Source: Hyphomonas sp. Mor2
GTDB lineage: Bacteria > Pseudomonadota > Alphaproteobacteria > Caulobacterales > Hyphomonadaceae
DNA length: 64,000 nt
Reading direction: 5' to 3'
Assembly (NCBI RefSeq): GCF_001854405.1
Contig: NZ_CP017718.1
Location: forward strand, 1,488,001-1,552,000
Shown here: piece by piece, positions 1-64,000 of the stretch
Layout: every line of letters starts with the position of its first letter
How positions within the stretch are numbered: the first letter of the stretch is position 1
Notes under the pieces: model-generated
The model's input: the letters and a program-made list of their open reading frames with translations, nothing else
Told to the model about the DNA's origin: nothing
Database searches by the model: none
Translations under genes and position numbers: made by a program

Positions 1-1419
1 TTATTGGTCCGGCGACGCCCGGGCGATCTGGAAACCCCGGTTTCAGCAATGCTGAAGCTCGGCGCCGACGCGCCGGGTAGTTTTCTGTTTGAATCCATTC
101 ATGGCGGCGAGCGGCTCGGACGCTACTCGTTTATCGGGCTGCATCCGCAACGCTGGATGCGCGTGCTGGATGGCGTAGGTGAAGAGAGCGCCGAACGTGA
201 CTTCGCCGATGCGAAGACGCTTGACGTGGCGCCCCTCGACGCGCTTCGGTCATTCGCCGACCAGGCGCGGGCTGATGCCGACATGGACGAAGAGCTGCCG
301 CCCATGGCCAGCGGCGCATTCGGCTATATCGGCTATGATTTCATCCAGCATGTAGAGCCCGTACAGATCACCAATCCGGACACATTAAGCGTCCCGGAAG
401 CCTTGCTGGTCATTCCCGGCGTCGTACTGATCTTCGATCATCTCTACCAGGAGCTGATCCTGGTTGGTCGTTATGCGCCGGGCGATGAAGATCGCGCCAA
501 TATTCTGCTGGACAAGGTTGAGAACGCGCTCGAAAGCCCGCCGCCCCTCTCGCCTCGAGATGGTCAGAGCGAAGACCTGGATTTCTCGTCCAACACGACC
601 AAGGACCAGTATTTCGACATGGTTGAAACGGCGCGCGATTATATCAAGGCCGGGGACATCTTTCAGGTGGTTCCAAGCCAGCGCTTCAGCGCTGAATACA
701 AGCGCAAATCAATCAGCCTGTATCGCGCACTACGGCGTTTGAATCCGTCAGCCTTCATGTTCCACATGAACCTGGGCGATGTCCGTCTGATCGGCTCGAG
801 TCCGGAAATCCTCGTGCGTGTCCGGGATGGCCGCGTTGCCATTCGTCCAATTGCCGGCACCCGCCCACGCTCCGGCGATCCGGCGATTGATGCCGAGCGT
901 AAGGCTGACTTGCTCGCGGATCAGAAGGAAATTGCCGAACACCTGATGCTGCTCGATCTGGGACGCAACGATGTCGGCCGCGTGGCCGCCTATGGCAGTG
1001 TTGAGGTGACGGAAAGCTTCATTGTCGAGCGCTACAGCCATGTCATGCACATCGTCTCGCATGTCGAAGGCGATCTGCGCGAAGGGCTGTCTGCCGTCGA
1101 TGCTCTGATCGCCGGGCTGCCGGCTGGCACCGTTTCTGGCGCGCCCAAGATCCGGGCCATGCAGATCATTGATGAGCTGGAACAGAACGCGCGCGGCATT
1201 TATGGCGGCGCCATCGGATACTTTGGCTGGAACGGCGATCTCGATACCTGTATCGCGTTGCGCACAGCGGTTTTGAAGGACGGTCAACTGCACATTCAGG
1301 CCGGCGGCGGTGTGGTGCTGGATTCGGTTCCACAATATGAATTTGATGAAACCGTTCACAAAGCCAACGCCCTCAAGAAAGCTGCGGCCCTGGCTGCAAG
1401 TTACGAGTTCGACCAATGA
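1..1419 (+). CDS. trpE: Anthranilate synthase component I, 5' end cut off by the window
   Basis: TrpE makes anthranilate from chorismate, using ammonia delivered by TrpG; it is the first committed step of tryptophan synthesis. The reading frame is open from the first base, and the leading residues (DLETPVSAMLKLG) match the early part of TrpE after its usual start. I therefore read the gene as truncated by the window edge rather than starting at the TTG at base 4. Chorismate-binding signatures are clear: LMLLDLGRNDVGRVA, GLPAGTVSGAPKIRAMQ and YGGAIGYF. The stop overlaps the trpG start by 4 bases (ATGA), so TrpE and TrpG are translationally coupled and form the two-subunit complex. Identity is secure; the N-terminus is not visible. 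Confidence 0.96.
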   Translation, partial: LLVRRRPGDLETPVSAMLKLGADAPGSFLFESIHGGERLGRYSFIGLHPQRWMRVLDGVGEESAERDFADAKTLDVAPLDALRSFADQARADADMDEELPPMASGAFGYIGYDFIQHVEPVQITNPDTLSVPEALLVIPGVVLIFDHLYQELILVGRYAPGDEDRANILLDKVENALESPPPLSPRDGQSEDLDFSSNTTKDQYFDMVETARDYIKAGDIFQVVPSQRFSAEYKRKSISLYRALRRLNPSAFMFHMNLGDVRLIGSSPEILVRVRDGRVAIRPIAGTRPRSGDPAIDAERKADLLADQKEIAEHLMLLDLGRNDVGRVAAYGSVEVTESFIVERYSHVMHIVSHVEGDLREGLSAVDALIAGLPAGTVSGAPKIRAMQIIDELEQNARGIYGGAIGYFGWNGDLDTCIALRTAVLKDGQLHIQAGGGVVLDSVPQYEFDETVHKANALKKAAALAASYEFDQ

Positions 1420-2000
1420 GCCGCGCGAAACAGATCCTTGTCGTTGATAATTATGACAGTTTCACCTGGAACCTCGTCCACTACCTGGAAGAAATTGGCG
1501 CGCGTACACAGGTTGTGCGCAATGATGAGCTCTCATCCGAAGACGCGCTGGCTCTGAAACCCGACGGCATCGTCCTGTCGCCCGGCCCGTGCACACCGAA
1601 CGAAGCCGGCATTTGCGTCGAGCTGGTCCAAAAGGCCCCTGCCAATCTGCCGATCCTGGGCGTCTGCCTTGGCCATCAGAGCATCGGAGCCGCAGAAGGT
1701 GGCGCCATCATTACCGCGCAGGAAATCCGCCACGGCAAGATCAGCCAGATCCGTCATGAAAACGGACCACTGTTTCAGGATCTGCCGGAGACCTATGACG
1801 TCGTGCGCTATCATTCACTGTCGATCCAGCCGGATGATCTTCCAGAAACGCTGATCGCAGACGCATTTACCGCTGACGGAGAAATCATGGCCGTGCGGCA
1901 CACGTCCCGCCCGGTCTTTGGCGTTCAGTTTCATCCGGAGAGTATCCTGACCGAGCATGGTCACGCCCTGCTCAAGAACTGGCTAGACATCCAGGCCTAA
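1416..2000 (+). CDS. trpG: Anthranilate synthase component II (glutamine amidotransferase)
   Basis: This class I glutamine amidotransferase of 194 residues hydrolyses glutamine and feeds ammonia to TrpE. The nucleophile is Cys84 in the elbow motif GVCLGHQSIG, and the His-Glu pair lies in GVQFHPES near the C-terminus. The N-terminal motif VVDNYDSFTWNLVHYLEE is typical of TrpG/PabA. In some bacteria a single TrpG/PabA serves both tryptophan and folate synthesis, which cannot be decided here. The last 18 bases overlap the 3' end of the reversed reductase-like gene, so any trp transcript that continues to trpD must cross an antisense gene. Confidence 0.96.
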   Translation: MSRAKQILVVDNYDSFTWNLVHYLEEIGARTQVVRNDELSSEDALALKPDGIVLSPGPCTPNEAGICVELVQKAPANLPILGVCLGHQSIGAAEGGAIITAQEIRHGKISQIRHENGPLFQDLPETYDVVRYHSLSIQPDDLPETLIADAFTADGEIMAVRHTSRPVFGVQFHPESILTEHGHALLKNWLDIQA

Positions 2001-2585
2001 TTGCGACTCCCCGTCGGGAGAGGTGGGCCAACGGCGCCAGGTGCTAAGCGAGATTGGCGCTTTCAGGTCAATCAGTCTGCGTTCGGCGAGGTCCCATCCT
2101 TCTTCCCGCAAAACATCGTCGACCGTCGTCTTGCGATCGCAGCCTGCGAGCAGTTTCAGGCCATCTTGAATGGCAATGCTCTCGGCCCGGCAGATGTGCA
2201 GCACATTCAGGCCGTTCTCCATGAAATATTCCAGAGTGGTCTGGCCCCCATTCACCGCAATCCGCCCGCCAGCTGAGGCGGCAATGGTCAACATGTTATC
2301 CAGCGTCATCGTCGCCGGATTCCACCGCCAACCGCCCTCATGATGCTCCAGAGCCGTGACGCTGCGGGTCATAACGGTGCGAATGCGGTCCTTTGGATTG
2401 GGGATTGTCTCATGCGCCCGGCGCCCCATGATCACGGCCGCGCAGGCATCCAGTTCAGTTTGAAACTTCTTGCTGTCGATCGCGTATTGGAGTGCATCAG
2501 GGATCTCACCCATACTCGTCGCGATGCAATCGTTCCGGCAAGTCATGGCATAGCCATGAAGCTCCCAGGTCACCGGGCCGCTCAT
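1983..2585 (-). CDS. Dihydrofolate reductase-like (RibD C-terminal fold) protein
   Basis: This 200-residue protein has the layout of the DHFR/RibD-C family. It has an early GYAMTCRNDCIA strand with a following MP-type helix, VIMGRRAHE (the GRRTHE-like NADPH loop), VMTRSV and a glycine turn GRIAVNGGQTTLEYF near the nucleotide site. Family members reduce pteridine or pyrimidine substrates with NADPH; the true substrate is unknown. It lacks the consensus residues of classical FolA, so I would not name it folA. It lies on the opposite strand between trpG and trpD and overlaps trpG tail to tail by 18 bases. Its start faces trpD across an 87-base divergent gap. Family assignment is moderately sure, function is not. 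Confidence 0.75.
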   Translation of the reverse strand: MSGPVTWELHGYAMTCRNDCIATSMGEIPDALQYAIDSKKFQTELDACAAVIMGRRAHETIPNPKDRIRTVMTRSVTALEHHEGGWRWNPATMTLDNMLTIAASAGGRIAVNGGQTTLEYFMENGLNVLHICRAESIAIQDGLKLLAGCDRKTTVDDVLREEGWDLAERRLIDLKAPISLSTWRRWPTSPDGESQLGLDV

Positions 2586-2672
2586 GTCTCACTTCCCCTA
2601 TATTCAGCCGTGGTCGGAATAACGCTCAATACCCCCTAGGCACAACCAGACACTGCTTTATACCCGCCAATC

Positions 2673-3713
2673 ATGACCACACACTCGATATCTGCAAGCT
2701 TGAAATTGCTCGCCGCCGGTGAGTCGCTCTCGGCAACCGCCCTGGAAGATGCTTTTGGCGCCATCCTTTCAGGAGACGTGCCAGTTGAACAAATCGGTGC
2801 GTTTCTGATGGGTCTCGCGGTGCGCGGAGAGACCGGCGCGGAACTTCTCGCCGGGGCAAAAACGTTGCGCACGAATGCCCGGAAAATAGACCTGGATGGC
2901 CCGACCCTGGATACGTGCGGCACGGGCGGCCTCGGGTGGACAAGTCTCAACACCTCAACCGCCAGCGCCATCGTGATTGCCGCAGCCGGTGGGCGCGTGG
3001 CCAAGCATGGCAATCGATCCGTCCCGCCAAAGACCGGCAGCGCCGATGTGCTGGAAGTCCTGGGTGTGGAGCTTGATCTGACCGAGGCGCGGTTCCGGGA
3101 CTGTATCGAAGGCGCTGGCGTGGGCTTCCTGTTCGCCCGCTCCCACCACAGCGCCATGCGCCATGTGGCACCTGTGCGGGCGAGCCTCGGCATTCGGACG
3201 ATCTTCAACCTGTTGGGACCGCTCTCCAATCCCGCGTCCGCCACCCATCAGGTGCTCGGCGTGAATGAAGCGCGCTGGCTAAAGCCCATGGCCGAAGCGT
3301 TGCGAGATCTCGGGATCGATCGGGCCTGGGTCGTGCACGGCGCCGACTCGGACGGCACGGTCATCGACGAGTTGTCCATCGCCGGAGAAACGCAAGTGAT
3401 TGAAGTCAAGGATGGCAAACTGACCGAACTCACCATTGTGCCGGAAGATGCGGGCCTCGGACGAAATCGGCTCAGTGCACTGGCCGGTGGCCCACCGGAA
3501 GAGAATGCCATGGCGATCCGCGACCTCATGGACGGACGCCCTGGCCCATTTCGGGACGCTGTCGTGCTCAATGCCGCTGCTGGCCTGCACGTCCTCGGGC
3601 TCGTCAGCGATCTGAAATCTGGGGCCGACAAGGCCTCGCAGGCCATCGACTCCGGCGCTGCCGCTGAAACGCTGAAAACGCTAGCGGCCACCTCAAAGGG
3701 CCAAACACAATGA
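2673..3713 (+). CDS. trpD: Anthranilate phosphoribosyltransferase
   Basis: TrpD transfers phosphoribose from PRPP to anthranilate. It is 346 residues, the normal family length. Visible landmarks are DTCGTGG, NTSTASAIVIAAAGGRVAKHGNRSVPPKTGSADVLEVLG and FLFARSHHSAMRHVAPVR, which form the PRPP and anthranilate sites. The loop after the glycine motif reads GLGWTSLN where most homologues have GDG-x-TFN, a small but real deviation. The gene starts a new block after the reversed reductase-like gene, so it probably has its own promoter in the 2586-2672 gap. It overlaps trpC by 4 bases (ATGA). Confidence 0.95.
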   Translation: MTTHSISASLKLLAAGESLSATALEDAFGAILSGDVPVEQIGAFLMGLAVRGETGAELLAGAKTLRTNARKIDLDGPTLDTCGTGGLGWTSLNTSTASAIVIAAAGGRVAKHGNRSVPPKTGSADVLEVLGVELDLTEARFRDCIEGAGVGFLFARSHHSAMRHVAPVRASLGIRTIFNLLGPLSNPASATHQVLGVNEARWLKPMAEALRDLGIDRAWVVHGADSDGTVIDELSIAGETQVIEVKDGKLTELTIVPEDAGLGRNRLSALAGGPPEENAMAIRDLMDGRPGPFRDAVVLNAAAGLHVLGLVSDLKSGADKASQAIDSGAAAETLKTLAATSKGQTQ

Positions 3714-4504
3714 GCACTGCGCTCGATCGGATCATTGCCTACAAACGCGATGAAGTCGCGCAGCTGAAGCAGACGCGCTCAGAGCAGAGCCTGCTTGCTG
3801 ATGCGGCCGGCCAGTCTGCGCCGCGCGGTTTTGCGCGCAGAATGAGCGAGATTGCCGAGACCGGCGAGAACGCACTGATCTGCGAAATGAAACGCAAGAG
3901 CCCGAGCGCTGGTGAAATTCTGCCAGGAGCCGATCCCACTGATATTGCGGCTCAGTATGAGCGTGGGGGCGCGGCATGTCTGTCGGTTCTCACCGATGGA
4001 CCAAGTTTTGGCGGGAGCCTCGACGATTTTGGCGCGATCCGGTCTGCAGTATCGCTCCCGATGCTGCGCAAGGACTTCATGATTGACACGATCCAAGTCG
4101 CTGAAGCGCGCGCGCATGGCGCGGACGCTGTTCTGGTCATTTTGTCTTGTACCGATGACGCTCTGGCGTTTGATCTGACCCAATCGGCGCAGGATCTGGG
4201 TATGGATGTTCTGATCGAAACCCATGATGAAGCCGAAATCGAACGCGCGCTCGCGCTTCCATCCTCGCTGATCGGGATCAATAATCGCGACCTGAAAATC
4301 ATGAAAACAGACCTCGCTACCAGTGAAAAACTGTGCGGCCTGATCCCCGAGGACAGGGATTACGTGTCGGAGAGCGGGATCAGCGAAGTCGAGGATGTCA
4401 CCCGGCTGCGAATGACCGGCGCGCGACGCTTCCTGATCGGTGAAAGCTTGATGAAGCGCCCGGATCGCGAACAGCATGTGGCCGCCCTGCGCCAGGCGAC
4501 ATGA
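3710..4504 (+). CDS. trpC: Indole-3-glycerol phosphate synthase
   Basis: TrpC decarboxylates and closes the ring of 1-(2-carboxyphenylamino)-1-deoxyribulose 5-phosphate to indole-3-glycerol phosphate. At 264 residues it is a monofunctional enzyme, without a TrpF fusion. The beta-alpha barrel signatures are present: ICEMKRKSPSAGEI near the N-terminus (catalytic Lys), AACLSVLTDGPSFGGSLDD, PMLRKDFMIDTIQ, IGINNRDLK and the closing phosphate-binding segment SESGISEVEDV...FLIGESLM. It is coupled by ATGA overlaps to trpD upstream and to the GNAT gene downstream. TrpA, TrpB and TrpF are not in this window. Confidence 0.96.
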   Translation: MSTALDRIIAYKRDEVAQLKQTRSEQSLLADAAGQSAPRGFARRMSEIAETGENALICEMKRKSPSAGEILPGADPTDIAAQYERGGAACLSVLTDGPSFGGSLDDFGAIRSAVSLPMLRKDFMIDTIQVAEARAHGADAVLVILSCTDDALAFDLTQSAQDLGMDVLIETHDEAEIERALALPSSLIGINNRDLKIMKTDLATSEKLCGLIPEDRDYVSESGISEVEDVTRLRMTGARRFLIGESLMKRPDREQHVAALRQAT

Positions 4505-5031
4505 CGCTCAGCCTGCGCAAATTTGAGAAGCGGGACATTGGTGACCTCTTTTCCTGGTTTGAAACCGAACGCGAGGCCCTGCAATGGGCCGGTGCCGCCC
4601 TCTCCTGGCCGCTAAAGCGAAGAGAGTTCATCGCCTTGATCAAGCAGCATCGCGGTCCGTCGCCCGTCCGCGAAGTCTGGGCGGTCATGCAGGGTGACGA
4701 GATGGTTGGGCATTTCCAGATCGGGCTCAATCGGCGGCTGCGCACGGCCGGACTCGGGCGGATCGCGATCGCGCCAATCGCGCGCGGACAAGGGCTCTCC
4801 GTGTCGCTTATGGAGCTGATCCTCGATCGGGCGTTTTCATATGAGTGGGTGCATCGGGCCGACCTGCTGGTCTATTCACACAATCAAGCGGCGATCCGGA
4901 CCTATCGGGCGGCCGGATTCCAGTTGGAAGGCACGCGCCGGGAATCGACGCCGATTGGCGACGAAATCTGGGACACCCACATCATGAGTCTCCTGAGACG
5001 CGAATTTGACAAAAGAACAGAACGAGAATAA
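4501..5031 (+). CDS. GNAT-family N-acetyltransferase
   Basis: This 176-residue protein has the GNAT fold: an N-terminal strand [19 protein letters not shown], the acetyl-CoA pyrophosphate loop [21 protein letters not shown] (R/Q-G-x-G type), and a C-terminal [21 protein letters not shown] segment typical of RimJ/RimL-like acetyltransferases. The acceptor could be a protein N-terminus, an amino acid or a small amine; the sequence does not say. It overlaps trpC by 4 bases and is followed by lexA, so it occupies the place where I would expect moaC and moeA in related genomes. Family certain, substrate unknown. Confidence 0.85.
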
Positions 5032-5044
5032 ACATAACAGGAAC
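5015..5044 (+). promoter_or_regulatory. Putative LexA (SOS) box array upstream of lexA
   Basis: Two adjoining near-matches to the alphaproteobacterial SOS consensus GAAC-N7-GAAC (GTTC-N7-GTTC on the other strand) lie here. They are GAAC-N7-GAAT at 5015-5029 and AAAC-N7-GAAC at 5030-5044. Each differs from the consensus at one base. They end 25 bases before the lexA start codon, a position suited to autorepression, and the first begins inside the 3' end of the GNAT gene. The consensus is established knowledge; binding here is inferred. Confidence 0.5.
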
Positions 5045-5069
5045 AGATTCGCATTTCCGGAGGAATCCC

Positions 5070-5747
5070 GTGCTCACAACCAAGCAAAAAGAGTTGCTTC
5101 TCTTTATTCACGAACGGATTAAGGCCGATGGCGTTTCTCCCTCATTCGACGAGATGAAGGAAGCGCTGAACCTGGCTTCAAAGTCCGGCATTCATCGCCT
5201 GATCGTGGCCTTGGAAGAGCGTGGCTTCATTCGCCGCCTGGCCAACCGGGCGCGGGCGCTGGAAGTGCTCAAAATGCCCGATTCCGCCACACCCGCAGCG
5301 CCGCCTCGCGGCCGCCAGACCTTCCGTCCCAGCGTGGTTGGCTCGAAAACACCTGAAATGGGACGCAGCACCATCCCAGTCCTCGGCCGGATTGCGGCCG
5401 GTGTCCCGATCACTGCGATCCAGAACGAAGTCGATCGGGTGACACCCCCAGAAGAGTATGCCGACAGCGATGCCCACTATGCGCTTGAAGTCAAAGGGGA
5501 TTCCATGATCGAGGCAGGCATCCTCGATGGCGACATCGTCATCCTGCGCCGCACTGACAGTGCCAATTCCGGCGATATCGTCGTGGCGTTGATTGATGAT
5601 GAGGAAGCCACGCTCAAACGTTTACGCAAGAAAGGCGACTCGGTGGCTCTGGAAGCCGCGAATCCAGCCTATGAGACCCGCATTTTCGGCCCTGACCGCG
5701 TTCGTGTGCAAGGTCAGCTCGTCGCCCTGATCCGCAAGTACGAATAG
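5070..5747 (+). CDS. lexA: LexA repressor (SOS response)
   Basis: LexA is a 225-residue dimeric repressor of DNA-damage genes that cleaves itself when RecA is activated. Residues 1-65 are the winged helix-turn-helix. After a longer Pro/Arg-rich linker (residues 70-100), the S24 peptidase domain contains the scissile Ala110-Gly111 bond (GRIAAGVPI), the nucleophile Ser145 in [10 protein letters not shown] and the general base Lys183 in [12 protein letters not shown]. All catalytic parts are intact. The start is a GTG preceded by a good Shine-Dalgarno stretch CGGAGGA at 5058-5064. Near-consensus SOS boxes just upstream suggest autoregulation. The gene converges with comEC. Confidence 0.96.
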
Positions 5748-5774
5748 CGGCCTGCGCCGCATCCGTGCGTAAAC

Positions 5775-7817
5775 TTATCGGCAAGGTCGCCATGGACGAT
5801 TGCCGCAGTCAGGTTTGCGCTTTTTGTGGAATGCGTTGCCCCGGCGCTCGAGCGTGATGCCGTTCTCACGCATTACATCCGACCAATTCAGGATGAGTGT
5901 CCCGTCACCCGCCTCGCAATCTCGAGGCGCGCGAGCGTTTGTCAGCACAATGTCGGCGGAAGAGACGAGGTCACAAGGGACCGGGCCCTGTTTTCCATAG
6001 AGTATGATCTTCTGGCTGCGATAGGATAATTGGCAGACGTCGACGCCGTCACAGACTACGCGTTCTTCAAGCCCTGAAAAGCGCAATGGGCCAAGCCCGT
6101 CGCCTGCGATGAACCTGATCCTCTCGATCTCGCCGTGCGCCGGTTCCAGAAACACATCCCCTGAGGGTGCCCAGTGCACTCGGTCCTTTGCGCTCGCAAA
6201 CCAGGTCAGGCCAGCAATCAGAGCCACACCGACCGCAATCCAGACCCTCGCATGCCCGGCGCGTGATAAGCAGATCACGCACATCGACACTGAAAACAGC
6301 GCGAGGCTCGCAGCGGGCATCTTAGGCAATCGCAAAGGCTCAAACAGCGACCACGCTCCGACGGTATGCGCGATCGCGAGCACCCATTCCAGCGTGATCC
6401 CAAACGCCCACAACACTGGCTCGTCCAGTCGCAGAGGGGCCAGGACGAGCGCGCAGGCAGCCAGTGGCGCGCTCAGAAGGCTGATAATCGGCATCGCCAA
6501 TGTGTTCGCGATGATTCCGAGGCCCGCGACACGTTCAAAGTGATAGATCGCAAATGGCATGGTCGCGAGACTGGTCACGCAAGAGGTCATCAGGAGTGAT
6601 TTCAACCAGAATGCCGCGCCTTTCTGAGGCTTCATCTGGGCCCGCCGTCGGACTTGCCAGGCTTCATAAGTCGCGATCAGAACAAGCGTTGCGGCGAACG
6701 ACATCTGAAACCCCGGGGTCAGAACGCTCCATGGCGCGATCACGATGATCACGATCATCGCCACCGCCAGAGATCGTTGGGTCAGCGCTGCGCGATCGAT
6801 CAAGACGGCCCCGAACAGGATCACGGCCATGACAAAAGCGCGCTGAGTCGACACGCTGGCGCCGGAGATGATCAAATAGGTCGCACACACCAGCAAAGCC
6901 GCGATCGCGGCCGGTTTTTTGGTCGATCCCTGCAAGGCCACGGGCTCAATCAAGGCGAGACCGCGCCAGACCATCACGAACACCAATCCCCCAACGATTC
7001 CCATGTGCAACCCGGATATGGCCAGCAAATGTGCCAAACCCGCACCTCGAAGCGCCTCTTGATCTGTCTGAGACAGGAAGCTTCGATCTCCGGATGCGAG
7101 CGCGGCTGCAAAGCCGCCTGTGCGCTCGCCTGCAGCCGCTCGTACATGTTGCGCTAGCCGCCGCCGGGCCTGGCCAATCTCGAGTGCGGCGGCCGCCGTC
7201 GCACGGGTCGGCGCACCGATCACTCCGCCTTGGCAACGTCCCTGAACGAATCCCACAGCGCCAAGGCCGCTATACCAGGCCTGGCGATCAAAGGCGTAGT
7301 CTCCTTCGATGACTGGCGCAGGCGGGGGTCTCAGGACCGACCAGCAGCGAACAAACCGACCCGGTTCGGTTGAAAATCGGGCAATATGCGTCAGCCGAAC
7401 CGTTTTCGGGATCTGGTCTTCGGCCAGGCCATCAATGGCATGCGTCCGAATGACGACCCTGACGCCGCGCCGGGCGGGTTCGGCATTGACGATCCAGCCC
7501 TCGACCAGGACCGGTCCCACGGGTTGATCGAGTTGCACATGCGACAGACGCTGCGTCGCAAGGCTCCCGGCAAGCGCGCCCAATACTGTCGCGAAGCCGA
7601 AAACAGCGAGCACAAAAAGGATCGTGACGCGTCGCAACCGACGGCTCCACCAGGCCAGCGCCCCGGTGGAAGCCGCCCCTGCCAGCAACCCCGTGAATGA
7701 AGGCTCAAAATCGATCGAGAAGTACCAGACGGCCCCACTCAACATGCCGATCGCGGTGTAAGATGGAAGCCGATCTCGCGAGGTGAACTGTAATAAGGAC
7801 GACGGAAAACGCCGCAT
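5775..7817 (-). CDS. comEC: ComEC/Rec2-family DNA uptake channel protein
   Basis: This polytopic inner-membrane protein of 680 residues is predicted to carry single-stranded DNA across the membrane in natural transformation. The frame continues further upstream, but the ATG at 7817 gives the natural N-terminus (MRRFPSSLLQFTSRDRLPSY) followed at once by a hydrophobic segment. The competence-domain hallmark HLLAISGLHMGIVGG follows GDRSFLSQTDQEALRGAGLA, and many membrane helices follow it. The C-terminus is short and has no metallo-beta-lactamase HxHxDH motif, so this is the short form. It diverges from gltX across a 91-base gap. Whether the organism is competent cannot be told. Confidence 0.9.
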   Translation of the reverse strand: MRRFPSSLLQFTSRDRLPSYTAIGMLSGAVWYFSIDFEPSFTGLLAGAASTGALAWWSRRLRRVTILFVLAVFGFATVLGALAGSLATQRLSHVQLDQPVGPVLVEGWIVNAEPARRGVRVVIRTHAIDGLAEDQIPKTVRLTHIARFSTEPGRFVRCWSVLRPPPAPVIEGDYAFDRQAWYSGLGAVGFVQGRCQGGVIGAPTRATAAAALEIGQARRRLAQHVRAAAGERTGGFAAALASGDRSFLSQTDQEALRGAGLAHLLAISGLHMGIVGGLVFVMVWRGLALIEPVALQGSTKKPAAIAALLVCATYLIISGASVSTQRAFVMAVILFGAVLIDRAALTQRSLAVAMIVIIVIAPWSVLTPGFQMSFAATLVLIATYEAWQVRRRAQMKPQKGAAFWLKSLLMTSCVTSLATMPFAIYHFERVAGLGIIANTLAMPIISLLSAPLAACALVLAPLRLDEPVLWAFGITLEWVLAIAHTVGAWSLFEPLRLPKMPAASLALFSVSMCVICLSRAGHARVWIAVGVALIAGLTWFASAKDRVHWAPSGDVFLEPAHGEIERIRFIAGDGLGPLRFSGLEERVVCDGVDVCQLSYRSQKIILYGKQGPVPCDLVSSADIVLTNARAPRDCEAGDGTLILNWSDVMRENGITLERRGNAFHKKRKPDCGNRPWRPCR

Positions 7818-7908
7818 CTTTCCTCCCACCCCTTGCGAAACTGTAGCAGAGCGTGTTGAAGCGGGGAAGATTCGCCCGAACCGAACAATTAACAGCCGAA
7901 AGTCGTCG

Positions 7909-9378
7909 ATGACCGTCGTTACTCGCTTTGCTCCTTCTCCCACCGGAATGCTGCATATTGGCGGCGCAAGAACGGCCCTCTTCAACTATCTCTTCGCCAA
8001 ACGCCATGGTGGAAAATTCCTGCTACGCGTTGAAGACACCGACAAGGCGCGCTCTACTGAAGAGGCCACACAGGCCATTCTGGACGGAATGGACTGGCTT
8101 GGATTAAAAGCGGACGAAGCACCTGTTTTTCAAAGCAAAAATGCCGCTCGACATGTAGAATGCGCCGAGCAAATGATGGCGAATGGAACCGCGTTCAGAT
8201 GCTATGCGACGCCGGAAGAGCTGCAGTCGCGGCGAGAAGCCGGTGAATCCAAGCGGGCAGAGGCCAAAGCAGACGGCTTGAGCGATGCACAGCGTGACAC
8301 ACTGCTGGCAGAAGCAAACGAGTTGCTCGCGCCCTATCGGTCCCCTTGGCGCGATGGCGGCGATCCGCCGACCCCTGATGCCCCCTTCACCGTCCGCCTC
8401 CGCGCACCAGATGATGAGGAAATCTCCGTATCAGACCATGTCCAGGGCGATGTGACGCTGAAAACGCGTGAAATCGACGACCTGATCCTGTTGCGGGCTG
8501 ATGGCACGCCAACCTATATGCTCGCCGTGGTCGTCGATGATCATGATATGGGCGTCACACACGTCATTCGCGGCGATGACCATTTTCGCAACACGTTTCG
8601 CCAGCTACCGATTTATTCCGCCATGGGCTGGGATGTGCCGGAATTCGCGCACGTGCCGATGATTCACGGCTCAGATGGCGCCAAACTCTCCAAACGACAC
8701 GGCGCGCTCTCCACCCTCGCCTATCGCGACATGGGATACCTTCCGGAAGCGATGAATTCCTATCTTGTTCGTCTCGGCTGGAGTCATGGCGACCAGGAGG
8801 TCTTCACGATGGACGAAGCCGCCGCTGTTTTCGATCTGGACGGGATCAACAAGGCCCCGGGACGGCTCGATCTGGAAAAGCTGGGTGACGTCAACGCGCA
8901 TTTCATGCGTGAGATCGACGAGCCGCGCCTGATCGGGCTGTTGCGGCCGGAAATCGAAAAACTGACTCCGGTTGACGAAACGCTCACTGAGCGCCTGCAG
9001 CATGCGATCTCGACTCTCAAGGACCGCGGCCAAACCCTGCCTGAATTGGCGGAATCCTGCCGTTTTCTTTGGGATAGCAATGCAGACAAGCTCAATAAGA
9101 AAGCCCGTAAAGCCTTGCGTGAAGACGGGATCAAACGACTATCAGAACTCCGTGAGGCACTAGACGCCGCGGATTCTTGGACTATTGAAGCATTGCAGGG
9201 TGTGCTGGATGCGTATTGTGCAGCGCACACACTCTCCATGGGACAGGTAGGACCGCCATTGCGGGCCGCGCTGACCGGAGGTCTGCCAGCGCCAGATCTC
9301 GCGCCCGTCATGTATTGGCTAGGCCGCGAAGAAGTCCTGGTTCGGATAGAGAAACATTTGCCTGCCGCGAGCGGGTAA
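7909..9378 (+). CDS. gltX: Glutamate-tRNA ligase
   Basis: GltX is a class I aminoacyl-tRNA synthetase of 489 residues that charges tRNA-Glu and, in bacteria lacking GlnRS, may also charge tRNA-Gln. The HIGH region reads RFAPSPTGMLHIGGARTALFN and the KMSKS region reads DGAKLSKRHGA. I place the start at ATG 7909 (MTVVTRFAPSPTG), because family members begin this close to the HIGH motif and the extra upstream codons of the open frame are not conserved-looking. An all-helical anticodon-binding domain fills the C-terminal third. It is followed 15-27 bases downstream by citrate synthase. Confidence 0.97.
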   Translation: MTVVTRFAPSPTGMLHIGGARTALFNYLFAKRHGGKFLLRVEDTDKARSTEEATQAILDGMDWLGLKADEAPVFQSKNAARHVECAEQMMANGTAFRCYATPEELQSRREAGESKRAEAKADGLSDAQRDTLLAEANELLAPYRSPWRDGGDPPTPDAPFTVRLRAPDDEEISVSDHVQGDVTLKTREIDDLILLRADGTPTYMLAVVVDDHDMGVTHVIRGDDHFRNTFRQLPIYSAMGWDVPEFAHVPMIHGSDGAKLSKRHGALSTLAYRDMGYLPEAMNSYLVRLGWSHGDQEVFTMDEAAAVFDLDGINKAPGRLDLEKLGDVNAHFMREIDEPRLIGLLRPEIEKLTPVDETLTERLQHAISTLKDRGQTLPELAESCRFLWDSNADKLNKKARKALREDGIKRLSELREALDAADSWTIEALQGVLDAYCAAHTLSMGQVGPPLRAALTGGLPAPDLAPVMYWLGREEVLVRIEKHLPAASG

Positions 9379-9405
9379 GAGAACGGAAGATGCATGAGGG
9401 CTGAG

Positions 9406-10707
9406 ATGATCAATAAAACCAAACAAACCGACACCGCCAAACTGGAGATCAAGGGCAAGACGCTCGAACTCCCCGTATTGAGCGGCACACACGGCCCCGA
9501 TGTGGTCGACGTCAAACGCCTCTACGCCGATGGCGGCGTATTCACTCTCGACCCCGGCTTTACATCGACCGGCTCCTGCGAGAGCCAGATCACCTTTATC
9601 GATGGTGAAAAAGGTATTCTTCTGCACCGAGGCTACCCCATCGACCAACTCGCCGAGCAATCCGGCTTTCTTGAAGTTGCCTATCTTCTGCTGAACGGCG
9701 AGCTGCCTACCCAGGCTGAGTTCCGCGAGTTTAACGGTCGTGTGACACAGCACACACTGCTCCACACTCAGATGGACCGCTTCTTTGATGGATTCCGCCG
9801 TGACAGCCACCCGATGGCGATGCTGACCGGCACCGTCGGTGCGATGTCAGCTTTCTATCCTGGCGCCATGGACAGCTCGGACCCGGAAGAGCGCAATCTC
9901 GCCTATGTTCGCCTGATCGCAAAAATGCCAACTCTGGCGGCCCGCATCTACAAATACACTCAAGGTCAGAAATTCGTAGACCCTATCAACGAGTTGTCCT
10001 ACGGCGAGAATTTCCTGCGTATGTGCTTCTCGGTTCCAGCTGAGAAATACAAGACAACGCAGACCCTGGCCCGGGCCATGGACAAGATTTTCATCCTGCA
10101 TGCTGACCACGAGCAGAACGCCTCGACGTCAACTGTACGCCTCGCAGGTTCGTCCGGCGCTCACCCTTATGCCGCGATTGCCGCAGGGGTTGCCTCGCTC
10201 TGGGGTCCAAGCCATGGCGGCGCGAACGAAGCCTGTCTCAACATGTTGCATGAGATTGGCACGGTTGACCGGATCCCGGAATATATCGAAAAATCAAAGG
10301 ACAAGTCGGACAGCTTCCGCCTGATGGGCTTCGGCCACCGCGTCTACAAGAATTACGACCCACGCGCGACCGTGATGCAGAAAACGGCGCACGAAGTGCT
10401 CGACGAGCTTGGTATCGACACGCCAACCTTGCGCGTCGCCAAGGAGCTGGAGCGCCTGGCGCTGGAAGACGACTATTTCCGCGAGAAGAAACTCTATCCG
10501 AATGTTGACTTCTATTCCGGCATCATCCTCGATGCGATGGGCTTCCCGACCGATATGTTTACGGTCCTGTTTGCACTCGCTCGAACCGTCGGCTGGTGTT
10601 CGCAGCTGAACGAATTCATCGAGGATCCCTCTCAGCGGATCGGCCGTCCACGTCAGATTTATACGGGTGCAGCGCAGCGCGACTTCGTGCCTATTTCGAA
10701 GCGCTGA
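9406..10707 (+). CDS. gltA: Citrate synthase (type II, hexameric class)
   Basis: GltA condenses oxaloacetate and acetyl-CoA to citrate, the entry step of the TCA cycle. The protein has 433 residues from ATG 9406. An in-frame ATG at 9394 would add four residues and has the better upstream purine stretch (GGAAGA), so the exact start is open. Landmarks are [26 protein letters not shown], the active-site histidine in [20 protein letters not shown], and [15 protein letters not shown] with the second catalytic His, then the Asp in VDFYSGI. The N-terminal 50-residue beta domain is that of Gram-negative type II enzymes, which are often NADH-regulated. The 3' end overlaps lpxB tail to tail by 17 bases. 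Confidence 0.97.
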
Positions 10708-11854
10708 TGACATCCAGAACGGTTTGCGCCGCTATCACCGGCGCGGCTTCATTGCGCTCTCCCATTCGGGAGAGCGCTTTGTTTTGAGCCTCGATCTGGG
10801 CTGTTAGCGTTGTAAAATCGGACAGGAGTGCCTGCGCGCGTTGCGCCAGAGCGTCTGCGCGAAAACGCGTCTGCACATATTCAGGGGCAATTTCGGTGTC
10901 ATCAGCTGCGATGTTCAGCAAGGTGATGTGCGCGGGCTTGTACAGGAGATAGCGCGCCAGTGCCCAAGTGATCCAGCCGGTCTTGTATCCGACAATGAAG
11001 GGTGTGCCCTGCACCGCCAACTCGCTGGTGACTGTGCCGGAACAGGCAAGCGCCAGGTCAGCGGCGGCCATGATATCTGCCGGATTGTCCGCCTCTTCCG
11101 TGATCGTGGCCCAGTCCGATAGGTTCGGGTAATCCGCCAGGAATTGCGCCCGAACTGACGGTGCAGGAGAGGTCACAATGCGTAAATCCGGTCGCTCCGA
11201 CTTCATCAGCCAGGCCGCCTCCATCAGGATCGGCGCGACCCGTTTGATCTCGCTTGCGCGACTGCCTGGCAGGACCAAAATCATCTGGTCCTCCTCAGAT
11301 AGACCGAGCTTGGCGCGGTAGGCTTCGCGCTCTCCTTTTTCGGTACGGCTCAATGCGGGGTTGCCCATCACGGTCACAGGCAGCCCGAAAGGCTCGTAGT
11401 AATCCGTCTCCATCTCATGGATACAAATCAGATGATCCACCAGGGCAGACAGGGTTTTCGCCCGCCCTGCCCGCGTCGCCCAAACCTGAGGACCGACGAG
11501 CTTGATCAGTTTGATCGCCGGATCGCGGGCGCGTACCCGTTGCGCGACGCGCAGCATGAACCCCCAGGAATCGACCAGAATCACCGCGTCAGGCTTGAAC
11601 TGCAAAATGGCGTCAGCGGCGGCATCTGCCAGTTTCACGACTGTGCCGTAAGCTTTGAGCCCTTCAAAGAGCCCCAAAATTGAGAGCGGTGCGATATCGA
11701 TTGGCGACTCGATTCCAACCTTTTCGAGTTCCCTGCCCCCTATTCCAGCAATCACGGCGTCTGCTTGCGCCACCTTGATAGCTTCGACTGTTTCACGCGC
11801 GAGCAGGTCGCCGGAGGGCTCCGCCGCGACCATGAAAATCCGCGGCCCGGTCAC
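10691..11854 (-). CDS. lpxB: Lipid-A-disaccharide synthase
   Basis: LpxB is a GT19 glycosyltransferase that joins lipid X and UDP-2,3-diacylglucosamine to form the tetraacyl disaccharide of lipid A at the inner membrane. The protein has 387 residues and starts [20 protein letters not shown] chose the GTG at 11854 because it overlaps the lpxI stop as GTGA and gives the conserved N-terminus; the longer open frame only reads through lpxI. Signatures include [27 protein letters not shown] and the acceptor region [22 protein letters not shown]. It is the last gene of the leftward lpxD-lpxA-lpxI-lpxB series and supplies the product of LpxI directly as its substrate. Confidence 0.96.
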
Positions 11855-12693
11855 GTGTCCCAATCCTGCGGAAAGCCGTAGAGAAACAGGCCAAGCGCCT
11901 CTGCGTGCGCTTTCACTGTTTCGACGTCCACAATCAGTGCACCACCAGCTTCGTAGCCAATGCCGGCGAGTCCGGCTGCAGACGCGCCATCCAGGGTCTT
12001 CTTGCCAAGGGTCGGAAGGTCGATCCGCCGTTCCTGCTGAGGCTTGGGGCGTTTGACCAGGACACCGAGGCGTTCGTGCGAGGATCCGCGAATTTCTGTG
12101 GGCAGGTCCGCACAGCGCTTCAACATTTCGTCTGTGCCTTCCTGGGCCTCGACGCACAGCACCAGTCCGTTCGCGACAATCGCGCCCTGACCAATGTCCA
12201 TTCGTCCGATTTCCAGCGCGACATATGCCGCCTTCTTCAGATCCTCAATCTGTACATCTGTCGGCTCCGGCCCTGCCAGCAAGCCTTCGGGCGCCTGCAG
12301 GTTTCCGGCGGCTTCGTTTGCCCCGACAATCTCGAATCCTTCATCCTCAAAGACCTTGATCATGAAAGTGAGTAGCGCATCATCGCCTTTGCGCGCGGCG
12401 GAGATGGCTTTTGGCAACAGGGACATGCCTTTCATGTCCGGTTTCAAGGCCTTGAAATCCGGACGCTTTACAACACCCGCGAAACAGATCTGCTCGCATC
12501 CGGCCTGCCGAAACGCCTTGATCGCCTTGCCGATCTCGGCAATCCCGCTGACCTCACCTGGAAACTGTTCGAGACCTGCTTCCTCGAACCCTTTCAAGCG
12601 CAGCACATAAACGCCCTGACCGCGCGCGGTCGCGGCTTCGGCCACCTGAACCGGCAATTCGCCTAAGCCTGCAATAATGCCGAGTGGTGCCAA
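11851..12693 (-). CDS. lpxI: UDP-2,3-diacylglucosamine pyrophosphatase LpxI
   Basis: LpxI (formerly DUF1009) hydrolyses UDP-2,3-diacylglucosamine to lipid X and UMP. It is the alphaproteobacterial replacement for LpxH, to which it is unrelated. The 280-residue protein begins APLGIIAGLGELPVQVAEAA and has GADGALV-region equivalents such as MKGMSLLPKAISAARKGDDALL and VLCVEAQEGTDEML. It ends with a GGALIVDVETVKAHAEALGLFLYG stretch typical of the family. The start codon is TTG at 12693, backed by a strong AGGAGG five bases upstream. It is coupled to lpxB by a GTGA overlap and lies 9 bases after lpxA. Confidence 0.95.
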   Translation of the reverse strand: MAPLGIIAGLGELPVQVAEAATARGQGVYVLRLKGFEEAGLEQFPGEVSGIAEIGKAIKAFRQAGCEQICFAGVVKRPDFKALKPDMKGMSLLPKAISAARKGDDALLTFMIKVFEDEGFEIVGANEAAGNLQAPEGLLAGPEPTDVQIEDLKKAAYVALEIGRMDIGQGAIVANGLVLCVEAQEGTDEMLKRCADLPTEIRGSSHERLGVLVKRPKPQQERRIDLPTLGKKTLDGASAAGLAGIGYEAGGALIVDVETVKAHAEALGLFLYGFPQDWDT

Positions 12694-12702
12694 GCCCGCC
12701 TC

Positions 12703-13494
12703 CTATCGTGGCAAACACAAAGCGCGATTCTTGCTGCTTCGAATAAAATCCACGATTTGCATGACTTCGGCGGTTTCGGCAAATGTCGCCGCGGTGTCTT
12801 CGAGGCGTTCGGAAAACGTGCCTTCTTTGGCGTACAGCATACGATAGGCAGAGCGCAGGCTACGAATGGTCTCTCTGGAGAAACCGCGGCGTTTGAGTCC
12901 GACGACATTCAAACCCGCCAAGTGCGCATGATTGCCGACCACGGACCCGAACGGAATGACATCTGCGACCAGGATTGATCCACCGCCCACAAAAGCGTGG
13001 TCTCCGATCCGGCACCATTGATGAACAGCGACGGCCCCGCCAAACCAGACCTGCTCGCCGACGGTCACGTGTCCGCCAATATGGGTATTGTTGGCGATCA
13101 CGCATTTATTGCCGACGACGCAGTCATGCGCCGCATGCGTATGCGCCATGAACAGACACTCTTCGCCGACGCGCGTGACGCCGCCATGCTCGGGTGATCC
13201 CGCATGCAGAGTCGTGTGTTCGCGCATGACGGTGCGGGCGCCCACCTCCAGGCGGGACTCGTCACTATCGCGATAGCCAAGCACTTGTGGTGGCCCACCC
13301 AGGACCGAGCCGGGAAACACTTCCACACCCTCATGCAGCACGGTCCGCCCGATCACGGTCGATTTGGGATGCAGTGTGACATTGTCCTGAACAATCGCAC
13401 TGGGACCGACATAGGCCATCGCGCCGACGGTGACATTGGCACCGAGCTCAGCGCCGTCTTCAACGACAGCCGTAGGGTGAATGGTGACGCTCAT
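12703..13494 (-). CDS. lpxA: UDP-N-acetylglucosamine O-acyltransferase
   Basis: LpxA adds a 3-hydroxyacyl chain from ACP to UDP-GlcNAc, the first step of lipid A synthesis. The 263-residue protein is a left-handed beta-helix built of hexapeptide repeats (IHPTAVVEDGAELGANVTVGAMAYVG and on). The catalytic-base region is FMAHTHAAHDCVVGNKCVIANN, which contains the conserved His-rich stretch, and a helical C-terminal domain follows. It overlaps lpxD by 4 bases (ATGA). In most relatives fabZ would sit between these two genes; here there is no room for it. Confidence 0.97.
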   Translation of the reverse strand: MSVTIHPTAVVEDGAELGANVTVGAMAYVGPSAIVQDNVTLHPKSTVIGRTVLHEGVEVFPGSVLGGPPQVLGYRDSDESRLEVGARTVMREHTTLHAGSPEHGGVTRVGEECLFMAHTHAAHDCVVGNKCVIANNTHIGGHVTVGEQVWFGGAVAVHQWCRIGDHAFVGGGSILVADVIPFGSVVGNHAHLAGLNVVGLKRRGFSRETIRSLRSAYRMLYAKEGTFSERLEDTAATFAETAEVMQIVDFIRSSKNRALCLPR

Positions 13495-14495
13495 TTGGGC
13501 TTCTTCTTAGGCGCGACTTGCTTCTGGATCCAGGCAATTTCACGCAAGTACTGGCGCAAGGGCCGCGCCGGACTGCCGCCCCAGGTCTCCCCTGCGGGGA
13601 TATCGCGGAATATCCCGGAGGCCGCCGCCAGCTGTGCACCAGCGCCAATATGGACATGATCTGCGATGCCGACGCGGCCGCCCATGACGACGCCATCATC
13701 GATCGAACTGGTTCCCGAAATGCCGGTAAAGCTCGCCATCATGACATTGCGGCCAATGACGACATTGTGGGCGATCTGTACGAGATTATCGATCTTGGTG
13801 CGCTCGCCGATGATCGTATCATCAAAGGCACCGCGATCGACGCAGGTATTGGCGCCGATTGTCACCAGATCCTGAATGATGACGCGCCCCCATTGCGGCA
13901 CGTCCTCAGCCCCTGCGGGACCACCCGTCACGCCAAAACCCGCTTCGCCAATGCTGACCCCGGCCAGGATCGTCACGTCATTGCCGATCAGTGCACAGCG
14001 GATCGACGCATTTGGCCCGATCTTGGTTCTGGCCCCGATCTGCACGCCGGGCCCGATCACCGCGCCGGGCGCGATTTGCGCATGCTCGCCGATTGCGGCA
14101 CCGGCGCCAATAACGGCGCTGGGCGCGACCTCGGCGCTAGGATGGATCGATGCAGGGGCGCCACTTGCCGTCCAGGGCTTGAGCTCAAACAGGGCTTCTC
14201 CTGCCAGTTTTTGAGCATATCTCGGGTGCGATACAACAACCGGCACAACGCCTTCGGGCAACGCGTCCGCAGCCTTCTCCTGGACGAAACAGGCCGATGC
14301 CCGCTCGCTGACATCTACACCGCGCTTGGGGTCGCCCTCAAAAAAACAGATCTCGCCTTTGCGCGCTTTGGCGGCAGCGGCGATGCTGTTTATTTCGGGA
14401 TCCACATCGACGCTGGATGACAAACCGCAGACATCCAAAAGGGTCCGCAGCGATTGCGGACCCTTGAAGGTGTAGAAGCGTTCGTCGACTGGCAT
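13491..14495 (-). CDS. lpxD: UDP-3-O-(3-hydroxyacyl)glucosamine N-acyltransferase
   Basis: LpxD N-acylates UDP-3-O-acyl-glucosamine, the third step of lipid A synthesis. The 334-residue protein has an N-terminal uridine-binding domain (about residues 1-110, ending HPRYAQKLAGEALFEL) and then a hexapeptide-repeat beta-helix (HPSAEVAPSAVIGAGAAIGEHAQIAPG onward). The active-site histidine lies in DNLVQIAHNVVIGRNVMMAS. The C-terminal helix ends KKKPK. The gene lies 18 bases downstream of the ompH-like gene and overlaps lpxA, so periplasmic chaperone and lipid A synthesis are probably co-transcribed. Confidence 0.97.
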   Translation of the reverse strand: MPVDERFYTFKGPQSLRTLLDVCGLSSSVDVDPEINSIAAAAKARKGEICFFEGDPKRGVDVSERASACFVQEKAADALPEGVVPVVVSHPRYAQKLAGEALFELKPWTASGAPASIHPSAEVAPSAVIGAGAAIGEHAQIAPGAVIGPGVQIGARTKIGPNASIRCALIGNDVTILAGVSIGEAGFGVTGGPAGAEDVPQWGRVIIQDLVTIGANTCVDRGAFDDTIIGERTKIDNLVQIAHNVVIGRNVMMASFTGISGTSSIDDGVVMGGRVGIADHVHIGAGAQLAAASGIFRDIPAGETWGGSPARPLRQYLREIAWIQKQVAPKKKPK

Positions 14496-14513
14496 CAGCC
14501 CCCCGATGTCGGC

Positions 14514-15107
14514 TTATTGCTGCGCAGGCTGGGCCGGAAGCTTCTGGCGCGTGACCGCAATCGTTGGAGTCGCAGCATCCATCTTGGCAATCACGGAGGC
14601 CGTCACATCGGTTGCCTCGTCGGAAAAAATCACGCTCGAGCGGTCCAGGATGACATTCGCACTGTTTTCAGTCACGACTTCTCGGAGCACAGGCACCAAG
14701 GCATTGTTCAGGTCGATCAGTGCCTTGCGTTCGGTCAGCGCAAGTTCTTGCGCCGCGATCTGTCGGCTCCGGTTAAACTCGTTCGCTTTACGCGCGTAGT
14801 TTTCAACTTCGGTTTTCAGGGCTGCATCCGCGCGCATGGCCTCTGGGGTCATGTTGGCGGTTTTAGCTTCAATCGCCGCACCTTCCGTTTGAAGTTGGGT
14901 CGCTGTGGGCTGCAATTCCGCCTGCATCGCGGCTTCAATGCCCTGGATCTTGGTGGCCACGTCCTGACCAGCCTTGCTCTGGGTCAGGACTTGAGCCCGG
15001 TCAATGACAATGACAGTCGTGCCTTGCGCATAAGCCGCAGAAGCGAGGGCGAGCGGCGTGGATACTGCGATCGCAAGCGCCGTGAGAATGGATTTAACGG
15101 GGAACAT
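14514..15107 (-). CDS. OmpH/Skp-family periplasmic chaperone
   Basis: Skp-like proteins are trimeric periplasmic chaperones that carry unfolded outer-membrane proteins to the BAM complex. This 197-residue protein has a signal peptide (residues 1 to about 27, cleavage near SAAYAQG), a beta strand TTVIVIDRAQVLTQSKAGQDVATKIQ and long helical hairpin arms rich in Ala, Gln and Glu (about residues 50-150). The C-terminal segment SVIFSDEATDVTASVIAKMD is also typical. The C-terminal tail is Gln/Pro/Ala rich. It lies directly downstream of bamA, the usual place, which strengthens the call despite the weak sequence conservation of the family. Confidence 0.9.
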   Translation of the reverse strand: MFPVKSILTALAIAVSTPLALASAAYAQGTTVIVIDRAQVLTQSKAGQDVATKIQGIEAAMQAELQPTATQLQTEGAAIEAKTANMTPEAMRADAALKTEVENYARKANEFNRSRQIAAQELALTERKALIDLNNALVPVLREVVTENSANVILDRSSVIFSDEATDVTASVIAKMDAATPTIAVTRQKLPAQPAQQ

Positions 15108-15138
15108 GTGTCTCTCTCCTGTGAGAACAATGATTGAA

Positions 15139-17715
15139 CTAGAAACGCGTGGACGTACTGAATCGGAAAGTCTCCGTCCGGTCGTACTCCGCCTTGCGCA
15201 AGATTTGTGAGAAGTCGAACTGAATTGGTCCGAACGGTGAGTCCCAGCCCACTGAGAGGCCCGCGGACGCGCGGAGTCCTAGAGCATCTCTGACAGATCG
15301 AGAGGCAGGTAGCCCCCCTGGAATGTTGTTGAATTGCCCGGCCCGCGTCGTGAAGAATATTTCGTCTTCGATGTCGATATCATCTAGAATACCGACGGAT
15401 CCGGCCTCAATGAACAGTTTGGTTCGAATACCATACTCTTCAGGCAGATAATTGGGGATCGTGATCTCGCCGGTCCCCTGATAGTAGACCTTACCGCCAA
15501 GTGAGTTTTGCGGAATGACTTCGATAATGTTGCCTTCCGTATCGGCAATCACGTCAACCACGCGCGGTCCGAGACCGGCCACATCAAAGCCGCGGAAGGA
15601 CGAGCCGCCGCGGAAGAAGCGGTTATTGATCCGGATGCTCTCATCGTCACCCAGCGGCTCAATGGCCCCGGCCGACAGACGCACGCTGGCGCGCACGCCC
15701 TTGAAGATTCCGCGATAAGTCGCTCCGGTCACTTCCGTGCGGAGATATTGCACGTCGCCGCCAACCCCTGCCAGGTCCTGCGAGATCGAGAAGTCGAAGC
15801 CACCGGTAGGCGCAATCGGATCGTTCCGGCGATCCCAATTGAAGGAATAGCCGATCAAGGACGTAATATCCGACCGCTCACTGTTACAGATGGTCGAGCG
15901 GAAGGCGAACAGCTCCGAGCACTGGTCGACAATGATGGTGCCATCAGGCAGAGGCACCCGATCGATCGGCACTGGGACTGGGACGAGCGTATCATCGCTC
16001 GGATCATCGGGCGTTGCCGGAATATTCTGATCGATCAGAATGTCTTCCGTCGCCAATGCTCCGGTCGATTCCACAATGACCAGAGGTGTGTCTTCGACGT
16101 TGATTTCGTCTGACTGAAGGCGATAACGCAGTTGCAGTCCGGTATTGTCGGTCACCGGGAAGCCGAAGTTCACACCCGCACCGATCGTCTCGGATTCAAA
16201 GTCGGATACATCCAGAAAATCAGACCGGGTCGAGAAGAGTTCCAAGCCGGCGGACAGATTGCGATCCAGGAAACGCGGTTCCTGGAAGCGGAAATCCACG
16301 AATTGCTGACGATCGGACGCCGACAAGCGCGCAATCAGGGTCTGACCTCGTCCACGCAGGTTACGCTGTGAGACACTGAGATCGATCAAGAACGCATCTA
16401 CGGACGAGAACCCTGCGGCGAAAGAGAGCTCGCCTGTAGCCTGCTCTTTCACTTCCAGGTCCACCACCGTGCGGTCGGGCCGCGACCCAGCGCGCTCGGT
16501 AATCTCGACCTCTTCGAAATAGCCCAGCGCACGGACGCGATTGCGTGACCGGTCGAGCAGGACGCGGTTGAAGGCATCGCCTTCAGCCACACGCAACTCG
16601 CGTCGGATCACGCGATCCAGAGTGCTTGTGTTTCCGACAATATTGATCCGTTCGATATAGACACGCGGGCCTTCATCAATCGCGAAAGTCACATTGACCT
16701 TGCGCGTCTCGGGATCCGCCTCGAGCCGGGGATTGATATCCACGAAGGCGTACCCTGCGATGCCTGCCGCGTAGGTGAGTGTGTCGATCGTATCCTCGAT
16801 CAGGTCGCCACGGAACAGGTCCCCATCCTGAATTGGAACGGCCCGGCGCAGGCCTTCAGAGCTGAGCTTGTCGAGCGCGGTTTCGACCTGCACGTCACCG
16901 AACGTATACTGTTCGCCTTCTTCGATCGTGTAGGTGATGTAAAAGTCTTCGCGATCTGGCGTCAGATCTGCCACGGCCGAAATAACCCGAAAGTCGTAAT
17001 AGCCGCGATTCTGATAGAACTGGCGCAACAGTTCCCGGTCATATTCCAGTCGGCCTGGATCGTAATTGTCGTTTGAGCTGAAGAATCGCCACCAGCGCGA
17101 CTGCTTGGTCACAACTTCGCTGCGCAGGCGCCGGTCGGTGAATTCATTATTGCCAATGAAGTTGATCGCACGAACACCCGTCACCGGGCCTTCGGTGACC
17201 ACAAACACCAGGTCGACCCGGTTCTGGTCGAGCGGCTTGTATTGCGGCTCCACCGTCGCTGAGAAGCGCCCGGATTGGCGGTACAGTTCAAGAATGCGCT
17301 GTACATCGGCCTGCACGCGGGCGGCCGTGAAGATCCCGCGCGGTGCGGCTTGAACCTCTTCGCGCAGCTTATCGTCGTCCAATGCGCTGTTGCCCTCGAA
17401 CAGGACCCGGTTGATGATTGGATTTTCGACAACGCGGACGACGAGGTCAGGACCGGCCTTTTCGAAGCTCGCATCGGCGAACAGACCGGTGGCAAACAGG
17501 GTTTTCAGCGACAGGTCGATGCGCGACGGATCGAACGTGTCACCCGGTGCGACCAGCAAATAGGATTGCACCGTTCGGTCTTCGATACGCTGATTGCCTT
17601 CGATCCGGATCTGGCGAATGGTCTCGGAAGACTGAGCCACGGCTTCTACCACCGGCGTTCCGGTAATAGCGATCGCGCTCGTCGCCATAATGGCTGCAGC
17701 AAGTACTTTACGCAT
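15139..17715 (-). CDS. bamA: Outer membrane protein assembly factor BamA
   Basis: BamA is the Omp85-family core of the machine that inserts beta-barrel proteins into the outer membrane. From ATG 17715 the protein has 858 residues with a signal peptide (MRKVLAAAIMATSAIAITG...). An open frame continues upstream but lacks signal-peptide character. Five POTRA repeats fill about residues 35-430 (the first starts IRQIRIEGNQRIEDRTVQSYL), and a 16-strand barrel follows. The barrel shows the conserved FFRGGSSFRGFDVAGLGPR (VRGF/Y-type loop 6) and SVGWDSPFGPIQFDFS, and the chain ends FSTSTRF with the terminal Phe of a barrel signal. A long insertion between barrel strands (DPSDDTLVPVPVPIDRVPLPDGT) is unusual. 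Confidence 0.97.
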   Translation of the reverse strand: MRKVLAAAIMATSAIAITGTPVVEAVAQSSETIRQIRIEGNQRIEDRTVQSYLLVAPGDTFDPSRIDLSLKTLFATGLFADASFEKAGPDLVVRVVENPIINRVLFEGNSALDDDKLREEVQAAPRGIFTAARVQADVQRILELYRQSGRFSATVEPQYKPLDQNRVDLVFVVTEGPVTGVRAINFIGNNEFTDRRLRSEVVTKQSRWWRFFSSNDNYDPGRLEYDRELLRQFYQNRGYYDFRVISAVADLTPDREDFYITYTIEEGEQYTFGDVQVETALDKLSSEGLRRAVPIQDGDLFRGDLIEDTIDTLTYAAGIAGYAFVDINPRLEADPETRKVNVTFAIDEGPRVYIERINIVGNTSTLDRVIRRELRVAEGDAFNRVLLDRSRNRVRALGYFEEVEITERAGSRPDRTVVDLEVKEQATGELSFAAGFSSVDAFLIDLSVSQRNLRGRGQTLIARLSASDRQQFVDFRFQEPRFLDRNLSAGLELFSTRSDFLDVSDFESETIGAGVNFGFPVTDNTGLQLRYRLQSDEINVEDTPLVIVESTGALATEDILIDQNIPATPDDPSDDTLVPVPVPIDRVPLPDGTIIVDQCSELFAFRSTICNSERSDITSLIGYSFNWDRRNDPIAPTGGFDFSISQDLAGVGGDVQYLRTEVTGATYRGIFKGVRASVRLSAGAIEPLGDDESIRINNRFFRGGSSFRGFDVAGLGPRVVDVIADTEGNIIEVIPQNSLGGKVYYQGTGEITIPNYLPEEYGIRTKLFIEAGSVGILDDIDIEDEIFFTTRAGQFNNIPGGLPASRSVRDALGLRASAGLSVGWDSPFGPIQFDFSQILRKAEYDRTETFRFSTSTRF

Positions 17716-17744
17716 CGATCCCTCGATCCTCCTCGGTAAGCGTC

Positions 17745-18920
17745 CTATTCGCTTGTTGGTCTTTCGAAAAGACCTGTTTCCAGAACATCGCCCCAAGTGA
17801 TGAAAACGAACATGGTCAATAGCAGACCAAGTCCCGCCATCAATGCCACTTCCTGCACCTTTTCCGGCATGACTTTGCCGGTGACAAATTCGTACGCGTT
17901 GAACACCAGATGTCCGCCATCAAGAACGGGCAGCGGCAACAGGTTGAAAAAGCCGATACCGATGGAGATCAGTGCGCAAAGCTGTAAGACCGACCATGCC
18001 AGCGAGCTCAAACGCGCGGACAAGGGCACGCTCTCAGCGCCCATGGTCTGATTGACGATGCGGCGCCCGGCATCGCCGATGGCCACTGGGCCGCTCATCA
18101 GGGCCAGAGGCTCCTTGCCGGTGATAATGCGCCCCAGCATATAGACGGTGTGTTCCACCGTGCTTTTGGTCTCGAGAACGCCTTTCCCGATTGCACTGAT
18201 CGGTCCATACCTGCGGTACTCGAGTGATTCGATGACCGGGGCGGGTGCAATTCCGATTGTGCCCTGCGGCACGATCTGACCGAGCTGGTTCTCACGAACT
18301 TCCCGGCGCGGCGTCACGGACAGGTTCAAAATCTCGTCCCCGCGTTGCACCTCAAAATCCAGGGCGCGTCCGGAGGACATGCTGGTGATGACGATGAGGT
18401 CGGCCAGCGCCTGGATGGGCTTTCCATCAATGGACTGGATGACATCGCCTGGCTCCATACCCGCCTCTGCAGCAGGATAATCGGGAGCCACGTTATAGGC
18501 GTACACATCATAAGTCTCGACACCGCGAACGGCGAAAAAGATGGCAAACAGCAGCACCGCGAGGACAAAATTTGCCGCCGGTCCCGCCAGCGCCACCAGC
18601 GATCGGGCGCCAACGCCCAATTGCGGATAGGGTTTGCCTTGAGGCCCTTGCTCCGTCTTCCCGACATCTCCGGGAAGCTGGCTTTCACCGACAAATTTTA
18701 CGAACCCACCCAGTGGAATCCAGTTCACCCGCCAGCGGGTTCCCTTTTTGTCGCGCGTTTCAAAGATGGGTTTGCCGAATCCAACGGAAAAGGACTCAAC
18801 GGCAGCGCCGAAATACCGGCCCATCCAATAATGCCCGAGTTCATGGATAATCACCACCACGCCCAGCAGGAATGCCAAGCATATCAGGAAAATCGGACCT
18901 TGCGACAGGATCTCGGTCAC
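17745..18920 (-). CDS. rseP: Site-2 protease RseP
   Basis: RseP is an inner-membrane zinc metalloprotease that cuts anti-sigma factors and leftover signal peptides inside the bilayer. From GTG 18920 it has 391 residues; that GTG overlaps the dxr stop as GTGA, and I prefer it over an ATG at 18944. The zinc motif is His26-Glu-Leu-Gly-His30 in the first membrane helix. A central PDZ region follows (AGMEPGDVIQSIDGKPIQALAD), then the third zinc ligand in NLLPLPVLDGGHLVFNAYE. Between dxr and bamA is its usual neighbourhood, which links envelope stress to outer-membrane assembly. Confidence 0.96.
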   Translation of the reverse strand: MTEILSQGPIFLICLAFLLGVVVIIHELGHYWMGRYFGAAVESFSVGFGKPIFETRDKKGTRWRVNWIPLGGFVKFVGESQLPGDVGKTEQGPQGKPYPQLGVGARSLVALAGPAANFVLAVLLFAIFFAVRGVETYDVYAYNVAPDYPAAEAGMEPGDVIQSIDGKPIQALADLIVITSMSSGRALDFEVQRGDEILNLSVTPRREVRENQLGQIVPQGTIGIAPAPVIESLEYRRYGPISAIGKGVLETKSTVEHTVYMLGRIITGKEPLALMSGPVAIGDAGRRIVNQTMGAESVPLSARLSSLAWSVLQLCALISIGIGFFNLLPLPVLDGGHLVFNAYEFVTGKVMPEKVQEVALMAGLGLLLTMFVFITWGDVLETGLFERPTSE

Positions 18921-20131
18921 GCTGTACGCTCCTGCTTCTGGCACTTCACTTCATCCAGAAGCGCGCCCGTCAATCTCTCAGCTTCGGCTTGTATTGCTAG
19001 AATCGCTTCCAAACTTTCGCAATCCTCACAAGACATTGGGCCACTCAGAAAACGCTCCAGGACCGTTTCCACAACCCAGCTTATGTCGAGGAAACCGCAT
19101 TGGCCCGCTAGAAATGCAGCTACAGCCCCTTCATTAGCGCAATTTAATGCGATGGGCGCACCATTTCCGACCCGCATCGCCTGTCGGGAGAGGTCAACCG
19201 CCGGAAATTTTGCGGCATCCAGCGCTTCAAAATCGAGTTGACTCAGGGCGACCAGATCAAGTCGATCAACCGGGGTCGGCTCCCGGCGTTCCGGCCAGGT
19301 AAGCGCATGCGCAATGGGAGTCCGCATATCCGGTACACCCATTTGAGCCAGGACCGATCCGTCTCGATAGGCGACCGCGGAATGCAGAATCGATTGGGGG
19401 TGCACCACGACCTCGATCTGGTCCTCTGGCATATCAAACAGGTAACACGCTTCGATCAGCTCCAGCCCCTTGTTGAACAGGGTGGCGCTATCGATCGAAA
19501 TCTTCTGTCCCATTTCCCACCGCGGATGCGCGAGGGCACGGCGCGGGGTAACCGTTTTCAGTTCTTCGCGGCTCGCCGTCCGGAACGGGCCACCGGATGC
19601 GGTCAGGATAATCCGTTCAACATCTTCGCGCCGCTCCATGACCTGAAACATCGCATTATGTTCAGAGTCGGTCGGCACGATCGCGACCTGGCGCTCCGCA
19701 GCGATCCGTTTTAGCAGCGGACCAGCGCATACCATGCTTTCCTTGTTCGCCAGCGCGACAGAATTTCCGGCTTCGATTGCGGCGAAGGTCGAAGGCAGTC
19801 CGGAAATGCCGACAATGGCGGCCAGCAATCGATCCACTGGTCGCCGCGCCGCGTCTTCAATCGCCTTGGCACCGCAAAGCACCTCCGTGGCCTGATCCGA
19901 CAATGCTTCTCGCACGCGTTGAAACTCAGAGTCTTCGGCAATGACGACGCATTTGGGTGAGAATTGACGGGCCTGCTCAATCAGCAATCCGGCGTTTCGA
20001 CCACCGGTCAGCGTATCGATCTCGAACACAGGTTCTGAGCCTTGCGCATTCGCGTGCGCGACCACCGACAATGCCGATGTTCCGATGGATCCGGTTGACC
20101 CCAGAATCGAGATGGTTCTAACGCCACTCAT
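18917..20131 (-). CDS. dxr: 1-deoxy-D-xylulose 5-phosphate reductoisomerase
   Basis: Dxr converts DXP to 2-C-methylerythritol 4-phosphate with NADPH, the second step of the MEP isoprenoid route. The protein has 404 residues from ATG 20131 (MSGVRTISILGSTGSIG, the NADPH-binding loop right at the N-terminus). The metal and substrate sites are VPTDSEHNAMFQ, LTASGGPFR and MGQKISIDSATLFNKGLELIEA; the first two carry the acidic ligands and the flexible loop. It overlaps cdsA by ATGA and rseP by GTGA. The route feeds UppS, which lies two genes upstream in the same series. Confidence 0.97.
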   Translation of the reverse strand: MSGVRTISILGSTGSIGTSALSVVAHANAQGSEPVFEIDTLTGGRNAGLLIEQARQFSPKCVVIAEDSEFQRVREALSDQATEVLCGAKAIEDAARRPVDRLLAAIVGISGLPSTFAAIEAGNSVALANKESMVCAGPLLKRIAAERQVAIVPTDSEHNAMFQVMERREDVERIILTASGGPFRTASREELKTVTPRRALAHPRWEMGQKISIDSATLFNKGLELIEACYLFDMPEDQIEVVVHPQSILHSAVAYRDGSVLAQMGVPDMRTPIAHALTWPERREPTPVDRLDLVALSQLDFEALDAAKFPAVDLSRQAMRVGNGAPIALNCANEGAVAAFLAGQCGFLDISWVVETVLERFLSGPMSCEDCESLEAILAIQAEAERLTGALLDEVKCQKQERTA

Positions 20132-20946
20132 AGGTCTAGCCCTAGTACGCGAAGGAAGCCCGGGGCAAACGAAAATGCCAGCACTGCGACGACACAAACC
20201 AGTCCCAGCCCATCGACACGGTCAAGTAAACCACCGTGTCCGGGAACAAACCCGCTGGAATCCTTGATGCCGTAGCGTCGCTTCATCGAGCTTTCAAACA
20301 TGTCGCCGCATTGGGCGACAAAAGAAATGAGCGCGCCCACCAGAACCCATGCGGTTGGTTCACCACCCGTCAGCCGGGCCGCCAGCAACCCACACGCAGC
20401 GCTGAACACGATCGCCCCCAACGCCCCACTCCACGTTTTGGACGGTGAATCGGAATGCAGAAGCGGACCGCGCAAAAGTCTGCCCGTGAAGTAAGCTGCG
20501 GAGTCGGATCCCCAGACAATGCCCATGAAAATCAGCGCCGCCGCAACGCCATCCCACGGCCCGTCGCGCAACAGGAACAGGCAGAGCGGCATGCCGGTGA
20601 CGTATAGGAGCCCAAAGCTCTCTGCGCCCCGCTTCGCCGACAAGGGGTGTGTGAAACTCGCGATCAGTATCGCCCCGAACAACGCCCAGACCGACCAGAG
20701 GGGGGCGCCAAATGCGGCCGGAATGAAGGGCAGTATGGCCAGGGTCACAAATGTTTTCATCGATGGCGAGGCCGTCATGCGAACCCACTCATAGGCCATC
20801 AGTGCGGCAAACACGCCGCAAGCGACCGCCAACCAGGCGCCGCCTGTCCAGACAACGAATAATCCGAAAGGAATCAGAACGATCGCAGACAGCAAACGCA
20901 GTCCAAGGTCGCCGAGTTGGCCGTCATGTTGCTTCTGGCGGACCAT
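20128..20946 (-). CDS. cdsA: Phosphatidate cytidylyltransferase
   Basis: CdsA makes CDP-diacylglycerol from phosphatidic acid and CTP, the branch point for phospholipids. The 272-residue protein is almost wholly hydrophobic, with about eight membrane helices. It carries the family signature near the C-terminus, KDSSGFVPGHGGLLDRVDGL. GSDSAAYFTGRLLR (catalytic Asp region) and SPSKTWSGALGAI also match. I place the start at ATG 20946, two bases after the uppS stop; a TTG at 20952 that overlaps uppS is an alternative. The stop overlaps dxr. Confidence 0.95.
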   Translation of the reverse strand: MVRQKQHDGQLGDLGLRLLSAIVLIPFGLFVVWTGGAWLAVACGVFAALMAYEWVRMTASPSMKTFVTLAILPFIPAAFGAPLWSVWALFGAILIASFTHPLSAKRGAESFGLLYVTGMPLCLFLLRDGPWDGVAAALIFMGIVWGSDSAAYFTGRLLRGPLLHSDSPSKTWSGALGAIVFSAACGLLAARLTGGEPTAWVLVGALISFVAQCGDMFESSMKRRYGIKDSSGFVPGHGGLLDRVDGLGLVCVVAVLAFSFAPGFLRVLGLDL

Positions 20947-20948
20947 GA

Positions 20949-21713
20949 TCAAGCGGCTCCGGTAGCCAATCCGCCAAACCGACGTTCGCGCTTCTGGAAC
21001 GTCTCTATTGCTTCAACCAGGTGTGCTTTCCCAAAGTCCGGCCACAACACGTCCATGAACACCAGTTCCGAATACGCGGCCTGCCAGATCAGGAAATTGC
21101 TCAATCGATACTCACCGCTCGTCCGAATGATCAGATCCGGGTCCGAGACATTGGATGTATCCAGAAATGACGAGAAGGCCTCTTCGCTGAGTTCGGCAGA
21201 TGATAATTTGCCATCGGCAATCGCTTGCGCGGCCTGGCCGACCGCACGCAGGATCTCTTCGCGTCCACCATAATTGAACGCGATACAGAGATTGAATTCG
21301 GTATTGTCTGCGGTCCTCGCTTCGGCCCGATCCACCAGCTCGTGAATGTCAGCTGGCAGGCCTTTACGTGTGCCGAGAATGCGGACACGCACCCCTTCCC
21401 GCGCCAGCCGCTCCAGGTCACGTTTCACATAGGATTTCAGCAAGCCGAACAGAGCGTTGACTTCAGACACCGGACGGCGCCAGTTCTCCGTCGAGAAGGA
21501 ATAGACGGTGAGCGTCTTCAGACCGACTTCCTGCGCGGCTTCAACCGTGCGCCGCAGCGCCTCTACGCCGCGCTCATGACCGACCGCCCGCGGCAGGTTT
21601 CGCGCCTTGGCCCAACGCCCATTGCCATCCATGATGATGGCAATGTGCTCGGGAAAGCTGTCGGCTGAAGGCCCGCCCTCCCCGGTCTGGGCAGCTGAAG
21701 GCGCGGAGGTCAA
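20949..21713 (-). CDS. uppS: Undecaprenyl diphosphate synthase (cis-prenyltransferase)
   Basis: UppS elongates farnesyl diphosphate to the C55 carrier lipid used for peptidoglycan and O-antigen. The 254-residue protein shows [30 protein letters not shown] (catalytic Asp and diphosphate loop), [14 protein letters not shown] and [29 protein letters not shown]. The start is TTG at 21713, overlapping the frr stop as TTGA; no ATG or GTG lies between it and the catalytic motif at a sensible place. About 20 low-complexity residues precede the domain. Coupling to frr and cdsA fits the conserved frr-uppS-cdsA order. Confidence 0.96.
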
Positions 21714-22264
21714 ACCTGCATGATCTCCGCTTCTTTATTCTTCAGGGCGTCGTCGACCTTGCCGACAAAACTGTCCGTCAGTTTCTGGACCTCATCGGAC
21801 AGCGAGCGATGCTCGTCCTCACTGATGTCGCCATCCTTTTCCATTTTCTTGAGCGCGTCCATGCCATCGCGGCGGACATTGCGAACGGCCACGCGGGCAG
21901 CTTCGGCGTATTTGCCGGCCACCTTGGTCAACTCCACGCGGCGCTCCTCGTTGAGCGGCGGGATCGGGATGCGCAGGGTCTGCCCATCCACAACCGGATT
22001 GAGACCGAGACCGGATTCGCGAATGGCCTTGTCGGCAGCGCCTACCAGGCCCTTGTCCCAGATGTTCACGCCAATCATGCGCGCATCCATGACCGAAACG
22101 GAACCCACCTGATTGAGCGGCATCATCGAGCCATAGGCGGAGACCTGCACAGCATCCAGAAGGTTCACCGATGCCCGTCCGGTGCGCAATCCCTGCAATT
22201 CCGTCTGAAGAGAACTGATCGCGCCATCCATGCGGCGCTCGAGGTCTTTTTTGTCGTAACTCAT
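21710..22264 (-). CDS. frr: Ribosome recycling factor
   Basis: RRF, together with EF-G, splits post-termination ribosomes. The 184-residue protein has the standard length and the two-domain layout: three-helix bundle segments at both ends ([30 protein letters not shown] and [46 protein letters not shown]) and a small beta domain with [27 protein letters not shown]. It starts 10 bases after pyrH and is coupled to uppS by a TTGA overlap. The pyrH-frr pair is nearly universal. Confidence 0.97.
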
Positions 22265-22274
22265 TTTCTTTCCC

Positions 22275-23015
22275 TCACGATGCGGAGATGACTGTACTCG
22301 GGCCCTGTCCGGTCAGGACATCCTGCAAAGCCCCTTTATTATGCAGGGAGAAAACCACAATCGGTATGTTTGTGTCACGCATAAGGCTGACCGCTGATGC
22401 GTCCATGACTTTCAGATTGCGCGCCAAGACGTCCTGATAGGTCAAGTGATCATAGCGTTCGGCATTTGGATCGGTCTTGGGATCGGCTGAATAGACGCCA
22501 TCCACCTGCGTGCCTTTCATCATTGCATCGCAGTGCATTTCAGCCGCCCGCAGGGCCGCACCGGTATCCGTCGTGAAGTATGGATTCCCGGTTCCTGCCG
22601 CAAAGATGACGACGCGGCCCTTCTCCATATGGCGAATGGCACGACGACGGATGAACGGCTCACAGACCTCATCCATACGGATCCCTGACTGGACGCGAGT
22701 CTGGACGCCAATGGATTCCAGCGCGCTTTGCATGGCCAGCGCATTCATGATCGTCGCCAGCATCCCCATGGAGTCGGCCTGGGAGCGCTCCATCCCCTGC
22801 GCGGCGCCCTTCATGCCGCGGAAGATGTTTCCGCCGCCAATCACTAGGCAAATCTCGACGCCGAGTTCGCGGGCGGCGGCGATTTCTTCTGCAAATCCGA
22901 GGCAGGTTGGCGTGTGGATGCCATACTCGGTCGGACCCATCAGGGCTTCACCGGAGATCTTCAACAAGACGCGTTTATACTTAAGGTCCCCCGAAGGTTC
23001 TGTTTCACCTGACAT
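22275..23015 (-). CDS. pyrH: UMP kinase
   Basis: PyrH phosphorylates UMP to UDP and belongs to the amino-acid-kinase fold, as a hexamer regulated by GTP and UTP. From ATG 23015 it has 246 residues ([27 protein letters not shown]). The nucleotide-binding glycine loop is [10 protein letters not shown] and the UMP pocket includes [19 protein letters not shown]. The C-terminal [23 protein letters not shown] is characteristic. It lies after the terminator-like hairpin that closes rpsB-tsf, so it may have its own promoter in 23016-23107 or depend on read-through. Confidence 0.97.
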
Positions 23016-23052
23016 GACGCGTCTCCAATATCCCAAGAGGGCATAAAAGATT

Positions 23053-23079
23053 CCCGGCCACCTGTCATCGGTGGCCGGG
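23053..23079 (-). terminator. Hairpin terminator after tsf
   Basis: A perfect 10-base inverted repeat (CCCGGCCACC / GGTGGCCGGG) with a 7-base loop lies in the 92-base gap between tsf and pyrH. In the leftward direction of transcription it is followed by AATCTTTTAT, a weak U-tract. I read it as a partial intrinsic terminator for the rpsB-tsf transcript. It could also be an attenuating or processing hairpin ahead of pyrH, because the U-tract is short. Confidence 0.7.
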
Positions 23080-23107
23080 ACCCAAAAGCACTTATTTTTT
23101 TAAGGCC

Positions 23108-24007
23108 TTAAGCCTTGGTCATTGAGGCAACTTCGTCAGCGAAGTTGTCTTCTGCCTTTTCAATGCCGTCGCCGAGCTTGAACATGACGAAACCAGCCAG
23201 TTCAGCACCGCTGTCTGCGATGAACTGAGCAACGGTTTGATCAGGGTTCATGACGAATTGCTGCTCCACCAGGACGACTTCCTTGTAGAACTTCTTGATC
23301 CGGCCTTCGATCATCTTCTCGATGACGTTTGCTGGCTTGCCGCTTTGCTCGGCTTGCTCGGTCAGGACCTGCTTTTCGCGGGCGACCAGGTCCTGGTCGA
23401 GGTCCGCAACCGTTGCAGAAGCGGGCGACGTCGCCGCGACATGCATCGCAACTTTCTTGCCGGCTTCGGTCAGGTCGCCAGCGCCATTCAGGCCGACCAG
23501 AACACCGATCTTGCCCATGCCCGGTGCTTCGGCGCTGTGAATGTAGGCCGCGACAGAGTCTGCCTTGATCTGAGCCGCACGGCGCAGGGTCATGTTCTCG
23601 CCAATCGTGCCGACGAGGCGTTTGATCATGTCTTCAACCGATCCGTCACCGTCCGGCGCGCCAGCAGCGGCCAGCGCCTCAGTGGTGCCTTCCGTGGTCA
23701 GCGCGATCCCGGCAATGTCGCTGAGCGCTTTCTGGAAAGTTTCATTGCGGGCAACGAAGTCGGTTTCTGCGTTCAGCTCGACCACAGAACCCGTCTTGCC
23801 ATCGTCAGAAACGACAGCCGCGACGAGGCCATCAGCCGCGGTGCGTCCAGACTTCTTGGCCGCCTTGGACAGGCCTTTTGCGCGCAACCAGTCGATTGCG
23901 GCTTCGACGTCGCCATCATTCTCGACGAGCGCCTTTTTTGCATCCATCATACCTGCGCCAGTCTTGTCACGCAGATCCTTGACGAGGGCAGCAGTGATTT
24001 GAGCCAT
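23108..24007 (-). CDS. tsf: Translation elongation factor Ts
   Basis: EF-Ts is the nucleotide exchange factor of EF-Tu. From ATG 24007 the protein has 299 residues and begins [45 protein letters not shown], the UBA-like N-terminal domain with the TGAGMMDCK-type motif (here K-A-L follows). The core carries [16 protein letters not shown], the EF-Tu contact loop, and the C-terminal module is complete. It is the second gene of rpsB-tsf, with a 33-base gap after rpsB. A strong hairpin follows it. Confidence 0.97.
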
Positions 24008-24040
24008 CCTGGTCTTCCTTCTGTTCAAACCTGTGTTTGT

Positions 24041-24865
24041 TTAAGCTTCAGTCTTGTCTTCTGAAGCCTCTTCGGTTGCGGCTTCTTCTTCAGCCGCATC
24101 AGCGGCAGCAATATCCGCTTCCACCATCGCTTCGACGTCTTCTGCTTCGCCGAGATCAATGCCGAGACCCGCAGACGATTCTGCCAGGCCATCCAGTACG
24201 GCATCCGCAACCAGGTTGCAGTAGAGCGAAATCGCACGCGCCGCGTCATCATTGCCCGGGAACGGGAAGTCCGCATCGTCCGGATCGCAGTTTGTATCCA
24301 CCACAGCGACAACCGGAATACCGAGCTTGCGAGCTTCCTTGATCGCGATGGCTTCCTTGTTCGTGTCGACGACAAAGATCAGGTCTGGCAGGCCGCCCAT
24401 ATTGGCGATACCGCCCAACGCCTTGTCCAGCTTTTCACGGTCACGCTCCAGGTTCAGGAGCTCTTTCTTGGTCAGACCCGAAGTTTCTTTGTCGCCCAGG
24501 GTCTCCTCGAGCTCGCGCAGGCGCTTGATCGAGTTGGAAACAGTCGACCAGTTTGTCAGCGTGCCGCCGAGCCAACGGTGGTTCATGTAATACTGTGCAC
24601 AGCGCTGTGCGGCTTCGGCGACCGGTTGAGCCGCCTGGCGCTTCGTACCGACGAACAGAACTCGTCCACCTTTGGCGACCGTGTCACGCACCTTAACCAG
24701 GGACTGGTGCAGCAATGGAACGGTGGTCGACAGATCCATAATGTGAATGCCAGAACGCGCGCCATAGATGAATTGCTTCATCTTGGGGTTCCAGCGGTGT
24801 GTTTGGTGACCAAAGTGAACGCCAGCTTCGAGCAGTTCACGCATTGTGAATTCAGGCAATGCCAT
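24041..24865 (-). CDS. rpsB: 30S ribosomal protein S2
   Basis: S2 binds the 30S head and is needed for S1 binding. From ATG 24865 the protein has 274 residues, beginning [29 protein letters not shown], with [18 protein letters not shown]-type and [13 protein letters not shown] segments typical of S2. The C-terminal 45 residues form an acidic Ala/Glu-rich tail ([20 protein letters not shown]...), an extension often seen in alphaproteobacteria but absent from E. coli S2. The 149-base gap upstream contains a candidate promoter. It heads rpsB-tsf. Confidence 0.97.
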
Positions 24866-24962
24866 CTTGATTTTCCTCATCCGGTTGACCGGCATGATCC
24901 CTATCGAGCCTCACTGGAGGACCGACACCGGAAGGACCACGCATCGGGGGTTATGGCGCGGG

Positions 24963-24990
24963 TCTATACACGAATAGACGCGGCGCGCAA
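24963..24990 (-). promoter_or_regulatory. Candidate sigma-70-type promoter for rpsB-tsf
   Basis: On the minus strand TTGCGC is followed after 16 bases by TATAGA, which gives a leader of about 90 bases before the rpsB ATG. The -10 region lies inside a small inverted repeat (GTCTAT / ATAGAC). The leader also holds a short hairpin CCGGT-CA-ACCGG, which could take part in S2 feedback. This is a pattern match only. Confidence 0.35.
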
Positions 24991-25014
24991 CCATACAGTT
25001 CAGATTGCAATCAT

Positions 25015-28000
25015 TCAGGCCGCTTCATGGTCGACGCGGGCCACGCCGGGGGCGGTTTTGAGGGCGCGCAGCGCCTCGATTCCGGTTGGATACGTGTCGG
25101 GCAATCTCAGCGTCACCACGCGGCCATCCTCGATCGGCATGCGCACGAAGATTTCACCGCGATCCTGGCCTGAGGCCCCTTTCAATCGGGCCGCAATCGC
25201 TGCGAGGCCGGACACGTCCGCGCCTTTCTCCATCTTGACCGAGAGCGCCGGTGCTTTCTTGGCGATCCGGGCCTGTTCAATCGCTTGAACACGGCGGGCG
25301 GAGAGGCGAATCTCATCATCGCGTCGGCGGACTTCTGTCAGAATAACCACGGCTGATCCCGGCTCCAGCTGATCGCGGACATCAGCGAGCAATTCCGGCA
25401 TAACCATCAGCTCCACTTCGCCTGTTGGGTCAGACAGAGTCAGGAAGGCAAACTTGCCACCATTGCGCGCGGGTTTCTCGACCCGGCGACGGACGACGCC
25501 AATCAATTCCATAGGGCGCCCATCGACCGCGGACTCTTCGATATTCATCGCATACGTAATGCGCCCGTCTTCAAGACTATCGAGAATATCGTCGAGTGGA
25601 TGGCCCGAGAAGTAGAAGCCAATCGCGGCAAATTCCTGATCCAGCTTTTCCTGCATGTTCCACGCGGCAGCCTTAGGCAAGTCCGTCCGCATGGCAGGTT
25701 CAGCATCTCCGAACAGGCCGCCCTGCCCGCCCGCACGATCCTCTGCCGAGGCGGCACAAGCCGACGCGAGCATCGGCGCGGATTTCAGCGCCCTTGCCCG
25801 ATTGGGCTCCAATTGATCGAACGCCCCCGCTTTGGAGAGCTGCTCGAAGCATTTCTTGTTGATGTCTTTGGGATCAACGCGCTCTGCAAGATCGTGCAGA
25901 CATTGATATTGCCCGTTCGCTTCGCGCTCTACCACCAGATGCTTCATCGCCTCTGGCCCGACGCCTTTGAGCGCGCCCAGGGCGTAAACGATTGAATCGC
26001 CGCGGACATCGAAATCTGCCGTAGACTCATTCACGTTCGGCGCGACCACCGGGATTTTCAGACGGCGCGCCTCCTGGAAGAAGGCCGCAAGCTTGTCTGT
26101 ATTATGCAGATCGAGGCTCATCGAAGCCGCAAGGAAAGCGACCGGAAAATGGCGTTTCAAATAGGCTGTATGATAACCGATCAGCGCATACGCGGCGGCG
26201 TGCGATTTGTTGAATCCATAGCCGGCGAACTTTTCCATCGTATCGAAAATGTCATTGGCCAGCGGCGCTTCGATCGCCTTCAGCTCCTTCGCGCCCTCCA
26301 GGAAGCGTTGGCGCTGGGCGACCATTTCTTCGATCTTTTTCTTACCCATGGCGCGGCGGAGCAGATCGGCTTCACCGAGCGAATAGCCGGCAATCTCCTG
26401 GGCCATCCGCATCACCTGTTCCTGATAGACCGGAACACCATAGGTGGCCTGCAGGATCGGTTCGAGGTCGGGGTGTTGATACTTGATCTGGTTCGGGTCG
26501 TCCTTCCCGGCCACATAGACCGGAATATTGTCCATCGGACCCGGGCGATACAGCGAGATGATGGCGATCACGTCCTCGAGATTGCCCGGCCGCACCTTGC
26601 GCAGCGTATCACGCATGCCCTGGCCTTCGAGCTGGAACACGCCCAGCGTCTCCCCCGATGCCATCAGCTCGTAGGTCTCGGCATCATCGAGACTGTGCCA
26701 TTCCGGCCCGACATCCTGTCCGTCCCGGCGGATGAATTTCAGCGCCCGATCGATCACAGTCAGCGTCTTCAGACCCAGAAAGTCGAACTTTACCAGCCCC
26801 GCTGATTCCGCCCATTTCATATTGAACTGGGTGGCCGGCAGGTCGGCGCGGGGGTCATTATAGAGCGGCACCAGCTCGGTCAGCGGCCGGTCGCCGATGA
26901 CCACACCAGCGGCGTGCGTCCCGGCATTGCGATACATGCCTTCCAGCGCCAGCGCGGTATCGAGCAGCTCGCCGACGCGGGGATCGCGGCTGATCTCTTC
27001 ATCAAACTTCGGCTCGTCCTCGATCGCCTCGGACAGTTTCGGCGGCTTGGCCGGATTGAACGGAATCAGCTTGGCGAGCCGGTCGACCTGGCCATAAGGC
27101 ATCTGCATCACGCGCCCGACATCGCGCACCACAGCCTTGGCCTGCAGCGTCCCGAACGTGATGATCATGGCGACGGATTCGGCCCCATACTTGTCGCGCA
27201 CATAGCGGATCACTTCACCGCGTCGCTCCTGACAGAAGTCGATATCGAAGTCGGGCATCGAGACGCGTTCCGGGTTGAGGAAGCGCTCGAACAGCAAGTC
27301 GAAACGGAGCGGATCGAGATCGGTAATGGTCAGCACCCAGGCGACCAGAGAGCCCGCGCCAGAGCCCCGGCCCGGGCCGACTGGAATGCCTTGTTCCTTG
27401 GACCATTTGATGAAATCCGCAACGATCAGGAAGTAGCCCGGAAAGCCCATGCCTTCGATGATGCCGAGCTCATAATCGAGTCGTTCGAAATAGGTCTCGC
27501 GGCTGGCATAGAGTTTCGGCGCCGCCTCCAGGCGGGCCTCAAGACCAGCCTTGGCCTGGAGCTTCAACTCGTCAATTTCCGAGCGTGACCCATCGCCAAA
27601 ATTGGGCAGGATCGGGTTGCGCTTGACCGAGCGCACGCCGCAACGCCGGGCAATTTCTGCTGTCGTTTCAATCGCTTCGGGCAGGTCCGCGAACAGGGCT
27701 TGCATCTCGGCTTCGGTCTTGAGATATTGCTGCCCCTGAACCTGCGGGCGGTCTTCCTGGCCAAGATAGGCGCCATTGGCGATGCACATCATGGCATCAT
27801 GCGCCCCGGCATCTTCGGCTTTCATGAAGCGGGCATCATGGGTGGCGACGATGGGCAGGTTCAGCTCATAAGCGAGGTCCAGAAGTCCCGGTTCTGATTG
27901 AATTTCTTCGGGCGCGCCGTGGCGGGTAATCTCAACATAGCAGCGCCCTGGGAACTGCGCCGAGAGCTGCTGCAGCGCGGCTCTGGCCTCGGCCATCTTG

Positions 28001-28434
28001 CCCCGCTGGATCAGCCGCGCGACCTCACCTTCGGCGCCGCCAGTCAGGACGATCAAGCCGTCTGTCTTCTCTTCCAGATAGCGTTTGTGAATGCGCGGAA
28101 CACCATCCTCAGCATCGAGATAGGCATAGGAGGACAGCGCCATAAGTCGCTGATATCCAACCTCATTTTGCGCATATAGAGAGAGCCGCGTGATGGTTTC
28201 CTGATGCGCCCCGTCGGTGACGTCGAAGCACACCGCCATGATGGGCTGGACCCCTGCCTCGGCCAGGCTTTCGGACAATTCCAGCGCCCCGAACATGTTG
28301 TTGCGGTCCGTCACGGCGACTGCGGGCATGCTTTGCTCGACGCACCACTTGGTCAGGCTTTTTGTGCCGATCATGCTCTCCAGCAAGGAGAAAGAGGTGC
28401 GGATTGCGAGATGAATGAACGGGGATTGACCCAC
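25015..28434 (-). CDS. dnaE: DNA polymerase III alpha subunit
   Basis: DnaE is the replicative polymerase. The 1139-residue chain starts at GTG 28434 (GQSPFIHLAIRTSFSLLESMIG), the PHP domain, with AVAVTDRNNMFGALEL. The C-family palm carries VGPGRGSGAGSLVAWVL and PDFDIDFCQERRGEVIRYV with the catalytic aspartates, and later YRPGPMDNIPVYVAGK. A helix-hairpin-helix region precedes the C-terminal OB fold (MELIGVVRRRVEKPARNGGKFAFLTLSDPTGEVELMVMPE). Length and motifs match DnaE1 rather than the mutagenic DnaE2. It is a single gene between lolD and rpsB. Confidence 0.97.
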   Translation of the reverse strand: MGQSPFIHLAIRTSFSLLESMIGTKSLTKWCVEQSMPAVAVTDRNNMFGALELSESLAEAGVQPIMAVCFDVTDGAHQETITRLSLYAQNEVGYQRLMALSSYAYLDAEDGVPRIHKRYLEEKTDGLIVLTGGAEGEVARLIQRGKMAEARAALQQLSAQFPGRCYVEITRHGAPEEIQSEPGLLDLAYELNLPIVATHDARFMKAEDAGAHDAMMCIANGAYLGQEDRPQVQGQQYLKTEAEMQALFADLPEAIETTAEIARRCGVRSVKRNPILPNFGDGSRSEIDELKLQAKAGLEARLEAAPKLYASRETYFERLDYELGIIEGMGFPGYFLIVADFIKWSKEQGIPVGPGRGSGAGSLVAWVLTITDLDPLRFDLLFERFLNPERVSMPDFDIDFCQERRGEVIRYVRDKYGAESVAMIITFGTLQAKAVVRDVGRVMQMPYGQVDRLAKLIPFNPAKPPKLSEAIEDEPKFDEEISRDPRVGELLDTALALEGMYRNAGTHAAGVVIGDRPLTELVPLYNDPRADLPATQFNMKWAESAGLVKFDFLGLKTLTVIDRALKFIRRDGQDVGPEWHSLDDAETYELMASGETLGVFQLEGQGMRDTLRKVRPGNLEDVIAIISLYRPGPMDNIPVYVAGKDDPNQIKYQHPDLEPILQATYGVPVYQEQVMRMAQEIAGYSLGEADLLRRAMGKKKIEEMVAQRQRFLEGAKELKAIEAPLANDIFDTMEKFAGYGFNKSHAAAYALIGYHTAYLKRHFPVAFLAASMSLDLHNTDKLAAFFQEARRLKIPVVAPNVNESTADFDVRGDSIVYALGALKGVGPEAMKHLVVEREANGQYQCLHDLAERVDPKDINKKCFEQLSKAGAFDQLEPNRARALKSAPMLASACAASAEDRAGGQGGLFGDAEPAMRTDLPKAAAWNMQEKLDQEFAAIGFYFSGHPLDDILDSLEDGRITYAMNIEESAVDGRPMELIGVVRRRVEKPARNGGKFAFLTLSDPTGEVELMVMPELLADVRDQLEPGSAVVILTEVRRRDDEIRLSARRVQAIEQARIAKKAPALSVKMEKGADVSGLAAIAARLKGASGQDRGEIFVRMPIEDGRVVTLRLPDTYPTGIEALRALKTAPGVARVDHEAA

Positions 28435-28455
28435 GGCAATGCCTCACTTTCTGGT

Positions 28456-28485
28456 TCGCACAAACTCGCTGAAACTTGCGCAAAC
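28456..28485 (-). repeat. Three tandem 10-base repeats upstream of dnaE
   Basis: Three adjoining decamers, TCGCACAAAC, TCGCTGAAAC and TTGCGCAAAC (plus-strand reading), share the pattern TYGC-N2-AAAC and lie 22 bases upstream of the dnaE GTG. The third, extended to GCGCAAACACGAC (28478-28490), recurs exactly at 28510-28522, 32 bases away. Helical spacing of about one turn suggests binding of an oligomeric regulator. No known operator matches that I can name. Confidence 0.5.
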
Positions 28486-28596
28486 ACGACTCTGCTGCGA
28501 TTCGAGGGGGCGCAAACACGACGATTCCTTGCCGCCTTGTGCCACCCTTACGCATCCTCTGGCTTATCAAAAATTCAAAAAGAACAAAAGCGGAAC

Positions 28597-29277
28597 TCAG
28601 GTGAAATCTGTGAGTTTTCCATCTTTCAAGGTGAGCACACGATCCATGTGTTGCGTCAGCGCCATATTGTGCGTGGCCACCAACACTGCGGCGCCCTCAC
28701 TTCGGGCCATGCGGATCAGGCTCTGGAACACCCGGTCCGTGGTTGCCGGGTCGAGATTACCCGTTGGCTCGTCGGCGATGACGAGGCGCGGATCATTGAC
28801 CAGGGCCCGAGCGATCGCCACGCGTTGCTGTTCGCCACCTGACATCTGGCCCGGCTGGTGCCGGGTCCGGTCGGTCAGGCCCATTTCAGCGAGCAGCGCT
28901 TCGGCCTTCTCGCGCGCAGCGCGGCGTTTCAATCCACCGACCATGAGCGGCATGGCGACATTATCGCGGGCATCGAACTCGGGCAGCAAATGGTGGAACT
29001 GATAGACAAAGCCCAGCTTCTCGCGGCGCAACCGGGTGCGACCGGAATCGCGTAGCGCCACACAGTCTTCGCCTTCCAGGAAGACGTGTCCGCCTTCCGG
29101 TTTTTCCAGCAATCCTGCGGTGTGGAGCAAGGTCGACTTGCCCGAACCCGACGGTCCAACCAGTCCCACCAGCTCGCCAGGATTGAGCACCAGGCTGGCC
29201 CCGTTCAGCACTTGCAGGACGCCTGCTTCCGACTTGTATTGCCGGACAATGTCGCGAAGTTCGAGAACCGCCGTCAT
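28597..29277 (-). CDS. lolD: Lipoprotein-releasing ABC transporter ATPase LolD
   Basis: LolD powers extraction of outer-membrane lipoproteins from the inner membrane by LolCE. The protein has 226 residues from ATG 29277 (a GTG at 29280 overlapping the lolC stop adds one residue). The Walker A motif is GPSGSGKST (residues 41-49), the ABC signature is MSGGEQQRVAIARAL and Walker B is RLVIADEPTGNLD. LolD-type features are the ending DRVLTLKDGKL and the MacB/LolD-like EPTGNLDP. It is coupled to the permease gene. Confidence 0.94.
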   Translation of the reverse strand: MTAVLELRDIVRQYKSEAGVLQVLNGASLVLNPGELVGLVGPSGSGKSTLLHTAGLLEKPEGGHVFLEGEDCVALRDSGRTRLRREKLGFVYQFHHLLPEFDARDNVAMPLMVGGLKRRAAREKAEALLAEMGLTDRTRHQPGQMSGGEQQRVAIARALVNDPRLVIADEPTGNLDPATTDRVFQSLIRMARSEGAAVLVATHNMALTQHMDRVLTLKDGKLTDFT

Positions 29278-30548
29278 CACTCGAACCTCAAGGCTTCAAC
29301 CGGGTCGAGGCGCGCGGCCGCCCAGGCTGGCCAGATCGTCACCAGCATCGACATGCCCATCGCCCAGAGGGTGACGAGGGTCACCTCTACCCAGTTCAGA
29401 ACCGCGGGCAGTCCGTCCAGCCCATAGACCGTCGGCGGGAACAGGTCGCGCCCGATAATCACGCCAATCCCATCAATCACGACATTGATGTTCATCACCA
29501 GGATGACGCCAAGCACGGCCCCGATTAGTGCGCCCGTCAGGCCGAGCAAGGCCCCGATCATCAGGAAGACCCGCATGACCGAGCCGCGCGAGGTCCCGAC
29601 GGTGCGCAGAATGGCAATGTCGCTGGTCTTGTTTTTCACCAGCATCACCACGCCGGTAATGATGTTGAGCGAGGTGATCATGATCAGGATCAGCATAATG
29701 ATCATCATCATCGAGCGTTCGGTGTTCAGCGCGCTGAAATAGGCTTCGCGCTGGACCTTCCAGCTTTGAGTCGGGAATTGATATTGAAGGGCGGCCTGGA
29801 CCGCGAGTTCAGCCCGTTCTGTCACCATCGGATCGGGCAATCGCAGGTCGATCTTGTCATAGACATCATTGCGCCCGAAGAAGAGCTGGGCCTGATCAAT
29901 CGGCATCAGGATATAAAGCTGATCGAGCTCAACGCTGCCCGTCTGGAAGAACCCTCCGACCGTATAGGTCTTGCGCCGCGGCGTGACGCCGAACGGGCCC
30001 TTGATGCCGTCCGGTGTGATCAGCGTGACCTTGTCGCCCGGATACAGCCCGAGATCGGCGCCGAGAAAGCGGCCGACCATGATCACGTCGCCGCCATTGT
30101 TTCCAGCTCCGAACCCGAAGGCCCGTGCCGCGTCTGCGCCGCCTTCAAGGAAGGGCAGATTGTCGAGGTCCTCCACCCGCACACCGCGCACAATGGCGCC
30201 GCTTTGTCGGCGGTCGGTGGTGGCGAGCACCTGTTGCTCGATAATCGGCATAGCCCGGTCGACTTCCGGCAAGGCCTCGATCCGGAGCGCCAGATCATCG
30301 ACGCTGGTCGCGGGCTCATCCTGGGTGAAGACGAAGACATGCCCCTGCCCGCCGAGCATGGCGTCCAGCAGAGTCGCCCGAAAGCCGCTCATCACCGACA
30401 TGATCACAATCAGCGCCATCACGGCGAGGAGAATGCCGATAAAGGAGACGATCGAGACGACGGACACGCCGCCATTCGCGCGGGTCGCCCGTAGATACCG
30501 CCAGGCCAGCGTGCGCTCGACTTGTCCGAAAGGCGTGGCTCTGCTCAT
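29277..30548 (-). CDS. lolC: Lipoprotein-releasing permease subunit LolC/LolE
   Basis: This 423-residue permease has the LolC/E layout: one N-terminal membrane helix (GGVSVVSIVSFIGILLAVMALIVIMSVMSGF, about residues 27-57), a large periplasmic domain of about 215 residues (to about 270), then three C-terminal helices. One of these contains MMMIIMLILIMITSLNIITGVVMLVKNKTSDIAILRTVG, the conserved FtsX-family coupling segment. Only one permease gene is present beside lolD. As in many alphaproteobacteria it could act as a homodimer (LolF-type) instead of LolC plus LolE; the choice of name is a convention. Confidence 0.92.
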   Translation of the reverse strand: MSRATPFGQVERTLAWRYLRATRANGGVSVVSIVSFIGILLAVMALIVIMSVMSGFRATLLDAMLGGQGHVFVFTQDEPATSVDDLALRIEALPEVDRAMPIIEQQVLATTDRRQSGAIVRGVRVEDLDNLPFLEGGADAARAFGFGAGNNGGDVIMVGRFLGADLGLYPGDKVTLITPDGIKGPFGVTPRRKTYTVGGFFQTGSVELDQLYILMPIDQAQLFFGRNDVYDKIDLRLPDPMVTERAELAVQAALQYQFPTQSWKVQREAYFSALNTERSMMMIIMLILIMITSLNIITGVVMLVKNKTSDIAILRTVGTSRGSVMRVFLMIGALLGLTGALIGAVLGVILVMNINVVIDGIGVIIGRDLFPPTVYGLDGLPAVLNWVEVTLVTLWAMGMSMLVTIWPAWAAARLDPVEALRFE

Positions 30549-30629
30549 GAGAAGACGCCTATTCGGGAAATATGGACAAAACGTGTTGGGAGCTGGTGGT
30601 GGGTGAAGGTGAGGGCACTCAGACTTTTA

Positions 30630-30732
30630 TCCGGAAATACCTGCGAAGGCAGGTATCCAGGGACGGTAGCGTCGTCTTGACTTGGAAGTGAACTCAGGTC
30701 CCTGGACCCCTGCCTGCGCAGGGGTCGCCGGA
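30630..30732. repeat. Long palindromic intergenic repeat (REP/REPIN-like)
   Basis: In the 211-base gap between proS and lolC, a 103-base stretch is bounded by TCCGG and CCGGA. It contains two smaller hairpins, ACCTGCGAAGGCAGGT (30639-30654) and CCCCTGCCTGCGCAGGGG (30707-30724). They are flanked by ATCCAGGGAC and GTCCCTGGAC, which are inverse to each other. The whole can fold into a four-armed structure. Similar CCTGCGNAGGCAGG-type palindromes are common dispersed repeats in alphaproteobacterial genomes, as far as I recall. It may also stop proS transcripts from running into lolC. Confidence 0.7.
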
Positions 30733-30759
30733 TACCCAGATTCGAAGTCCCTTGAGAGA

Positions 30760-32085
30760 TCACGCCCCCATCACCTTATTGATCGCTGATTCCAGCGACA
30801 GATCCTCTTTCTCGCCCGTCGCGCGGCGCTTCAGCTCGACCGTCCCTGACTTCACCCCACGCGGGCCAACCGTCAGCTGCCAGGGCAATCCGATCAGCTC
30901 CATGCGGGCAAATTTTGGTCCGGCGCGATCAGCGGTCTCGTCATAGAGCGGGTCTTTGCCCGCCGCCGCAAGCTTCTCATAAGCCTCATCCGCCACGGCG
31001 GCCACGTCGTCCGCATCCGGCTTCATGGAGATAATGCCCGCCCCGAACGGTGCGACTTCATCGGGCCAGATAATGCCATTCTCGTCATGGCTGGCTTCAA
31101 TGATCGCGCCGACGCAGCGCGACACACCGACGCCATAAGAGCCCCCATGAATGGTCACCAGGTCACCATCCCGGGTCTGCACTTCGGCTTTCATCGGATC
31201 GGAATATTTAGTGCCGAAATAGAAGATGTGGCCGACTTCGATGCCGCGTGCCTTGACCTGGCGGTCGGCAGGAATGGCGTTGAAGGCCGCTTCATCATGC
31301 TTCTCTTCGGTTGCCGCATAATATTGCGTGCGCTTGGTCATCTCCGCTTCGAGAGCGCTGAGATCCTCAAAGTCGAACGCCTCGCCCGGCGCTGGCACAT
31401 CGAGTACGGCCTTGTCGCAATAGACCTCGCTCTCACCGCTATCGGCCAGGATCAGGAATTCATGGCTGAGATCGCCGCCAATCGGGCCAGGGTCGGCCTG
31501 CATCGGGATTGCGGTAATGCCCATCCGGTCAAACGTGTTGAGATAGGCCGCGAACATTTTCTGATACGACACCCGCGCCGCTTCTTCGGACAGGTCAAAG
31601 CTGTACGCGTCCTTCATCAGGAACTCGCGCCCGCGCATGATCCCGAAGCGGGGGCGGATCTCGTCCCGGAACTTCCATTGCTGATGGTAGAGATTGATCG
31701 GCAGCTGTTTGTAACTCTTCACGAAGGAGCGGAAGATGTCCGTGATCATCTCTTCATTCGTGGGCCCATAGAGCATATCGCGCTCATGCCGGTCAGTGAT
31801 GCGGAGCATCTCCTCACCATAATCATCATAGCGCCCGGATTCGCGCCACAGATCGGCCTGTTGCAGGGTCGGCATCAACATTTCAATGGCGCCCGCGCGG
31901 TCCATTTCCTCGCGGACGATCTGTTCGATCTTTTTCAGCACGCGAAAGCCGAGCGGCAACCAGGAATAGATGCCCGCGCCATTCTGGCGAACCATGCCGG
32001 TGCGCAGCATCAGTTTGTGGCTGGCAATTGTCGCGTCCGCAGGAACGTCTTTCGAGACGGGAATAAAGTATCGGGAGAGGCGCAT
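30760..32085 (-). CDS. proS: Proline-tRNA ligase (short, editing-domain-free type)
   Basis: ProS is a class II synthetase that charges tRNA-Pro. Motif 1 lies in [39 protein letters not shown], motif 2 in [26 protein letters not shown], and motif 3 in [27 protein letters not shown]. At 441 residues it is much shorter than the E. coli enzyme (about 570) because the INS editing domain is missing. This short form is normal for alphaproteobacteria, which use separate trans-editing proteins. It diverges from the AraC-type regulator gene. Confidence 0.97.
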
Positions 32086-32181
32086 CGGCGTATCTTTTTG
32101 TTCAGTTTGAAACTTTTCATCCTGTTATGCAGAACTGTCTCGCTTGGCTAGAGGCAAGTGCGGTGCTTGACGAACGGGCGA

Positions 32182-33273
32182 ATGCAGGCAGGACTGGGGG
32201 CGATGCTATTCCTCGACGCCGCGTTTCGGTTTTCTGGTGTGACGATCCTGCTCTTTGTGTCAGTGATCGCGCTTCGGGATGCGCGCCACCTGCTCCAGGG
32301 ACGATTGGCCGGCACGATGTGCATAGGCTTGGCGGGAATGCTGATCAGCACCATGCCGTCCTGGTACGATGCGCCTTTCGCCGTCTACGCCATCGCCTGG
32401 ATTCTGCACATTCCCAACATTATCCTGCTCTGGCTGTTCGCCCTGTCCCTGTTTCAGGACGATTTCAAGATGCGACGCCTTCACTGGGCCGCCCTGGCCG
32501 CGACCTCCGTATTTGTCCTGTGCATCCAGTCCTCGATTTATCTCGGCATTCAACCACTGACCTATGCGTCGATCGCTGCGAACCGGATCCTTGGGTTTTC
32601 TGTCCTCGCGCACCTGTTCTGGACGGCGTGGAGCGGTCGCAAGGACGACCTGATCGAAGCCCGGCGCCGGACGCGGCTCTGGTTCATTCTCGGCCTCGGC
32701 ACCACGGCCTTCATCATCATGGCCGGCGAAGCGCTTCACTATGGTTTGACCTTCGACAATGATGATCCCGATTGGTTCACAACCGCGAGAACCATTGTCG
32801 CCTTCCCGATGATCCTGATCGGGGCACTGTGGTTCCTGAAGCTATTGCCGGAGACCTTGCTGTTCGAACGGACCGCGCCGCACCCCGTCGCCCAGGCCAA
32901 GGTTGATCCGAGGGACCAGGCCACGCATGCGCGTCTGGTGGCGAGCATGGAAGACGACAATCTGTATCGCGAACATGGGCTCGGGATTGGCGACCTTGCG
33001 GGGAAACTGAACGTGCCGGAGCACCAGCTGCGCGCCTTGATCAATAAAGGCCTCGGCTATCGCAATTTCGCGGCCTTCCTGAACCAGTATCGCCTGGCCG
33101 AAGCCAAAGCCGCGCTTGCCGACCCGGAACAGGCGCGCACACCGATCCTGACCATCGCGATGGATGCCGGCTATGCCTCACTCGCGACGTTCAATCGGGC
33201 CTTCAAGACCGAAGAAGGGACGACGCCCAGCCAGTTCCGGTCGGACGCGCTCAGCAAGGCTGCGCAATCTTAG
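32182..33273 (+). CDS. Membrane-embedded AraC-family transcriptional regulator
   Basis: The N-terminal 220 residues hold about six or seven membrane helices (for example FSGVTILLFVSVIAL, IGLAGMLISTMPS, WILHIPNIILLWLFALSLF, LAATSVFVLCIQSSIYLG). The C-terminal 110 residues are an AraC/XylS DNA-binding domain: GLGIGDLAGKLNVPEHQLRALINKGLGYRNFAAFLNQYRLAEAKAAL as the first helix-turn-helix, and ILTIAMDAGYASLATFNRAFKTEEGTTPSQFR as the second. Such proteins sense a lipid-phase or periplasmic signal and bind DNA at the membrane. Starts at GTG 32158, ATG 32182 and ATG 32203 are all possible. The neighbouring desaturase gene is the likeliest target. Confidence 0.85.
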   Translation: MQAGLGAMLFLDAAFRFSGVTILLFVSVIALRDARHLLQGRLAGTMCIGLAGMLISTMPSWYDAPFAVYAIAWILHIPNIILLWLFALSLFQDDFKMRRLHWAALAATSVFVLCIQSSIYLGIQPLTYASIAANRILGFSVLAHLFWTAWSGRKDDLIEARRRTRLWFILGLGTTAFIIMAGEALHYGLTFDNDDPDWFTTARTIVAFPMILIGALWFLKLLPETLLFERTAPHPVAQAKVDPRDQATHARLVASMEDDNLYREHGLGIGDLAGKLNVPEHQLRALINKGLGYRNFAAFLNQYRLAEAKAALADPEQARTPILTIAMDAGYASLATFNRAFKTEEGTTPSQFRSDALSKAAQS

Positions 33274-33284
33274 AAAAATGTCCT

Positions 33285-33298
33285 CAATTTTGAAATTG
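33285..33298. promoter_or_regulatory. Palindrome upstream of the sterol desaturase gene
   Basis: CAATTT-TG-AAATTG is a perfect 6-base inverted repeat with a 2-base centre, 80 bases upstream of the desaturase start and 11 bases after the regulator stop. It is AT-rich in a GC-rich setting. GTCCTCA occurs just before it and TGTCCTCA again at 33351-33358, a possible pair of direct half-sites. It may be an operator; its symmetry suits a dimeric factor better than an AraC protein. Confidence 0.35.
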
Positions 33299-33378
33299 TG
33301 CCGCCATTTTCGCGGATGCGGAGCGATTTTGCAGCGTCTGTGATGTCCTGTCCTCATCGACAAACGAGGACGATCATT

Positions 33379-34218
33379 ATGGAAATCATCCCTTTCTTCA
33401 CAGACTATCTGGGACCCCGTGTGTTCGGCGGCATTCAGTTCGAAGCCACGCGCTATGCGATGGGCACGCTGGTCACGTTCTTCGTGCTCTGGGTGGTGCT
33501 GCACCGCTTCATCGAGACCCGAAAGATCCGCAAACCCACACCGCGCGCCAAGCAGATCCAGATGGAGCTGAGACACTCTTTCAAGACGGTCTGTGTGTTC
33601 GTCGCGATGGACATTTTCATCTTCGAAGCGGCCGATATTGGCCTGTTCCAGAAATATGGTGATTTTGCCGAATATGGCATGCTCTGGTTCTGGGTCTCGA
33701 TCCCGCTTCTGATCGTCCTGCATGATGCTTACTTCTACTGGACGCACCGCGCCATGCATACGGCCCGGCTCTACAAGCGGACGCATATGCAGCACCATCG
33801 CTCACACAATCCGACGCCGTTCACAGCCTATAATTTTGCCGCCGCAGAAGCCGTGATCGAGTACATGTATGTGCCGCTCGCGCTGATGCTGATCCCGACG
33901 CACAATCTGGCGCTCTATATCGTTCTGTCGATCATGATCTTCAAAAACGCCCTGGCGCATTCGGGTTATGAAGTCTTCCCGCGCAGCTGGGCCCGGATGC
34001 CGGTTCTCGGCTGGCTGACCACGGTTACCCATCATGACATGCATCATGAGCGCGGCACCGGGAATTTCGGCTTCTATTTCACCTGGTGGGATCGCTGGAT
34101 GGGGACGGAACACCCGAACTATCTGCAGCGCCTCGACGAGCAGGAAGCCCGCGCCCAGGCGATCAAGGCCGCGCGCCGGGCGGCAAGGAAACGGCCTCAG
34201 ATGGTGCCGGCTGAATAA
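33379..34218 (+). CDS. Sterol desaturase / fatty acid hydroxylase family protein
   Basis: This 279-residue integral membrane di-iron protein starts at ATG 33379 with a GAGGA ribosome site. The open frame is longer upstream but that part is not family-like. The four histidine clusters of the family are all present: HDAYFYWTHRAMH, HMQHHRSHN, a lone His in the helix NALAHSGYE, and HHDMHHERGTGNFGFYFTWWDRWMGTEH. These bind the two irons that activate oxygen to hydroxylate or desaturate a lipid chain or sterol-like ring. The substrate is unknown. A perfect intrinsic terminator follows, so it is a single gene or the second of a regulator-enzyme pair. Confidence 0.9.
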   Translation: MEIIPFFTDYLGPRVFGGIQFEATRYAMGTLVTFFVLWVVLHRFIETRKIRKPTPRAKQIQMELRHSFKTVCVFVAMDIFIFEAADIGLFQKYGDFAEYGMLWFWVSIPLLIVLHDAYFYWTHRAMHTARLYKRTHMQHHRSHNPTPFTAYNFAAAEAVIEYMYVPLALMLIPTHNLALYIVLSIMIFKNALAHSGYEVFPRSWARMPVLGWLTTVTHHDMHHERGTGNFGFYFTWWDRWMGTEHPNYLQRLDEQEARAQAIKAARRAARKRPQMVPAE

Positions 34219-34246
34219 GCAAAACCGTCTCTTGGTAAACTCGAAC

Positions 34247-34279
34247 GGCCGGAGCAGCCCCTTGCTCCGGCCTCTTTTT
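34247..34279 (+). terminator. Intrinsic terminator after the desaturase gene
   Basis: GGCCGGAGCA and TGCTCCGGCC form a perfect 10-base stem with loop GCCCCT, followed directly by TCTTTTT. It lies 28 bases after the desaturase stop and 67 bases before the sulfatase start, so the two genes are transcribed separately. This is the clearest rho-independent terminator in the window. Confidence 0.9.
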
Positions 34280-34346
34280 ATCCCAGTGTCTCAAACTCCC
34301 CCACGTCACAATTGACATTCAGCTTGCCGATTCATACGAGGATTGG

Positions 34347-36110
34347 ATGCTGAATCGATTGATTGCCACCGCCCTGCTCTCCACTTTCGGTTTCGGAGCC
34401 ATCGCGACGGGCGCCGCCCAGGAGGCGACACCGCCAAATGTCGTGGTCATGCTGGTTGATGACGCCGCCCTGATGGATTTCGGCATTTATGGCGGCGAAG
34501 CCCGCACGCCCAATATCGACAAATTGGCGCGGCGCGGCGCGATGTTCACACAATATCGAACCTCGCCGCTCTGCTCACCATCGCGGGCCATGCTGCTCAC
34601 CGGTATGGACAACCATCTGACCGGCATCGCCACCATCCCGGAAGTGCTCCCGCCTGAACATGTCGGCCAGCCCGGATACAGCATGGCGCTGGAGCCTGGC
34701 GTGCTGACCCTGGCGGCGCGGCTCAAGCCTGAGGGGTATCAGACCTTCATGACCGGCAAGTGGCATATGGGCAGCGGCCAGAATGACCTGCCCTCAGCGC
34801 ACGGCTTCGACCGGTCGTTCGCCCTGGACGCTTCGGGTGCCGACAATTGGGAAGACAAGTCCTACATGCCCTATTATCACGACGCGCCGTGGTATGAGGA
34901 TGGCAAAGCCGCCGCGCTTCCCGACGATTTCTATTCATCTGAGTTCATTGTCGACAAGATGATCTCCTATCTGGATGGCGCAGATAGAGAACAGCCCTTC
35001 TTCGCCTTTCTTGGCTTTCAGGCCATCCACATCCCGGTCCAGGCCCCGCCTGAATTTACCGCCAATTATGACGGCGTGTATGATGAAGGCTGGCACGTCC
35101 TGCGCGATGCGCGTCACCAGAAAGCCATGGCTCTGGGCCTGATCCCGGACGGGGCGCCGCTCGCGCCGATGCCGGAAGGATCCCGCGACTGGGACGAGCT
35201 GAGCGACGCCGATCGGACCGTCTATGCCGCGCGCATGCAGGTGAATGCCGGCATGATGGAGGCCATGGACCTGCACATTGGTCGTCTGGTCGAGCATTTG
35301 AAGCAGACCGGCACCTATGAGAACACGATATTTGTCATCACTTCCGACAATGGCCCCGAGCACAATCGCGGTGACAATGACTCGCGGCTGGCTTTGTGGA
35401 TGCGGTTCAACGGCTACCATGTCGATCTTGAAGGGGTCGGCGAACAAGGCAGTTGGGGCTTTATCGGTCCGGAATGGGCGAATGCCGCCGCCTCTCCCGG
35501 CGCGCTCTACAAGTTCTATATGGCCGAAGGCGGCATTCGCGCGCCGCTTATTCTGGCGGGGCCTGGCATCCAGGCCCAGCAGGTCGACGCCATGGCCCTG
35601 GTCAGCGACGTCGCCCCGACCCTGCTCGACATGATCGATCCGGCGATCGAAGCCGAAGCCATGACCGGACGCTCCCTCCTGCCGCTGTTGATCGGCGAGC
35701 AAAGCCACGTCTACAGCCCGGATGAAGCGATCGGGATGGAAGTGTCCGGCAATTCAGCGCTCTATAAGGGCGACTTCAAGATCACCCGGCACATGCCGCC
35801 GACCGGCGATGCCACCTGGCGTCTATACAACATGGCCAGTGACCCGGGCGAAACGCGCGACCTGTCCGAGGCCATGCCGGACAAAAAAGCGGAACTTCTG
35901 GCAGATTATCAGGCTTACGCGACCCGCGTCGGGGTCCTCGAAATGCCGGACGGCTATGATTCATTTGAGCAAATCGAAGCCAATACGTTGGCCAAGCTTC
36001 GCAAACAGTATGGCTGGATCGTCCTCCTCGCCGGACTTGTCGTCTTGCTTCTGCTCTACGGTTTGTGGCGCCTCATCCGGCATTTTTACCTGCGTCCCAA
36101 GCAAACCTGA
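34347..36110 (+). CDS. Membrane-anchored arylsulfatase-type sulfatase
   Basis: This 587-residue protein has a signal peptide (residues 1 to about 24, ending GAAQ), an alkaline-phosphatase-fold sulfatase domain and a C-terminal membrane helix (GWIVLLAGLVVLLLLYGLWRLI, about 557-578) followed by a basic tail. Metal ligands Asp38-Asp39 lie in VVVMLVDDA. Cys76 in SPLCSPSR is the C-x-P-x-R site that a maturase turns into formylglycine. TGKWHMG and VITSDNGPEHNRGDND hold the further active-site Lys, His, Asp and Asn. The catalytic domain should face the periplasm while held in the inner membrane. Substrate is not evident. No maturase gene is in this window. Confidence 0.9.
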   Translation: MLNRLIATALLSTFGFGAIATGAAQEATPPNVVVMLVDDAALMDFGIYGGEARTPNIDKLARRGAMFTQYRTSPLCSPSRAMLLTGMDNHLTGIATIPEVLPPEHVGQPGYSMALEPGVLTLAARLKPEGYQTFMTGKWHMGSGQNDLPSAHGFDRSFALDASGADNWEDKSYMPYYHDAPWYEDGKAAALPDDFYSSEFIVDKMISYLDGADREQPFFAFLGFQAIHIPVQAPPEFTANYDGVYDEGWHVLRDARHQKAMALGLIPDGAPLAPMPEGSRDWDELSDADRTVYAARMQVNAGMMEAMDLHIGRLVEHLKQTGTYENTIFVITSDNGPEHNRGDNDSRLALWMRFNGYHVDLEGVGEQGSWGFIGPEWANAAASPGALYKFYMAEGGIRAPLILAGPGIQAQQVDAMALVSDVAPTLLDMIDPAIEAEAMTGRSLLPLLIGEQSHVYSPDEAIGMEVSGNSALYKGDFKITRHMPPTGDATWRLYNMASDPGETRDLSEAMPDKKAELLADYQAYATRVGVLEMPDGYDSFEQIEANTLAKLRKQYGWIVLLAGLVVLLLLYGLWRLIRHFYLRPKQT

Positions 36111-36226
36111 GAATCTTTACTCGCATGACGCGTATCTGGGTGACACGGCAAGAAAAAGCGCAATAAAACTTGGCATTAGGTACTGTGATTGCGAAAACAG
36201 TTGCCGTAGAGAGGGTCTTGGTCATT

Positions 36227-38014
36227 GTGACTGAAGTGTTTGAACGACGCGCCGTGGCGGTGCTGTCGACCGATATGGTCGGCTATAGCCGAATGATGGC
36301 GCGCGATCCCGATGCCACGGTTCACGCCATCCGGTTCTGCGAAAGTATTGTCCGCAACAGCGCTGAATCCTTTCGTGGACGCCTGTTTTCCAGGGCTGGC
36401 GACGGGTTCCTGGTCGAATTCTCGGGCGAATCCGATGCCTTGCAGTCCAGCCTCGATATTCAAGCCCAGTTGCGCCAGCACAATTCTGATGCTGCGACTG
36501 ACAAGCAAATCTGGCTGCGCGCAGGGATCCATTTCGGTGAGGCCATCGTTGATAATGGCAACCTGCATGGCGATGTCGTCAATATCGCTGTCCGGCTTCA
36601 GGAATCGGCGCCCGCTGGCGGCACCCTGATTTCAGATGTCGTGAATATGGCCGTCCCCGAAACAGAGCGCTCCAAGGCCACAAGCATCGGCGTGATGAGG
36701 TTCAAACACTATCCCCGGCCGATTGAAGCGTTCGAGCTGGAAGTGCCTGGCGCGGACGGCGCTGTGCCCATCGGAGAGTCGTTTGATATTGACGTGGAGA
36801 AACCGGTCTCCGGCTTCGGAGGCCGCTCGGCGATCGCCATATTCCCGCTCAACAATGCCTCTCACAGCCTCGAGCATGATCACATCGCTGAAGGCTTCAG
36901 CGACAGCCTCATCATCGCACTCTCACACATGCGCCAGTTCCCGGTGATTGATCGCAATTCGAGTTTTTCGCTGGACGAAGCTGACGTCCCGCATCACGCC
37001 GCCGCCGCGCGTCTTGGCGCGCGATACTTTGTGACCGGTGAATTTGCCGATCACGGCGCGCAATTCCGCATTTCGCTGCGCCTGATGGACGGATCCACCT
37101 CGCAAATGCTGTGGTCCGACAGCTATGTCCTGGAACCAGATGAAGTGATCGCGGCGCTGGAGGATGTCTGCAATGTCGTCGTCGGCACGCTGGAAGGTCA
37201 ACTCGAGCAGGCCGAGACCGTTCGCGCGCGGGCCAGTCGCCTCAGTCGGTCCAATATCAGTGATCTGGTCTGGCGGGGCCGCTGGCACCTGAACAAGCTG
37301 ACGCACAAGGACTCCGAACTCGCCCGCGAGATGCTCGAGGCCGCCGTCGAACAGGATCCGGAGAATTCCGAGGCGCTCATCCAGCTCAGCTTCTGGCACT
37401 GGCTCGACTGCTGGACCCAGCGCAAGCCGCAGCAAAATGTCGAGGTCTTTCACGAGCTGGCCCAGCGGGCCCAGGTGTCCAATCCGCATGATAGCCGCGG
37501 GCACTTTCTGATCGGTGCCGCCGAAATCCTGCGTGGCGCCCCGGAACGCGCGCTCGGGCATTTTGAGGAATCCCTGGTGCTCAATCCCAGCCACGCGCAT
37601 GCCCATTCACAGATTGGCAGCTGTCACATGCTGATGGGACACCCGGATCTTGCCATCGCCAGTCTGGAAGCTGCGTTGCGCCTCAATTCGCTGGACTATT
37701 ATCTGTTCGTGACCCTTGGCGAACTCGCCTGCTCGCATTGCATGGCGGGGAATTATGACCGCGCCATCTCACTCGCGCGGCAGTCACTGGACCTGCGCCA
37801 ATCCTATTGGCATGCCCGCATGACCGAAATCACCGCGCTGGTTCAGTCCGGCCAGGACCGACGCGCAGGCCAGGCGCTGGACGCCCTCCTCATCCGGCGG
37901 CCCGACTTTTTTGACAAACCCTATATCGACTGGCTGCCGTTTCAGGACGCGAGCTGGAACCGTTTTTTCCGCGAGAGCCTGGCGAAGGCGCAAGACGCGG
38001 ATCGGGGGCAGTAA
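36227..38014 (+). CDS. Class III adenylate/guanylate cyclase with TolB-like and TPR domains
   Basis: From GTG 36227 the protein has 595 residues (a TTG at 36170 would add 19). Residues 1-180 are a class III cyclase domain: VLSTDMVGYSRMM with the first metal Asp, AGDGFLVEFSG with the second, and GDVVNIAVRLQE with the transition-state Asn and Arg. Catalytic activity is therefore plausible. Next comes a TolB/FlgO-like module (SAIAIFPLNNASHSLEHDHIAEGFSDSLIIALS...GARYFVTGEF...QMLWSDSYVLEPDEVIAALEDV), then TPR-like repeats to the end. This three-part layout is widespread in alphaproteobacteria. There is no membrane helix, so the enzyme is cytosolic. The signal it reads is unknown. Confidence 0.85.
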   Translation: MTEVFERRAVAVLSTDMVGYSRMMARDPDATVHAIRFCESIVRNSAESFRGRLFSRAGDGFLVEFSGESDALQSSLDIQAQLRQHNSDAATDKQIWLRAGIHFGEAIVDNGNLHGDVVNIAVRLQESAPAGGTLISDVVNMAVPETERSKATSIGVMRFKHYPRPIEAFELEVPGADGAVPIGESFDIDVEKPVSGFGGRSAIAIFPLNNASHSLEHDHIAEGFSDSLIIALSHMRQFPVIDRNSSFSLDEADVPHHAAAARLGARYFVTGEFADHGAQFRISLRLMDGSTSQMLWSDSYVLEPDEVIAALEDVCNVVVGTLEGQLEQAETVRARASRLSRSNISDLVWRGRWHLNKLTHKDSELAREMLEAAVEQDPENSEALIQLSFWHWLDCWTQRKPQQNVEVFHELAQRAQVSNPHDSRGHFLIGAAEILRGAPERALGHFEESLVLNPSHAHAHSQIGSCHMLMGHPDLAIASLEAALRLNSLDYYLFVTLGELACSHCMAGNYDRAISLARQSLDLRQSYWHARMTEITALVQSGQDRRAGQALDALLIRRPDFFDKPYIDWLPFQDASWNRFFRESLAKAQDADRGQ

Positions 38015-38036
38015 GCCTCGTTTTGGCTTGCGGACT

Positions 38037-38050
38037 GTGACGGACGTCAC
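38037..38050. promoter_or_regulatory. Palindromic operator candidate before the P450-DyP gene
   Basis: GTGACG-GA-CGTCAC is a perfect 6-base inverted repeat with a 2-base centre in the 88-base gap between the cyclase gene and the P450-DyP gene, 52 bases upstream of the latter. It has the size and symmetry of a dimeric repressor site. No regulator gene is next to it. A purine-rich GGAGGAGGGA at 38090-38099 is the ribosome site of the large gene. Confidence 0.4.
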
Positions 38051-38102
38051 GGAAGACATGTTCGTCTTTGATTAGTCTTCCCTTGGGCTGGAGGAGGGAT
38101 GT

Positions 38103-41100
38103 GTGGCCGACGCGAAGTATTATGATCGAATAAAAGAGCTCGAGCGTATCGAAGCTGGAAAGCCTGCGAACAGGCGCGCGATCGATGACAGTGGCTTCGA
38201 TTTTTCTGTGCTGAAGCCCAAATCCTTGTTCGGCAAGATACTCGCCAAGTTTATTCAGCAAAGATGGCTTTATGCCATTTTGAGGATCTGGTTTCCCGTC
38301 CTCAAGATTGACGGCGTCTACTTCGTCACCCGCTATGATGACGTCAGATATATTCGCGAGAATGATGCTCGCTTCGAGGCGCCTTATGGTCGGGAAATGG
38401 ACGCCCTGACCGGCGGCGCGGGTTTCCTGCTCGGTATGCGCCGTGGCCCGGACTATGATCGACAATTTCGCTGCGTCATGCACGGCGTCGCCGGTCAGCC
38501 GGCAGCCTTTCAAGCCGGAGATCTGGACAAGTTCGTGATCCCGAAAGCGGCCGCGACGGCGGATCAGCTTATCACGACCGCCGCAGGCGAGTTCGATGTC
38601 ATCGAGGATTATCTCAACCGAATTGCGGTCGAGACCTGCTGTCATCATTACGGCCTGGAGCCGGAAGACCCCAATGCGTTTGCACGTTGGCTGATGTCGC
38701 TGAGTGCGCTCCTCTTCGCCGACTATAAGGGCGAGACGCATGTGCGAGACCTCGCCATGGCCGGGGCAAAGCGCATTCACCCGGTCACCGACAAGGCCAT
38801 CGCGCAAGCCCGGTTCTGCCTTCAGAACCCGGCCGACGCTGCGGTGCGTCACGGACAGGCCTATTGCGACTGGATCTCCGACACGGTGATCGGACGCCTC
38901 GTCGCACAGCAACTCGCGGATCCGTCGATCGGGCCGAGCGATGCAGATATTCGCGGCATGATCATGGGCCTCGCCGTCGGCTTTGTTCCAACCGGCGCGG
39001 GCGGCGGCGGCGGCATTCTCGAGGTCTTGTTGAGCCGGCCGGATGCCATGAAACAGGCGCGCGTCGCCGCCGAAAGCGGCGATGACAAAGCGCTCGAAGG
39101 GATCCTGCTTGAGGCGATGCGCTTCAAGCCCCCCATTCTGCCGGGCTTGCCGCGTTATGTGGTCGCCGGTGCAGACACCGCTCCGACGGGCACAGGCAAC
39201 ACGCGCGTCGACAAGATCCCGGCAGGCTCCACCATTCTCGCGGCTTCTTTCTCGGCCATGTTCGATGGTCGCAAGTTTGGCGGCGATATCAAGCGCTTTG
39301 ACGGAACCCGGCAGCTCGGCACGGATGATCTGTCCTTCGGGGGCGTGGGCTTTCTCCATTATTGCATTGGCGAGCAAATCTTCCGCGCCATGATCACGCA
39401 ATCCTTCAAACACCTGCTTCGGTGCGAGGACCTGAAACCGGCGCCTGGCAAAGCCGGCAAGATGGAGCGGACCGGGCCGTTCCCTGTGCATATGCAGATG
39501 GTGTTCACGCCAGAGACCGGGCATCGCCAACACGCCATGCTGACGATCTGCCTGCCGCTGGAACGGCCGGACGATGCGGCGCGGATCAATCGTTGGCTCG
39601 ACGAACTGGAAAATCCGGCCTCGGACGCTGCCAGAGCGCGCCTGATGGCGCAGCCGCACCTTCACTTCACCCACATGACCGCGATCGCCGACGACGCGCG
39701 CAATATTCCCGCAAACCTGCTCATTGAACTGAACGCAGATGGAGAGGCGGACACGGCCATTTCCGCCTTCGTGGACGGGTTGTGGGACGTGGACCCGTTT
39801 CAGCAAATCATGAGCACCGCACTCGGCCTTGTCACAGCGACGCCCGACAAGGTGAAGGCCGGGCTGAAGGCGCATAATTATCAACTGAAAATCACGCCCT
39901 GGCCGGATCCGAAGCACAAGACGATGGGCCTGAACTTCAATGGCTTGCTAGAGCAGTCCGTTCCCCAGATTGAACAGGAGCAAGCGCTTGCCGGGGCCGC
40001 TCGCAACCACCTCGACACGCTCTTGCAGAGGCGCGGCGGCAATGATCCCTCAGCGCGTGAGGCGGTCGAGTTCATTCGCCGTCAGCTTAGCCATGGTGAT
40101 CACGCGGCGAAGCTGATCCAGCCGCTGCAGAAATCTCCCGCCGTGTCGCGGCGCCCGACCTTGCCGCTTGGTGAAACCCTCAGCCTGTACATGAAGGATC
40201 GCGGCCTCCAGGTCGCGTTGCTCGGCGGCATGGGCCTGTTCTGGCTCGCCTATCTGGTCTTTCTCTACGGTGGTCTGCCTCGAGACGTCACCTGGGCAGG
40301 CCTTGGAAACATGGCCGTGAATGTGGTTCATATCGTGCTGGCCTTTGGCGTGTTCTATGGCTTTCACGGCTTGCGACAGCTTTTTTTTGGGCGCGGGTCC
40401 AAGACGTCGCTTCTCGGTTGGTCGATCGCCACAACACTGGCCTATCTTGTTTTGACCCCCATCGGAATTTGGGCACCAGGCGCGCTCGACCATGTGGCCC
40501 GCCCGGATTATCTCGCACGGCTTTACGCACTCGGCGCGCTGGCCTGGAAGCTGGCGCTCTCAGCGGTCTTCGGCGTGATCCTGTGGCTGGTCACGGTGCT
40601 CGGCTTCGGCTGGCTGTTCCTGCAGCTTCTGAAAGCCAGCGAAGCGGGCATGCCGCCGGAAGACACCGATCTCGATCTGGAGAAATTTGACGCGATCATG
40701 CAGCGGGAGAACCAGTCCGATCACGCGCAGAACCATATCATTTTCGTCACGCCCCTGAAAGACAATCCCAAATGGTTGCGGCGTGTGACCATGTTTATCG
40801 GCTTCTATTTCATCAAGACGCTGGTGCTTTATCGCTTCCGATTCGGCTTCGTCCTGGATCTCGGCACCATCCACTTTGCCCGCTGGTTCCTGCTGCCCAA
40901 GTCCCACACAATGGTCTTCTACTCGAATTATGATGGCAGCGGGGAATCCTATTTCGAGGATTTCGTTACCAAGGCGCGCTGGGGCCAGACCGGGGTCTGG
41001 AGCAATGGCAAAGGATTCCCGGAGACCGAGAACCTCCTGTTCAAGGGTGCCAAGGATGCGACGCGGTTCAAACGCTGGATCCGGCACCATCAGCAGGTCT

Positions 41101-42752
41101 CCCGCTTCTGGTTCGCCCGCTTCAAGGACCTGTCGACCCGGGATATCCGGCGCAATGCGATGATCTGCGACGGCCTCGCGAAAGCCAGGAGCGATAGCGA
41201 GTATCGCGCCCTGATCGAGCTGATGACGACGCGTCCACGTGATGAAAACACGCTCGAGACGCGCGAGATCCAGAGCCTGATCCTGCGCGGCATGGGCAAT
41301 CTCAAGGCCGCCGAGATGGTCACGCTTAGCTTTCCCGAGGCTGGCGAGGCAGGAGACGCCGCTCTGTCCACCTGGTTGGCGGACCTTTCGGGTCTTTCAA
41401 CTCAGCCGAAACATGCACGCGCCACGTTTGATACACGCCTCGACAAGCACGAGACGCAGGCGATCAATGTCGCGATCTCGCCGGGCGGTCTGCGACGGCT
41501 TCGCCTGCAGGACGTGCATCATGTGCACAAGGATCTGCGCAGCGACGGGTTTGCCTCCCTGCCCGCCGCCTTTCGGGGCGGAATGACCAGTCCAGGGCGG
41601 CAACAGATCCTTGGCGACGATAACCACGCCGACTGGCATTGGGGCGGCGATGCGGAGCCAGATGCGGTTCTTATGGTCTATGCCGAAACAGAGACAGAGC
41701 TCGAGACCCTGGTCGCGCGCGAGGTTGCCCTCCTGAAGGCGGCTGGCTTCACCGTCGGTCCGCAAATCCGGACGAAGACGATCACCGAGAAGCCGATGCG
41801 CGAACCCTTCGGCTTTGTCGACGGCGTCTCGCAGCCGGTCATTCGCGGCAGTGCGGGCAGCCTCGCCCCGCACAATCAGATACATGTCGTGGATCCCGGC
41901 GAATTCGTCCTGGGATACCGGGACAATACGGAATATTTCCCGACCTCCCCAATGGTGAACGGCCTGGCGCCCGGCGCGGCGCAATTGCCCTCGCTTCCCG
42001 ATCAGGCGCTCGACGACTATCCGGCCTTCGGAAACGATCCGCACACCGGGCCGCGCGATCTGGGCAAGAACGGGTCTTTCCTGGTGATCCGTCAGCTCGA
42101 ACAGGATACGACCGGATTTACAACCCATCTGACCACGCAGGCAAAGAACGTGCGCGAGGCGTACGGGCTGGATTATGTTGACGCGGACTGGATCGCGGCG
42201 AAGCTGATGGGGCGCTGGAAGAATGGCTCTTCCATTTTGCGCTATCCACACAAGCAGAACCCGTCTCCGCCTGAGACTCTCAGCGTTGCCGACAATACGT
42301 TCCAGTTTGGCGCTGAGGACCCTCAAGGCGTGAAATGTCCGTTCGGCGCGCATATTCGGCGGGCCAATCCTCGTGACAGCCAGGATCCGGCAATCCCCGA
42401 TCGGCAGATCGAACTGTCCAACCGGCACCGCCTGCTGCGCCGCGGACGCGCCTATCACAAGGACGGCAAGGACGGGCTCCTGTTCATGTGCCTGAACGCG
42501 AACCTTGAGCGCCAGTTCGAGTTCGTCCAGCAAACCTGGCTGAACAGCCCGCGCTTCCATGGCCTGCAGGCCGAGTATGACTCGATCGCCGGTCAGGCAC
42601 CGATGGCGGAGAACAGGCTGTCCATTCCAACAGCAGCAGGGCCCATTCAGGTCAAAGGCCTGCAATCCTTCGTGACGGTGAAAGGCGGCGGCTATTTCTT
42701 CATGCCGAGCCGGTCGGCACTGCGTTTCTTCAGCGCGTTTGTGGCATCCTGA
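38103..42752 (+). CDS. Cytochrome P450 - membrane domain - DyP-type peroxidase fusion
   Basis: This 1549-residue chain starts at GTG 38103 after a strong ribosome site. Residues 1-440 are a cytochrome P450: I helix MIMGLAVGFVPTGAG (285-300), E337-A-M-R340 as the ExxR motif, and heme ligand Cys421 in FGGVGFLHYCIG, one residue longer than the usual loop. The I helix lacks the normal acid before Thr297. Residues 455-560 and 918-1025 are two related modules (PHLHFTHM...LLIELNADGEAD and GTIHFARW...VFYSNYDGSGESY). Helices at about 703-723, 735-757, 768-790 and 812-840 cross the membrane. Residues 1100-1549 are a DyP peroxidase with catalytic Asp1240 in GFVDG, proximal heme ligand His1417 in CPFGAHIRRANPRD, and distal Arg candidates in RLLRRGRAYHKD. 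Both heme sites look intact. A concerted peroxide-driven lipid oxidation is an inference. Confidence 0.9.
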   Translation: MADAKYYDRIKELERIEAGKPANRRAIDDSGFDFSVLKPKSLFGKILAKFIQQRWLYAILRIWFPVLKIDGVYFVTRYDDVRYIRENDARFEAPYGREMDALTGGAGFLLGMRRGPDYDRQFRCVMHGVAGQPAAFQAGDLDKFVIPKAAATADQLITTAAGEFDVIEDYLNRIAVETCCHHYGLEPEDPNAFARWLMSLSALLFADYKGETHVRDLAMAGAKRIHPVTDKAIAQARFCLQNPADAAVRHGQAYCDWISDTVIGRLVAQQLADPSIGPSDADIRGMIMGLAVGFVPTGAGGGGGILEVLLSRPDAMKQARVAAESGDDKALEGILLEAMRFKPPILPGLPRYVVAGADTAPTGTGNTRVDKIPAGSTILAASFSAMFDGRKFGGDIKRFDGTRQLGTDDLSFGGVGFLHYCIGEQIFRAMITQSFKHLLRCEDLKPAPGKAGKMERTGPFPVHMQMVFTPETGHRQHAMLTICLPLERPDDAARINRWLDELENPASDAARARLMAQPHLHFTHMTAIADDARNIPANLLIELNADGEADTAISAFVDGLWDVDPFQQIMSTALGLVTATPDKVKAGLKAHNYQLKITPWPDPKHKTMGLNFNGLLEQSVPQIEQEQALAGAARNHLDTLLQRRGGNDPSAREAVEFIRRQLSHGDHAAKLIQPLQKSPAVSRRPTLPLGETLSLYMKDRGLQVALLGGMGLFWLAYLVFLYGGLPRDVTWAGLGNMAVNVVHIVLAFGVFYGFHGLRQLFFGRGSKTSLLGWSIATTLAYLVLTPIGIWAPGALDHVARPDYLARLYALGALAWKLALSAVFGVILWLVTVLGFGWLFLQLLKASEAGMPPEDTDLDLEKFDAIMQRENQSDHAQNHIIFVTPLKDNPKWLRRVTMFIGFYFIKTLVLYRFRFGFVLDLGTIHFARWFLLPKSHTMVFYSNYDGSGESYFEDFVTKARWGQTGVWSNGKGFPETENLLFKGAKDATRFKRWIRHHQQVSRFWFARFKDLSTRDIRRNAMICDGLAKARSDSEYRALIELMTTRPRDENTLETREIQSLILRGMGNLKAAEMVTLSFPEAGEAGDAALSTWLADLSGLSTQPKHARATFDTRLDKHETQAINVAISPGGLRRLRLQDVHHVHKDLRSDGFASLPAAFRGGMTSPGRQQILGDDNHADWHWGGDAEPDAVLMVYAETETELETLVAREVALLKAAGFTVGPQIRTKTITEKPMREPFGFVDGVSQPVIRGSAGSLAPHNQIHVVDPGEFVLGYRDNTEYFPTSPMVNGLAPGAAQLPSLPDQALDDYPAFGNDPHTGPRDLGKNGSFLVIRQLEQDTTGFTTHLTTQAKNVREAYGLDYVDADWIAAKLMGRWKNGSSILRYPHKQNPSPPETLSVADNTFQFGAEDPQGVKCPFGAHIRRANPRDSQDPAIPDRQIELSNRHRLLRRGRAYHKDGKDGLLFMCLNANLERQFEFVQQTWLNSPRFHGLQAEYDSIAGQAPMAENRLSIPTAAGPIQVKGLQSFVTVKGGGYFFMPSRSALRFFSAFVAS

Positions 42753-42762
42753 GCGCGACCCC

Positions 42763-43551
42763 TTACCCGCTCAACGCGCCCAGAATGGCGTCCGCCGTCT
42801 TCGCGGCATTCTGATCGAGCACGGAGCCCTGGATATCCAGCCGCTCAACCAATTGCGCACCGGAGATCAAACTGGCGGCCCGACGTGACGGTTCGAGCAA
42901 GCCGGATTGTGTGGCGATGATCGTAGCCGAGCGCTCCAGACGGTCGAACTGGCGCTCAACGTCGCAGGTAAAGGCCGCGTGAAACGTCGCGTTTTGGCGC
43001 GGGCCGTTGGCGACCTGGTCCGCGAACATTTCAAGACTGCGCTCCAGAGGTTGAGTCTCCACCCGAGACGTGACGGCGCGTTCCCAGGCTTTTTCCTGGC
43101 TGGTCAGGTCCAGCGTCGGCTCATATGGCGCGCCGGTCATAGGCAGGTACTTCGCCCGCGTTTCCGGGTCGAACGCCGGGACGTCCACGAGCGCGATGTG
43201 CGAGACCTGATCTGCGAGACGCAAGGCCACTTCGACCGCGACGAGACAGCCGGAGTGAAAACCGGTCAACTGGACCGGGGACTCGCCTGAGAGGGCTCCG
43301 ATCAACGCGCACATGCTTCGCGCATAATCCTCGATCGACGGTGTGGGAGTGTCGCCATCCGATCCCCCCTGGCCCGGATAATCCGGTGCGATCACGCGTC
43401 GACCCCGGGCCAGCAAGGGCAGGATCGCCGAATAGGCGATGCCACTGAACGGCGCTGGCGAGAAACAATAGAGATCCGGCGCACCCTCACCCGTCATGCG
43501 CCAGTGGATCTGGCCTTCCGGCCCGTCGCTATACCCTTTTCGAATGCTCAT
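42763..43551 (-). CDS. Alpha/beta-fold hydrolase
   Basis: The 262-residue protein starts at ATG 43551, which overlaps the MFS stop as ATGA; a longer open frame only reads into the transporter. The fold is visible as RRVIAPDYPGQGGSDG (strand after the oxyanion turn), then GFHSGCLVAVEVAL, the nucleophile elbow G-F-H-S-G, with Ser as nucleophile. VDVPAFDPE follows in the acid region. The catalytic His at the C-terminus is not obvious: the end reads LVERLDIQGSVLDQNAAKTADAIL, without a clear His. The enzyme may be an esterase, a C-C hydrolase or an inactive relative. It closes the leftward VOC-MDR-VOC-MFS series. Confidence 0.75.
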   Translation of the reverse strand: MSIRKGYSDGPEGQIHWRMTGEGAPDLYCFSPAPFSGIAYSAILPLLARGRRVIAPDYPGQGGSDGDTPTPSIEDYARSMCALIGALSGESPVQLTGFHSGCLVAVEVALRLADQVSHIALVDVPAFDPETRAKYLPMTGAPYEPTLDLTSQEKAWERAVTSRVETQPLERSLEMFADQVANGPRQNATFHAAFTCDVERQFDRLERSATIIATQSGLLEPSRRAASLISGAQLVERLDIQGSVLDQNAAKTADAILGALSG

Positions 43552-44906
43552 GCCGCGCTCGACTCTGAGGATTGAGAGGCATCGAGCCGGTTCATCTGCG
43601 CGATATAGAGCCGCCGAATGATCGGCAGAAGCAGGAACGGGATCAGGCCATACATTAGCGGCACCGCCCCGACAGCGAGATTGAGATTGTCCTCGCCAAA
43701 CACGCGCGAGGACAGAATCCCGACGGTCGGCGGTCCCAGCCACAGCCCGGCCATGGAGATGGCCATATAGTAGAGCGCCACGACCTGTCCGCGGATCTGT
43801 GCCGGTGTGATCAGCAGCAGGCCGGTCACGCCGATGCAGGAGACCATGCCGATCCCGATCGTGTTGATGCAGAGCACCGCATAGGCCGTCCACCCGGTCG
43901 GCATCAGCATCGCAATAGCACCGGTGGGAACCATGATCAGGAATCCGGCAATCAGTATGCGCAATGGTGCATCGCGCATCCCTGCCTGCGTCCAGCGATC
44001 TGATAGGACGCCCCAGAGCAGAATATTTGCCGGTCCGATGGCCAGGATGGCGGTCGCGTTGACGAAGGCATAATACTCCGTCTCCCAGCCCCAGACCCGC
44101 TTGAAGGTCGAAGCGAGATAGCCCTGGCTATAAGCGATGATCGTCATCACGCAGATCAGCGACACATAGCCGAGATAGGTCCCCCAATGGCGCGCCACAT
44201 AGCCGAGCGCGTCGCTCATATCATTGCCTTTGAGGCTGTCATCTTCGATCACCGTCAGACGCCGTTCCGGTTCGCCGAGGAAAAAGAACCAGGCCGCGAC
44301 CAGGAGGCCCGGAATGCCGATCATGAAGAAGGCCGTCTGCCACGGGGCGAGTGTGCCGAGGATCGGGATATCGATCGCCTGTGTGCTCTTGGCCCAGATC
44401 AGGATACCGCCGCCCAGGAAGCTCGCCGCGGCCGCCCCTATGGTCAGCGCCATGGTGTAGAAGGCAATGGGTTTGCCGCGCTCTTCGGGCGGAAAGCTGT
44501 CGCCTATCATCGAGAAGGCGGCCGGGCTGAGCGTCGCTTCTCCGGCGCCGACGCTGAGACGCGCCATGAACATCTGCCAGAAATTCTGGGCGACGCCCGA
44601 CAGGGCCGTCGCGACCGACCAGAAGGCGATCCCGATCCCGACCAGCCAGGTCCGCCGGACGCGATCCACGAGCCAGCCAATGAACAGGCCAGAGGTCGCA
44701 TAGACGATCGAGAAAGCCGGGCCGAGGATCCAGCCAATCTGTTCATCGGAGAGGTTCAGGTCGGCCTTGATCGGCTCGATCAGCAGCTCAATGATCTTGC
44801 GGTCCGCATAGCTGAAAACATAAGCCACCGTCAGCGCAATGACGAGGATCCAGCCTTTGCTCGCCGGAGGATAAGGTTTTCCAGATTCGCGCGCAGGTTC
44901 ACTCAC
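43548..44906 (-). CDS. MFS transporter (spinster-like group)
   Basis: This 452-residue permease has about 12 membrane helices. The N-terminal half reads VLVIALTVAYVFSYADRKIIELLIEPIKADLNLSDEQIGWILGPAFSIVYATSGLFIGWLVDRVRR, and GWLVDRVRR is the MFS motif A between helices 2 and 3. The Y-x-D-R-x-I-E-x-L-I-E-P-I-K start is typical of a group common in sphingomonads and hyphomonads whose members lie beside catabolic genes. The start is GTG 44906, overlapping the VOC gene stop (GTGA). The cargo is probably an organic acid or lipid-like compound processed by the neighbouring enzymes, which is inference. Confidence 0.88.
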   Translation of the reverse strand: MSEPARESGKPYPPASKGWILVIALTVAYVFSYADRKIIELLIEPIKADLNLSDEQIGWILGPAFSIVYATSGLFIGWLVDRVRRTWLVGIGIAFWSVATALSGVAQNFWQMFMARLSVGAGEATLSPAAFSMIGDSFPPEERGKPIAFYTMALTIGAAAASFLGGGILIWAKSTQAIDIPILGTLAPWQTAFFMIGIPGLLVAAWFFFLGEPERRLTVIEDDSLKGNDMSDALGYVARHWGTYLGYVSLICVMTIIAYSQGYLASTFKRVWGWETEYYAFVNATAILAIGPANILLWGVLSDRWTQAGMRDAPLRILIAGFLIMVPTGAIAMLMPTGWTAYAVLCINTIGIGMVSCIGVTGLLLITPAQIRGQVVALYYMAISMAGLWLGPPTVGILSSRVFGEDNLNLAVGAVPLMYGLIPFLLLPIIRRLYIAQMNRLDASQSSESSAA

Positions 44907-45358
44907 GATGTGCCCTCCAGAATGGTGTAGATGACGATCAGATTGTCATCGAAATCGACGATCCCGATCTCGCGCCCGATACGGCCATCGTTGGTTTCCA
45001 GCCGCTCTTCGGGATACACGGTCAGCCCCAGCTTTCGGGCGCCGTCCATGACAGTGTCCGGGTCCGCCATATCGAGCACGATGGCGCTGCGGCGTGGCGG
45101 CGGAACGGGGGGCAAGTCGATCCCCTTGATCTCGGTCAACGCCATGACGCGCACTTGATCGCGGGTCGACAGCGTACAGAAGCCGAGTTCCGCCCCGTCC
45201 GGGATATTGAAGACCGGGATCGAATAGCTTTCCGGATTGTGGCCATGCTGATAGGCCACCTCAAAGCCGAGCACATCGCGATAGAAAGTCAGTGCCCGCT
45301 CCAGGTCAGCGACGACAAAATTGCCTCGCTGGAATCGCACAAAGGGTTTGTCAGTCAT
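44903..45358 (-). CDS. VOC-family (glyoxalase/bleomycin-resistance fold) protein
   Basis: The 151-residue protein shows a tandem beta-alpha-beta-beta-beta VOC module: FQRGNFVVADLERALTFYRDVLGFEVAYQHGHNPESY in the first half and AIVLDMADPDTVMDGARKLGLTVYPEERLETNDGRIGREIGIVDFDDNLIVIYTILE in the second. The metal-ligand positions of glyoxalase I (His/Glu pairs) are not clearly filled: the first strand has Asn instead of His and the last strand ends IVIYTILE. It may bind rather than convert its ligand. It is coupled to the MFS gene and lies 12 bases after the reductase gene. Confidence 0.8.
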   Translation of the reverse strand: MTDKPFVRFQRGNFVVADLERALTFYRDVLGFEVAYQHGHNPESYSIPVFNIPDGAELGFCTLSTRDQVRVMALTEIKGIDLPPVPPPRRSAIVLDMADPDTVMDGARKLGLTVYPEERLETNDGRIGREIGIVDFDDNLIVIYTILEGTS

Positions 45359-45370
45359 CGCGTTTCTTCC

Positions 45371-46444
45371 TCATATCCAGACATCCGGTTCGCCGCGGAC
45401 CCGGCACAGCTGCTTGCCGGTATTGGCGCCGGAATAGAGACCGGCCAGCGCCGCCGGCATGTGCTCGAATCCATCCGTGATTTGCTCGACCGGGGTGAGC
45501 TGCCCGGCGCGGATCCAGTCGGCCATTTCCGCCATGGCGCGGCCCCAATCGCTGAGATGATTGTAGACGAAAAAGCCCCGCATCTGGGCATCGCTGCGCC
45601 GCAATCTTGTATAGTTCGGCAACCGATACGGCGTCTCCAGCGTATACTCACTGATCGAGCCACACAGCACGATCCGGGCATTCAGGCGCAAATGGTCCAG
45701 TGCCGCATCGAGCGTTGGGCCACCGACATTGTCGAAATAGAGATCCAGCCCGTCCGGCAAAGCCGCCGCGAGATCGGTCGGCACCCGCCCGGCCTTGTAG
45801 TCCACCACCGCATCGCATCCGAGCTCTGCCGCCAGCGCGCATTTCTCCGCGCCTCCGGCCAAGCCCACGGTTCGGCATCCGCTCACATTCGAAGCCATTT
45901 GGATGACCAGAGACCCGACCCCACCGACAGCGCCTGACACCAGAACTGTATCGCCAGGTTTCGGCTGACCGACCGTATAGAAGCCCGCCCAGGCGGACAG
46001 GCCTGTCATGCCAAGCGCGCCAAGCCCGAGCGAACTGGGCAATCCGTTGGGCGGCATCAGACGAAACTTCTCCGCTGGCGTCATCTTCGAGACCTTGTAA
46101 GTCCGCCAGCCCAGCTGGCCCTGGACGACTTGTCCCTCTTTCCAGTCGGGGTGCCGTGACTTTGCGATCTGCGCCACGCCGCGACCATGGATCACGTCGC
46201 CAATCGCCAGAGGGGCTTCACCTGCGAAAGACTGCCCGCTCATATACCCACGCATGACCGGAGCGAGGCTGAGATACAGGGTCTTGAGCAGGACCTCGCC
46301 GTCCTTCAGGTCTGGGATGGGGTCATGCGTCAGCTCGAAATCGTCGGTGCGCACATTGCCGTCCGGACGACGCGCGACGCGCCAGCTCTGGATCAGCGAC
46401 TCATCAAGTTCAAACCCGTGAGAGACTTGCGCAAATCCGGCCAT
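45371..46444 (-). CDS. NADP-dependent double-bond reductase (zinc-free MDR family)
   Basis: The 357-residue protein belongs to the medium-chain reductases of the leukotriene B4 12-hydroxydehydrogenase / CurA group, which reduce the C=C bond of enones and enals with NADPH. Landmarks are LSLAPVMRGYMSG near residue 65, the cofactor loop VLVSGAVGGVGSLVIQMA, CDAVVDYKAG, and LDLYFDNVGGPTLDAALDHLRLNARIVLCGSISEY, typical of this group. There is no zinc-binding cysteine set. It sits between two VOC genes in a leftward series with the transporter and hydrolase, which suggests breakdown of an unsaturated ketone or lipid product. Confidence 0.9.
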   Translation of the reverse strand: MAGFAQVSHGFELDESLIQSWRVARRPDGNVRTDDFELTHDPIPDLKDGEVLLKTLYLSLAPVMRGYMSGQSFAGEAPLAIGDVIHGRGVAQIAKSRHPDWKEGQVVQGQLGWRTYKVSKMTPAEKFRLMPPNGLPSSLGLGALGMTGLSAWAGFYTVGQPKPGDTVLVSGAVGGVGSLVIQMASNVSGCRTVGLAGGAEKCALAAELGCDAVVDYKAGRVPTDLAAALPDGLDLYFDNVGGPTLDAALDHLRLNARIVLCGSISEYTLETPYRLPNYTRLRRSDAQMRGFFVYNHLSDWGRAMAEMADWIRAGQLTPVEQITDGFEHMPAALAGLYSGANTGKQLCRVRGEPDVWI

Positions 46445-46450
46445 AGCGCG

Positions 46451-46924
46451 TCAGTCGTGGACTTTCACGACCTGATTGACCTCGAAGAAATAGCCATCGA
46501 GATCCCAGAACGAACAGCCAATCATGTCCTTGACCTTGCCGTCGGCGCCTGTGACCGACCATTCGCGCGGCTCAGAGTGGATACGGCTGCCAAGGGCGCG
46601 AGCGCGCTCGAGGGCGCCGCGTCCATCCTGCGACGCAACCACAAAGACCGGAGCGCCAAACTTGATTTCGGTCGGCAGCTCCTCCGGCGCATCCATTTTA
46701 GGATCCAGCCATTCCAGCAGGCCGATCATGCCGATCAGGTCGTGATTGGCTTTCAGAATGATGAGCCGAGTCTGGTCGCCCTTCTTGCCGGCCGCGAGCT
46801 GTTCACCGGACAGCGTGAACGGCGTGTCCATCCACCGGGTCATGCCGAAAACCTGCTCATACCAATCCGCCGCACGGTCGCCATCGCGAACCAGCAGCGT
46901 CGTGCGTTTAATGTCATCCGCCAA
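46451..46924 (-). CDS. VOC-family protein
   Basis: This 157-residue VOC protein starts at TTG 46924, with AAAGGA eight bases upstream. It begins MADDIKRTTLLVRDGDRAADWYEQVFGMTRWMDTPFTLSG and ends IGCSFWDLDGYFFEVNQVVKVHD. The last strand carries Glu in the usual metal position (FFEV), so a metal-dependent lyase or dioxygenase-like activity is possible, unlike its neighbour. It differs strongly from the other VOC protein of the cluster, so the pair is not a recent duplication. It is probably the first gene of the leftward cluster. Confidence 0.8.
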   Translation of the reverse strand: MADDIKRTTLLVRDGDRAADWYEQVFGMTRWMDTPFTLSGEQLAAGKKGDQTRLIILKANHDLIGMIGLLEWLDPKMDAPEELPTEIKFGAPVFVVASQDGRGALERARALGSRIHSEPREWSVTGADGKVKDMIGCSFWDLDGYFFEVNQVVKVHD

Positions 46925-47012
46925 ATGATATATCCTTTCACTCTACGCTACCTCTAAAGCCGGAGGCAGGGCCTTGTGAAGGAAAATCTTTTGCGGACGT
47001 CAGAAGCCAGGC

Positions 47013-47456
47013 TCAGGCCTTGCTCGCGTGGCTCTCTTCAATCTCGTGGATCTCACGGCCGAGGAAGAAGGAAATCGCCGTGCGGATCAGCACCAGCAGG
47101 CCGACAAAAATCAGATCGGTCAGCTCGCGCGTGATCACCGTGTGGATGATGTCCGAGGCAATCATGAACTCCAGGCCGGTCAGGATATAGGTCCCGAGTA
47201 TCGTCCGCGCGGCGCTGAGATTGGACAGGTTGCGCGTCAGCCCGATGCCATGGCGCAGGCCTGCGAGCAGGCGAAACAGCGCAATGAAAAAGCCAAACAG
47301 GATCAGCGCCACACCAATCAGATCGATGCAGATGGCGAGCCCTTCCAGGGCATGCGCGACGGGTTCATCCAGGCCGAAGGGCAAATGCTCCAGCGAGGTA
47401 CCGCCGGTCATGCCCTCCATGATGTGGCCGCCCTGCTCTGTCTCCGAGCCGCTCAT
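47013..47456 (-). CDS. DUF1622 membrane protein
   Basis: The 147-residue protein starts at ATG 47456 (or GTG 47459), overlapping the stop of the Rieske-TPP gene. Three membrane helices are clear: AICIDLIGVALILFGFFIALFRLL (about 41-64), ARTILGTYILTGLEFMIASDIIHTVI (about 84-109) and DLIFVGLLVLIRTAISFFLGREIHEIE (about 114-140). The R-x2-LG-x5-GLE-x4-DII-T pattern and IRT-x4-FFL-x-REI ending fit DUF1622. The function of this family is unknown. Its coupling to the TPP enzyme suggests a membrane partner for the redox cluster. Confidence 0.8.
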   Translation of the reverse strand: MSGSETEQGGHIMEGMTGGTSLEHLPFGLDEPVAHALEGLAICIDLIGVALILFGFFIALFRLLAGLRHGIGLTRNLSNLSAARTILGTYILTGLEFMIASDIIHTVITRELTDLIFVGLLVLIRTAISFFLGREIHEIEESHASKA

Positions 47457-49450
47457 CACAAGAGCTCCGCATCGGTGATGACCTCGACCAGAGACGGGCC
47501 ATCATGCGCGATGGCTTTGGCGAGAGCCGCGTCGAGCTCTTCGCGGGTCTTGACCAGTTCGCCCATGCCGCCGCAGGAGCGGGCAAATCCGGCAAAGCTC
47601 GGATTGACCAGGCTGGTCTGCCAGACTTCGAACTCGGCCGCTTTCTGCTCTTTCGAGATCTTGCCCAGCTCGGAATTGTTCATCAGGACATGGGTGATGT
47701 TCATCCCGTATTTGACCGCTGTGGTGAACTCCATCGCGTATTGGCCGAAGCCGCCATCGCCGGAGACGGAGATGACCTTGCGGCCTTTATAAGCCCCCTC
47801 TTCCTGCGTCGCGGCCCAGGCGCCCATGGCCGCCGGGAAGGAAAAGCCGATGGAACCGAGATAGCCCGACATCAAGACGCGCTGCTGCCCGGTCGGCTCG
47901 AAATAACGCCCGAAGGAATAGGTATTGTTGCCGACATCGACGGGCAGGATGGCATCGGCGGGTGTGGCGCGGGTCAGCGCTTCGAACAGCGCCGCGGCAG
48001 AGACGCCCTTGCCGCGATCTTCGCCGACGCGGCGGTCTTTCTCGGCGCGCCAGAGGTTCCAGCGCTCAGCGACCTCGCCGCGGAGATCCTGAGCCGCGCT
48101 GCCACTGTCTTTCAACGCCGCGCTGAACAAATCCGCCGTCACACCGACATCGCCCATGACAGGCACGGTCACCGGGTGGCGCTTGGCCAGCCGCATCGGA
48201 TCAGTATCGACCTGAATGGTCGGCGCGCCTTCATAAATGCCGGTATGGTCCGAAAAGCTCGATCCGAAGACCAGCAGCAGATCGGCTTCATTCATGAACC
48301 AGCTGGCAATCGGGGTGCCCGAGCGGCCCATCACGCCCGCCGCGAGCGGGTGGTCATCGCCGATCTGGCCCTTGGCCTTGAACGTGGTCGCAATCGGCGC
48401 GCCAAGCTGTTCCGCCAGCGCTGTGACCTCGACCATCCCCGTCAGCGCGCCATAGCCGACAATGATCATCGGCCGCTTGGCCCCTTTGAGCAGATCGACC
48501 GCCTGTGTCACAGCGGACGGCGGCGGCGCGACGGCCATGTCGGCCATACGTCCGGCGGGGCCATAGGCTTTCGCGTCTTTTGCTGCAGGCTTGGGCTGCA
48601 CATTGTCCGGGAAGACCAGATGCCCGACACCGCGCTGGAGAATGGCGGTCTTGATCGCCTGCGTCATCAGCAGCGAATGATCAGAGGTCAGGTGCACGGT
48701 CTCAGAGAATTCCGCCACCGCCTCGAACGCCGCTTCGAGATCAATATCCTGGAAGGCATGCACGCCGACCACCTGATCCTGAACCTGTCCGGTCAGCGCC
48801 AGCGCCGGCGCGCCATCGACCTTGGCATCCCAGAGCCCGGTCAGGAGATTGGTCGCGCCCGGGCCTGCAATGGTCAAAGCCGCCGCCGGGTGGCCGGTCA
48901 GCTTGCCATAGCCGGAACACGCAAAGGCCGCTGCCCCTTCATGGCGGATACCGTAATAATTGAGCTTGCCCTCGGCTTCCTGCACGCGCAGCGCATCAGC
49001 GAGGCCGAGATTGGAGTGGCCAACCATGCCGAACACGCTGGTCACGCCCCAATTGGTCATCGTCTCGGCCATGACATCGGCAATCGTGCGCTCGCGCGGG
49101 GGCAGCGCGGGCACGCCGACATAGATGCCATCGTCGCGAATATCGACATCGAACATGTCCTGGCCGGTATCTTCATGACCGCCTGGAGGTTTGCCGGTCA
49201 GCGGATCAAAGTCCCAGCCATGCCACGGGCAGCGCAGCCAGCATTTGCCGTCTATGCCGTCTTCAATTGAGCCCTCGCCGAGCGGACCGCCCTGGTGCGG
49301 GCACTTATTGTCCATGGCCGCATACTGGCCCTGAAAGTGGACCAGCGCGACGGATTGGGTGCCAGCGGTCGCGGATTTCACGCGCCCGTCGGCCACTTCA
49401 TCGGTTTCGGCGACCTTATGCCAGATCAAAGTTGTTTTGTTTTCAGACAT
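47456..49450 (-). CDS. Rieske - thiamine-diphosphate enzyme fusion
   Basis: The 664-residue protein starts at ATG 49450 behind GAGGGGAG. Residues 1-112 are a Rieske domain with Cys50-x-His52 and Cys74-x-x-His77, a full [2Fe-2S] ligand set. Residues 118-664 are a ThDP enzyme of the acetolactate synthase / pyruvate oxidase type: TIADVMAETMTNWGVTSVFGMVGHSN, catalytic Glu171 in YYGIRHEGAAAF, a central nucleotide-fold domain, and the ThDP-Mg motif from Gly564-Asp-Gly to Asn591-Asn592 (GDG-x24-MNN). In oxidases of this type the decarboxylated intermediate is oxidised through FAD; here the Rieske centre may accept the electrons. The donor keto acid is unknown. It is divergent from the Rieske-GltB-like gene. 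Confidence 0.9.
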   Translation of the reverse strand: MSENKTTLIWHKVAETDEVADGRVKSATAGTQSVALVHFQGQYAAMDNKCPHQGGPLGEGSIEDGIDGKCWLRCPWHGWDFDPLTGKPPGGHEDTGQDMFDVDIRDDGIYVGVPALPPRERTIADVMAETMTNWGVTSVFGMVGHSNLGLADALRVQEAEGKLNYYGIRHEGAAAFACSGYGKLTGHPAAALTIAGPGATNLLTGLWDAKVDGAPALALTGQVQDQVVGVHAFQDIDLEAAFEAVAEFSETVHLTSDHSLLMTQAIKTAILQRGVGHLVFPDNVQPKPAAKDAKAYGPAGRMADMAVAPPPSAVTQAVDLLKGAKRPMIIVGYGALTGMVEVTALAEQLGAPIATTFKAKGQIGDDHPLAAGVMGRSGTPIASWFMNEADLLLVFGSSFSDHTGIYEGAPTIQVDTDPMRLAKRHPVTVPVMGDVGVTADLFSAALKDSGSAAQDLRGEVAERWNLWRAEKDRRVGEDRGKGVSAAALFEALTRATPADAILPVDVGNNTYSFGRYFEPTGQQRVLMSGYLGSIGFSFPAAMGAWAATQEEGAYKGRKVISVSGDGGFGQYAMEFTTAVKYGMNITHVLMNNSELGKISKEQKAAEFEVWQTSLVNPSFAGFARSCGGMGELVKTREELDAALAKAIAHDGPSLVEVITDAELL

Positions 49451-49605
49451 TAATTGTCTCCCCTCGCTTGCTTTCCGCTGGCCTATCGAAAACAGTAAGC
49501 TATGGCATATCAAAAGTCCTTCACGTTTTTTTGGGCTCTTGTGATTGGTCAGTCATTTGTTCGCTCGATAGAGGCGAAGCAATTGCTTGAGAGGGGAGCA
49601 CTCGA
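49451..49605. promoter_or_regulatory. Divergent promoter region of the Rieske cluster
   Basis: This 155-base gap drives two diverging operons. Each leader has CGATAG followed by a GC/AAGC stretch and GAGGGGAG before the ATG: leftward at 49488 down to 49451, rightward from 49565 to 49605. The elements therefore form an inverted repeat around the gap (CTATCG 49483-49488, CGATAG 49565-49570), with CGATAG 38 and 41 bases upstream of the two start codons. The middle is AT-rich, with a T7 run at 49526-49532. This fits shared control of both sides by one factor, or it may be chance similarity of ribosome sites. Confidence 0.5.
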
Positions 49606-51222
49606 ATGAACAAAGTTGCAATCGCCAAATGGGACAATCTCGCTGACCGCCAACCGGAATATGCGATTGTCGGCGAGGTCGATCTGGTCGTTGTCCGCTT
49701 TGATGAGACCGTCTCGGTTTTCTATGGCCGTTGCCTGCATCGCGGCGCGCTGATGTCGGACGGGCATGTCGATGCGAATGACAATCTGATCTGCGGCGTC
49801 CACAATTGGGATTACCGGCTCGATAGCGGCGTCTCCGAATATGAGAACTCTGAAGCCCTGCCAAAGTTCCAGGCCTGGATCGAGAATGGCGATGTCCTGG
49901 TCGATGAGGATGAGATCAAGGCCTGGGGCCATGCCAATCCGCAGCCTTATCAGCGCGACGACTATCTCGGTCTGTATCAGGATCCCAGCCACGCGCCGCA
50001 CCCGGAACCGACCAATGCGCTGATCCAGCAATATGCCCGCGACGGCCTCAGCAAGGTCGGTCATCATGGCATAACCGACTCCATGGGCGTGCCGCGCGAT
50101 CAGCTGCCGCAATGGGATGATATCCAGATCCTCACGGCGCAATTGCAGAAGTTCCCACTGCTCGATGATGAGCCGGTCGATACCAAGGTCGTGATCGGCC
50201 CGAACGCGCAGAAGCCGCTGCATCTCGATATTCCGCTCTTTGTCTCTGATATGAGCTTTGGCGCGCTGTCCGAGCCCGCCAAGGTCGCCCTGGCGCGCGG
50301 CGCAGATCTGGCGGGCACCGGCATCTGTTCCGGCGAAGGCGGCATGCTGCCGGAAGAACAGGAAGCCTGCTCGCGCTATTTCTATGAACTGGCATCGGGC
50401 CGGTTCGGCTTTTCCTGGGACAAGCTCGACAAGGTCCAGGCCTTCCATTTCAAGGGCGGCCAGGGCGCCAAGACCGGCACAGGCGGCCACCTGCCCGGCA
50501 ATAAGGTCAAAGGCAAGATCGCTCTGGTTCGCGGCCTCGAAGAAGGCGTCGCGGCGATCTCCCCGCCGCGCTTCCCGGACTGGACCGATTGCGCCCAGGT
50601 CAAGGACTTTGCCGATGAAGTGCGCGATCGCACCGGCGGCATCCCGATCGGCTACAAGCTCTCCGCCCAGCATATCGAGAAAGATATCGAAGCCGCGCTG
50701 GAAGTCGGCGTCGATTATATCATCCTCGATGGTCGCGGCGGCGGCACCGGCGCAGCGCCGATCATCTTCCGCGACAATATCTCTGTTCCGACCATTCCGG
50801 CCCTCGCCCGAGCGCGTAAGTTCCTGGACGAAAGCGGGCGCGGCGATGTCTCGCTGGTGATTACGGGCGGCCTGCGCAAACCGGCTGATTTCGTCAAAGC
50901 CATGGCGCTCGGCGCGGATGCGATTGCGGTCTCGAATGCCGCCATGCAGGCGATTGGCTGTATCGCCATGCGCGCCTGTCACACCAATAATTGCCCGGTC
51001 GGGATCGCGACGCAGAAGCCGCATCTGGTCTCGCGTCTGGTGATCGAGAAATCGGCGCAGCGTCTGAAAAATTTCTTCGAGGCCTCCACCGATCTCATGA
51101 AAGTTATGGCGCGCGCGTGTGGACATAGTAAGCTGACCGAGTTCAATATTGACGATCTGACCACGTTCAGCCGTGACATGTCGGATCTGTCTGGGGTCGC
51201 CTATGCGGGAGTGGGACGATGA
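49606..51222 (+). CDS. Rieske - glutamate-synthase-type FMN/[3Fe-4S] protein fusion
   Basis: The 538-residue protein starts at ATG 49606. Residues 1-100 form a Rieske domain with Cys43-x-His45 and Cys63-x-x-His66. Residues about 150-510 are the FMN barrel of glutamate synthase: FVSDMSFGALSEPAKVALARGADLAGTGICSGEGGM, KGGQGAKTGTGGHLPG, VDYIILDGRGGGTGAAP and VITGGLRKPADFVKAMALGADAIAVSNAAM. The C-x5-C-x4-C pattern in GCIAMRACHTNNCPVGIATQ is the full [3Fe-4S] site of GltB. The glutaminase domain of GltB is absent, so it would need another amine donor or a different reaction, as in N-methylglutamate synthase-like proteins. It heads a tightly overlapping rightward operon. Confidence 0.9.
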   Translation: MNKVAIAKWDNLADRQPEYAIVGEVDLVVVRFDETVSVFYGRCLHRGALMSDGHVDANDNLICGVHNWDYRLDSGVSEYENSEALPKFQAWIENGDVLVDEDEIKAWGHANPQPYQRDDYLGLYQDPSHAPHPEPTNALIQQYARDGLSKVGHHGITDSMGVPRDQLPQWDDIQILTAQLQKFPLLDDEPVDTKVVIGPNAQKPLHLDIPLFVSDMSFGALSEPAKVALARGADLAGTGICSGEGGMLPEEQEACSRYFYELASGRFGFSWDKLDKVQAFHFKGGQGAKTGTGGHLPGNKVKGKIALVRGLEEGVAAISPPRFPDWTDCAQVKDFADEVRDRTGGIPIGYKLSAQHIEKDIEAALEVGVDYIILDGRGGGTGAAPIIFRDNISVPTIPALARARKFLDESGRGDVSLVITGGLRKPADFVKAMALGADAIAVSNAAMQAIGCIAMRACHTNNCPVGIATQKPHLVSRLVIEKSAQRLKNFFEASTDLMKVMARACGHSKLTEFNIDDLTTFSRDMSDLSGVAYAGVGR

Positions 51223-51449
51223 GTGAATCCACAGCAGAAATGCTGGTCACCATACTTGGCCTTTATGCCCTGATCGGGCTGCTGGTCGGGCTGGTCTACA
51301 TGTTTGGCGGCGCTGGCCGGATTGATCCGGCTGCGAAAGGCAAGGGCATGCCCATTCGGGTCAGATTACTCGTGTTGCCAGGCATTGCCGGGCTGTGGCC
51401 GCTGATGCTGACCAAGCTGTTCACGCAGAAGGAGCCACCGGTGTCATGA
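51219..51449 (+). CDS. Small two-helix membrane protein (76 residues)
   Basis: The ORF overlaps the Rieske-GltB-like gene by 4 bases (ATGA) and the next gene by 4 bases. It encodes an N-terminal membrane helix (LVTILGLYALIGLLVGLVYMFGG, about residues 9-31), a short basic loop (RIDPAAKGKGMPIRVR) and a second helix (LLVLPGIAGLWPLML). I do not recognise a named family. The double coupling and position between two Rieske proteins make it a real gene and a probable subunit or assembly partner of a membrane redox complex. Confidence 0.8.
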   Translation: MSESTAEMLVTILGLYALIGLLVGLVYMFGGAGRIDPAAKGKGMPIRVRLLVLPGIAGLWPLMLTKLFTQKEPPVS

Positions 51450-51595
51450 AACGCGCGCACAGACGAGCTCATTTCGCCATTTGGACGATGATCGGCCCGA
51501 TCATCCTGTGGATCCTGTATCTGGCCCTCGCCGATATTCCGGAGAACCCGGGAAATGAGGCCATCCCCGTTGCCGTGACCGTGGAGGCCAGCTGA
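51446..51595 (+). CDS. Very small single-helix membrane protein (49 residues)
   Basis: ATG 51446 overlaps the preceding stop (ATGA), and its TGA shares its last base with the ATG of the next gene. The chain begins MKRAHRRAHFAIWTMIGPIILWILYLALADIPE: a basic start and one membrane helix of about 20 residues, then a short periplasmic tail. I recognise no family. It is too short for most gene callers but the exact fit in the operon supports it. It may be a small subunit of the membrane Rieske protein encoded next. Confidence 0.75.
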   Translation: MKRAHRRAHFAIWTMIGPIILWILYLALADIPENPGNEAIPVAVTVEAS

Positions 51596-52641
51596 TGTCG
51601 CACGATTACAAGATGGTGCAGTGGAACGCCTTCAAGAAGCGGTTCGATACATGGATGATTGGCGGCATCGCCCTGTATCTCATTGCCTTTGTCGGGCTCA
51701 CCTACGCTACGCAACCGGCGGGTCACAGCTATACGCCGATCCAGGCGATGATCCGGGCGACGGGCACACTCGCGTTCCTGATGCTGAGCTTCATCCTGTG
51801 TATTGGCCCGGTCGCGCGGTTTACGCATCGGTTCAAGCCATTTCTCTACAATCGGAGACATATCGGGGTTGCGACCTTCCTGATCGGCCTTGCGCATGGC
51901 GGTCTGGTTCTGCTCTGGTATCACGGTTTTTCTGACACCAACGCCCTCGTGTCCCTGTTCATTTCCAATCCACGCTATGAGAGCATTTCCGGTTTTCCAT
52001 TCGAAGTGCTTGGCTTCATCGCGCTGATCATCATGTTCCTGATGGCCGCGACGAGTCATGACTTCTGGAATGCCAATCTCGGCCCGAGCGTCTGGAAGGC
52101 CCTGCATATGGGCGTGTACGTGGCTTATGGCTTGCTGGTCGCACACATCGCGCTGGGCATTTTGCAATTTGAGAAACGCCCCATCTTCTTTGCCATTCTC
52201 GGGGTGGGCGCTTTTACCGTCATCGCGCTGCATCTGATCTCCAGCATTGCCAGCCTGCGCCTGTCGGATCGGATCGGGCATGAAGGCTGGCTCCGCGTGG
52301 CCGACTTGCACGAACTGGAAGACTCGCGCGCCAAGATCATTCGTCCCGTCGATGGTGACGCAATCGCCGTGTTTCGCGATGGAAACCGGATCGCCGCCGT
52401 CACCAATATCTGCCGTCATCAGGGCGGACCGCTCGGCGAAGGCAAGGTCGTGGATGGCTGTATCAGCTGTCCCTGGCACGGGTTTCAGTATCGCCTGGAG
52501 GATGGCCAGTCGCCGCCGCCTTTCACGGAGAAAATCGCCACCTATGCGACCCGCATTCTGGACGGCACGGTTTACGTGAACCCCAAGCCAAATCCCCCGG
52601 GCACACCACAAGCCCCAAGCGAGATCGGAGCTGAGTCATGA
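51595..52641 (+). CDS. Ferric-reductase-like membrane domain fused to a Rieske domain
   Basis: In this 348-residue protein, residues 1-220 hold about six membrane helices of the ferric reductase-like (cytochrome b) fold: IGGIALYLIAFVGLTY, TGTLAFLMLSFILCIGPV, HIGVATFLIGLAHGGLVLLWYH, VLGFIALIIMFLMAAT, MGVYVAYGLLVAHIALGIL and ILGVGAFTVIALHLI. His101, His155, His171 and His184 are candidate heme ligands, in two helix pairs. Residues 228-330 are a Rieske domain with Cys273-x-His275 and Cys292-x-x-His295. No FAD/NAD domain is present, so electrons probably pass between quinone, heme and the Rieske centre. It is coupled to its neighbours by 1- and 4-base overlaps. Confidence 0.88.
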   Translation: MSHDYKMVQWNAFKKRFDTWMIGGIALYLIAFVGLTYATQPAGHSYTPIQAMIRATGTLAFLMLSFILCIGPVARFTHRFKPFLYNRRHIGVATFLIGLAHGGLVLLWYHGFSDTNALVSLFISNPRYESISGFPFEVLGFIALIIMFLMAATSHDFWNANLGPSVWKALHMGVYVAYGLLVAHIALGILQFEKRPIFFAILGVGAFTVIALHLISSIASLRLSDRIGHEGWLRVADLHELEDSRAKIIRPVDGDAIAVFRDGNRIAAVTNICRHQGGPLGEGKVVDGCISCPWHGFQYRLEDGQSPPPFTEKIATYATRILDGTVYVNPKPNPPGTPQAPSEIGAES

Positions 52642-53387
52642 GCGATGACGACTTCTTCATTGGCTGGGCCGATACGCCGCAAATTGACCGTCGCTTCATG
52701 ATGGCCGCCGGGCTCAGCATCATTACTGGCACAACTGCGGTTGGTATCGGTGTTGCCACACGCCAGCGCCCTGCTGGTTCCGGCACCTGGAACATGGGCG
52801 AGGTTCGTGAATGGCGCGGCATCGCCACCGCTGAACCTTATGGCATGCTACGCACGCTGGATCTGGATGGGACCGAGCGAACGGCCCTGCTCGGTTGTCA
52901 GGGAAAGTGCGGCGTCAGCGCCAGGATTGGCGCCCTGGCGGGCAAGCCCGTGATCATCAAAGGCTCTCTCATTCAGCGCAATGCCCACGCCATGATTGCG
53001 GTGATTGATGGTCTGGACTGGATTCGCGAAGACCCGGACGGCGACGTCGGCACGCTCGCCTTTCCCGAACCCGAGCCGATCACGGAAGTCACGCTGAATG
53101 GTGAGATCCTGGACACAAAGTGCTGGTTCGGCGCGATGCGTCCGGCCCAAGGCAAGACTCACAAATCATGCGCCAGCCTGTGCATTCGGGGCGGCATTCC
53201 GCCCGCCTTCTATGCCCGGGACATGGAAGATCAGACGACCCTGATGATCATGACCTCAGGCGGCTATGGACACAATAAGGACCTCCTGCCCTTTGTTGCG
53301 GACCGCGTGAACGTCACCGGGCAAGTGCTGCGGTTTGGCGACCTCTTGCTGCTGGATGCGCCTGTGAGCGCGATCACGCGGCTTTAA
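52638..53387 (+). CDS. Membrane-anchored cysteine-rich protein of the Rieske cluster, unrecognised
   Basis: The 249-residue protein has one hydrophobic segment near the N-terminus (MMAAGLSIITGTTAVGIGVA, residues 21-40) and then a soluble domain, presumably periplasmic. Cysteines are placed in two groups: Cys87 and Cys91 (LLGCQGKCGV), and Cys162, Cys178 and Cys182 with His175 (LDTKCWFGAM...KTHKSCASLCIRGGIPPAFY). The second motif looks like a metal- or cofactor-binding signature, and the GGIPPAF ending is striking. I cannot name the family. It overlaps the ferric-reductase-Rieske gene by 4 bases, so it is likely part of the same membrane complex. It ends tail to tail with the VWA-like gene. Confidence 0.8.
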   Translation: MSDDDFFIGWADTPQIDRRFMMAAGLSIITGTTAVGIGVATRQRPAGSGTWNMGEVREWRGIATAEPYGMLRTLDLDGTERTALLGCQGKCGVSARIGALAGKPVIIKGSLIQRNAHAMIAVIDGLDWIREDPDGDVGTLAFPEPEPITEVTLNGEILDTKCWFGAMRPAQGKTHKSCASLCIRGGIPPAFYARDMEDQTTLMIMTSGGYGHNKDLLPFVADRVNVTGQVLRFGDLLLLDAPVSAITRL

Positions 53388-54157
53388 TTGGTCGAGCCGA
53401 AACTCGCCCCGGTCTTGTCGAAATAGGCACGCCAGAAAGCCCGGACTTCTCCGATCGGCAGATCGTATTCCTGCCGCGGCACAATCCGCGCGACCACGTT
53501 CACACCGTCCATTTTCGGCAACTGTTGCGACACTGAAGCTTCCGAATAGGCAGCGAGGTCAACGCCGTAGCGATAGAAGGAAAACCCGTCAGAATGCTGC
53601 ATCAGGTCAGAGACGATGACCAGGCGCCGGTTCTGGCGATTGTTCTGGAAGTCGGCTCTGTCGCCAACAGAATAGAGCGCTTCGAACAGGGGTGAACTGG
53701 GCTGGCTGGTGGTCTGCAGAGTCTCACCGACCGTATTTGTCAGCGGCTGATAGAACTGCTCGCGCCAGGTGTCGTCAATCATGCGCGGGTTCTGCAGGAT
53801 CGGATTGGCGTCCTCGACACTGCCGGGTGAGCATTGCGTATAGAGCGTGGTCGGGTCGAATGGCGTGGCGCTGTTCGGCAGGACCACGGTCAACCGTCCG
53901 AAGCGCGGCAAGGTGCGCGCTTCACTATCGATCAGCTCGTCCACCCATGCGAGATCGTTTTCGCTGAACGGATCAGACTGATCGATCAGGATAATGGTGT
54001 GCGCCGGGTCCTTGCGATCCATCCGGCAGGCAGTGTCCATGTCCAGCGCAGGCGCTGTATTGAACGCCGCGACCGAGAACAATCCGATTACCGAAAACAG
54101 CATGACGCCAATCGCGCTGCGCCAGAACCAGGGGCCTCTTTCTCTGGGACGTGCCAT
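53384..54157 (-). CDS. Membrane-anchored VWA-like protein, function unknown
   Basis: The 257-residue protein has one membrane helix (SAIGVMLFSVIGLFSVAAF, about residues 14-32) and a soluble domain with a von Willebrand A-like layout: the strand HTIILIDQSDPFSENDL, RLTVVLPNSATPF, and RRLVIVSDLMQHSDGF with the later acidic metal position. The MIDAS motif D-x-S-x-S is degenerate (Asp59-Gln-Ser61-Asp-Pro), so metal binding is uncertain. I know of no named function. It lies 17 bases downstream of the coiled-coil membrane protein gene on the same strand, and the two probably work together. Confidence 0.65.
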   Translation of the reverse strand: MARPRERGPWFWRSAIGVMLFSVIGLFSVAAFNTAPALDMDTACRMDRKDPAHTIILIDQSDPFSENDLAWVDELIDSEARTLPRFGRLTVVLPNSATPFDPTTLYTQCSPGSVEDANPILQNPRMIDDTWREQFYQPLTNTVGETLQTTSQPSSPLFEALYSVGDRADFQNNRQNRRLVIVSDLMQHSDGFSFYRYGVDLAAYSEASVSQQLPKMDGVNVVARIVPRQEYDLPIGEVRAFWRAYFDKTGASFGSTN

Positions 54158-54174
54158 TATCTATCTCCCTGCGT

Positions 54175-55758
54175 TCAGGCCGACTTCAAGTCGTCCTGTT
54201 TTTGACTGCTCATGCGGGCCTCGCGGACTTTCGCGACTTCCTTGTTGACCTGCTTCTGGATCGACGACAGGCCTTTCTGGACAGACTGGATGTGCGTTTC
54301 CAGCCACTCGCGGGACAGGTTGAGCGCGGTCAGATTCTGCTCGATCGTCTTGATCGCCGCATTGGCCTGCTCTCGTTCCTTGGTCAGGTCGAAACCGGGC
54401 AGGTTTGGCGTCACGATCTCATCGAAATAGGCCGGGATGGCCGCCTGTTCGCCCAGCTTGTCGCGATGCTTGTTGCGAGCGCGGCGATGGGCCTGGCGAT
54501 AGGCGATCTTCAAGGAGCGTTCCTGATCGCCGGCCTTGGCCGCAATGCCGACCGCCTTGTCGCGATTGGCCTCGAGCGCGTTCAGCGACTTCTCGATCTC
54601 GCGCTTGGCCGCCGTATGGGTCTTGTGCTGCGTCTCGAACCAGAAACGGCAACGGGTGAAATAGTCGGAAAGGTCATCGCGGACGCCATTGCGCACGGCC
54701 TGACGTTTTTCATAGGCCAGACGCTCCTTGCGCCAGACGCGGCCATAGCCCGGATAGCGGTCTGAAATCTTGTCATAGCCCTCATACAGCGCCACGCCGA
54801 AAATGGTCAGTCCAATCAACAGCAAGCCGATGGCGACCAGGGAATCGAGCCCGAATATGTTCGGGAACATGCTCGCCACCACCGATCCCGGCGATATGTC
54901 GAACATGGAGAACCCGGCCAGCGATCCGGCCTCTTGTGCAGCGTGCAAGCTGACCTCCACGGCATCGCGGAAGTGGGCGATGAAGAAGTTCAGCATGATC
55001 CCGAATGTGATCAGCAGGCCGGCCACAATCCCGCCCGCAATCTTGAAGCCCTTTTCCGGATGGTTGAGATACCGCAAGCCAAAGAAGCCCGCGAGCACAC
55101 CGGTCAGCACGTTCACCGCGCTGATCCCGAAGGCGACCATCATCCCGCCCATCAGGCCGGAGGATTGCGCATCCTTGAACAAAAGCGCGTTGAAGCAGCC
55201 CTCAATGATCATGATGAACAGGAGAATGGCGAGCGTTTGTTCGACATTCTTTTTGATGTCCGGCGTGCGCTTGCCGATATGGTCGCCATGCTGCTCCTTG
55301 AAGTGCTGCAGCTCAACGACGGTCGCATCGTGATGATCACGGGCGGACTCGGCATCATCCACTTCATAGTGACGAAACTCGTTTTCTTCGGCTTTTATGA
55401 CTTCGCGCAGATGATCGGGGTGAATGTCGGCCGGGGTGCAGTCCTGAATATAGTTGCGCACGCCCGCGGCGGTGCCACTCATCCAGGTTTCGAGGCTGCG
55501 GCGCACGCCGCCCGCGCGTTCGGCGATCTCCTGTTCGCGTTCGCTCCACTGATCTTCGGTGATGGCTTCGGAGGCCGGGACCGCATCGGCGGCATCTTCC
55601 TGAGCAATCTTGCGTGTGCGCCCGCGACTGAAGCCGAGATCGCCTTCGGCCAGCTTGCCGCGCAAGCCATGCTTGGCGAGCGACTCTTTGGCTTTGAACG
55701 GCTTGATGGAAGACTGATACCCGATGTCCGCGCCCCAGCGCACCGATTTTCTACTCAT
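54175..55758 (-). CDS. Four-helix membrane protein with long coiled coils, function unknown
   Basis: From ATG 55758 the protein has 527 residues. A basic, polar N-terminal region of about 170 residues is rich in Glu and Arg. Four membrane helices follow at about 174-194, 201-229, 239-262 and 305-327. Then comes a C-terminal cytosolic part of about 200 residues with strong heptad character (REIEKSLNALEANRDKAVGIAAKAGDQERSLKIAYRQAHRRARNKH and EQNLTALNLSREWLETHIQSVQKGLSSIQKQVNKEVAKVREAR). I recognise no family. It is paired with the VWA-like gene. A structural, stress or defence role would all be guesses. Confidence 0.75.
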   Translation of the reverse strand: MSRKSVRWGADIGYQSSIKPFKAKESLAKHGLRGKLAEGDLGFSRGRTRKIAQEDAADAVPASEAITEDQWSEREQEIAERAGGVRRSLETWMSGTAAGVRNYIQDCTPADIHPDHLREVIKAEENEFRHYEVDDAESARDHHDATVVELQHFKEQHGDHIGKRTPDIKKNVEQTLAILLFIMIIEGCFNALLFKDAQSSGLMGGMMVAFGISAVNVLTGVLAGFFGLRYLNHPEKGFKIAGGIVAGLLITFGIMLNFFIAHFRDAVEVSLHAAQEAGSLAGFSMFDISPGSVVASMFPNIFGLDSLVAIGLLLIGLTIFGVALYEGYDKISDRYPGYGRVWRKERLAYEKRQAVRNGVRDDLSDYFTRCRFWFETQHKTHTAAKREIEKSLNALEANRDKAVGIAAKAGDQERSLKIAYRQAHRRARNKHRDKLGEQAAIPAYFDEIVTPNLPGFDLTKEREQANAAIKTIEQNLTALNLSREWLETHIQSVQKGLSSIQKQVNKEVAKVREARMSSQKQDDLKSA

Positions 55759-56008
55759 ATTGCCCAATCCCATTAACAAAGTCGGCCCGAAAATTAACCG
55801 TACTGAAAATCGGTCCTTGGCCTTAACAACCTCCTAAGACGAAAAACTGAGTCCGCATTGAGCGGGCTTAAATTTCCGTCATTAAGGATTGGGGTTTGAT
55901 TTCACTTACTATTTTGTTGAGCGCACTTTTCGTCCATTCGCCGGGCGTCTGTCGCAGTCCCGGGCCTCGCAGAGAAACAGATTCGCGAAACGGTTTTTTG
56001 TCCGCCCA

Positions 56009-56608
56009 TCACACGAGCAAATCGCCATAGAGCGCATCAAACCAACCGGGCCGATTGAATTCAATCCATTCGAGTCGCCCATGCACCAGTTTCGCCAGTC
56101 GTCGCGGCGCCGCATTGAGCGCGGAGGAGTCGTAAATCACGGCCGCATCTGCCATCAAGGCGGCGCGTTTGATCAGCGCCTTGTTGCGCGCATAGCGTTC
56201 CCGAACCTTGTCGTCTGGCACCGGGTGTCCGCCTTCGGAAATGCGGGCTTTCACGCGCGCCACGGCCAGGTCGCCCGACACGATATCGAGATGAAAGACT
56301 ATGATGCGAAACCCGGCCGCGCGCGCCTTGGCCAGCAAGTCGAGTTTGGACGGATGGGAGAATACGGTCTCGGTGACAAAGCTTTCGCGCTTCTGGATCA
56401 GCGCCTCGCGCCGGTCCGCCGCCATCTGACTGGCGGTGTAAGAGGCCCGCATGGACGGATCTTTCAGCTCGTCGCGCTGGATCTCGTCGGCATTGATGAA
56501 GGGGGCGGCGACGCGGGTTTTCAGAACCGTTTCGTAGAAAGTCGTCTTGCCCGCTCCGTTCGGCCCGGCGACCAGAAACAGCGTGGGCCGGGCCTCAGGG
56601 GACGTCAT
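56009..56608 (-). CDS. Zeta-toxin-family kinase
   Basis: This 199-residue P-loop protein has Walker A GPNGAGKTT (Lys21), then FINADEIQRDEL with the Asp that, in zeta toxins, helps bind the sugar substrate, and ESFVTETVFSHPSK, the ET-rich segment after the second helix. ARISEGGHPVPDDKVRERYARNKALI resembles the lid region with arginines that stabilise phosphate transfer. Zeta toxins phosphorylate UDP-N-acetylglucosamine and block wall synthesis; short chromosomal relatives may have other targets. The ATG overlaps the antitoxin stop as ATGA, the usual antitoxin-first order. Confidence 0.85.
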   Translation of the reverse strand: MTSPEARPTLFLVAGPNGAGKTTFYETVLKTRVAAPFINADEIQRDELKDPSMRASYTASQMAADRREALIQKRESFVTETVFSHPSKLDLLAKARAAGFRIIVFHLDIVSGDLAVARVKARISEGGHPVPDDKVRERYARNKALIKRAALMADAAVIYDSSALNAAPRRLAKLVHGRLEWIEFNRPGWFDALYGDLLV

Positions 56609-56961
56609 GCGGGTTTTTCAGGCGCCTGTTCTGTCAGCTCGCCATCGGCGCCCAGGCCGACGCCCTGCCCCGCTTTTTTCCGCGCGGCGAAGAAGGCTTT
56701 CTGGTCCGCCGTGGATCCGGCCGCCTCGGTCAGGAGGTCTTCAACATAGACCTCTTGCTCTTCACCGGTCAGCGCATCCGGGCTGCGACGCCCTTCCAGG
56801 GCCTCGCGGATATGCGCATAGGTAAATTGCGGCGACCGCTCAATCGATCGCCCGATCCGCATCCAATAGGTGATCTGACCGGCAATAGAGCGGCTGGAGA
56901 GCTTGGCTTCCCGCCGCACCACTTCCATTTCCTCGTCAGAGATCTTGATCGATTGCGCCAT
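56605..56961 (-). CDS. Antitoxin with ribbon-helix-helix-like N-terminus
   Basis: The 118-residue protein begins MAQSIKISDEEMEVVRREAKLSSRSIAGQITYWMRIGRSIERSP, which matches the ParD-like antitoxin pattern: a short strand, then two helices with SRSIAGQITYWMRIG. This part should dimerise and bind DNA. The later part (EALEGRRSPDALTGEEQEVYVEDLLTEAAGSTADQKAFFAARKKAGQGVG) is probably the toxin-neutralising tail. It precedes and overlaps the zeta-like gene by 4 bases, and a perfect palindrome lies 15 bases upstream of its start, so autoregulation is likely. Confidence 0.82.
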   Translation of the reverse strand: MAQSIKISDEEMEVVRREAKLSSRSIAGQITYWMRIGRSIERSPQFTYAHIREALEGRRSPDALTGEEQEVYVEDLLTEAAGSTADQKAFFAARKKAGQGVGLGADGELTEQAPEKPA

Positions 56962-56975
56962 AGCAATTTCCTTTC

Positions 56976-56994
56976 AGGTGGCAATATGCCACCT
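56976..56994. promoter_or_regulatory. Palindromic operator of the toxin-antitoxin pair
   Basis: AGGTGGCA-ATA-TGCCACCT is a perfect 8-base inverted repeat with a 3-base centre, 15 bases upstream of the antitoxin ATG. In the leftward direction no U-tract follows it (GAAAGGAAATT does), so it does not look like a guaA terminator. On the plus strand TTTT follows, but no rightward gene ends here. Autoregulatory palindromes at this spot are typical of ribbon-helix-helix antitoxins. Confidence 0.65.
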
Positions 56995-57023
56995 TTTGTG
57001 GAAATTTTCAAGTTTCGGGGGAT

Positions 57024-58586
57024 CTATTCCCACTCGATCGTCCCGGGTGGTTTCGATGTGATATCGTAGACTACGCGGTTCACACCCTTGACTTCATTGA
57101 TGATTCTCGTCGCGACGCGGCCGAGAAAGTCATGCTCGAACGGGAAGTAATCCGCCGTCATGCCATCTGTTGAGGTGACCGCCCGCAGGGCGAGGACGTT
57201 CTCATAGGTCCGCTCATCACCCATCACGCCGACCGTGTTGACCGGCAACAGGACCGCGAAGGCTTGCCAGATCTGGTCATACAGTCCGGCATTGCGCATC
57301 TCTTCGAGATAGATCGCATCGGCCTTGCGCAGCGTGTCGGCTTTTTCGCGGGTGATCTCGCCTGGAATGCGGATGGCGAGGCCCGGCCCCGGGAATGGAT
57401 GACGGCCAATGAAGGCCTCTGGCAGACCAAGCTCGCGACCGAGCGCGCGGACTTCATCCTTGAACAGGTCTCGGAGCGGCTCGACCAGCTGCATGTTCAT
57501 TCGCTCGGGCAGGCCGCCGACATTGTGGTGGCTCTTGATCGTCACAGACGGGCCGCCAATCGCGCTGACGCTTTCGATCACGTCCGGATAAAGCGTGCCC
57601 TGGGCGAGGAAATCAGCGCCGCCAATCTTCTTCGCCTCTTCCTCGAACACATCGATGAACAGCTTGCCGATAATCTTGCGCTTGCGTTCCGGGTCGCTGA
57701 CGCCGTCCAGCTCGCCGAGGAACAGATCGGACGCGTCCACATGCACGAGCGGGATATTGTAATGCTCGCGGAACAGGCTGACGACCTGATCGCTTTCATT
57801 CAGGCGCATCAGACCGTGATCGACATAGACGCAGGTCAGCTGGCTGCCGATCGCTTCATGGATCAGGACCGCCGCTACGGAGCTGTCGACGCCGCCGGAC
57901 AGGCCACAAATCACCCGTCCTGAGCCGACCTGTTCGCGGATTTTTTCAATCGCCTCTTCGCGATAGGCCGCCATGGTCCAGTCGCCCTTGAGGCCGGCAA
58001 TCTTGTGGGTGAAATTCTGCAGCATGGTCGCACCATGCGGGGTGTGGACGACTTCCGGATGGAATTGCGTGCCATAAAACGATCGCTCGGGATCGGCGAT
58101 GACCGCATAGGGCGCGCCAGCGGACTTCGCAATGACAAAGAAGCCGTTGGCCATCTCAGCGACGTGATCGCCATGGCTCATCCAGACTTGTTCGCCGTCG
58201 CCATCGAAGGACAGGCCTTCAAGGATCGGATCGTCCAGCACCTTGTCGATATAGGCGCGGCCAAATTCCCGGCTGGTACCACTTTCGACGCGGCCGCCCA
58301 GCTGTTCCATCATGACTTGTTGCCCGTAGCAGATGCCGAGCACCGGAACCTTGCGGCTGAACACGGCAGGCGGCACGCGCGGACTGTCCTCCCAGGTGAC
58401 GCTTGCGGGGCCGCCAGACAGGATGATTGCCTTCGGATCATAGGTGTCCAGAAAGCCGTCATCGACCTTGTTGAACGGGTGAATTTCGCAATAAACGCCG
58501 CTTTCTCTCAGCCGGCGGGCGATGAGCTGCGTCACCTGGCTGCCAAAGTCGATAATCAGGGCGCGTTCGTGTTTGTTCTCAGCCAT
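57024..58586 (-). CDS. guaA: GMP synthase (glutamine-hydrolysing)
   Basis: GuaA aminates XMP to GMP. The 520-residue protein has three parts: an N-terminal class I amidotransferase with [15 protein letters not shown] (Cys nucleophile) and [14 protein letters not shown]; a PP-loop ATP pyrophosphatase with [21 protein letters not shown]; and the C-terminal dimerisation domain with [17 protein letters not shown], ending [13 protein letters not shown], the canonical terminus. All active-site parts are complete. It lies 44 bases downstream of the small PH-like membrane protein gene and upstream of the toxin-antitoxin pair. Confidence 0.98.
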
Positions 58587-58630
58587 GCGGCCCTTTAGCT
58601 GAGTCCCGCCCGCGGCTCAACCAGCATGTA

Positions 58631-59293
58631 TCAGGACCCGAAGGGAGAGCTGGGCCGACGACGGCCAAACAGGCCGCCTCCATCCTGAACCAGCGGTGTG
58701 GCCTTCTGACGGACACGCGCCGGAGCTCGGTTTGCGGCGGGTTTCAAGTCCGACGCGCTGGGGGTTGCCGGAACGGCGCGAGGTCTGGCCACTTGCGCTG
58801 CCTTCTGGGCCGCGGGCAAAGGCGTTGGCATCGGGCTTTGAACCGCGCCTTCAGGCGTGTCAGCCGGAATGTGACCCGCTTTATAGGCCTGCATCAGCAA
58901 TCCCAGTTTCTGGGCCGAGATGCCAACCGCCGGGATGGAATGCGTGCCACCCGCGAGGAATTTCGCGGCCTTGCCCATCGTCGTGCCCTCTTTGTTGACA
59001 TGGGTGAACGACACCATGTTTGCCGCAGTGATCAGGCCGGACTTGATCTTGCGGGTGCGGAAATCGCCGATCTGGTCCCAGGCATAGGATTTCTCTGACC
59101 ACCAGTTGCGAACCTTGAGGCCGCTGGGCGACAGTGACACGCGCTGCAAGACGCCTGCGCCCATCAGAACGAAGAAGACCGCGATAAAGAAGCCAAAGCC
59201 TGGAAAGAACAAAAACGCCGCCGCGGCGCCAGCGAACCATTTCCACGCGGTTGGGGTCAGCGTGGTTACGCCATTCTCAGTCTTCACAGCCAT
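58631..59293 (-). CDS. Small membrane protein with PH-like segment, unknown function
   Basis: The 220-residue protein has a hydrophobic hairpin near the N-terminus (WFAGAAAAFLFFPGFGFFIAVFFVLMGAGVL, about residues 19-49). A strand-rich segment of about 60 residues follows that looks like bacterial PH-like domains (QRVSLSPSGLKVRNWWSEKSYAWDQIGDFRTRKI...MVSFTHVN). The last 80 residues are disordered, rich in Pro, Ala and Arg, and end FGRRRPSSPFGS. No enzyme motif is visible. It may be co-transcribed with guaA (44-base gap). Function unknown. Confidence 0.7.
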   Translation of the reverse strand: MAVKTENGVTTLTPTAWKWFAGAAAAFLFFPGFGFFIAVFFVLMGAGVLQRVSLSPSGLKVRNWWSEKSYAWDQIGDFRTRKIKSGLITAANMVSFTHVNKEGTTMGKAAKFLAGGTHSIPAVGISAQKLGLLMQAYKAGHIPADTPEGAVQSPMPTPLPAAQKAAQVARPRAVPATPSASDLKPAANRAPARVRQKATPLVQDGGGLFGRRRPSSPFGS

Positions 59294-59375
59294 GATGCGT
59301 CCTCCCGAAGAGGGCGTTATGACAGTTTCCTCTGAAATTGAGGCAAACCAATGGGTGCAATTTAAGCGCTTAGAA

Positions 59376-60683
59376 TTAACCCTGTTTTCTCAGCACGGCG
59401 AAGAAGAACCCATCTGTCCCGGCGCTGCGCGGGGTGAGCCGTACGCTGCCCGAGGGCCCCTGCCCGGCCTTGATGGTCGCGATCCCGTCCTCGGTCAGCA
59501 GATCGCTGGCAATCGCCTGCGCAACGGCGTCTTCCTGTGTCCAATCCGGACGCCCCTGCAGAAACGCATCGACCCGGTCCTCGTCCTCCTCAACCAGGAA
59601 GGAGCATGTCGCATATAGCAAGCGCCCGCCGGGCTTTACATATTCAGCTGCCTTTTCAAGCACTTCATTCTGCTGCTCGATACGGGTTTCGAGAGACTTG
59701 GGTTTGACCCGCCACTTCGTGTCCGGACGTCGGCGCCAGGTCCCTGTGCCGGTGCACGGGGCATCGACGAAGACGCAATCCATTTGCCCTTTGAGGGCCT
59801 CCAGCGCCTCTGGCTCGCGCGGGTGCAGCAATTGGACATTGTGTGCACCAGATCGTTTGAGGCGCGGGATGATGGCGCTCAGGCGCCGACCGTCAATGTC
59901 ATAGGCGAAGACCTGCCCCTTGCCGCCCATAGCCGCAGCGAGGGCGAGCGTCTTGCCGCCGCCCCCGGCGCAATAGTCGAGCACCTGTTCTCCCGCCTGT
60001 GCATTGGCCGCCGCTGCCGCGATCTGCGACCCCGCATCCTGCACCTCGACCCAACCTTTCGAATAGGCCGGAATATTGTCCAGGCTGGCTTCGCGCTGCG
60101 ACGGGACGCGCGCCGGGATATGATAGGCATTCTTGAGCAGGCGCGAGGGTTCGGCCTTGGCGCTTCGCAGAGGACCGCCCGCCTTTTCGGCGTCGACCTT
60201 GAGCGTGTTCACGCGCAAATCGACATCGGCTCGCACCGCCATGGCCTGGCCTTCGACAGCCGCGAGTTCGCCAAAGGCGCGCTGCATATGCGGGGTCAGC
60301 CATTCGGGATAGTCACCGGCAATGTGCGGTTCAGCGGTCACATCCGGGGCCAGGACCAGACGCTCGCGTTCCTGTAGCGTCAGCGCGCTCGGCGCATGTT
60401 GTTCATCCATCGCATCGTCGATGCGCCGGATGTCCCAGCCCCAGGCAAAGCTCAGCGCCCCGAGCACCAATCCGCGCGGCGTGTCATCGCCCATGGCATG
60501 GGCGATGGAGTTGCGCTTGCGCAGCGCATCCAGCACGAGGCCGGACACCCAGGCGCGGTCTTTCGAACCGGCATAGCGGGCGCGCTTGCCCCAATCCCTG
60601 GCTGCAACCTTGACCGGCTGATGCCGCCCCAGGACGTCACTCAATACGTCAATCGCAGCAGCGATACGTCCACCATCACGCAT
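59376..60683 (-). CDS. RsmB/NOP-family rRNA (cytosine-C5) methyltransferase
   Basis: From ATG 60683 the protein has 435 residues. The N-terminal third is a NusB-like/RsmB-type helical domain (RIAAAIDVLSDVLGRHQPVKVAARDWGKRARYAGSKDRAWVSGLVLDALRKRNS). The SAM domain shows VLDYCAGGGGKTLALAAAMGGKGQVFAYDID (motif I), FVDAPCTGTGTWRRRPDTKWR (motif IV with its Cys) and LLYATCSFLVEEDED (motif VI with the catalytic Cys). Both cysteines needed for m5C transfer are present. The likely substrate is 16S rRNA, but rRNA position and gene name (rsmB or another member) cannot be fixed from sequence alone. A 10-base palindrome TAAGCGCTTA lies just after the stop. Confidence 0.9.
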   Translation of the reverse strand: MRDGGRIAAAIDVLSDVLGRHQPVKVAARDWGKRARYAGSKDRAWVSGLVLDALRKRNSIAHAMGDDTPRGLVLGALSFAWGWDIRRIDDAMDEQHAPSALTLQERERLVLAPDVTAEPHIAGDYPEWLTPHMQRAFGELAAVEGQAMAVRADVDLRVNTLKVDAEKAGGPLRSAKAEPSRLLKNAYHIPARVPSQREASLDNIPAYSKGWVEVQDAGSQIAAAAANAQAGEQVLDYCAGGGGKTLALAAAMGGKGQVFAYDIDGRRLSAIIPRLKRSGAHNVQLLHPREPEALEALKGQMDCVFVDAPCTGTGTWRRRPDTKWRVKPKSLETRIEQQNEVLEKAAEYVKPGGRLLYATCSFLVEEDEDRVDAFLQGRPDWTQEDAVAQAIASDLLTEDGIATIKAGQGPSGSVRLTPRSAGTDGFFFAVLRKQG

Positions 60684-60756
60684 CTGGTCTCTCCTCGTCG
60701 AGCGAGGTGTGTACGCGGCTGCGCCCTGGATGCATAGAGCGCGTATTCGGTTGAGA

Positions 60757-60852
60757 CTGTAGGAGAATGACAAGTCAGGCCGGATGCGGTTGATTTCAAA
60801 CGGCATTTCCGGCTGCACCTGTCACAGAACGTGCAGCATCCGGGTCCTACAG
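60757..60852. other. Nested inverted repeats in the divergent gap (possible structured leader)
   Basis: Within the 257-base gap between the methyltransferase and beta-propeller genes, three perfect inverted repeats are nested: CTGTAGGA 60757-60764 with TCCTACAG 60845-60852; CCGGATGC 60780-60787 with GCATCCGG 60836-60843; and GCTGCAC 60812-60818 with GTGCAGC 60831-60837. The last two share two bases, and CCGGATGC could pair instead with GCATTTCCGG (60803-60812). This suggests two alternative folds. It lies 89 bases upstream of the beta-propeller start. It may be a regulatory RNA leader or a mobile palindromic repeat. Confidence 0.5.
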
Positions 60853-60940
60853 GCGGATGAACTGGACTGCCCTTGAGCATCTCAATGAAACAGAGGAGCA
60901 CGATCGAGGGGAGCAATAGAGGGGCACAGAGGAACACACT

Positions 60941-61993
60941 GTGGCCCCAGACTATACGCTGCATATCGAAACCCGACTGGATATCGGCGCGACTCCCATC
61001 GCCCTGAAGACGTTATCATTTGCGACCCCGAAGCAGACCATCGCCTGTGTGCTGTCAGAGACGCACACGGTGCTCTTGTTTGCCGCCGGTGAAACAACCC
61101 CAAACGCCCGCATCCTGGTCGATATAGACCCAATCGACATTTCGGGCGGCGGGCGGGACTTTGCCTATATTGCCTGCCAAAGTCCGCAAACGGTAGATGT
61201 GATCCGCCGATCCGGCTTCGTCAAACGTATCCCCCTGCCCGGCATCCCGCAAAGCCTCGCCTGGAATGGCAGCTATGCCGCGACCCGGCAGAAAATCCTG
61301 GTGGCATGCCAGATCCCGGATACCGAAGAAGGTGTCGTCGTGGTGATTGATGAGGAGACGCTCTCCATAGCGAACACGCTGAAGGTTGGAAAACGCCCGC
61401 GTGGAATCAGCCTTGATGGGCAGCGCAAGCACTTCCTGGTCGCCAATTATGGCAGCGACTCGATCACGATCATCGACCAGGCAGGAACGAAAGTGCTGGC
61501 CACCCTTCCGACGGCCGGTCGCCCCTGGATGGCGAACGTGTCCTGGTCAGACCCGCAGGACATTATGGTCTCCCTGAACGGAGGTGGCATTTTGCAGCGT
61601 CTCGACGGCTCGCAATTTCCCCCGGTTCTCTCTGGTCTGGCGGCCCTCAAGAAACCGACAAAACCGCCCACCCGTATGACGCCCTTTTGTTGCTACCCGC
61701 TGGACGAAGACCACCTTTGGCTGGTGCCGGATCGCAATTCTGAGTCCATCGCCTTGATCTCATCCAACCAGAACGAGTTGAAGCAGGTCGGGTATTATGC
61801 GCTGGGGAAAGACGATCAGAGCGGGGAAGGCCTGGGGTCGGTGGCGCGCACGGGACACGGCTTGCCGAGCGCCCTCTGCATCGCCAATCGCAAGCGCAAG
61901 CAGTTGATCTTTGCGCGCATACATCGCGGAAAATCTGCGATCGCCATGCGCCAGACGTCTACCCGCGGTACGCCGTCACTTCGATCTCGATAA
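60941..61993 (+). CDS. YncE-like beta-propeller protein
   Basis: The 350-residue protein starts at GTG 60941, with AGAGGA eight bases upstream. It is made of repeating strands of the YVTN/YncE type, for example VVVVIDEETLSIANTLKVGKRPRGISLDGQRKHFLVANYGSDSITIIDQAGTKVLATLPTAGRPWMANVSW. Six or seven blades are likely. There is no signal peptide, so unlike YncE it should stay in the cytosol unless the start is wrong. The last 12 codons overlap the convergent ridA-like gene by 35 bases, and the tail (MRQTSTRGTPSLRSR) looks like read-through of that antisense region. Binding partner unknown. Confidence 0.7.
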   Translation: MAPDYTLHIETRLDIGATPIALKTLSFATPKQTIACVLSETHTVLLFAAGETTPNARILVDIDPIDISGGGRDFAYIACQSPQTVDVIRRSGFVKRIPLPGIPQSLAWNGSYAATRQKILVACQIPDTEEGVVVVIDEETLSIANTLKVGKRPRGISLDGQRKHFLVANYGSDSITIIDQAGTKVLATLPTAGRPWMANVSWSDPQDIMVSLNGGGILQRLDGSQFPPVLSGLAALKKPTKPPTRMTPFCCYPLDEDHLWLVPDRNSESIALISSNQNELKQVGYYALGKDDQSGEGLGSVARTGHGLPSALCIANRKRKQLIFARIHRGKSAIAMRQTSTRGTPSLRSR

Positions 61994-62345
61994 GCATTTC
62001 GGGTTCTATCAGGCCGGCCACCACCATGGTCGCGGCCGGACGGATGACGCCGAGACACGTCTCCAGCACTGGCTGCACTTCCGAGACCAGCGCTCGGTCG
62101 ACAATCGTATATTGCACGCGGGCGATATCGCTCATTTCGAACCCCGCCTCGGTCAGGACTGTACCGATCGTCTCGAAACAGTTGCGGGCCTGATCAGCCA
62201 CGCCAGCGGGCATTTGCATGGTCGCGTAATCATAGCCGGTCACGCCCGACACGAAGCACCAGTCCCCCTGCACGACGGCGCGCGAATACCCCATCGTCTG
62301 TTCAAAAGGCGACCCGGTTGAAATGAGTTTGCGTTCGGATGGCAT
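61959..62345 (-). CDS. RidA-family deaminase
   Basis: From ATG 62345 the protein has 128 residues (MPSERKLISTGSPFEQTMGYSRAVVQGDWCFVSGVTGYD). RidA proteins hydrolyse reactive enamine/imine intermediates. Key features are the substrate-carboxylate arginine in VIRPAATMVVAGL and the C-terminal Glu in LIEIEVTAYRG. VQYTIVDRALVSEVQPVLE fits the family. The N-terminal region is longer than in archetypal RidA, which points to one of the Rid1-7 subgroups (YjgH-like) with variable activity. Its 3' end overlaps the beta-propeller gene. Confidence 0.88.
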   Translation of the reverse strand: MPSERKLISTGSPFEQTMGYSRAVVQGDWCFVSGVTGYDYATMQMPAGVADQARNCFETIGTVLTEAGFEMSDIARVQYTIVDRALVSEVQPVLETCLGVIRPAATMVVAGLIEPEMLIEIEVTAYRG

Positions 62346-62413
62346 GGACCTGCCCTTTGCTGATTTTGCCAAGCGCTCTACACTGATGCGCAAACGATTG
62401 GGAGGCTAAATCA

Positions 62414-62824
62414 ATGCATGCAACCATTTTACTATGTTCCGCCGCTCTAGTGATTCTCACACTTCTGCTGGCGTTCTGGACCAGCATGCAGCGCGGCTCC
62501 AGCAAGACCATCGCCTACGGTGCTCCACTTGATCCGGAGTCGGGGATGGCCAAGGCCCAGCGGGCGCACGGCAACTCGGCTGAGTATGCGGCGCTGCTGA
62601 TCGGTTTGTTCCTCGTGGTCGGGTTTGCTTATACGGACCGTGACCTGGGGGGACTGGTCAGCTGGACGATTATCGCGGTCACCGTGTCTCGCCTGCTTCA
62701 CGCCCTCGGCTTCCTGATCTGCGAGACCTTGGAAAAGCCTCACGTTCTCAAGATGGTCGGCGCGCTCGTGACCTATTTGGGCGGCCTCCTGCTGGCAGGA
62801 TTGGCGATCAGCCAGGTCCTTTAG
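62414..62824 (+). CDS. MAPEG-family membrane protein
   Basis: The 136-residue protein has four membrane helices and the MAPEG signature AKAQRAHGNSAEYAALLIGLFLVVGF, where Arg, Asn and Glu would bind glutathione. The second signature region is VTVSRLLHALGFLI. Family members are glutathione transferases or peroxidases for lipids and xenobiotics; bacterial YecN-like proteins of this size are poorly characterised. It diverges from the ridA-like gene across a 68-base gap. Confidence 0.9.
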   Translation: MHATILLCSAALVILTLLLAFWTSMQRGSSKTIAYGAPLDPESGMAKAQRAHGNSAEYAALLIGLFLVVGFAYTDRDLGGLVSWTIIAVTVSRLLHALGFLICETLEKPHVLKMVGALVTYLGGLLLAGLAISQVL

Positions 62825-62959
62825 GCTCTCCCTTAGGCTCTTCATTTCGGGCGCCTCGTACGCTGGTCGTTTTGACACCGGCTCAGGAAATCTCGGCGCG
62901 CGCCCGATCTCGCTGAGGCACCACTTGCCTAATCGCAAGTCCTGTGCGGATTGTGCATT

Positions 62960-63529
62960 ATGAACACCGTTGCCCACGTGATCGTCGCCTGCGCCGCGCT
63001 CAGTCGACCCGACGCGCCCCGGCGGAATCTGGCAGTGGTTGCAGGCGCGCTGATCCCCGACGCCTCCATGTTCGTGTTCTTTGCCTGGAGCCGATTGAAT
63101 GGCTGGAGCGGGGATGAGACCTGGAATGTTCGATACTGGATGGAGCCGTGGCAGACATTGGGAGCGGTCTCAAATTCCTTCGTCCTGTTTACGGCATTGC
63201 TGGCACTGAGTGTATGGCGCAAGTGGCCCGTATTGACCGCCGCGGCGATCGCCGCTCTGTTGCATATCGCGCTGGACTTTCCCCTGCATGCAGATGATGC
63301 GCACCGCCATTTCTGGCCCGTGAGCGATTGGCGATTTCAGTCGCCAGTCTCCTATTGGGACCCGGCTGCCAACGGCCTGATCGGCAATATGATCGAAACA
63401 GCGACCGTACTCGGCGCCACGATCCTCCTGTGGCGGCGCTTCCAGGGCATGAAGACCAGAATCGCGCTCGCGCTGCTCCTCGCCCTGCAGGTCGCAGCCT
63501 TGGTGGCCTGGCTCAGTTGGGCGGGCTAG
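62960..63529 (+). CDS. Small polytopic membrane protein with His/Asp motif
   Basis: From ATG 62960 the protein has 189 residues (MNTVAHVIVACAALSRPDAPRRNLAVVAGALIPDASMFVFFAW). It has about four membrane helices and the motifs NxxxH near the start, GALIPD in the first helix and ALLHIALDFPLHADDAHRHFWP in the middle. This resembles the YdjM/DUF457 (membrane-bound metal-dependent hydrolase-like) pattern of H...PD...HxxxD. Database records often label such proteins as cobalamin biosynthesis protein CobQ, which I think is wrong. The last 17 bases overlap the convergent DUF1579-like gene. Confidence 0.7.
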   Translation: MNTVAHVIVACAALSRPDAPRRNLAVVAGALIPDASMFVFFAWSRLNGWSGDETWNVRYWMEPWQTLGAVSNSFVLFTALLALSVWRKWPVLTAAAIAALLHIALDFPLHADDAHRHFWPVSDWRFQSPVSYWDPAANGLIGNMIETATVLGATILLWRRFQGMKTRIALALLLALQVAALVAWLSWAG

Positions 63530-64000
63530 ACGCGTCCTCTGTTTCGGCCTCCTGACGCGTATATGTCCCGGTAAACCAGGGCGCCCAGGTTTCGGTTTCG
63601 GCATTGTATTGTTCAAAATGCTGGGTGACCGTGCCATCCTCGTTGAGCGTCCATTCGCCCGTAAACGGGGCTGTCTGGGGCGTGCCATGATAGGTAATGG
63701 TTCCGACCAGCTTCATGGACCCGGACTCGGTCAGACCGCCCTCATAATCGATCAGCGCCCCCGCGCTGACCCAGACCTGACGCCATTTTTCGGTGTCCGG
63801 ATTGTAGTAATTATAGCTCTGTCCCGTCGTCCCGCCTGCCGAGGTCCAGGTCTCCAGGAGCAGGCAGCCACCTTCTTCGCGGGTAATGGAATTATTGCCA
63901 GCAAACTGTCCATTTGGCGCCGTGACACGCCAGTCGCCGACCCAGAAATCAAACTGATGATAGGCGTCGCTCTGGCAGGGCGGCGGCGGTGGGGGTGGCG
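63513..64000 (-). CDS. DUF1579-like protein, 5' end cut off by the window
   Basis: The minus-strand frame is open from the window edge to the stop at 63513, over at least 161 codons. Its visible N-terminal part is a run of seven prolines, then CQSDAYHQFDFWVGDWRVT. The chain goes on through GCLLLETWTSAG, SYNYYNPDTEKWRQVWV and GEWTLNEDGTVTQHFEQYNAETETWAPWFTGTY. The FDFWVGDW start and repeated Trp-rich strands are typical of DUF1579-like lipocalin-type barrels. The Pro run and preceding (unseen) part suggest a secreted or lipoprotein precursor. A Met at 63716 is internal. Function unknown. Confidence 0.75.
   Translation of the reverse strand, partial: PPPPPPPCQSDAYHQFDFWVGDWRVTAPNGQFAGNNSITREEGGCLLLETWTSAGGTTGQSYNYYNPDTEKWRQVWVSAGALIDYEGGLTESGSMKLVGTITYHGTPQTAPFTGEWTLNEDGTVTQHFEQYNAETETWAPWFTGTYTRQEAETEDASSPPN

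What the first reader, a model, noticed from the sequence alone, without database searches (positions are those of the whole stretch)
38103..42752. Two heme enzymes in one chain: cytochrome P450 - membrane block - DyP peroxidase
The sequence shows an intact P450 (Cys421, E337-x-x-R340) and an intact DyP domain (Asp1240, His1417) in a single 1549-codon frame, joined by four or more membrane helices. P450 I helix lacks the usual acid that delivers protons for O2 activation, as in P450s that act on hydroperoxides. Fungal Ppo-type oxylipin synthases join an unrelated heme peroxidase to a P450, so this could be a bacterial parallel: the DyP domain oxidises a lipid or handles peroxide, and the P450 rearranges the product. 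I know of no described bacterial enzyme of this design. The reaction is inference.
Basis: partly seen in the sequence, partly recalled or inferred. Interest (0 to 1): 0.88.

Follow-up and report, generated by a model that had tools for sequence, protein, structure and literature searches.

The report
Two-heme membrane enzyme: P450 plus DyP
A bacterium makes one long membrane protein that carries two unrelated heme enzymes, a cytochrome P450 and a DyP peroxidase; it is the fused form of a widespread set of neighbouring genes for which I found no published description, and it may be a bacterial way of processing oxidised lipids.

Summary
ORF 38103-42752 is one frame encoding a P450 (E337, R340, C421) and a DyP peroxidase (D1240, H1417, R1443), catalytic residues intact. 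It is no joining error: 15 other single-chain homologues were examined (named ones in Hyphomonadaceae, Vineibacter, Reyranella and plasmids of Novosphingobium, Pararhizobium, Sulfitobacter).

The 'membrane block' is more than a linker. It holds a domain (LinkB) that is the best conserved part of the chain among congeners, matches no Pfam or NCBIfam family, and is homologous to a separate protein. In 39 of 42 unfused relatives the parts are four adjacent genes: LinkB-type, membrane protein, DyP, P450. Where a LinkB/DyP locus lacks the P450, a distant catalase-like gene stood beside DyP in 5 of 8; two near-identical plasmid clusters of that kind lie beside oleate hydratase. All 16 fused genes have a TPR gene, mostly with a nucleotide-cyclase domain, directly upstream; in the window and four congeners a fatty-acid hydroxylase gene lies further upstream.

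Best reading: a membrane-bound, peroxide-driven module acting on a lipophilic, probably unsaturated-lipid, substrate.

The parts
38103..42752 (+). Whole fused gene: P450 - LinkA - membrane segments - LinkB - DyP peroxidase, 1549 aa
38103..39527 (+). Cytochrome P450 domain, residues 1-475 (E337 39111-39113, R340 39120-39122, C421 39363-39365; Pro296 38988-38990 in the I helix)
   Evidence: PDB profile search; conservation
39528..40172 (+). LinkA, residues 476-690: no Pfam/NCBIfam match
40173..40670 (+). Membrane block, residues 691-856, four hydrophobic segments; least conserved part against four congeners
40671..41237 (+). LinkB, residues 857-1045: no known family, most conserved part against four congeners (IHFARW 923-928, SNYDGS 941-946), homologous to gene 1 of the four-gene operon
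41238..42749 (+). DyP peroxidase domain, residues 1046-1549 (D1240 41820-41822, H1417 42351-42353, R1443 42429-42431)
36170..38014 (+). Class III nucleotide cyclase domain (Pfam 22.1 bits, cut-off 21.9) plus TPR repeats, directly upstream; a homologue or its TPR part precedes all 16 fused genes examined
33298..34218 (+). Fatty-acid hydroxylase superfamily protein; homologues upstream of the fused gene in four congener loci (in pieces in L021)
34347..36110 (+). Sulfatase; homologues at the same place in four congener loci
42763..43893 (-). Alpha/beta hydrolase, convergent neighbour; homologues downstream in two congener loci (L023, L024), a fragment at the contig end of L021

Best explanation
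The gene encodes a membrane-anchored, two-heme enzyme formed by an old fusion of proteins that most relatives encode as separate adjacent genes (LinkB-type protein, membrane protein, DyP peroxidase, P450). SHOWN by sequence: one frame, both sets of catalytic residues conserved, homology of LinkB to operon gene 1, the conserved operon, a TPR gene directly upstream of all 16 fused genes examined. SUPPORTED: a single origin of the fusion (P450 tree; the DyP tree does not rule it out). INFERRED: heme in both domains; LinkA, LinkB and the helices hold the two hemes at the membrane and bind a lipophilic substrate; the DyP site uses peroxide to oxidise or reduce that substrate (most likely an unsaturated lipid or its hydroperoxide); the P450, which lacks an I-helix acid, converts the product without the usual electron chain. 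In related loci a catalase-like protein takes the P450's place. The cyclase/TPR gene (with a Crp/Fnr gene in six of 16 loci) probably controls expression through a cyclic nucleotide.
For: Single chain in the window and 15 other loci. P450 tree of 66 rows: the 16 fused ones form one clade, 100/100. Split operon g1-g2-DyP-P450 in 39 of 42 loci L030-L071; DyP and P450 frames overlap or open within 32 nt in 40 of 40. LinkB = gene 1, hhalign 98.2%, E 3.5e-14. LinkB 91-95% identical to four orthologues against 69-81% for the two enzyme domains. Of 20 LinkB/gene-1 loci read from the class and phylum samples (L111-L129, L133): DyP in 20, P450 in 12 (divergent in L114), catalase-like in 5, neither in 3, both in 0. 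A second DyP-P450 chain with the opposite order (L116) and a DyP frame that continues into a catalase-like stretch (L124). Catalase-like/LinkB/DyP clusters divergent from oleate hydratase, 3-hydroxyacyl-CoA dehydrogenase and acyl-CoA thioesterase on two plasmids. Fatty-acid hydroxylase and sulfatase genes upstream in the window and four congeners. No relative of the L139 ferredoxin or its reductase in the other 86 stretches searched, while L139, which has both, has a P450 with the normal AGHETT motif. GST gene directly after the P450 in 25 loci.
Against: EryK lacks the acid yet is a hydroxylase, and Thr297 is kept in 48 of 51. The P450 beside the G411 LinkA-LinkB-DyP gene has an acid; that of G021 is of a different type. 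Only single-sequence searches with one ferredoxin type were made, so other redox partners are not excluded. The catalase-like label is weak: of eight such proteins or stretches scanned, Pfam Catalase reached its cut-off only in L129, was below it in L139 and L140, and was absent in L121, L122, L133, L141 and L124; the rest rests on a profile from three plasmid proteins and on record annotation. Three of 20 loci have neither partner. L030 has the P450 alone; L036 keeps the P450 with part of gene 1 but no DyP. The two oleate hydratase plasmids are close copies (they share a protein accession). LinkA = gene 2 is weak (hhalign 20%). In the DyP tree the fused rows are not a clade of their own: they share a 19-row group (99) with three LinkA-LinkB-DyP proteins, and the P450 tree carries a long-branch warning.
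Confidence: 0.42

Rival explanations
1. Ordinary monooxygenase with a bodyguard: the P450 hydroxylates a hydrophobic compound using redox partners encoded elsewhere, and the DyP destroys peroxide leaked by the P450.
For: EryK and 5vws lack the acid and the former is named a hydroxylase; Thr297 kept in 48 of 51; the G411 P450 has an acid.
Against: 8 of the 20 sampled LinkB/DyP loci have no P450 to guard, and 5 of these have a second peroxide-type protein instead. No relative of the L139 ferredoxin or reductase near the others (other types not sought).
Confidence: 0.27
2. Detoxification or breakdown of aromatic or other xenobiotic compounds: DyP oxidises them to radicals, P450 and GST finish the job.
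For: GST gene after the P450 in 25 loci; a homologue on a plasmid of N. aromaticivorans (that it degrades aromatics is recalled) and in Skermanella from hydrocarbon-contaminated sand; two Glyoxalase/Bleomycin resistance/Dioxygenase superfamily genes (PF00903) further downstream in the window.
Against: No aromatic-catabolic gene named among the features of the eight plasmid stretches read; the other loci were not annotated gene by gene. Lipid genes near two plasmid clusters and upstream in five congener loci.
Confidence: 0.16
3. LinkB is the main functional domain (enzyme or lipid binder) and the hemes supply or remove peroxide for it.
For: LinkB is the best conserved part, ten columns are invariant over 29 aligned sequences, His924 among them, and DyP is with it in 20 of 20 loci while the second partner varies.
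Against: No known fold or family for LinkB; conservation may only reflect a protein-protein interface.
Confidence: 0.12
4. Sequencing or assembly artefact joining two genes.
For: None found.
Against: Sixteen single-chain loci (two nearly identical, one cut by a contig end) in different assemblies; purifying selection in all domains.
Confidence: 0.01

Closest known systems
Fungal Ppo / linoleate diol synthase type oxylipin synthases
   Same: A heme peroxidase domain and a P450 domain in one chain (PMC9579011: start of the abstract seen in the listing); possible hydroperoxide hand-over.
   Different: The peroxidase here is a DyP (D1240/R1443/H1417), not the cyclooxygenase-like domain; order reversed (P450 first; the fungal order is from the abstract's 'N-terminal cyclooxygenase-like heme'); extra LinkA, membrane and LinkB domains; activity untested.
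Coral allene oxide synthase-lipoxygenase fusions and plant CYP74
   Same: Either a catalase-related protein or a P450 acts on lipid hydroperoxides there (starts of abstracts of PMC5617202 and PMC8124189 seen in the listing); here too P450 and catalase-like proteins exchange places beside DyP.
   Different: No lipoxygenase was seen in the features and scans at hand (not searched for on its own); the constant partner is DyP plus LinkB; the P450 profile's shown PDB matches are bacterial P450s; the catalase-like label is weak.
DyP peroxidases 8re3/8re2 and 7anv (D-type)
   Same: Homology over the whole domain and the three catalytic residues.
   Different: Those entries are single-domain chains of 442-488 aa; this one is fused and follows a LinkB domain.
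Bacterial P450s 5vws and EryK (CYP113A1)
   Same: P450 homology, ExxR, Cys loop, absence of the I-helix acid.
   Different: Single-domain chains; AGHLTT/AGHITT instead of the [VI]-P-T found here.
CYP152 peroxygenases (recalled)
   Same: Non-canonical acid/alcohol pair.
   Different: CYP152 has Arg-Pro (recalled); here hydrophobic-Pro-Thr, without Arg.

Membership tests
Cytochrome P450 superfamily | ExxR and heme-ligand Cys in its loop | tested here: met
   51 of 51 sequences; PDB profile hits; Pfam p450 for a split relative, none for this protein itself
DyP peroxidase superfamily | Distal Asp and Arg, proximal His | tested here: met
   64 of 64, aligned to 8re3; which residue plays which role is recalled
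DyP peroxidase superfamily | Curated cut-offs | tested here: inconclusive
   NCBIfam TIGR01413 75.6 bits, below 100.5; Pfam Dyp_perox_C 21.1, above 20
Fungal Ppo oxylipin synthases | Cyclooxygenase-like heme peroxidase/dioxygenase domain | tested here: not met
   Pfam at E up to 1 gave only Dyp_perox_C
Fungal Ppo oxylipin synthases | Turnover of unsaturated fatty acid to hydroperoxide and rearranged product | not testable with these tools
   needs enzyme assay
CYP152 peroxygenases | Arg-Pro in place of the acid-alcohol pair | tested here: not met
   no Arg at 295, 296 or 297 in 51 sequences (the CYP152 motif itself is recalled)
CYP74 clan | Sequence kinship to CYP74 | not tested
   none of the 60 PDB rows shown is named CYP74 or allene oxide synthase; 410 further rows were not shown and no direct comparison was run
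Self-sufficient P450s (CYP102/CYP116 type) | Reductase domain in the chain | tested here: not met
   no flavin or iron-sulphur domain in Pfam or NCBIfam scans
Known anti-phage defence proteins | PADLOC model match | tested here: not met
   no match for four proteins

The most novel reading that the evidence does not exclude
An undescribed bacterial oxylipin-type system: a LinkB/DyP core acts at the membrane on unsaturated lipids and hands a peroxide-derived intermediate to an exchangeable second heme enzyme, either a P450 without the O2-activating acid or a catalase-like protein, the same two choices that plants and corals made independently. LinkB is a new lipid-binding or catalytic domain, and in one old lineage the whole pathway was fused into a single membrane chain under cyclic-nucleotide control.
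Probability: 0.3. Interest if true: 0.93.

Novelty: categorically new. Interest (0 to 1): 0.8.

Why it matters
Two unrelated heme enzymes in one bacterial membrane chain, found in several alphaproteobacterial families, would be a natural design for passing a reactive intermediate between hemes. The system is present in named cultured strains (for example N. aromaticivorans DSM 12444 for the fused form, Ruegeria and Phaeobacter strains for the split form), so its chemistry can be tested directly. It also exposes a conserved domain, LinkB, without a family in Pfam or NCBIfam. 'Categorically new' refers to the architecture and gene set; P450 and DyP themselves are known families, and the claim of no prior description rests on six searches of one open-access library.

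Tried and rejected
Artefact by frame joining: rejected. 'Linker only' reading of the middle: rejected, LinkB is homologous to a separate protein and is the best conserved part. Acid-less P450 as proof of hydroperoxide chemistry: rejected as proof, because of EryK and the G411 relative. I-helix register: HMMER's alignment to 5vws and EryK puts Pro296 on the alcohol position; the ungapped match to the G411 relative (GAIDTT against GAIPTI) suggests instead that Pro296 sits on the acid position and Thr297 is the alcohol. In both, neither 295 nor 296 is acidic in 51 of 51. LinkB as a copy of the DyP N-terminal domain: the profile comparison matched only the start of DyP itself. LinkA = gene 2: not established. 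The gene-2 protein in plasmids: no match. Defence system: no PADLOC match. Literature: eight searches, six for this system and two for parallels; I saw only listings with the beginnings of abstracts and read no paper. Earlier notebook entries give 26-27 GST loci; the count is 25.

Full report
OBSERVATION. The frame 38103-42752 on the + strand encodes 1549 residues without a stop. The GTG start is supported by the matching N-termini of four congeners. The C-terminal part is a DyP peroxidase; the N-terminal part is a P450 that Pfam misses in this protein but that profile comparison with solved structures finds clearly. E337, R340 and C421 are present in 51 of 51 P450s aligned, D1240, H1417 and R1443 in 64 of 64 DyPs aligned. 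I chose these two sets from the relatives at hand; they are not a random sample.

IT IS ONE REAL CHAIN. Of 150 genomes searched as relatives, the own one included, 17 had a match of any kind; four others of the same genus (75-80% identity) and two of the same family (45%, nearly identical to each other) have the full-length chain, and a third family member (44%) has it cut by a contig end. A scan of genome contigs returned 54 loci: nine fused (seven of them the same genomes again, plus Vineibacter terrae and Reyranella sp. CPCC 100927), 42 unfused (L030-L071), and three that I left out of the counts (L072 and L074, distant P450s without the other parts; L073, all four parts but cut at the contig end). 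The phylum sample added three fused loci of one genus that I read (L118-L120; a fourth genome, G574, was not fetched). Plasmid records: eight of 87 matching records cover at least 80% of the query; I read three of these, N. aromaticivorans pNL2, Pararhizobium qamdonense and Sulfitobacter pontiacus. Counting the window, 16 fused chains were examined. In a tree of 66 P450s they form one clade (100/100), with a long-branch warning from the program; in a tree of 80 DyPs they share a 19-row group (99) with three LinkA-LinkB-DyP proteins and are not a clade of their own, though one origin is not ruled out. Public records call the three proteins 'cytochrome P450' or 'Dyp-type peroxidase domain-containing protein'. 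Against four orthologues pN/pS is 0.05-0.38 in every domain.

THE MIDDLE IS NOT JUST A MEMBRANE LINKER. Residues 476-690 (LinkA) and 857-1045 (LinkB) match no Pfam or NCBIfam family; profiles of the middle part and of gene 1 found no convincing solved structure (best E 0.004, over the LinkA-membrane part). LinkB is the best conserved part: 91-95% identity to four orthologues, against 78-81% for P450, 69-78% for DyP, 72-77% for LinkA and 58-69% for the membrane block. Four hydrophobic segments lie in 704-835 of the window protein; four other fused chains showed one to three between the enzymes by the same simple scale.

THE SPLIT FORM. Of the 42 loci L030-L071, 39 have gene 1, gene 2, DyP and P450 (bit scores over 60), in that order in the listing; in L032 (genes 1 and 2) and L065 (DyP and P450) some of these are interrupted. 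The exceptions are L030 (P450 alone), L036 (P450 with part of gene 1 in one frame, no DyP) and L044 (gene 2 below my threshold). In 40 of 40 with DyP the P450 frame overlaps the DyP frame or opens within 32 nt. They are mostly Rhodobacteraceae/Roseobacteraceae, plus sphingomonads, a Pseudohongiella and cyanobacterial MAGs. Gene 1 is homologous to LinkB (hhalign 98.2%, E 3.5e-14). Gene 2 carries a membrane segment (one example) and resembles LinkA in place, but the profile match is only 20%. A GST gene directly follows the P450 in 24 of the 42 and in L125. Other joinings exist: LinkA-membrane-LinkB as one protein followed by DyP and P450 (L112, L123), LinkA-LinkB-DyP with a separate P450 upstream (L075, L111), and a DyP-P450 chain in operon order (L116).

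EXCHANGE OF THE PARTNER. The class sample (385 genomes) gave 9 with a LinkA/LinkB match and the phylum sample (398) 18 with a gene-1 match, the own genome included in both; of the 24 other genomes I fetched the surroundings in 20 (L111-L129, L133; not G156, G574, G750, G760). In these 20 a DyP is present in 20, a P450 in 12 (divergent in L114), a catalase-like protein in 5 (L121, L122, L124, L129, L133), neither in 3 (L113, L115, L126), both in none. L117 is the same locus as L071. 'Catalase-like' means a match to a profile of three plasmid proteins that their records call catalase family; Pfam Catalase reached its cut-off only in L129, was below it in L139 and L140, and did not appear in L121, L122, L133, L141 or L124. 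In L124 the DyP frame continues into such a stretch. On plasmids of Sphingobium cloacae and Agrobacterium pusense, close copies of each other, a catalase family gene, a LinkB-like gene and DyP are divergent from TetR, acyl-CoA thioesterase, 3-hydroxyacyl-CoA dehydrogenase and oleate hydratase; on a Methylorubrum plasmid the set is preceded by ferredoxin, reductase and a P450 with the normal AGHETT motif. I read only these three of the similar plasmid hits. No relative of that ferredoxin or reductase was found in the other 86 stretches; other kinds of redox partner were not sought.

REGULATION AND NEIGHBOURS. A TPR protein lies directly upstream of all 16 fused genes; in 12 the match reaches the N-terminal part, in two it is cut by the contig end (L025, L026), and in two (L134, L136) only the TPR part matches. 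Pfam finds the cyclase domain in six of seven tested (window, L022, L027, L118, L120, L135; not L028). A Crp/Fnr gene lies directly downstream in six of 16 (L026, L027, L118, L119, L120, L135), with cNMP-binding and Crp domains in the one scanned. In the window the order is AraC regulator, fatty-acid hydroxylase superfamily protein, sulfatase, cyclase/TPR gene, fused gene; hydroxylase and sulfatase homologues also precede the fused gene in the four congener loci L021-L024, the hydroxylase being in pieces in L021, and in none of the other stretches at like strength.

MECHANISM. Shown: architecture, conservation, operon, neighbours. Inferred: heme binding, location at the membrane, substrate class, order of steps. 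The I helix has no acid at 295 or 296 in 51 of 51, Pro296 in 50 of 51 and Thr297 in 48 of 51. This fits a P450 that does not activate O2 in the usual way, but EryK shows that a hydroxylase can lack the acid, and P450s beside two LinkA-LinkB-DyP genes do not share the motif. The catalase-like partners, the oleate hydratase neighbourhood and the fatty-acid hydroxylase gene favour lipid peroxide chemistry; I put the whole reading at a little over 0.4.

COMPARISON. Fungal Ppo enzymes join a cyclooxygenase-like heme peroxidase domain to a P450 domain (listing of PMC9579011); the peroxidase here is a DyP, so this is not a Ppo member, though it may work like one. Coral AOS-LOX and CYP74 show that catalase-related proteins and P450s can both act on lipid hydroperoxides (listings of PMC5617202 and PMC8124189). 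Six searches of the open-access library found no account of a DyP-P450 fusion or of this operon; most subscription papers, and preprints, are not covered.

VERDICT. A real, conserved two-heme-type membrane protein and gene set for which I found no description; function still open.

Noticed in passing
window 47456-49513 (-): One 685-aa frame joins an N-terminal Rieske [2Fe-2S] domain to a thiamine-pyrophosphate enzyme with all three domains; it looks unusual to me.
   Followed up: no
window 33298-36110 (+): Fatty-acid hydroxylase and sulfatase genes upstream of the cyclase/TPR gene, also found in four congener loci L021-L024.
   Followed up: partly
L032 4357-6132: Maricaulaceae EIL42A08: genes 1 and 2 are each interrupted by an in-frame stop while DyP and P450 are open.
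   Followed up: no
L036 7641-9278: One frame holds part of gene 1 followed by the P450; DyP and gene 2 were not found nearby.
   Followed up: no
L130 5599-9750, L131 6073-10671, L132 5883-9983: Very long DyP proteins (1367-1533 aa frames) without LinkA/LinkB or P450 matches in the same bacterial family, each with a Crp-like gene nearby.
   Followed up: partly
L115 5367-9028: Three LinkB-type proteins in a row before one DyP gene, with no P450 or catalase-like match nearby.
   Followed up: no
L138 6197-9127: Rhizobium leguminosarum plasmid: LinkA-LinkB-DyP protein (annotated hypothetical) among nuclease, CHAT-domain and restriction genes.
   Followed up: no
window 49549-51126 (-): 525-aa frame without any Pfam match at E 0.001; may or may not be a gene, as a frame of 538 aa overlaps it on the other strand.
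   Followed up: no
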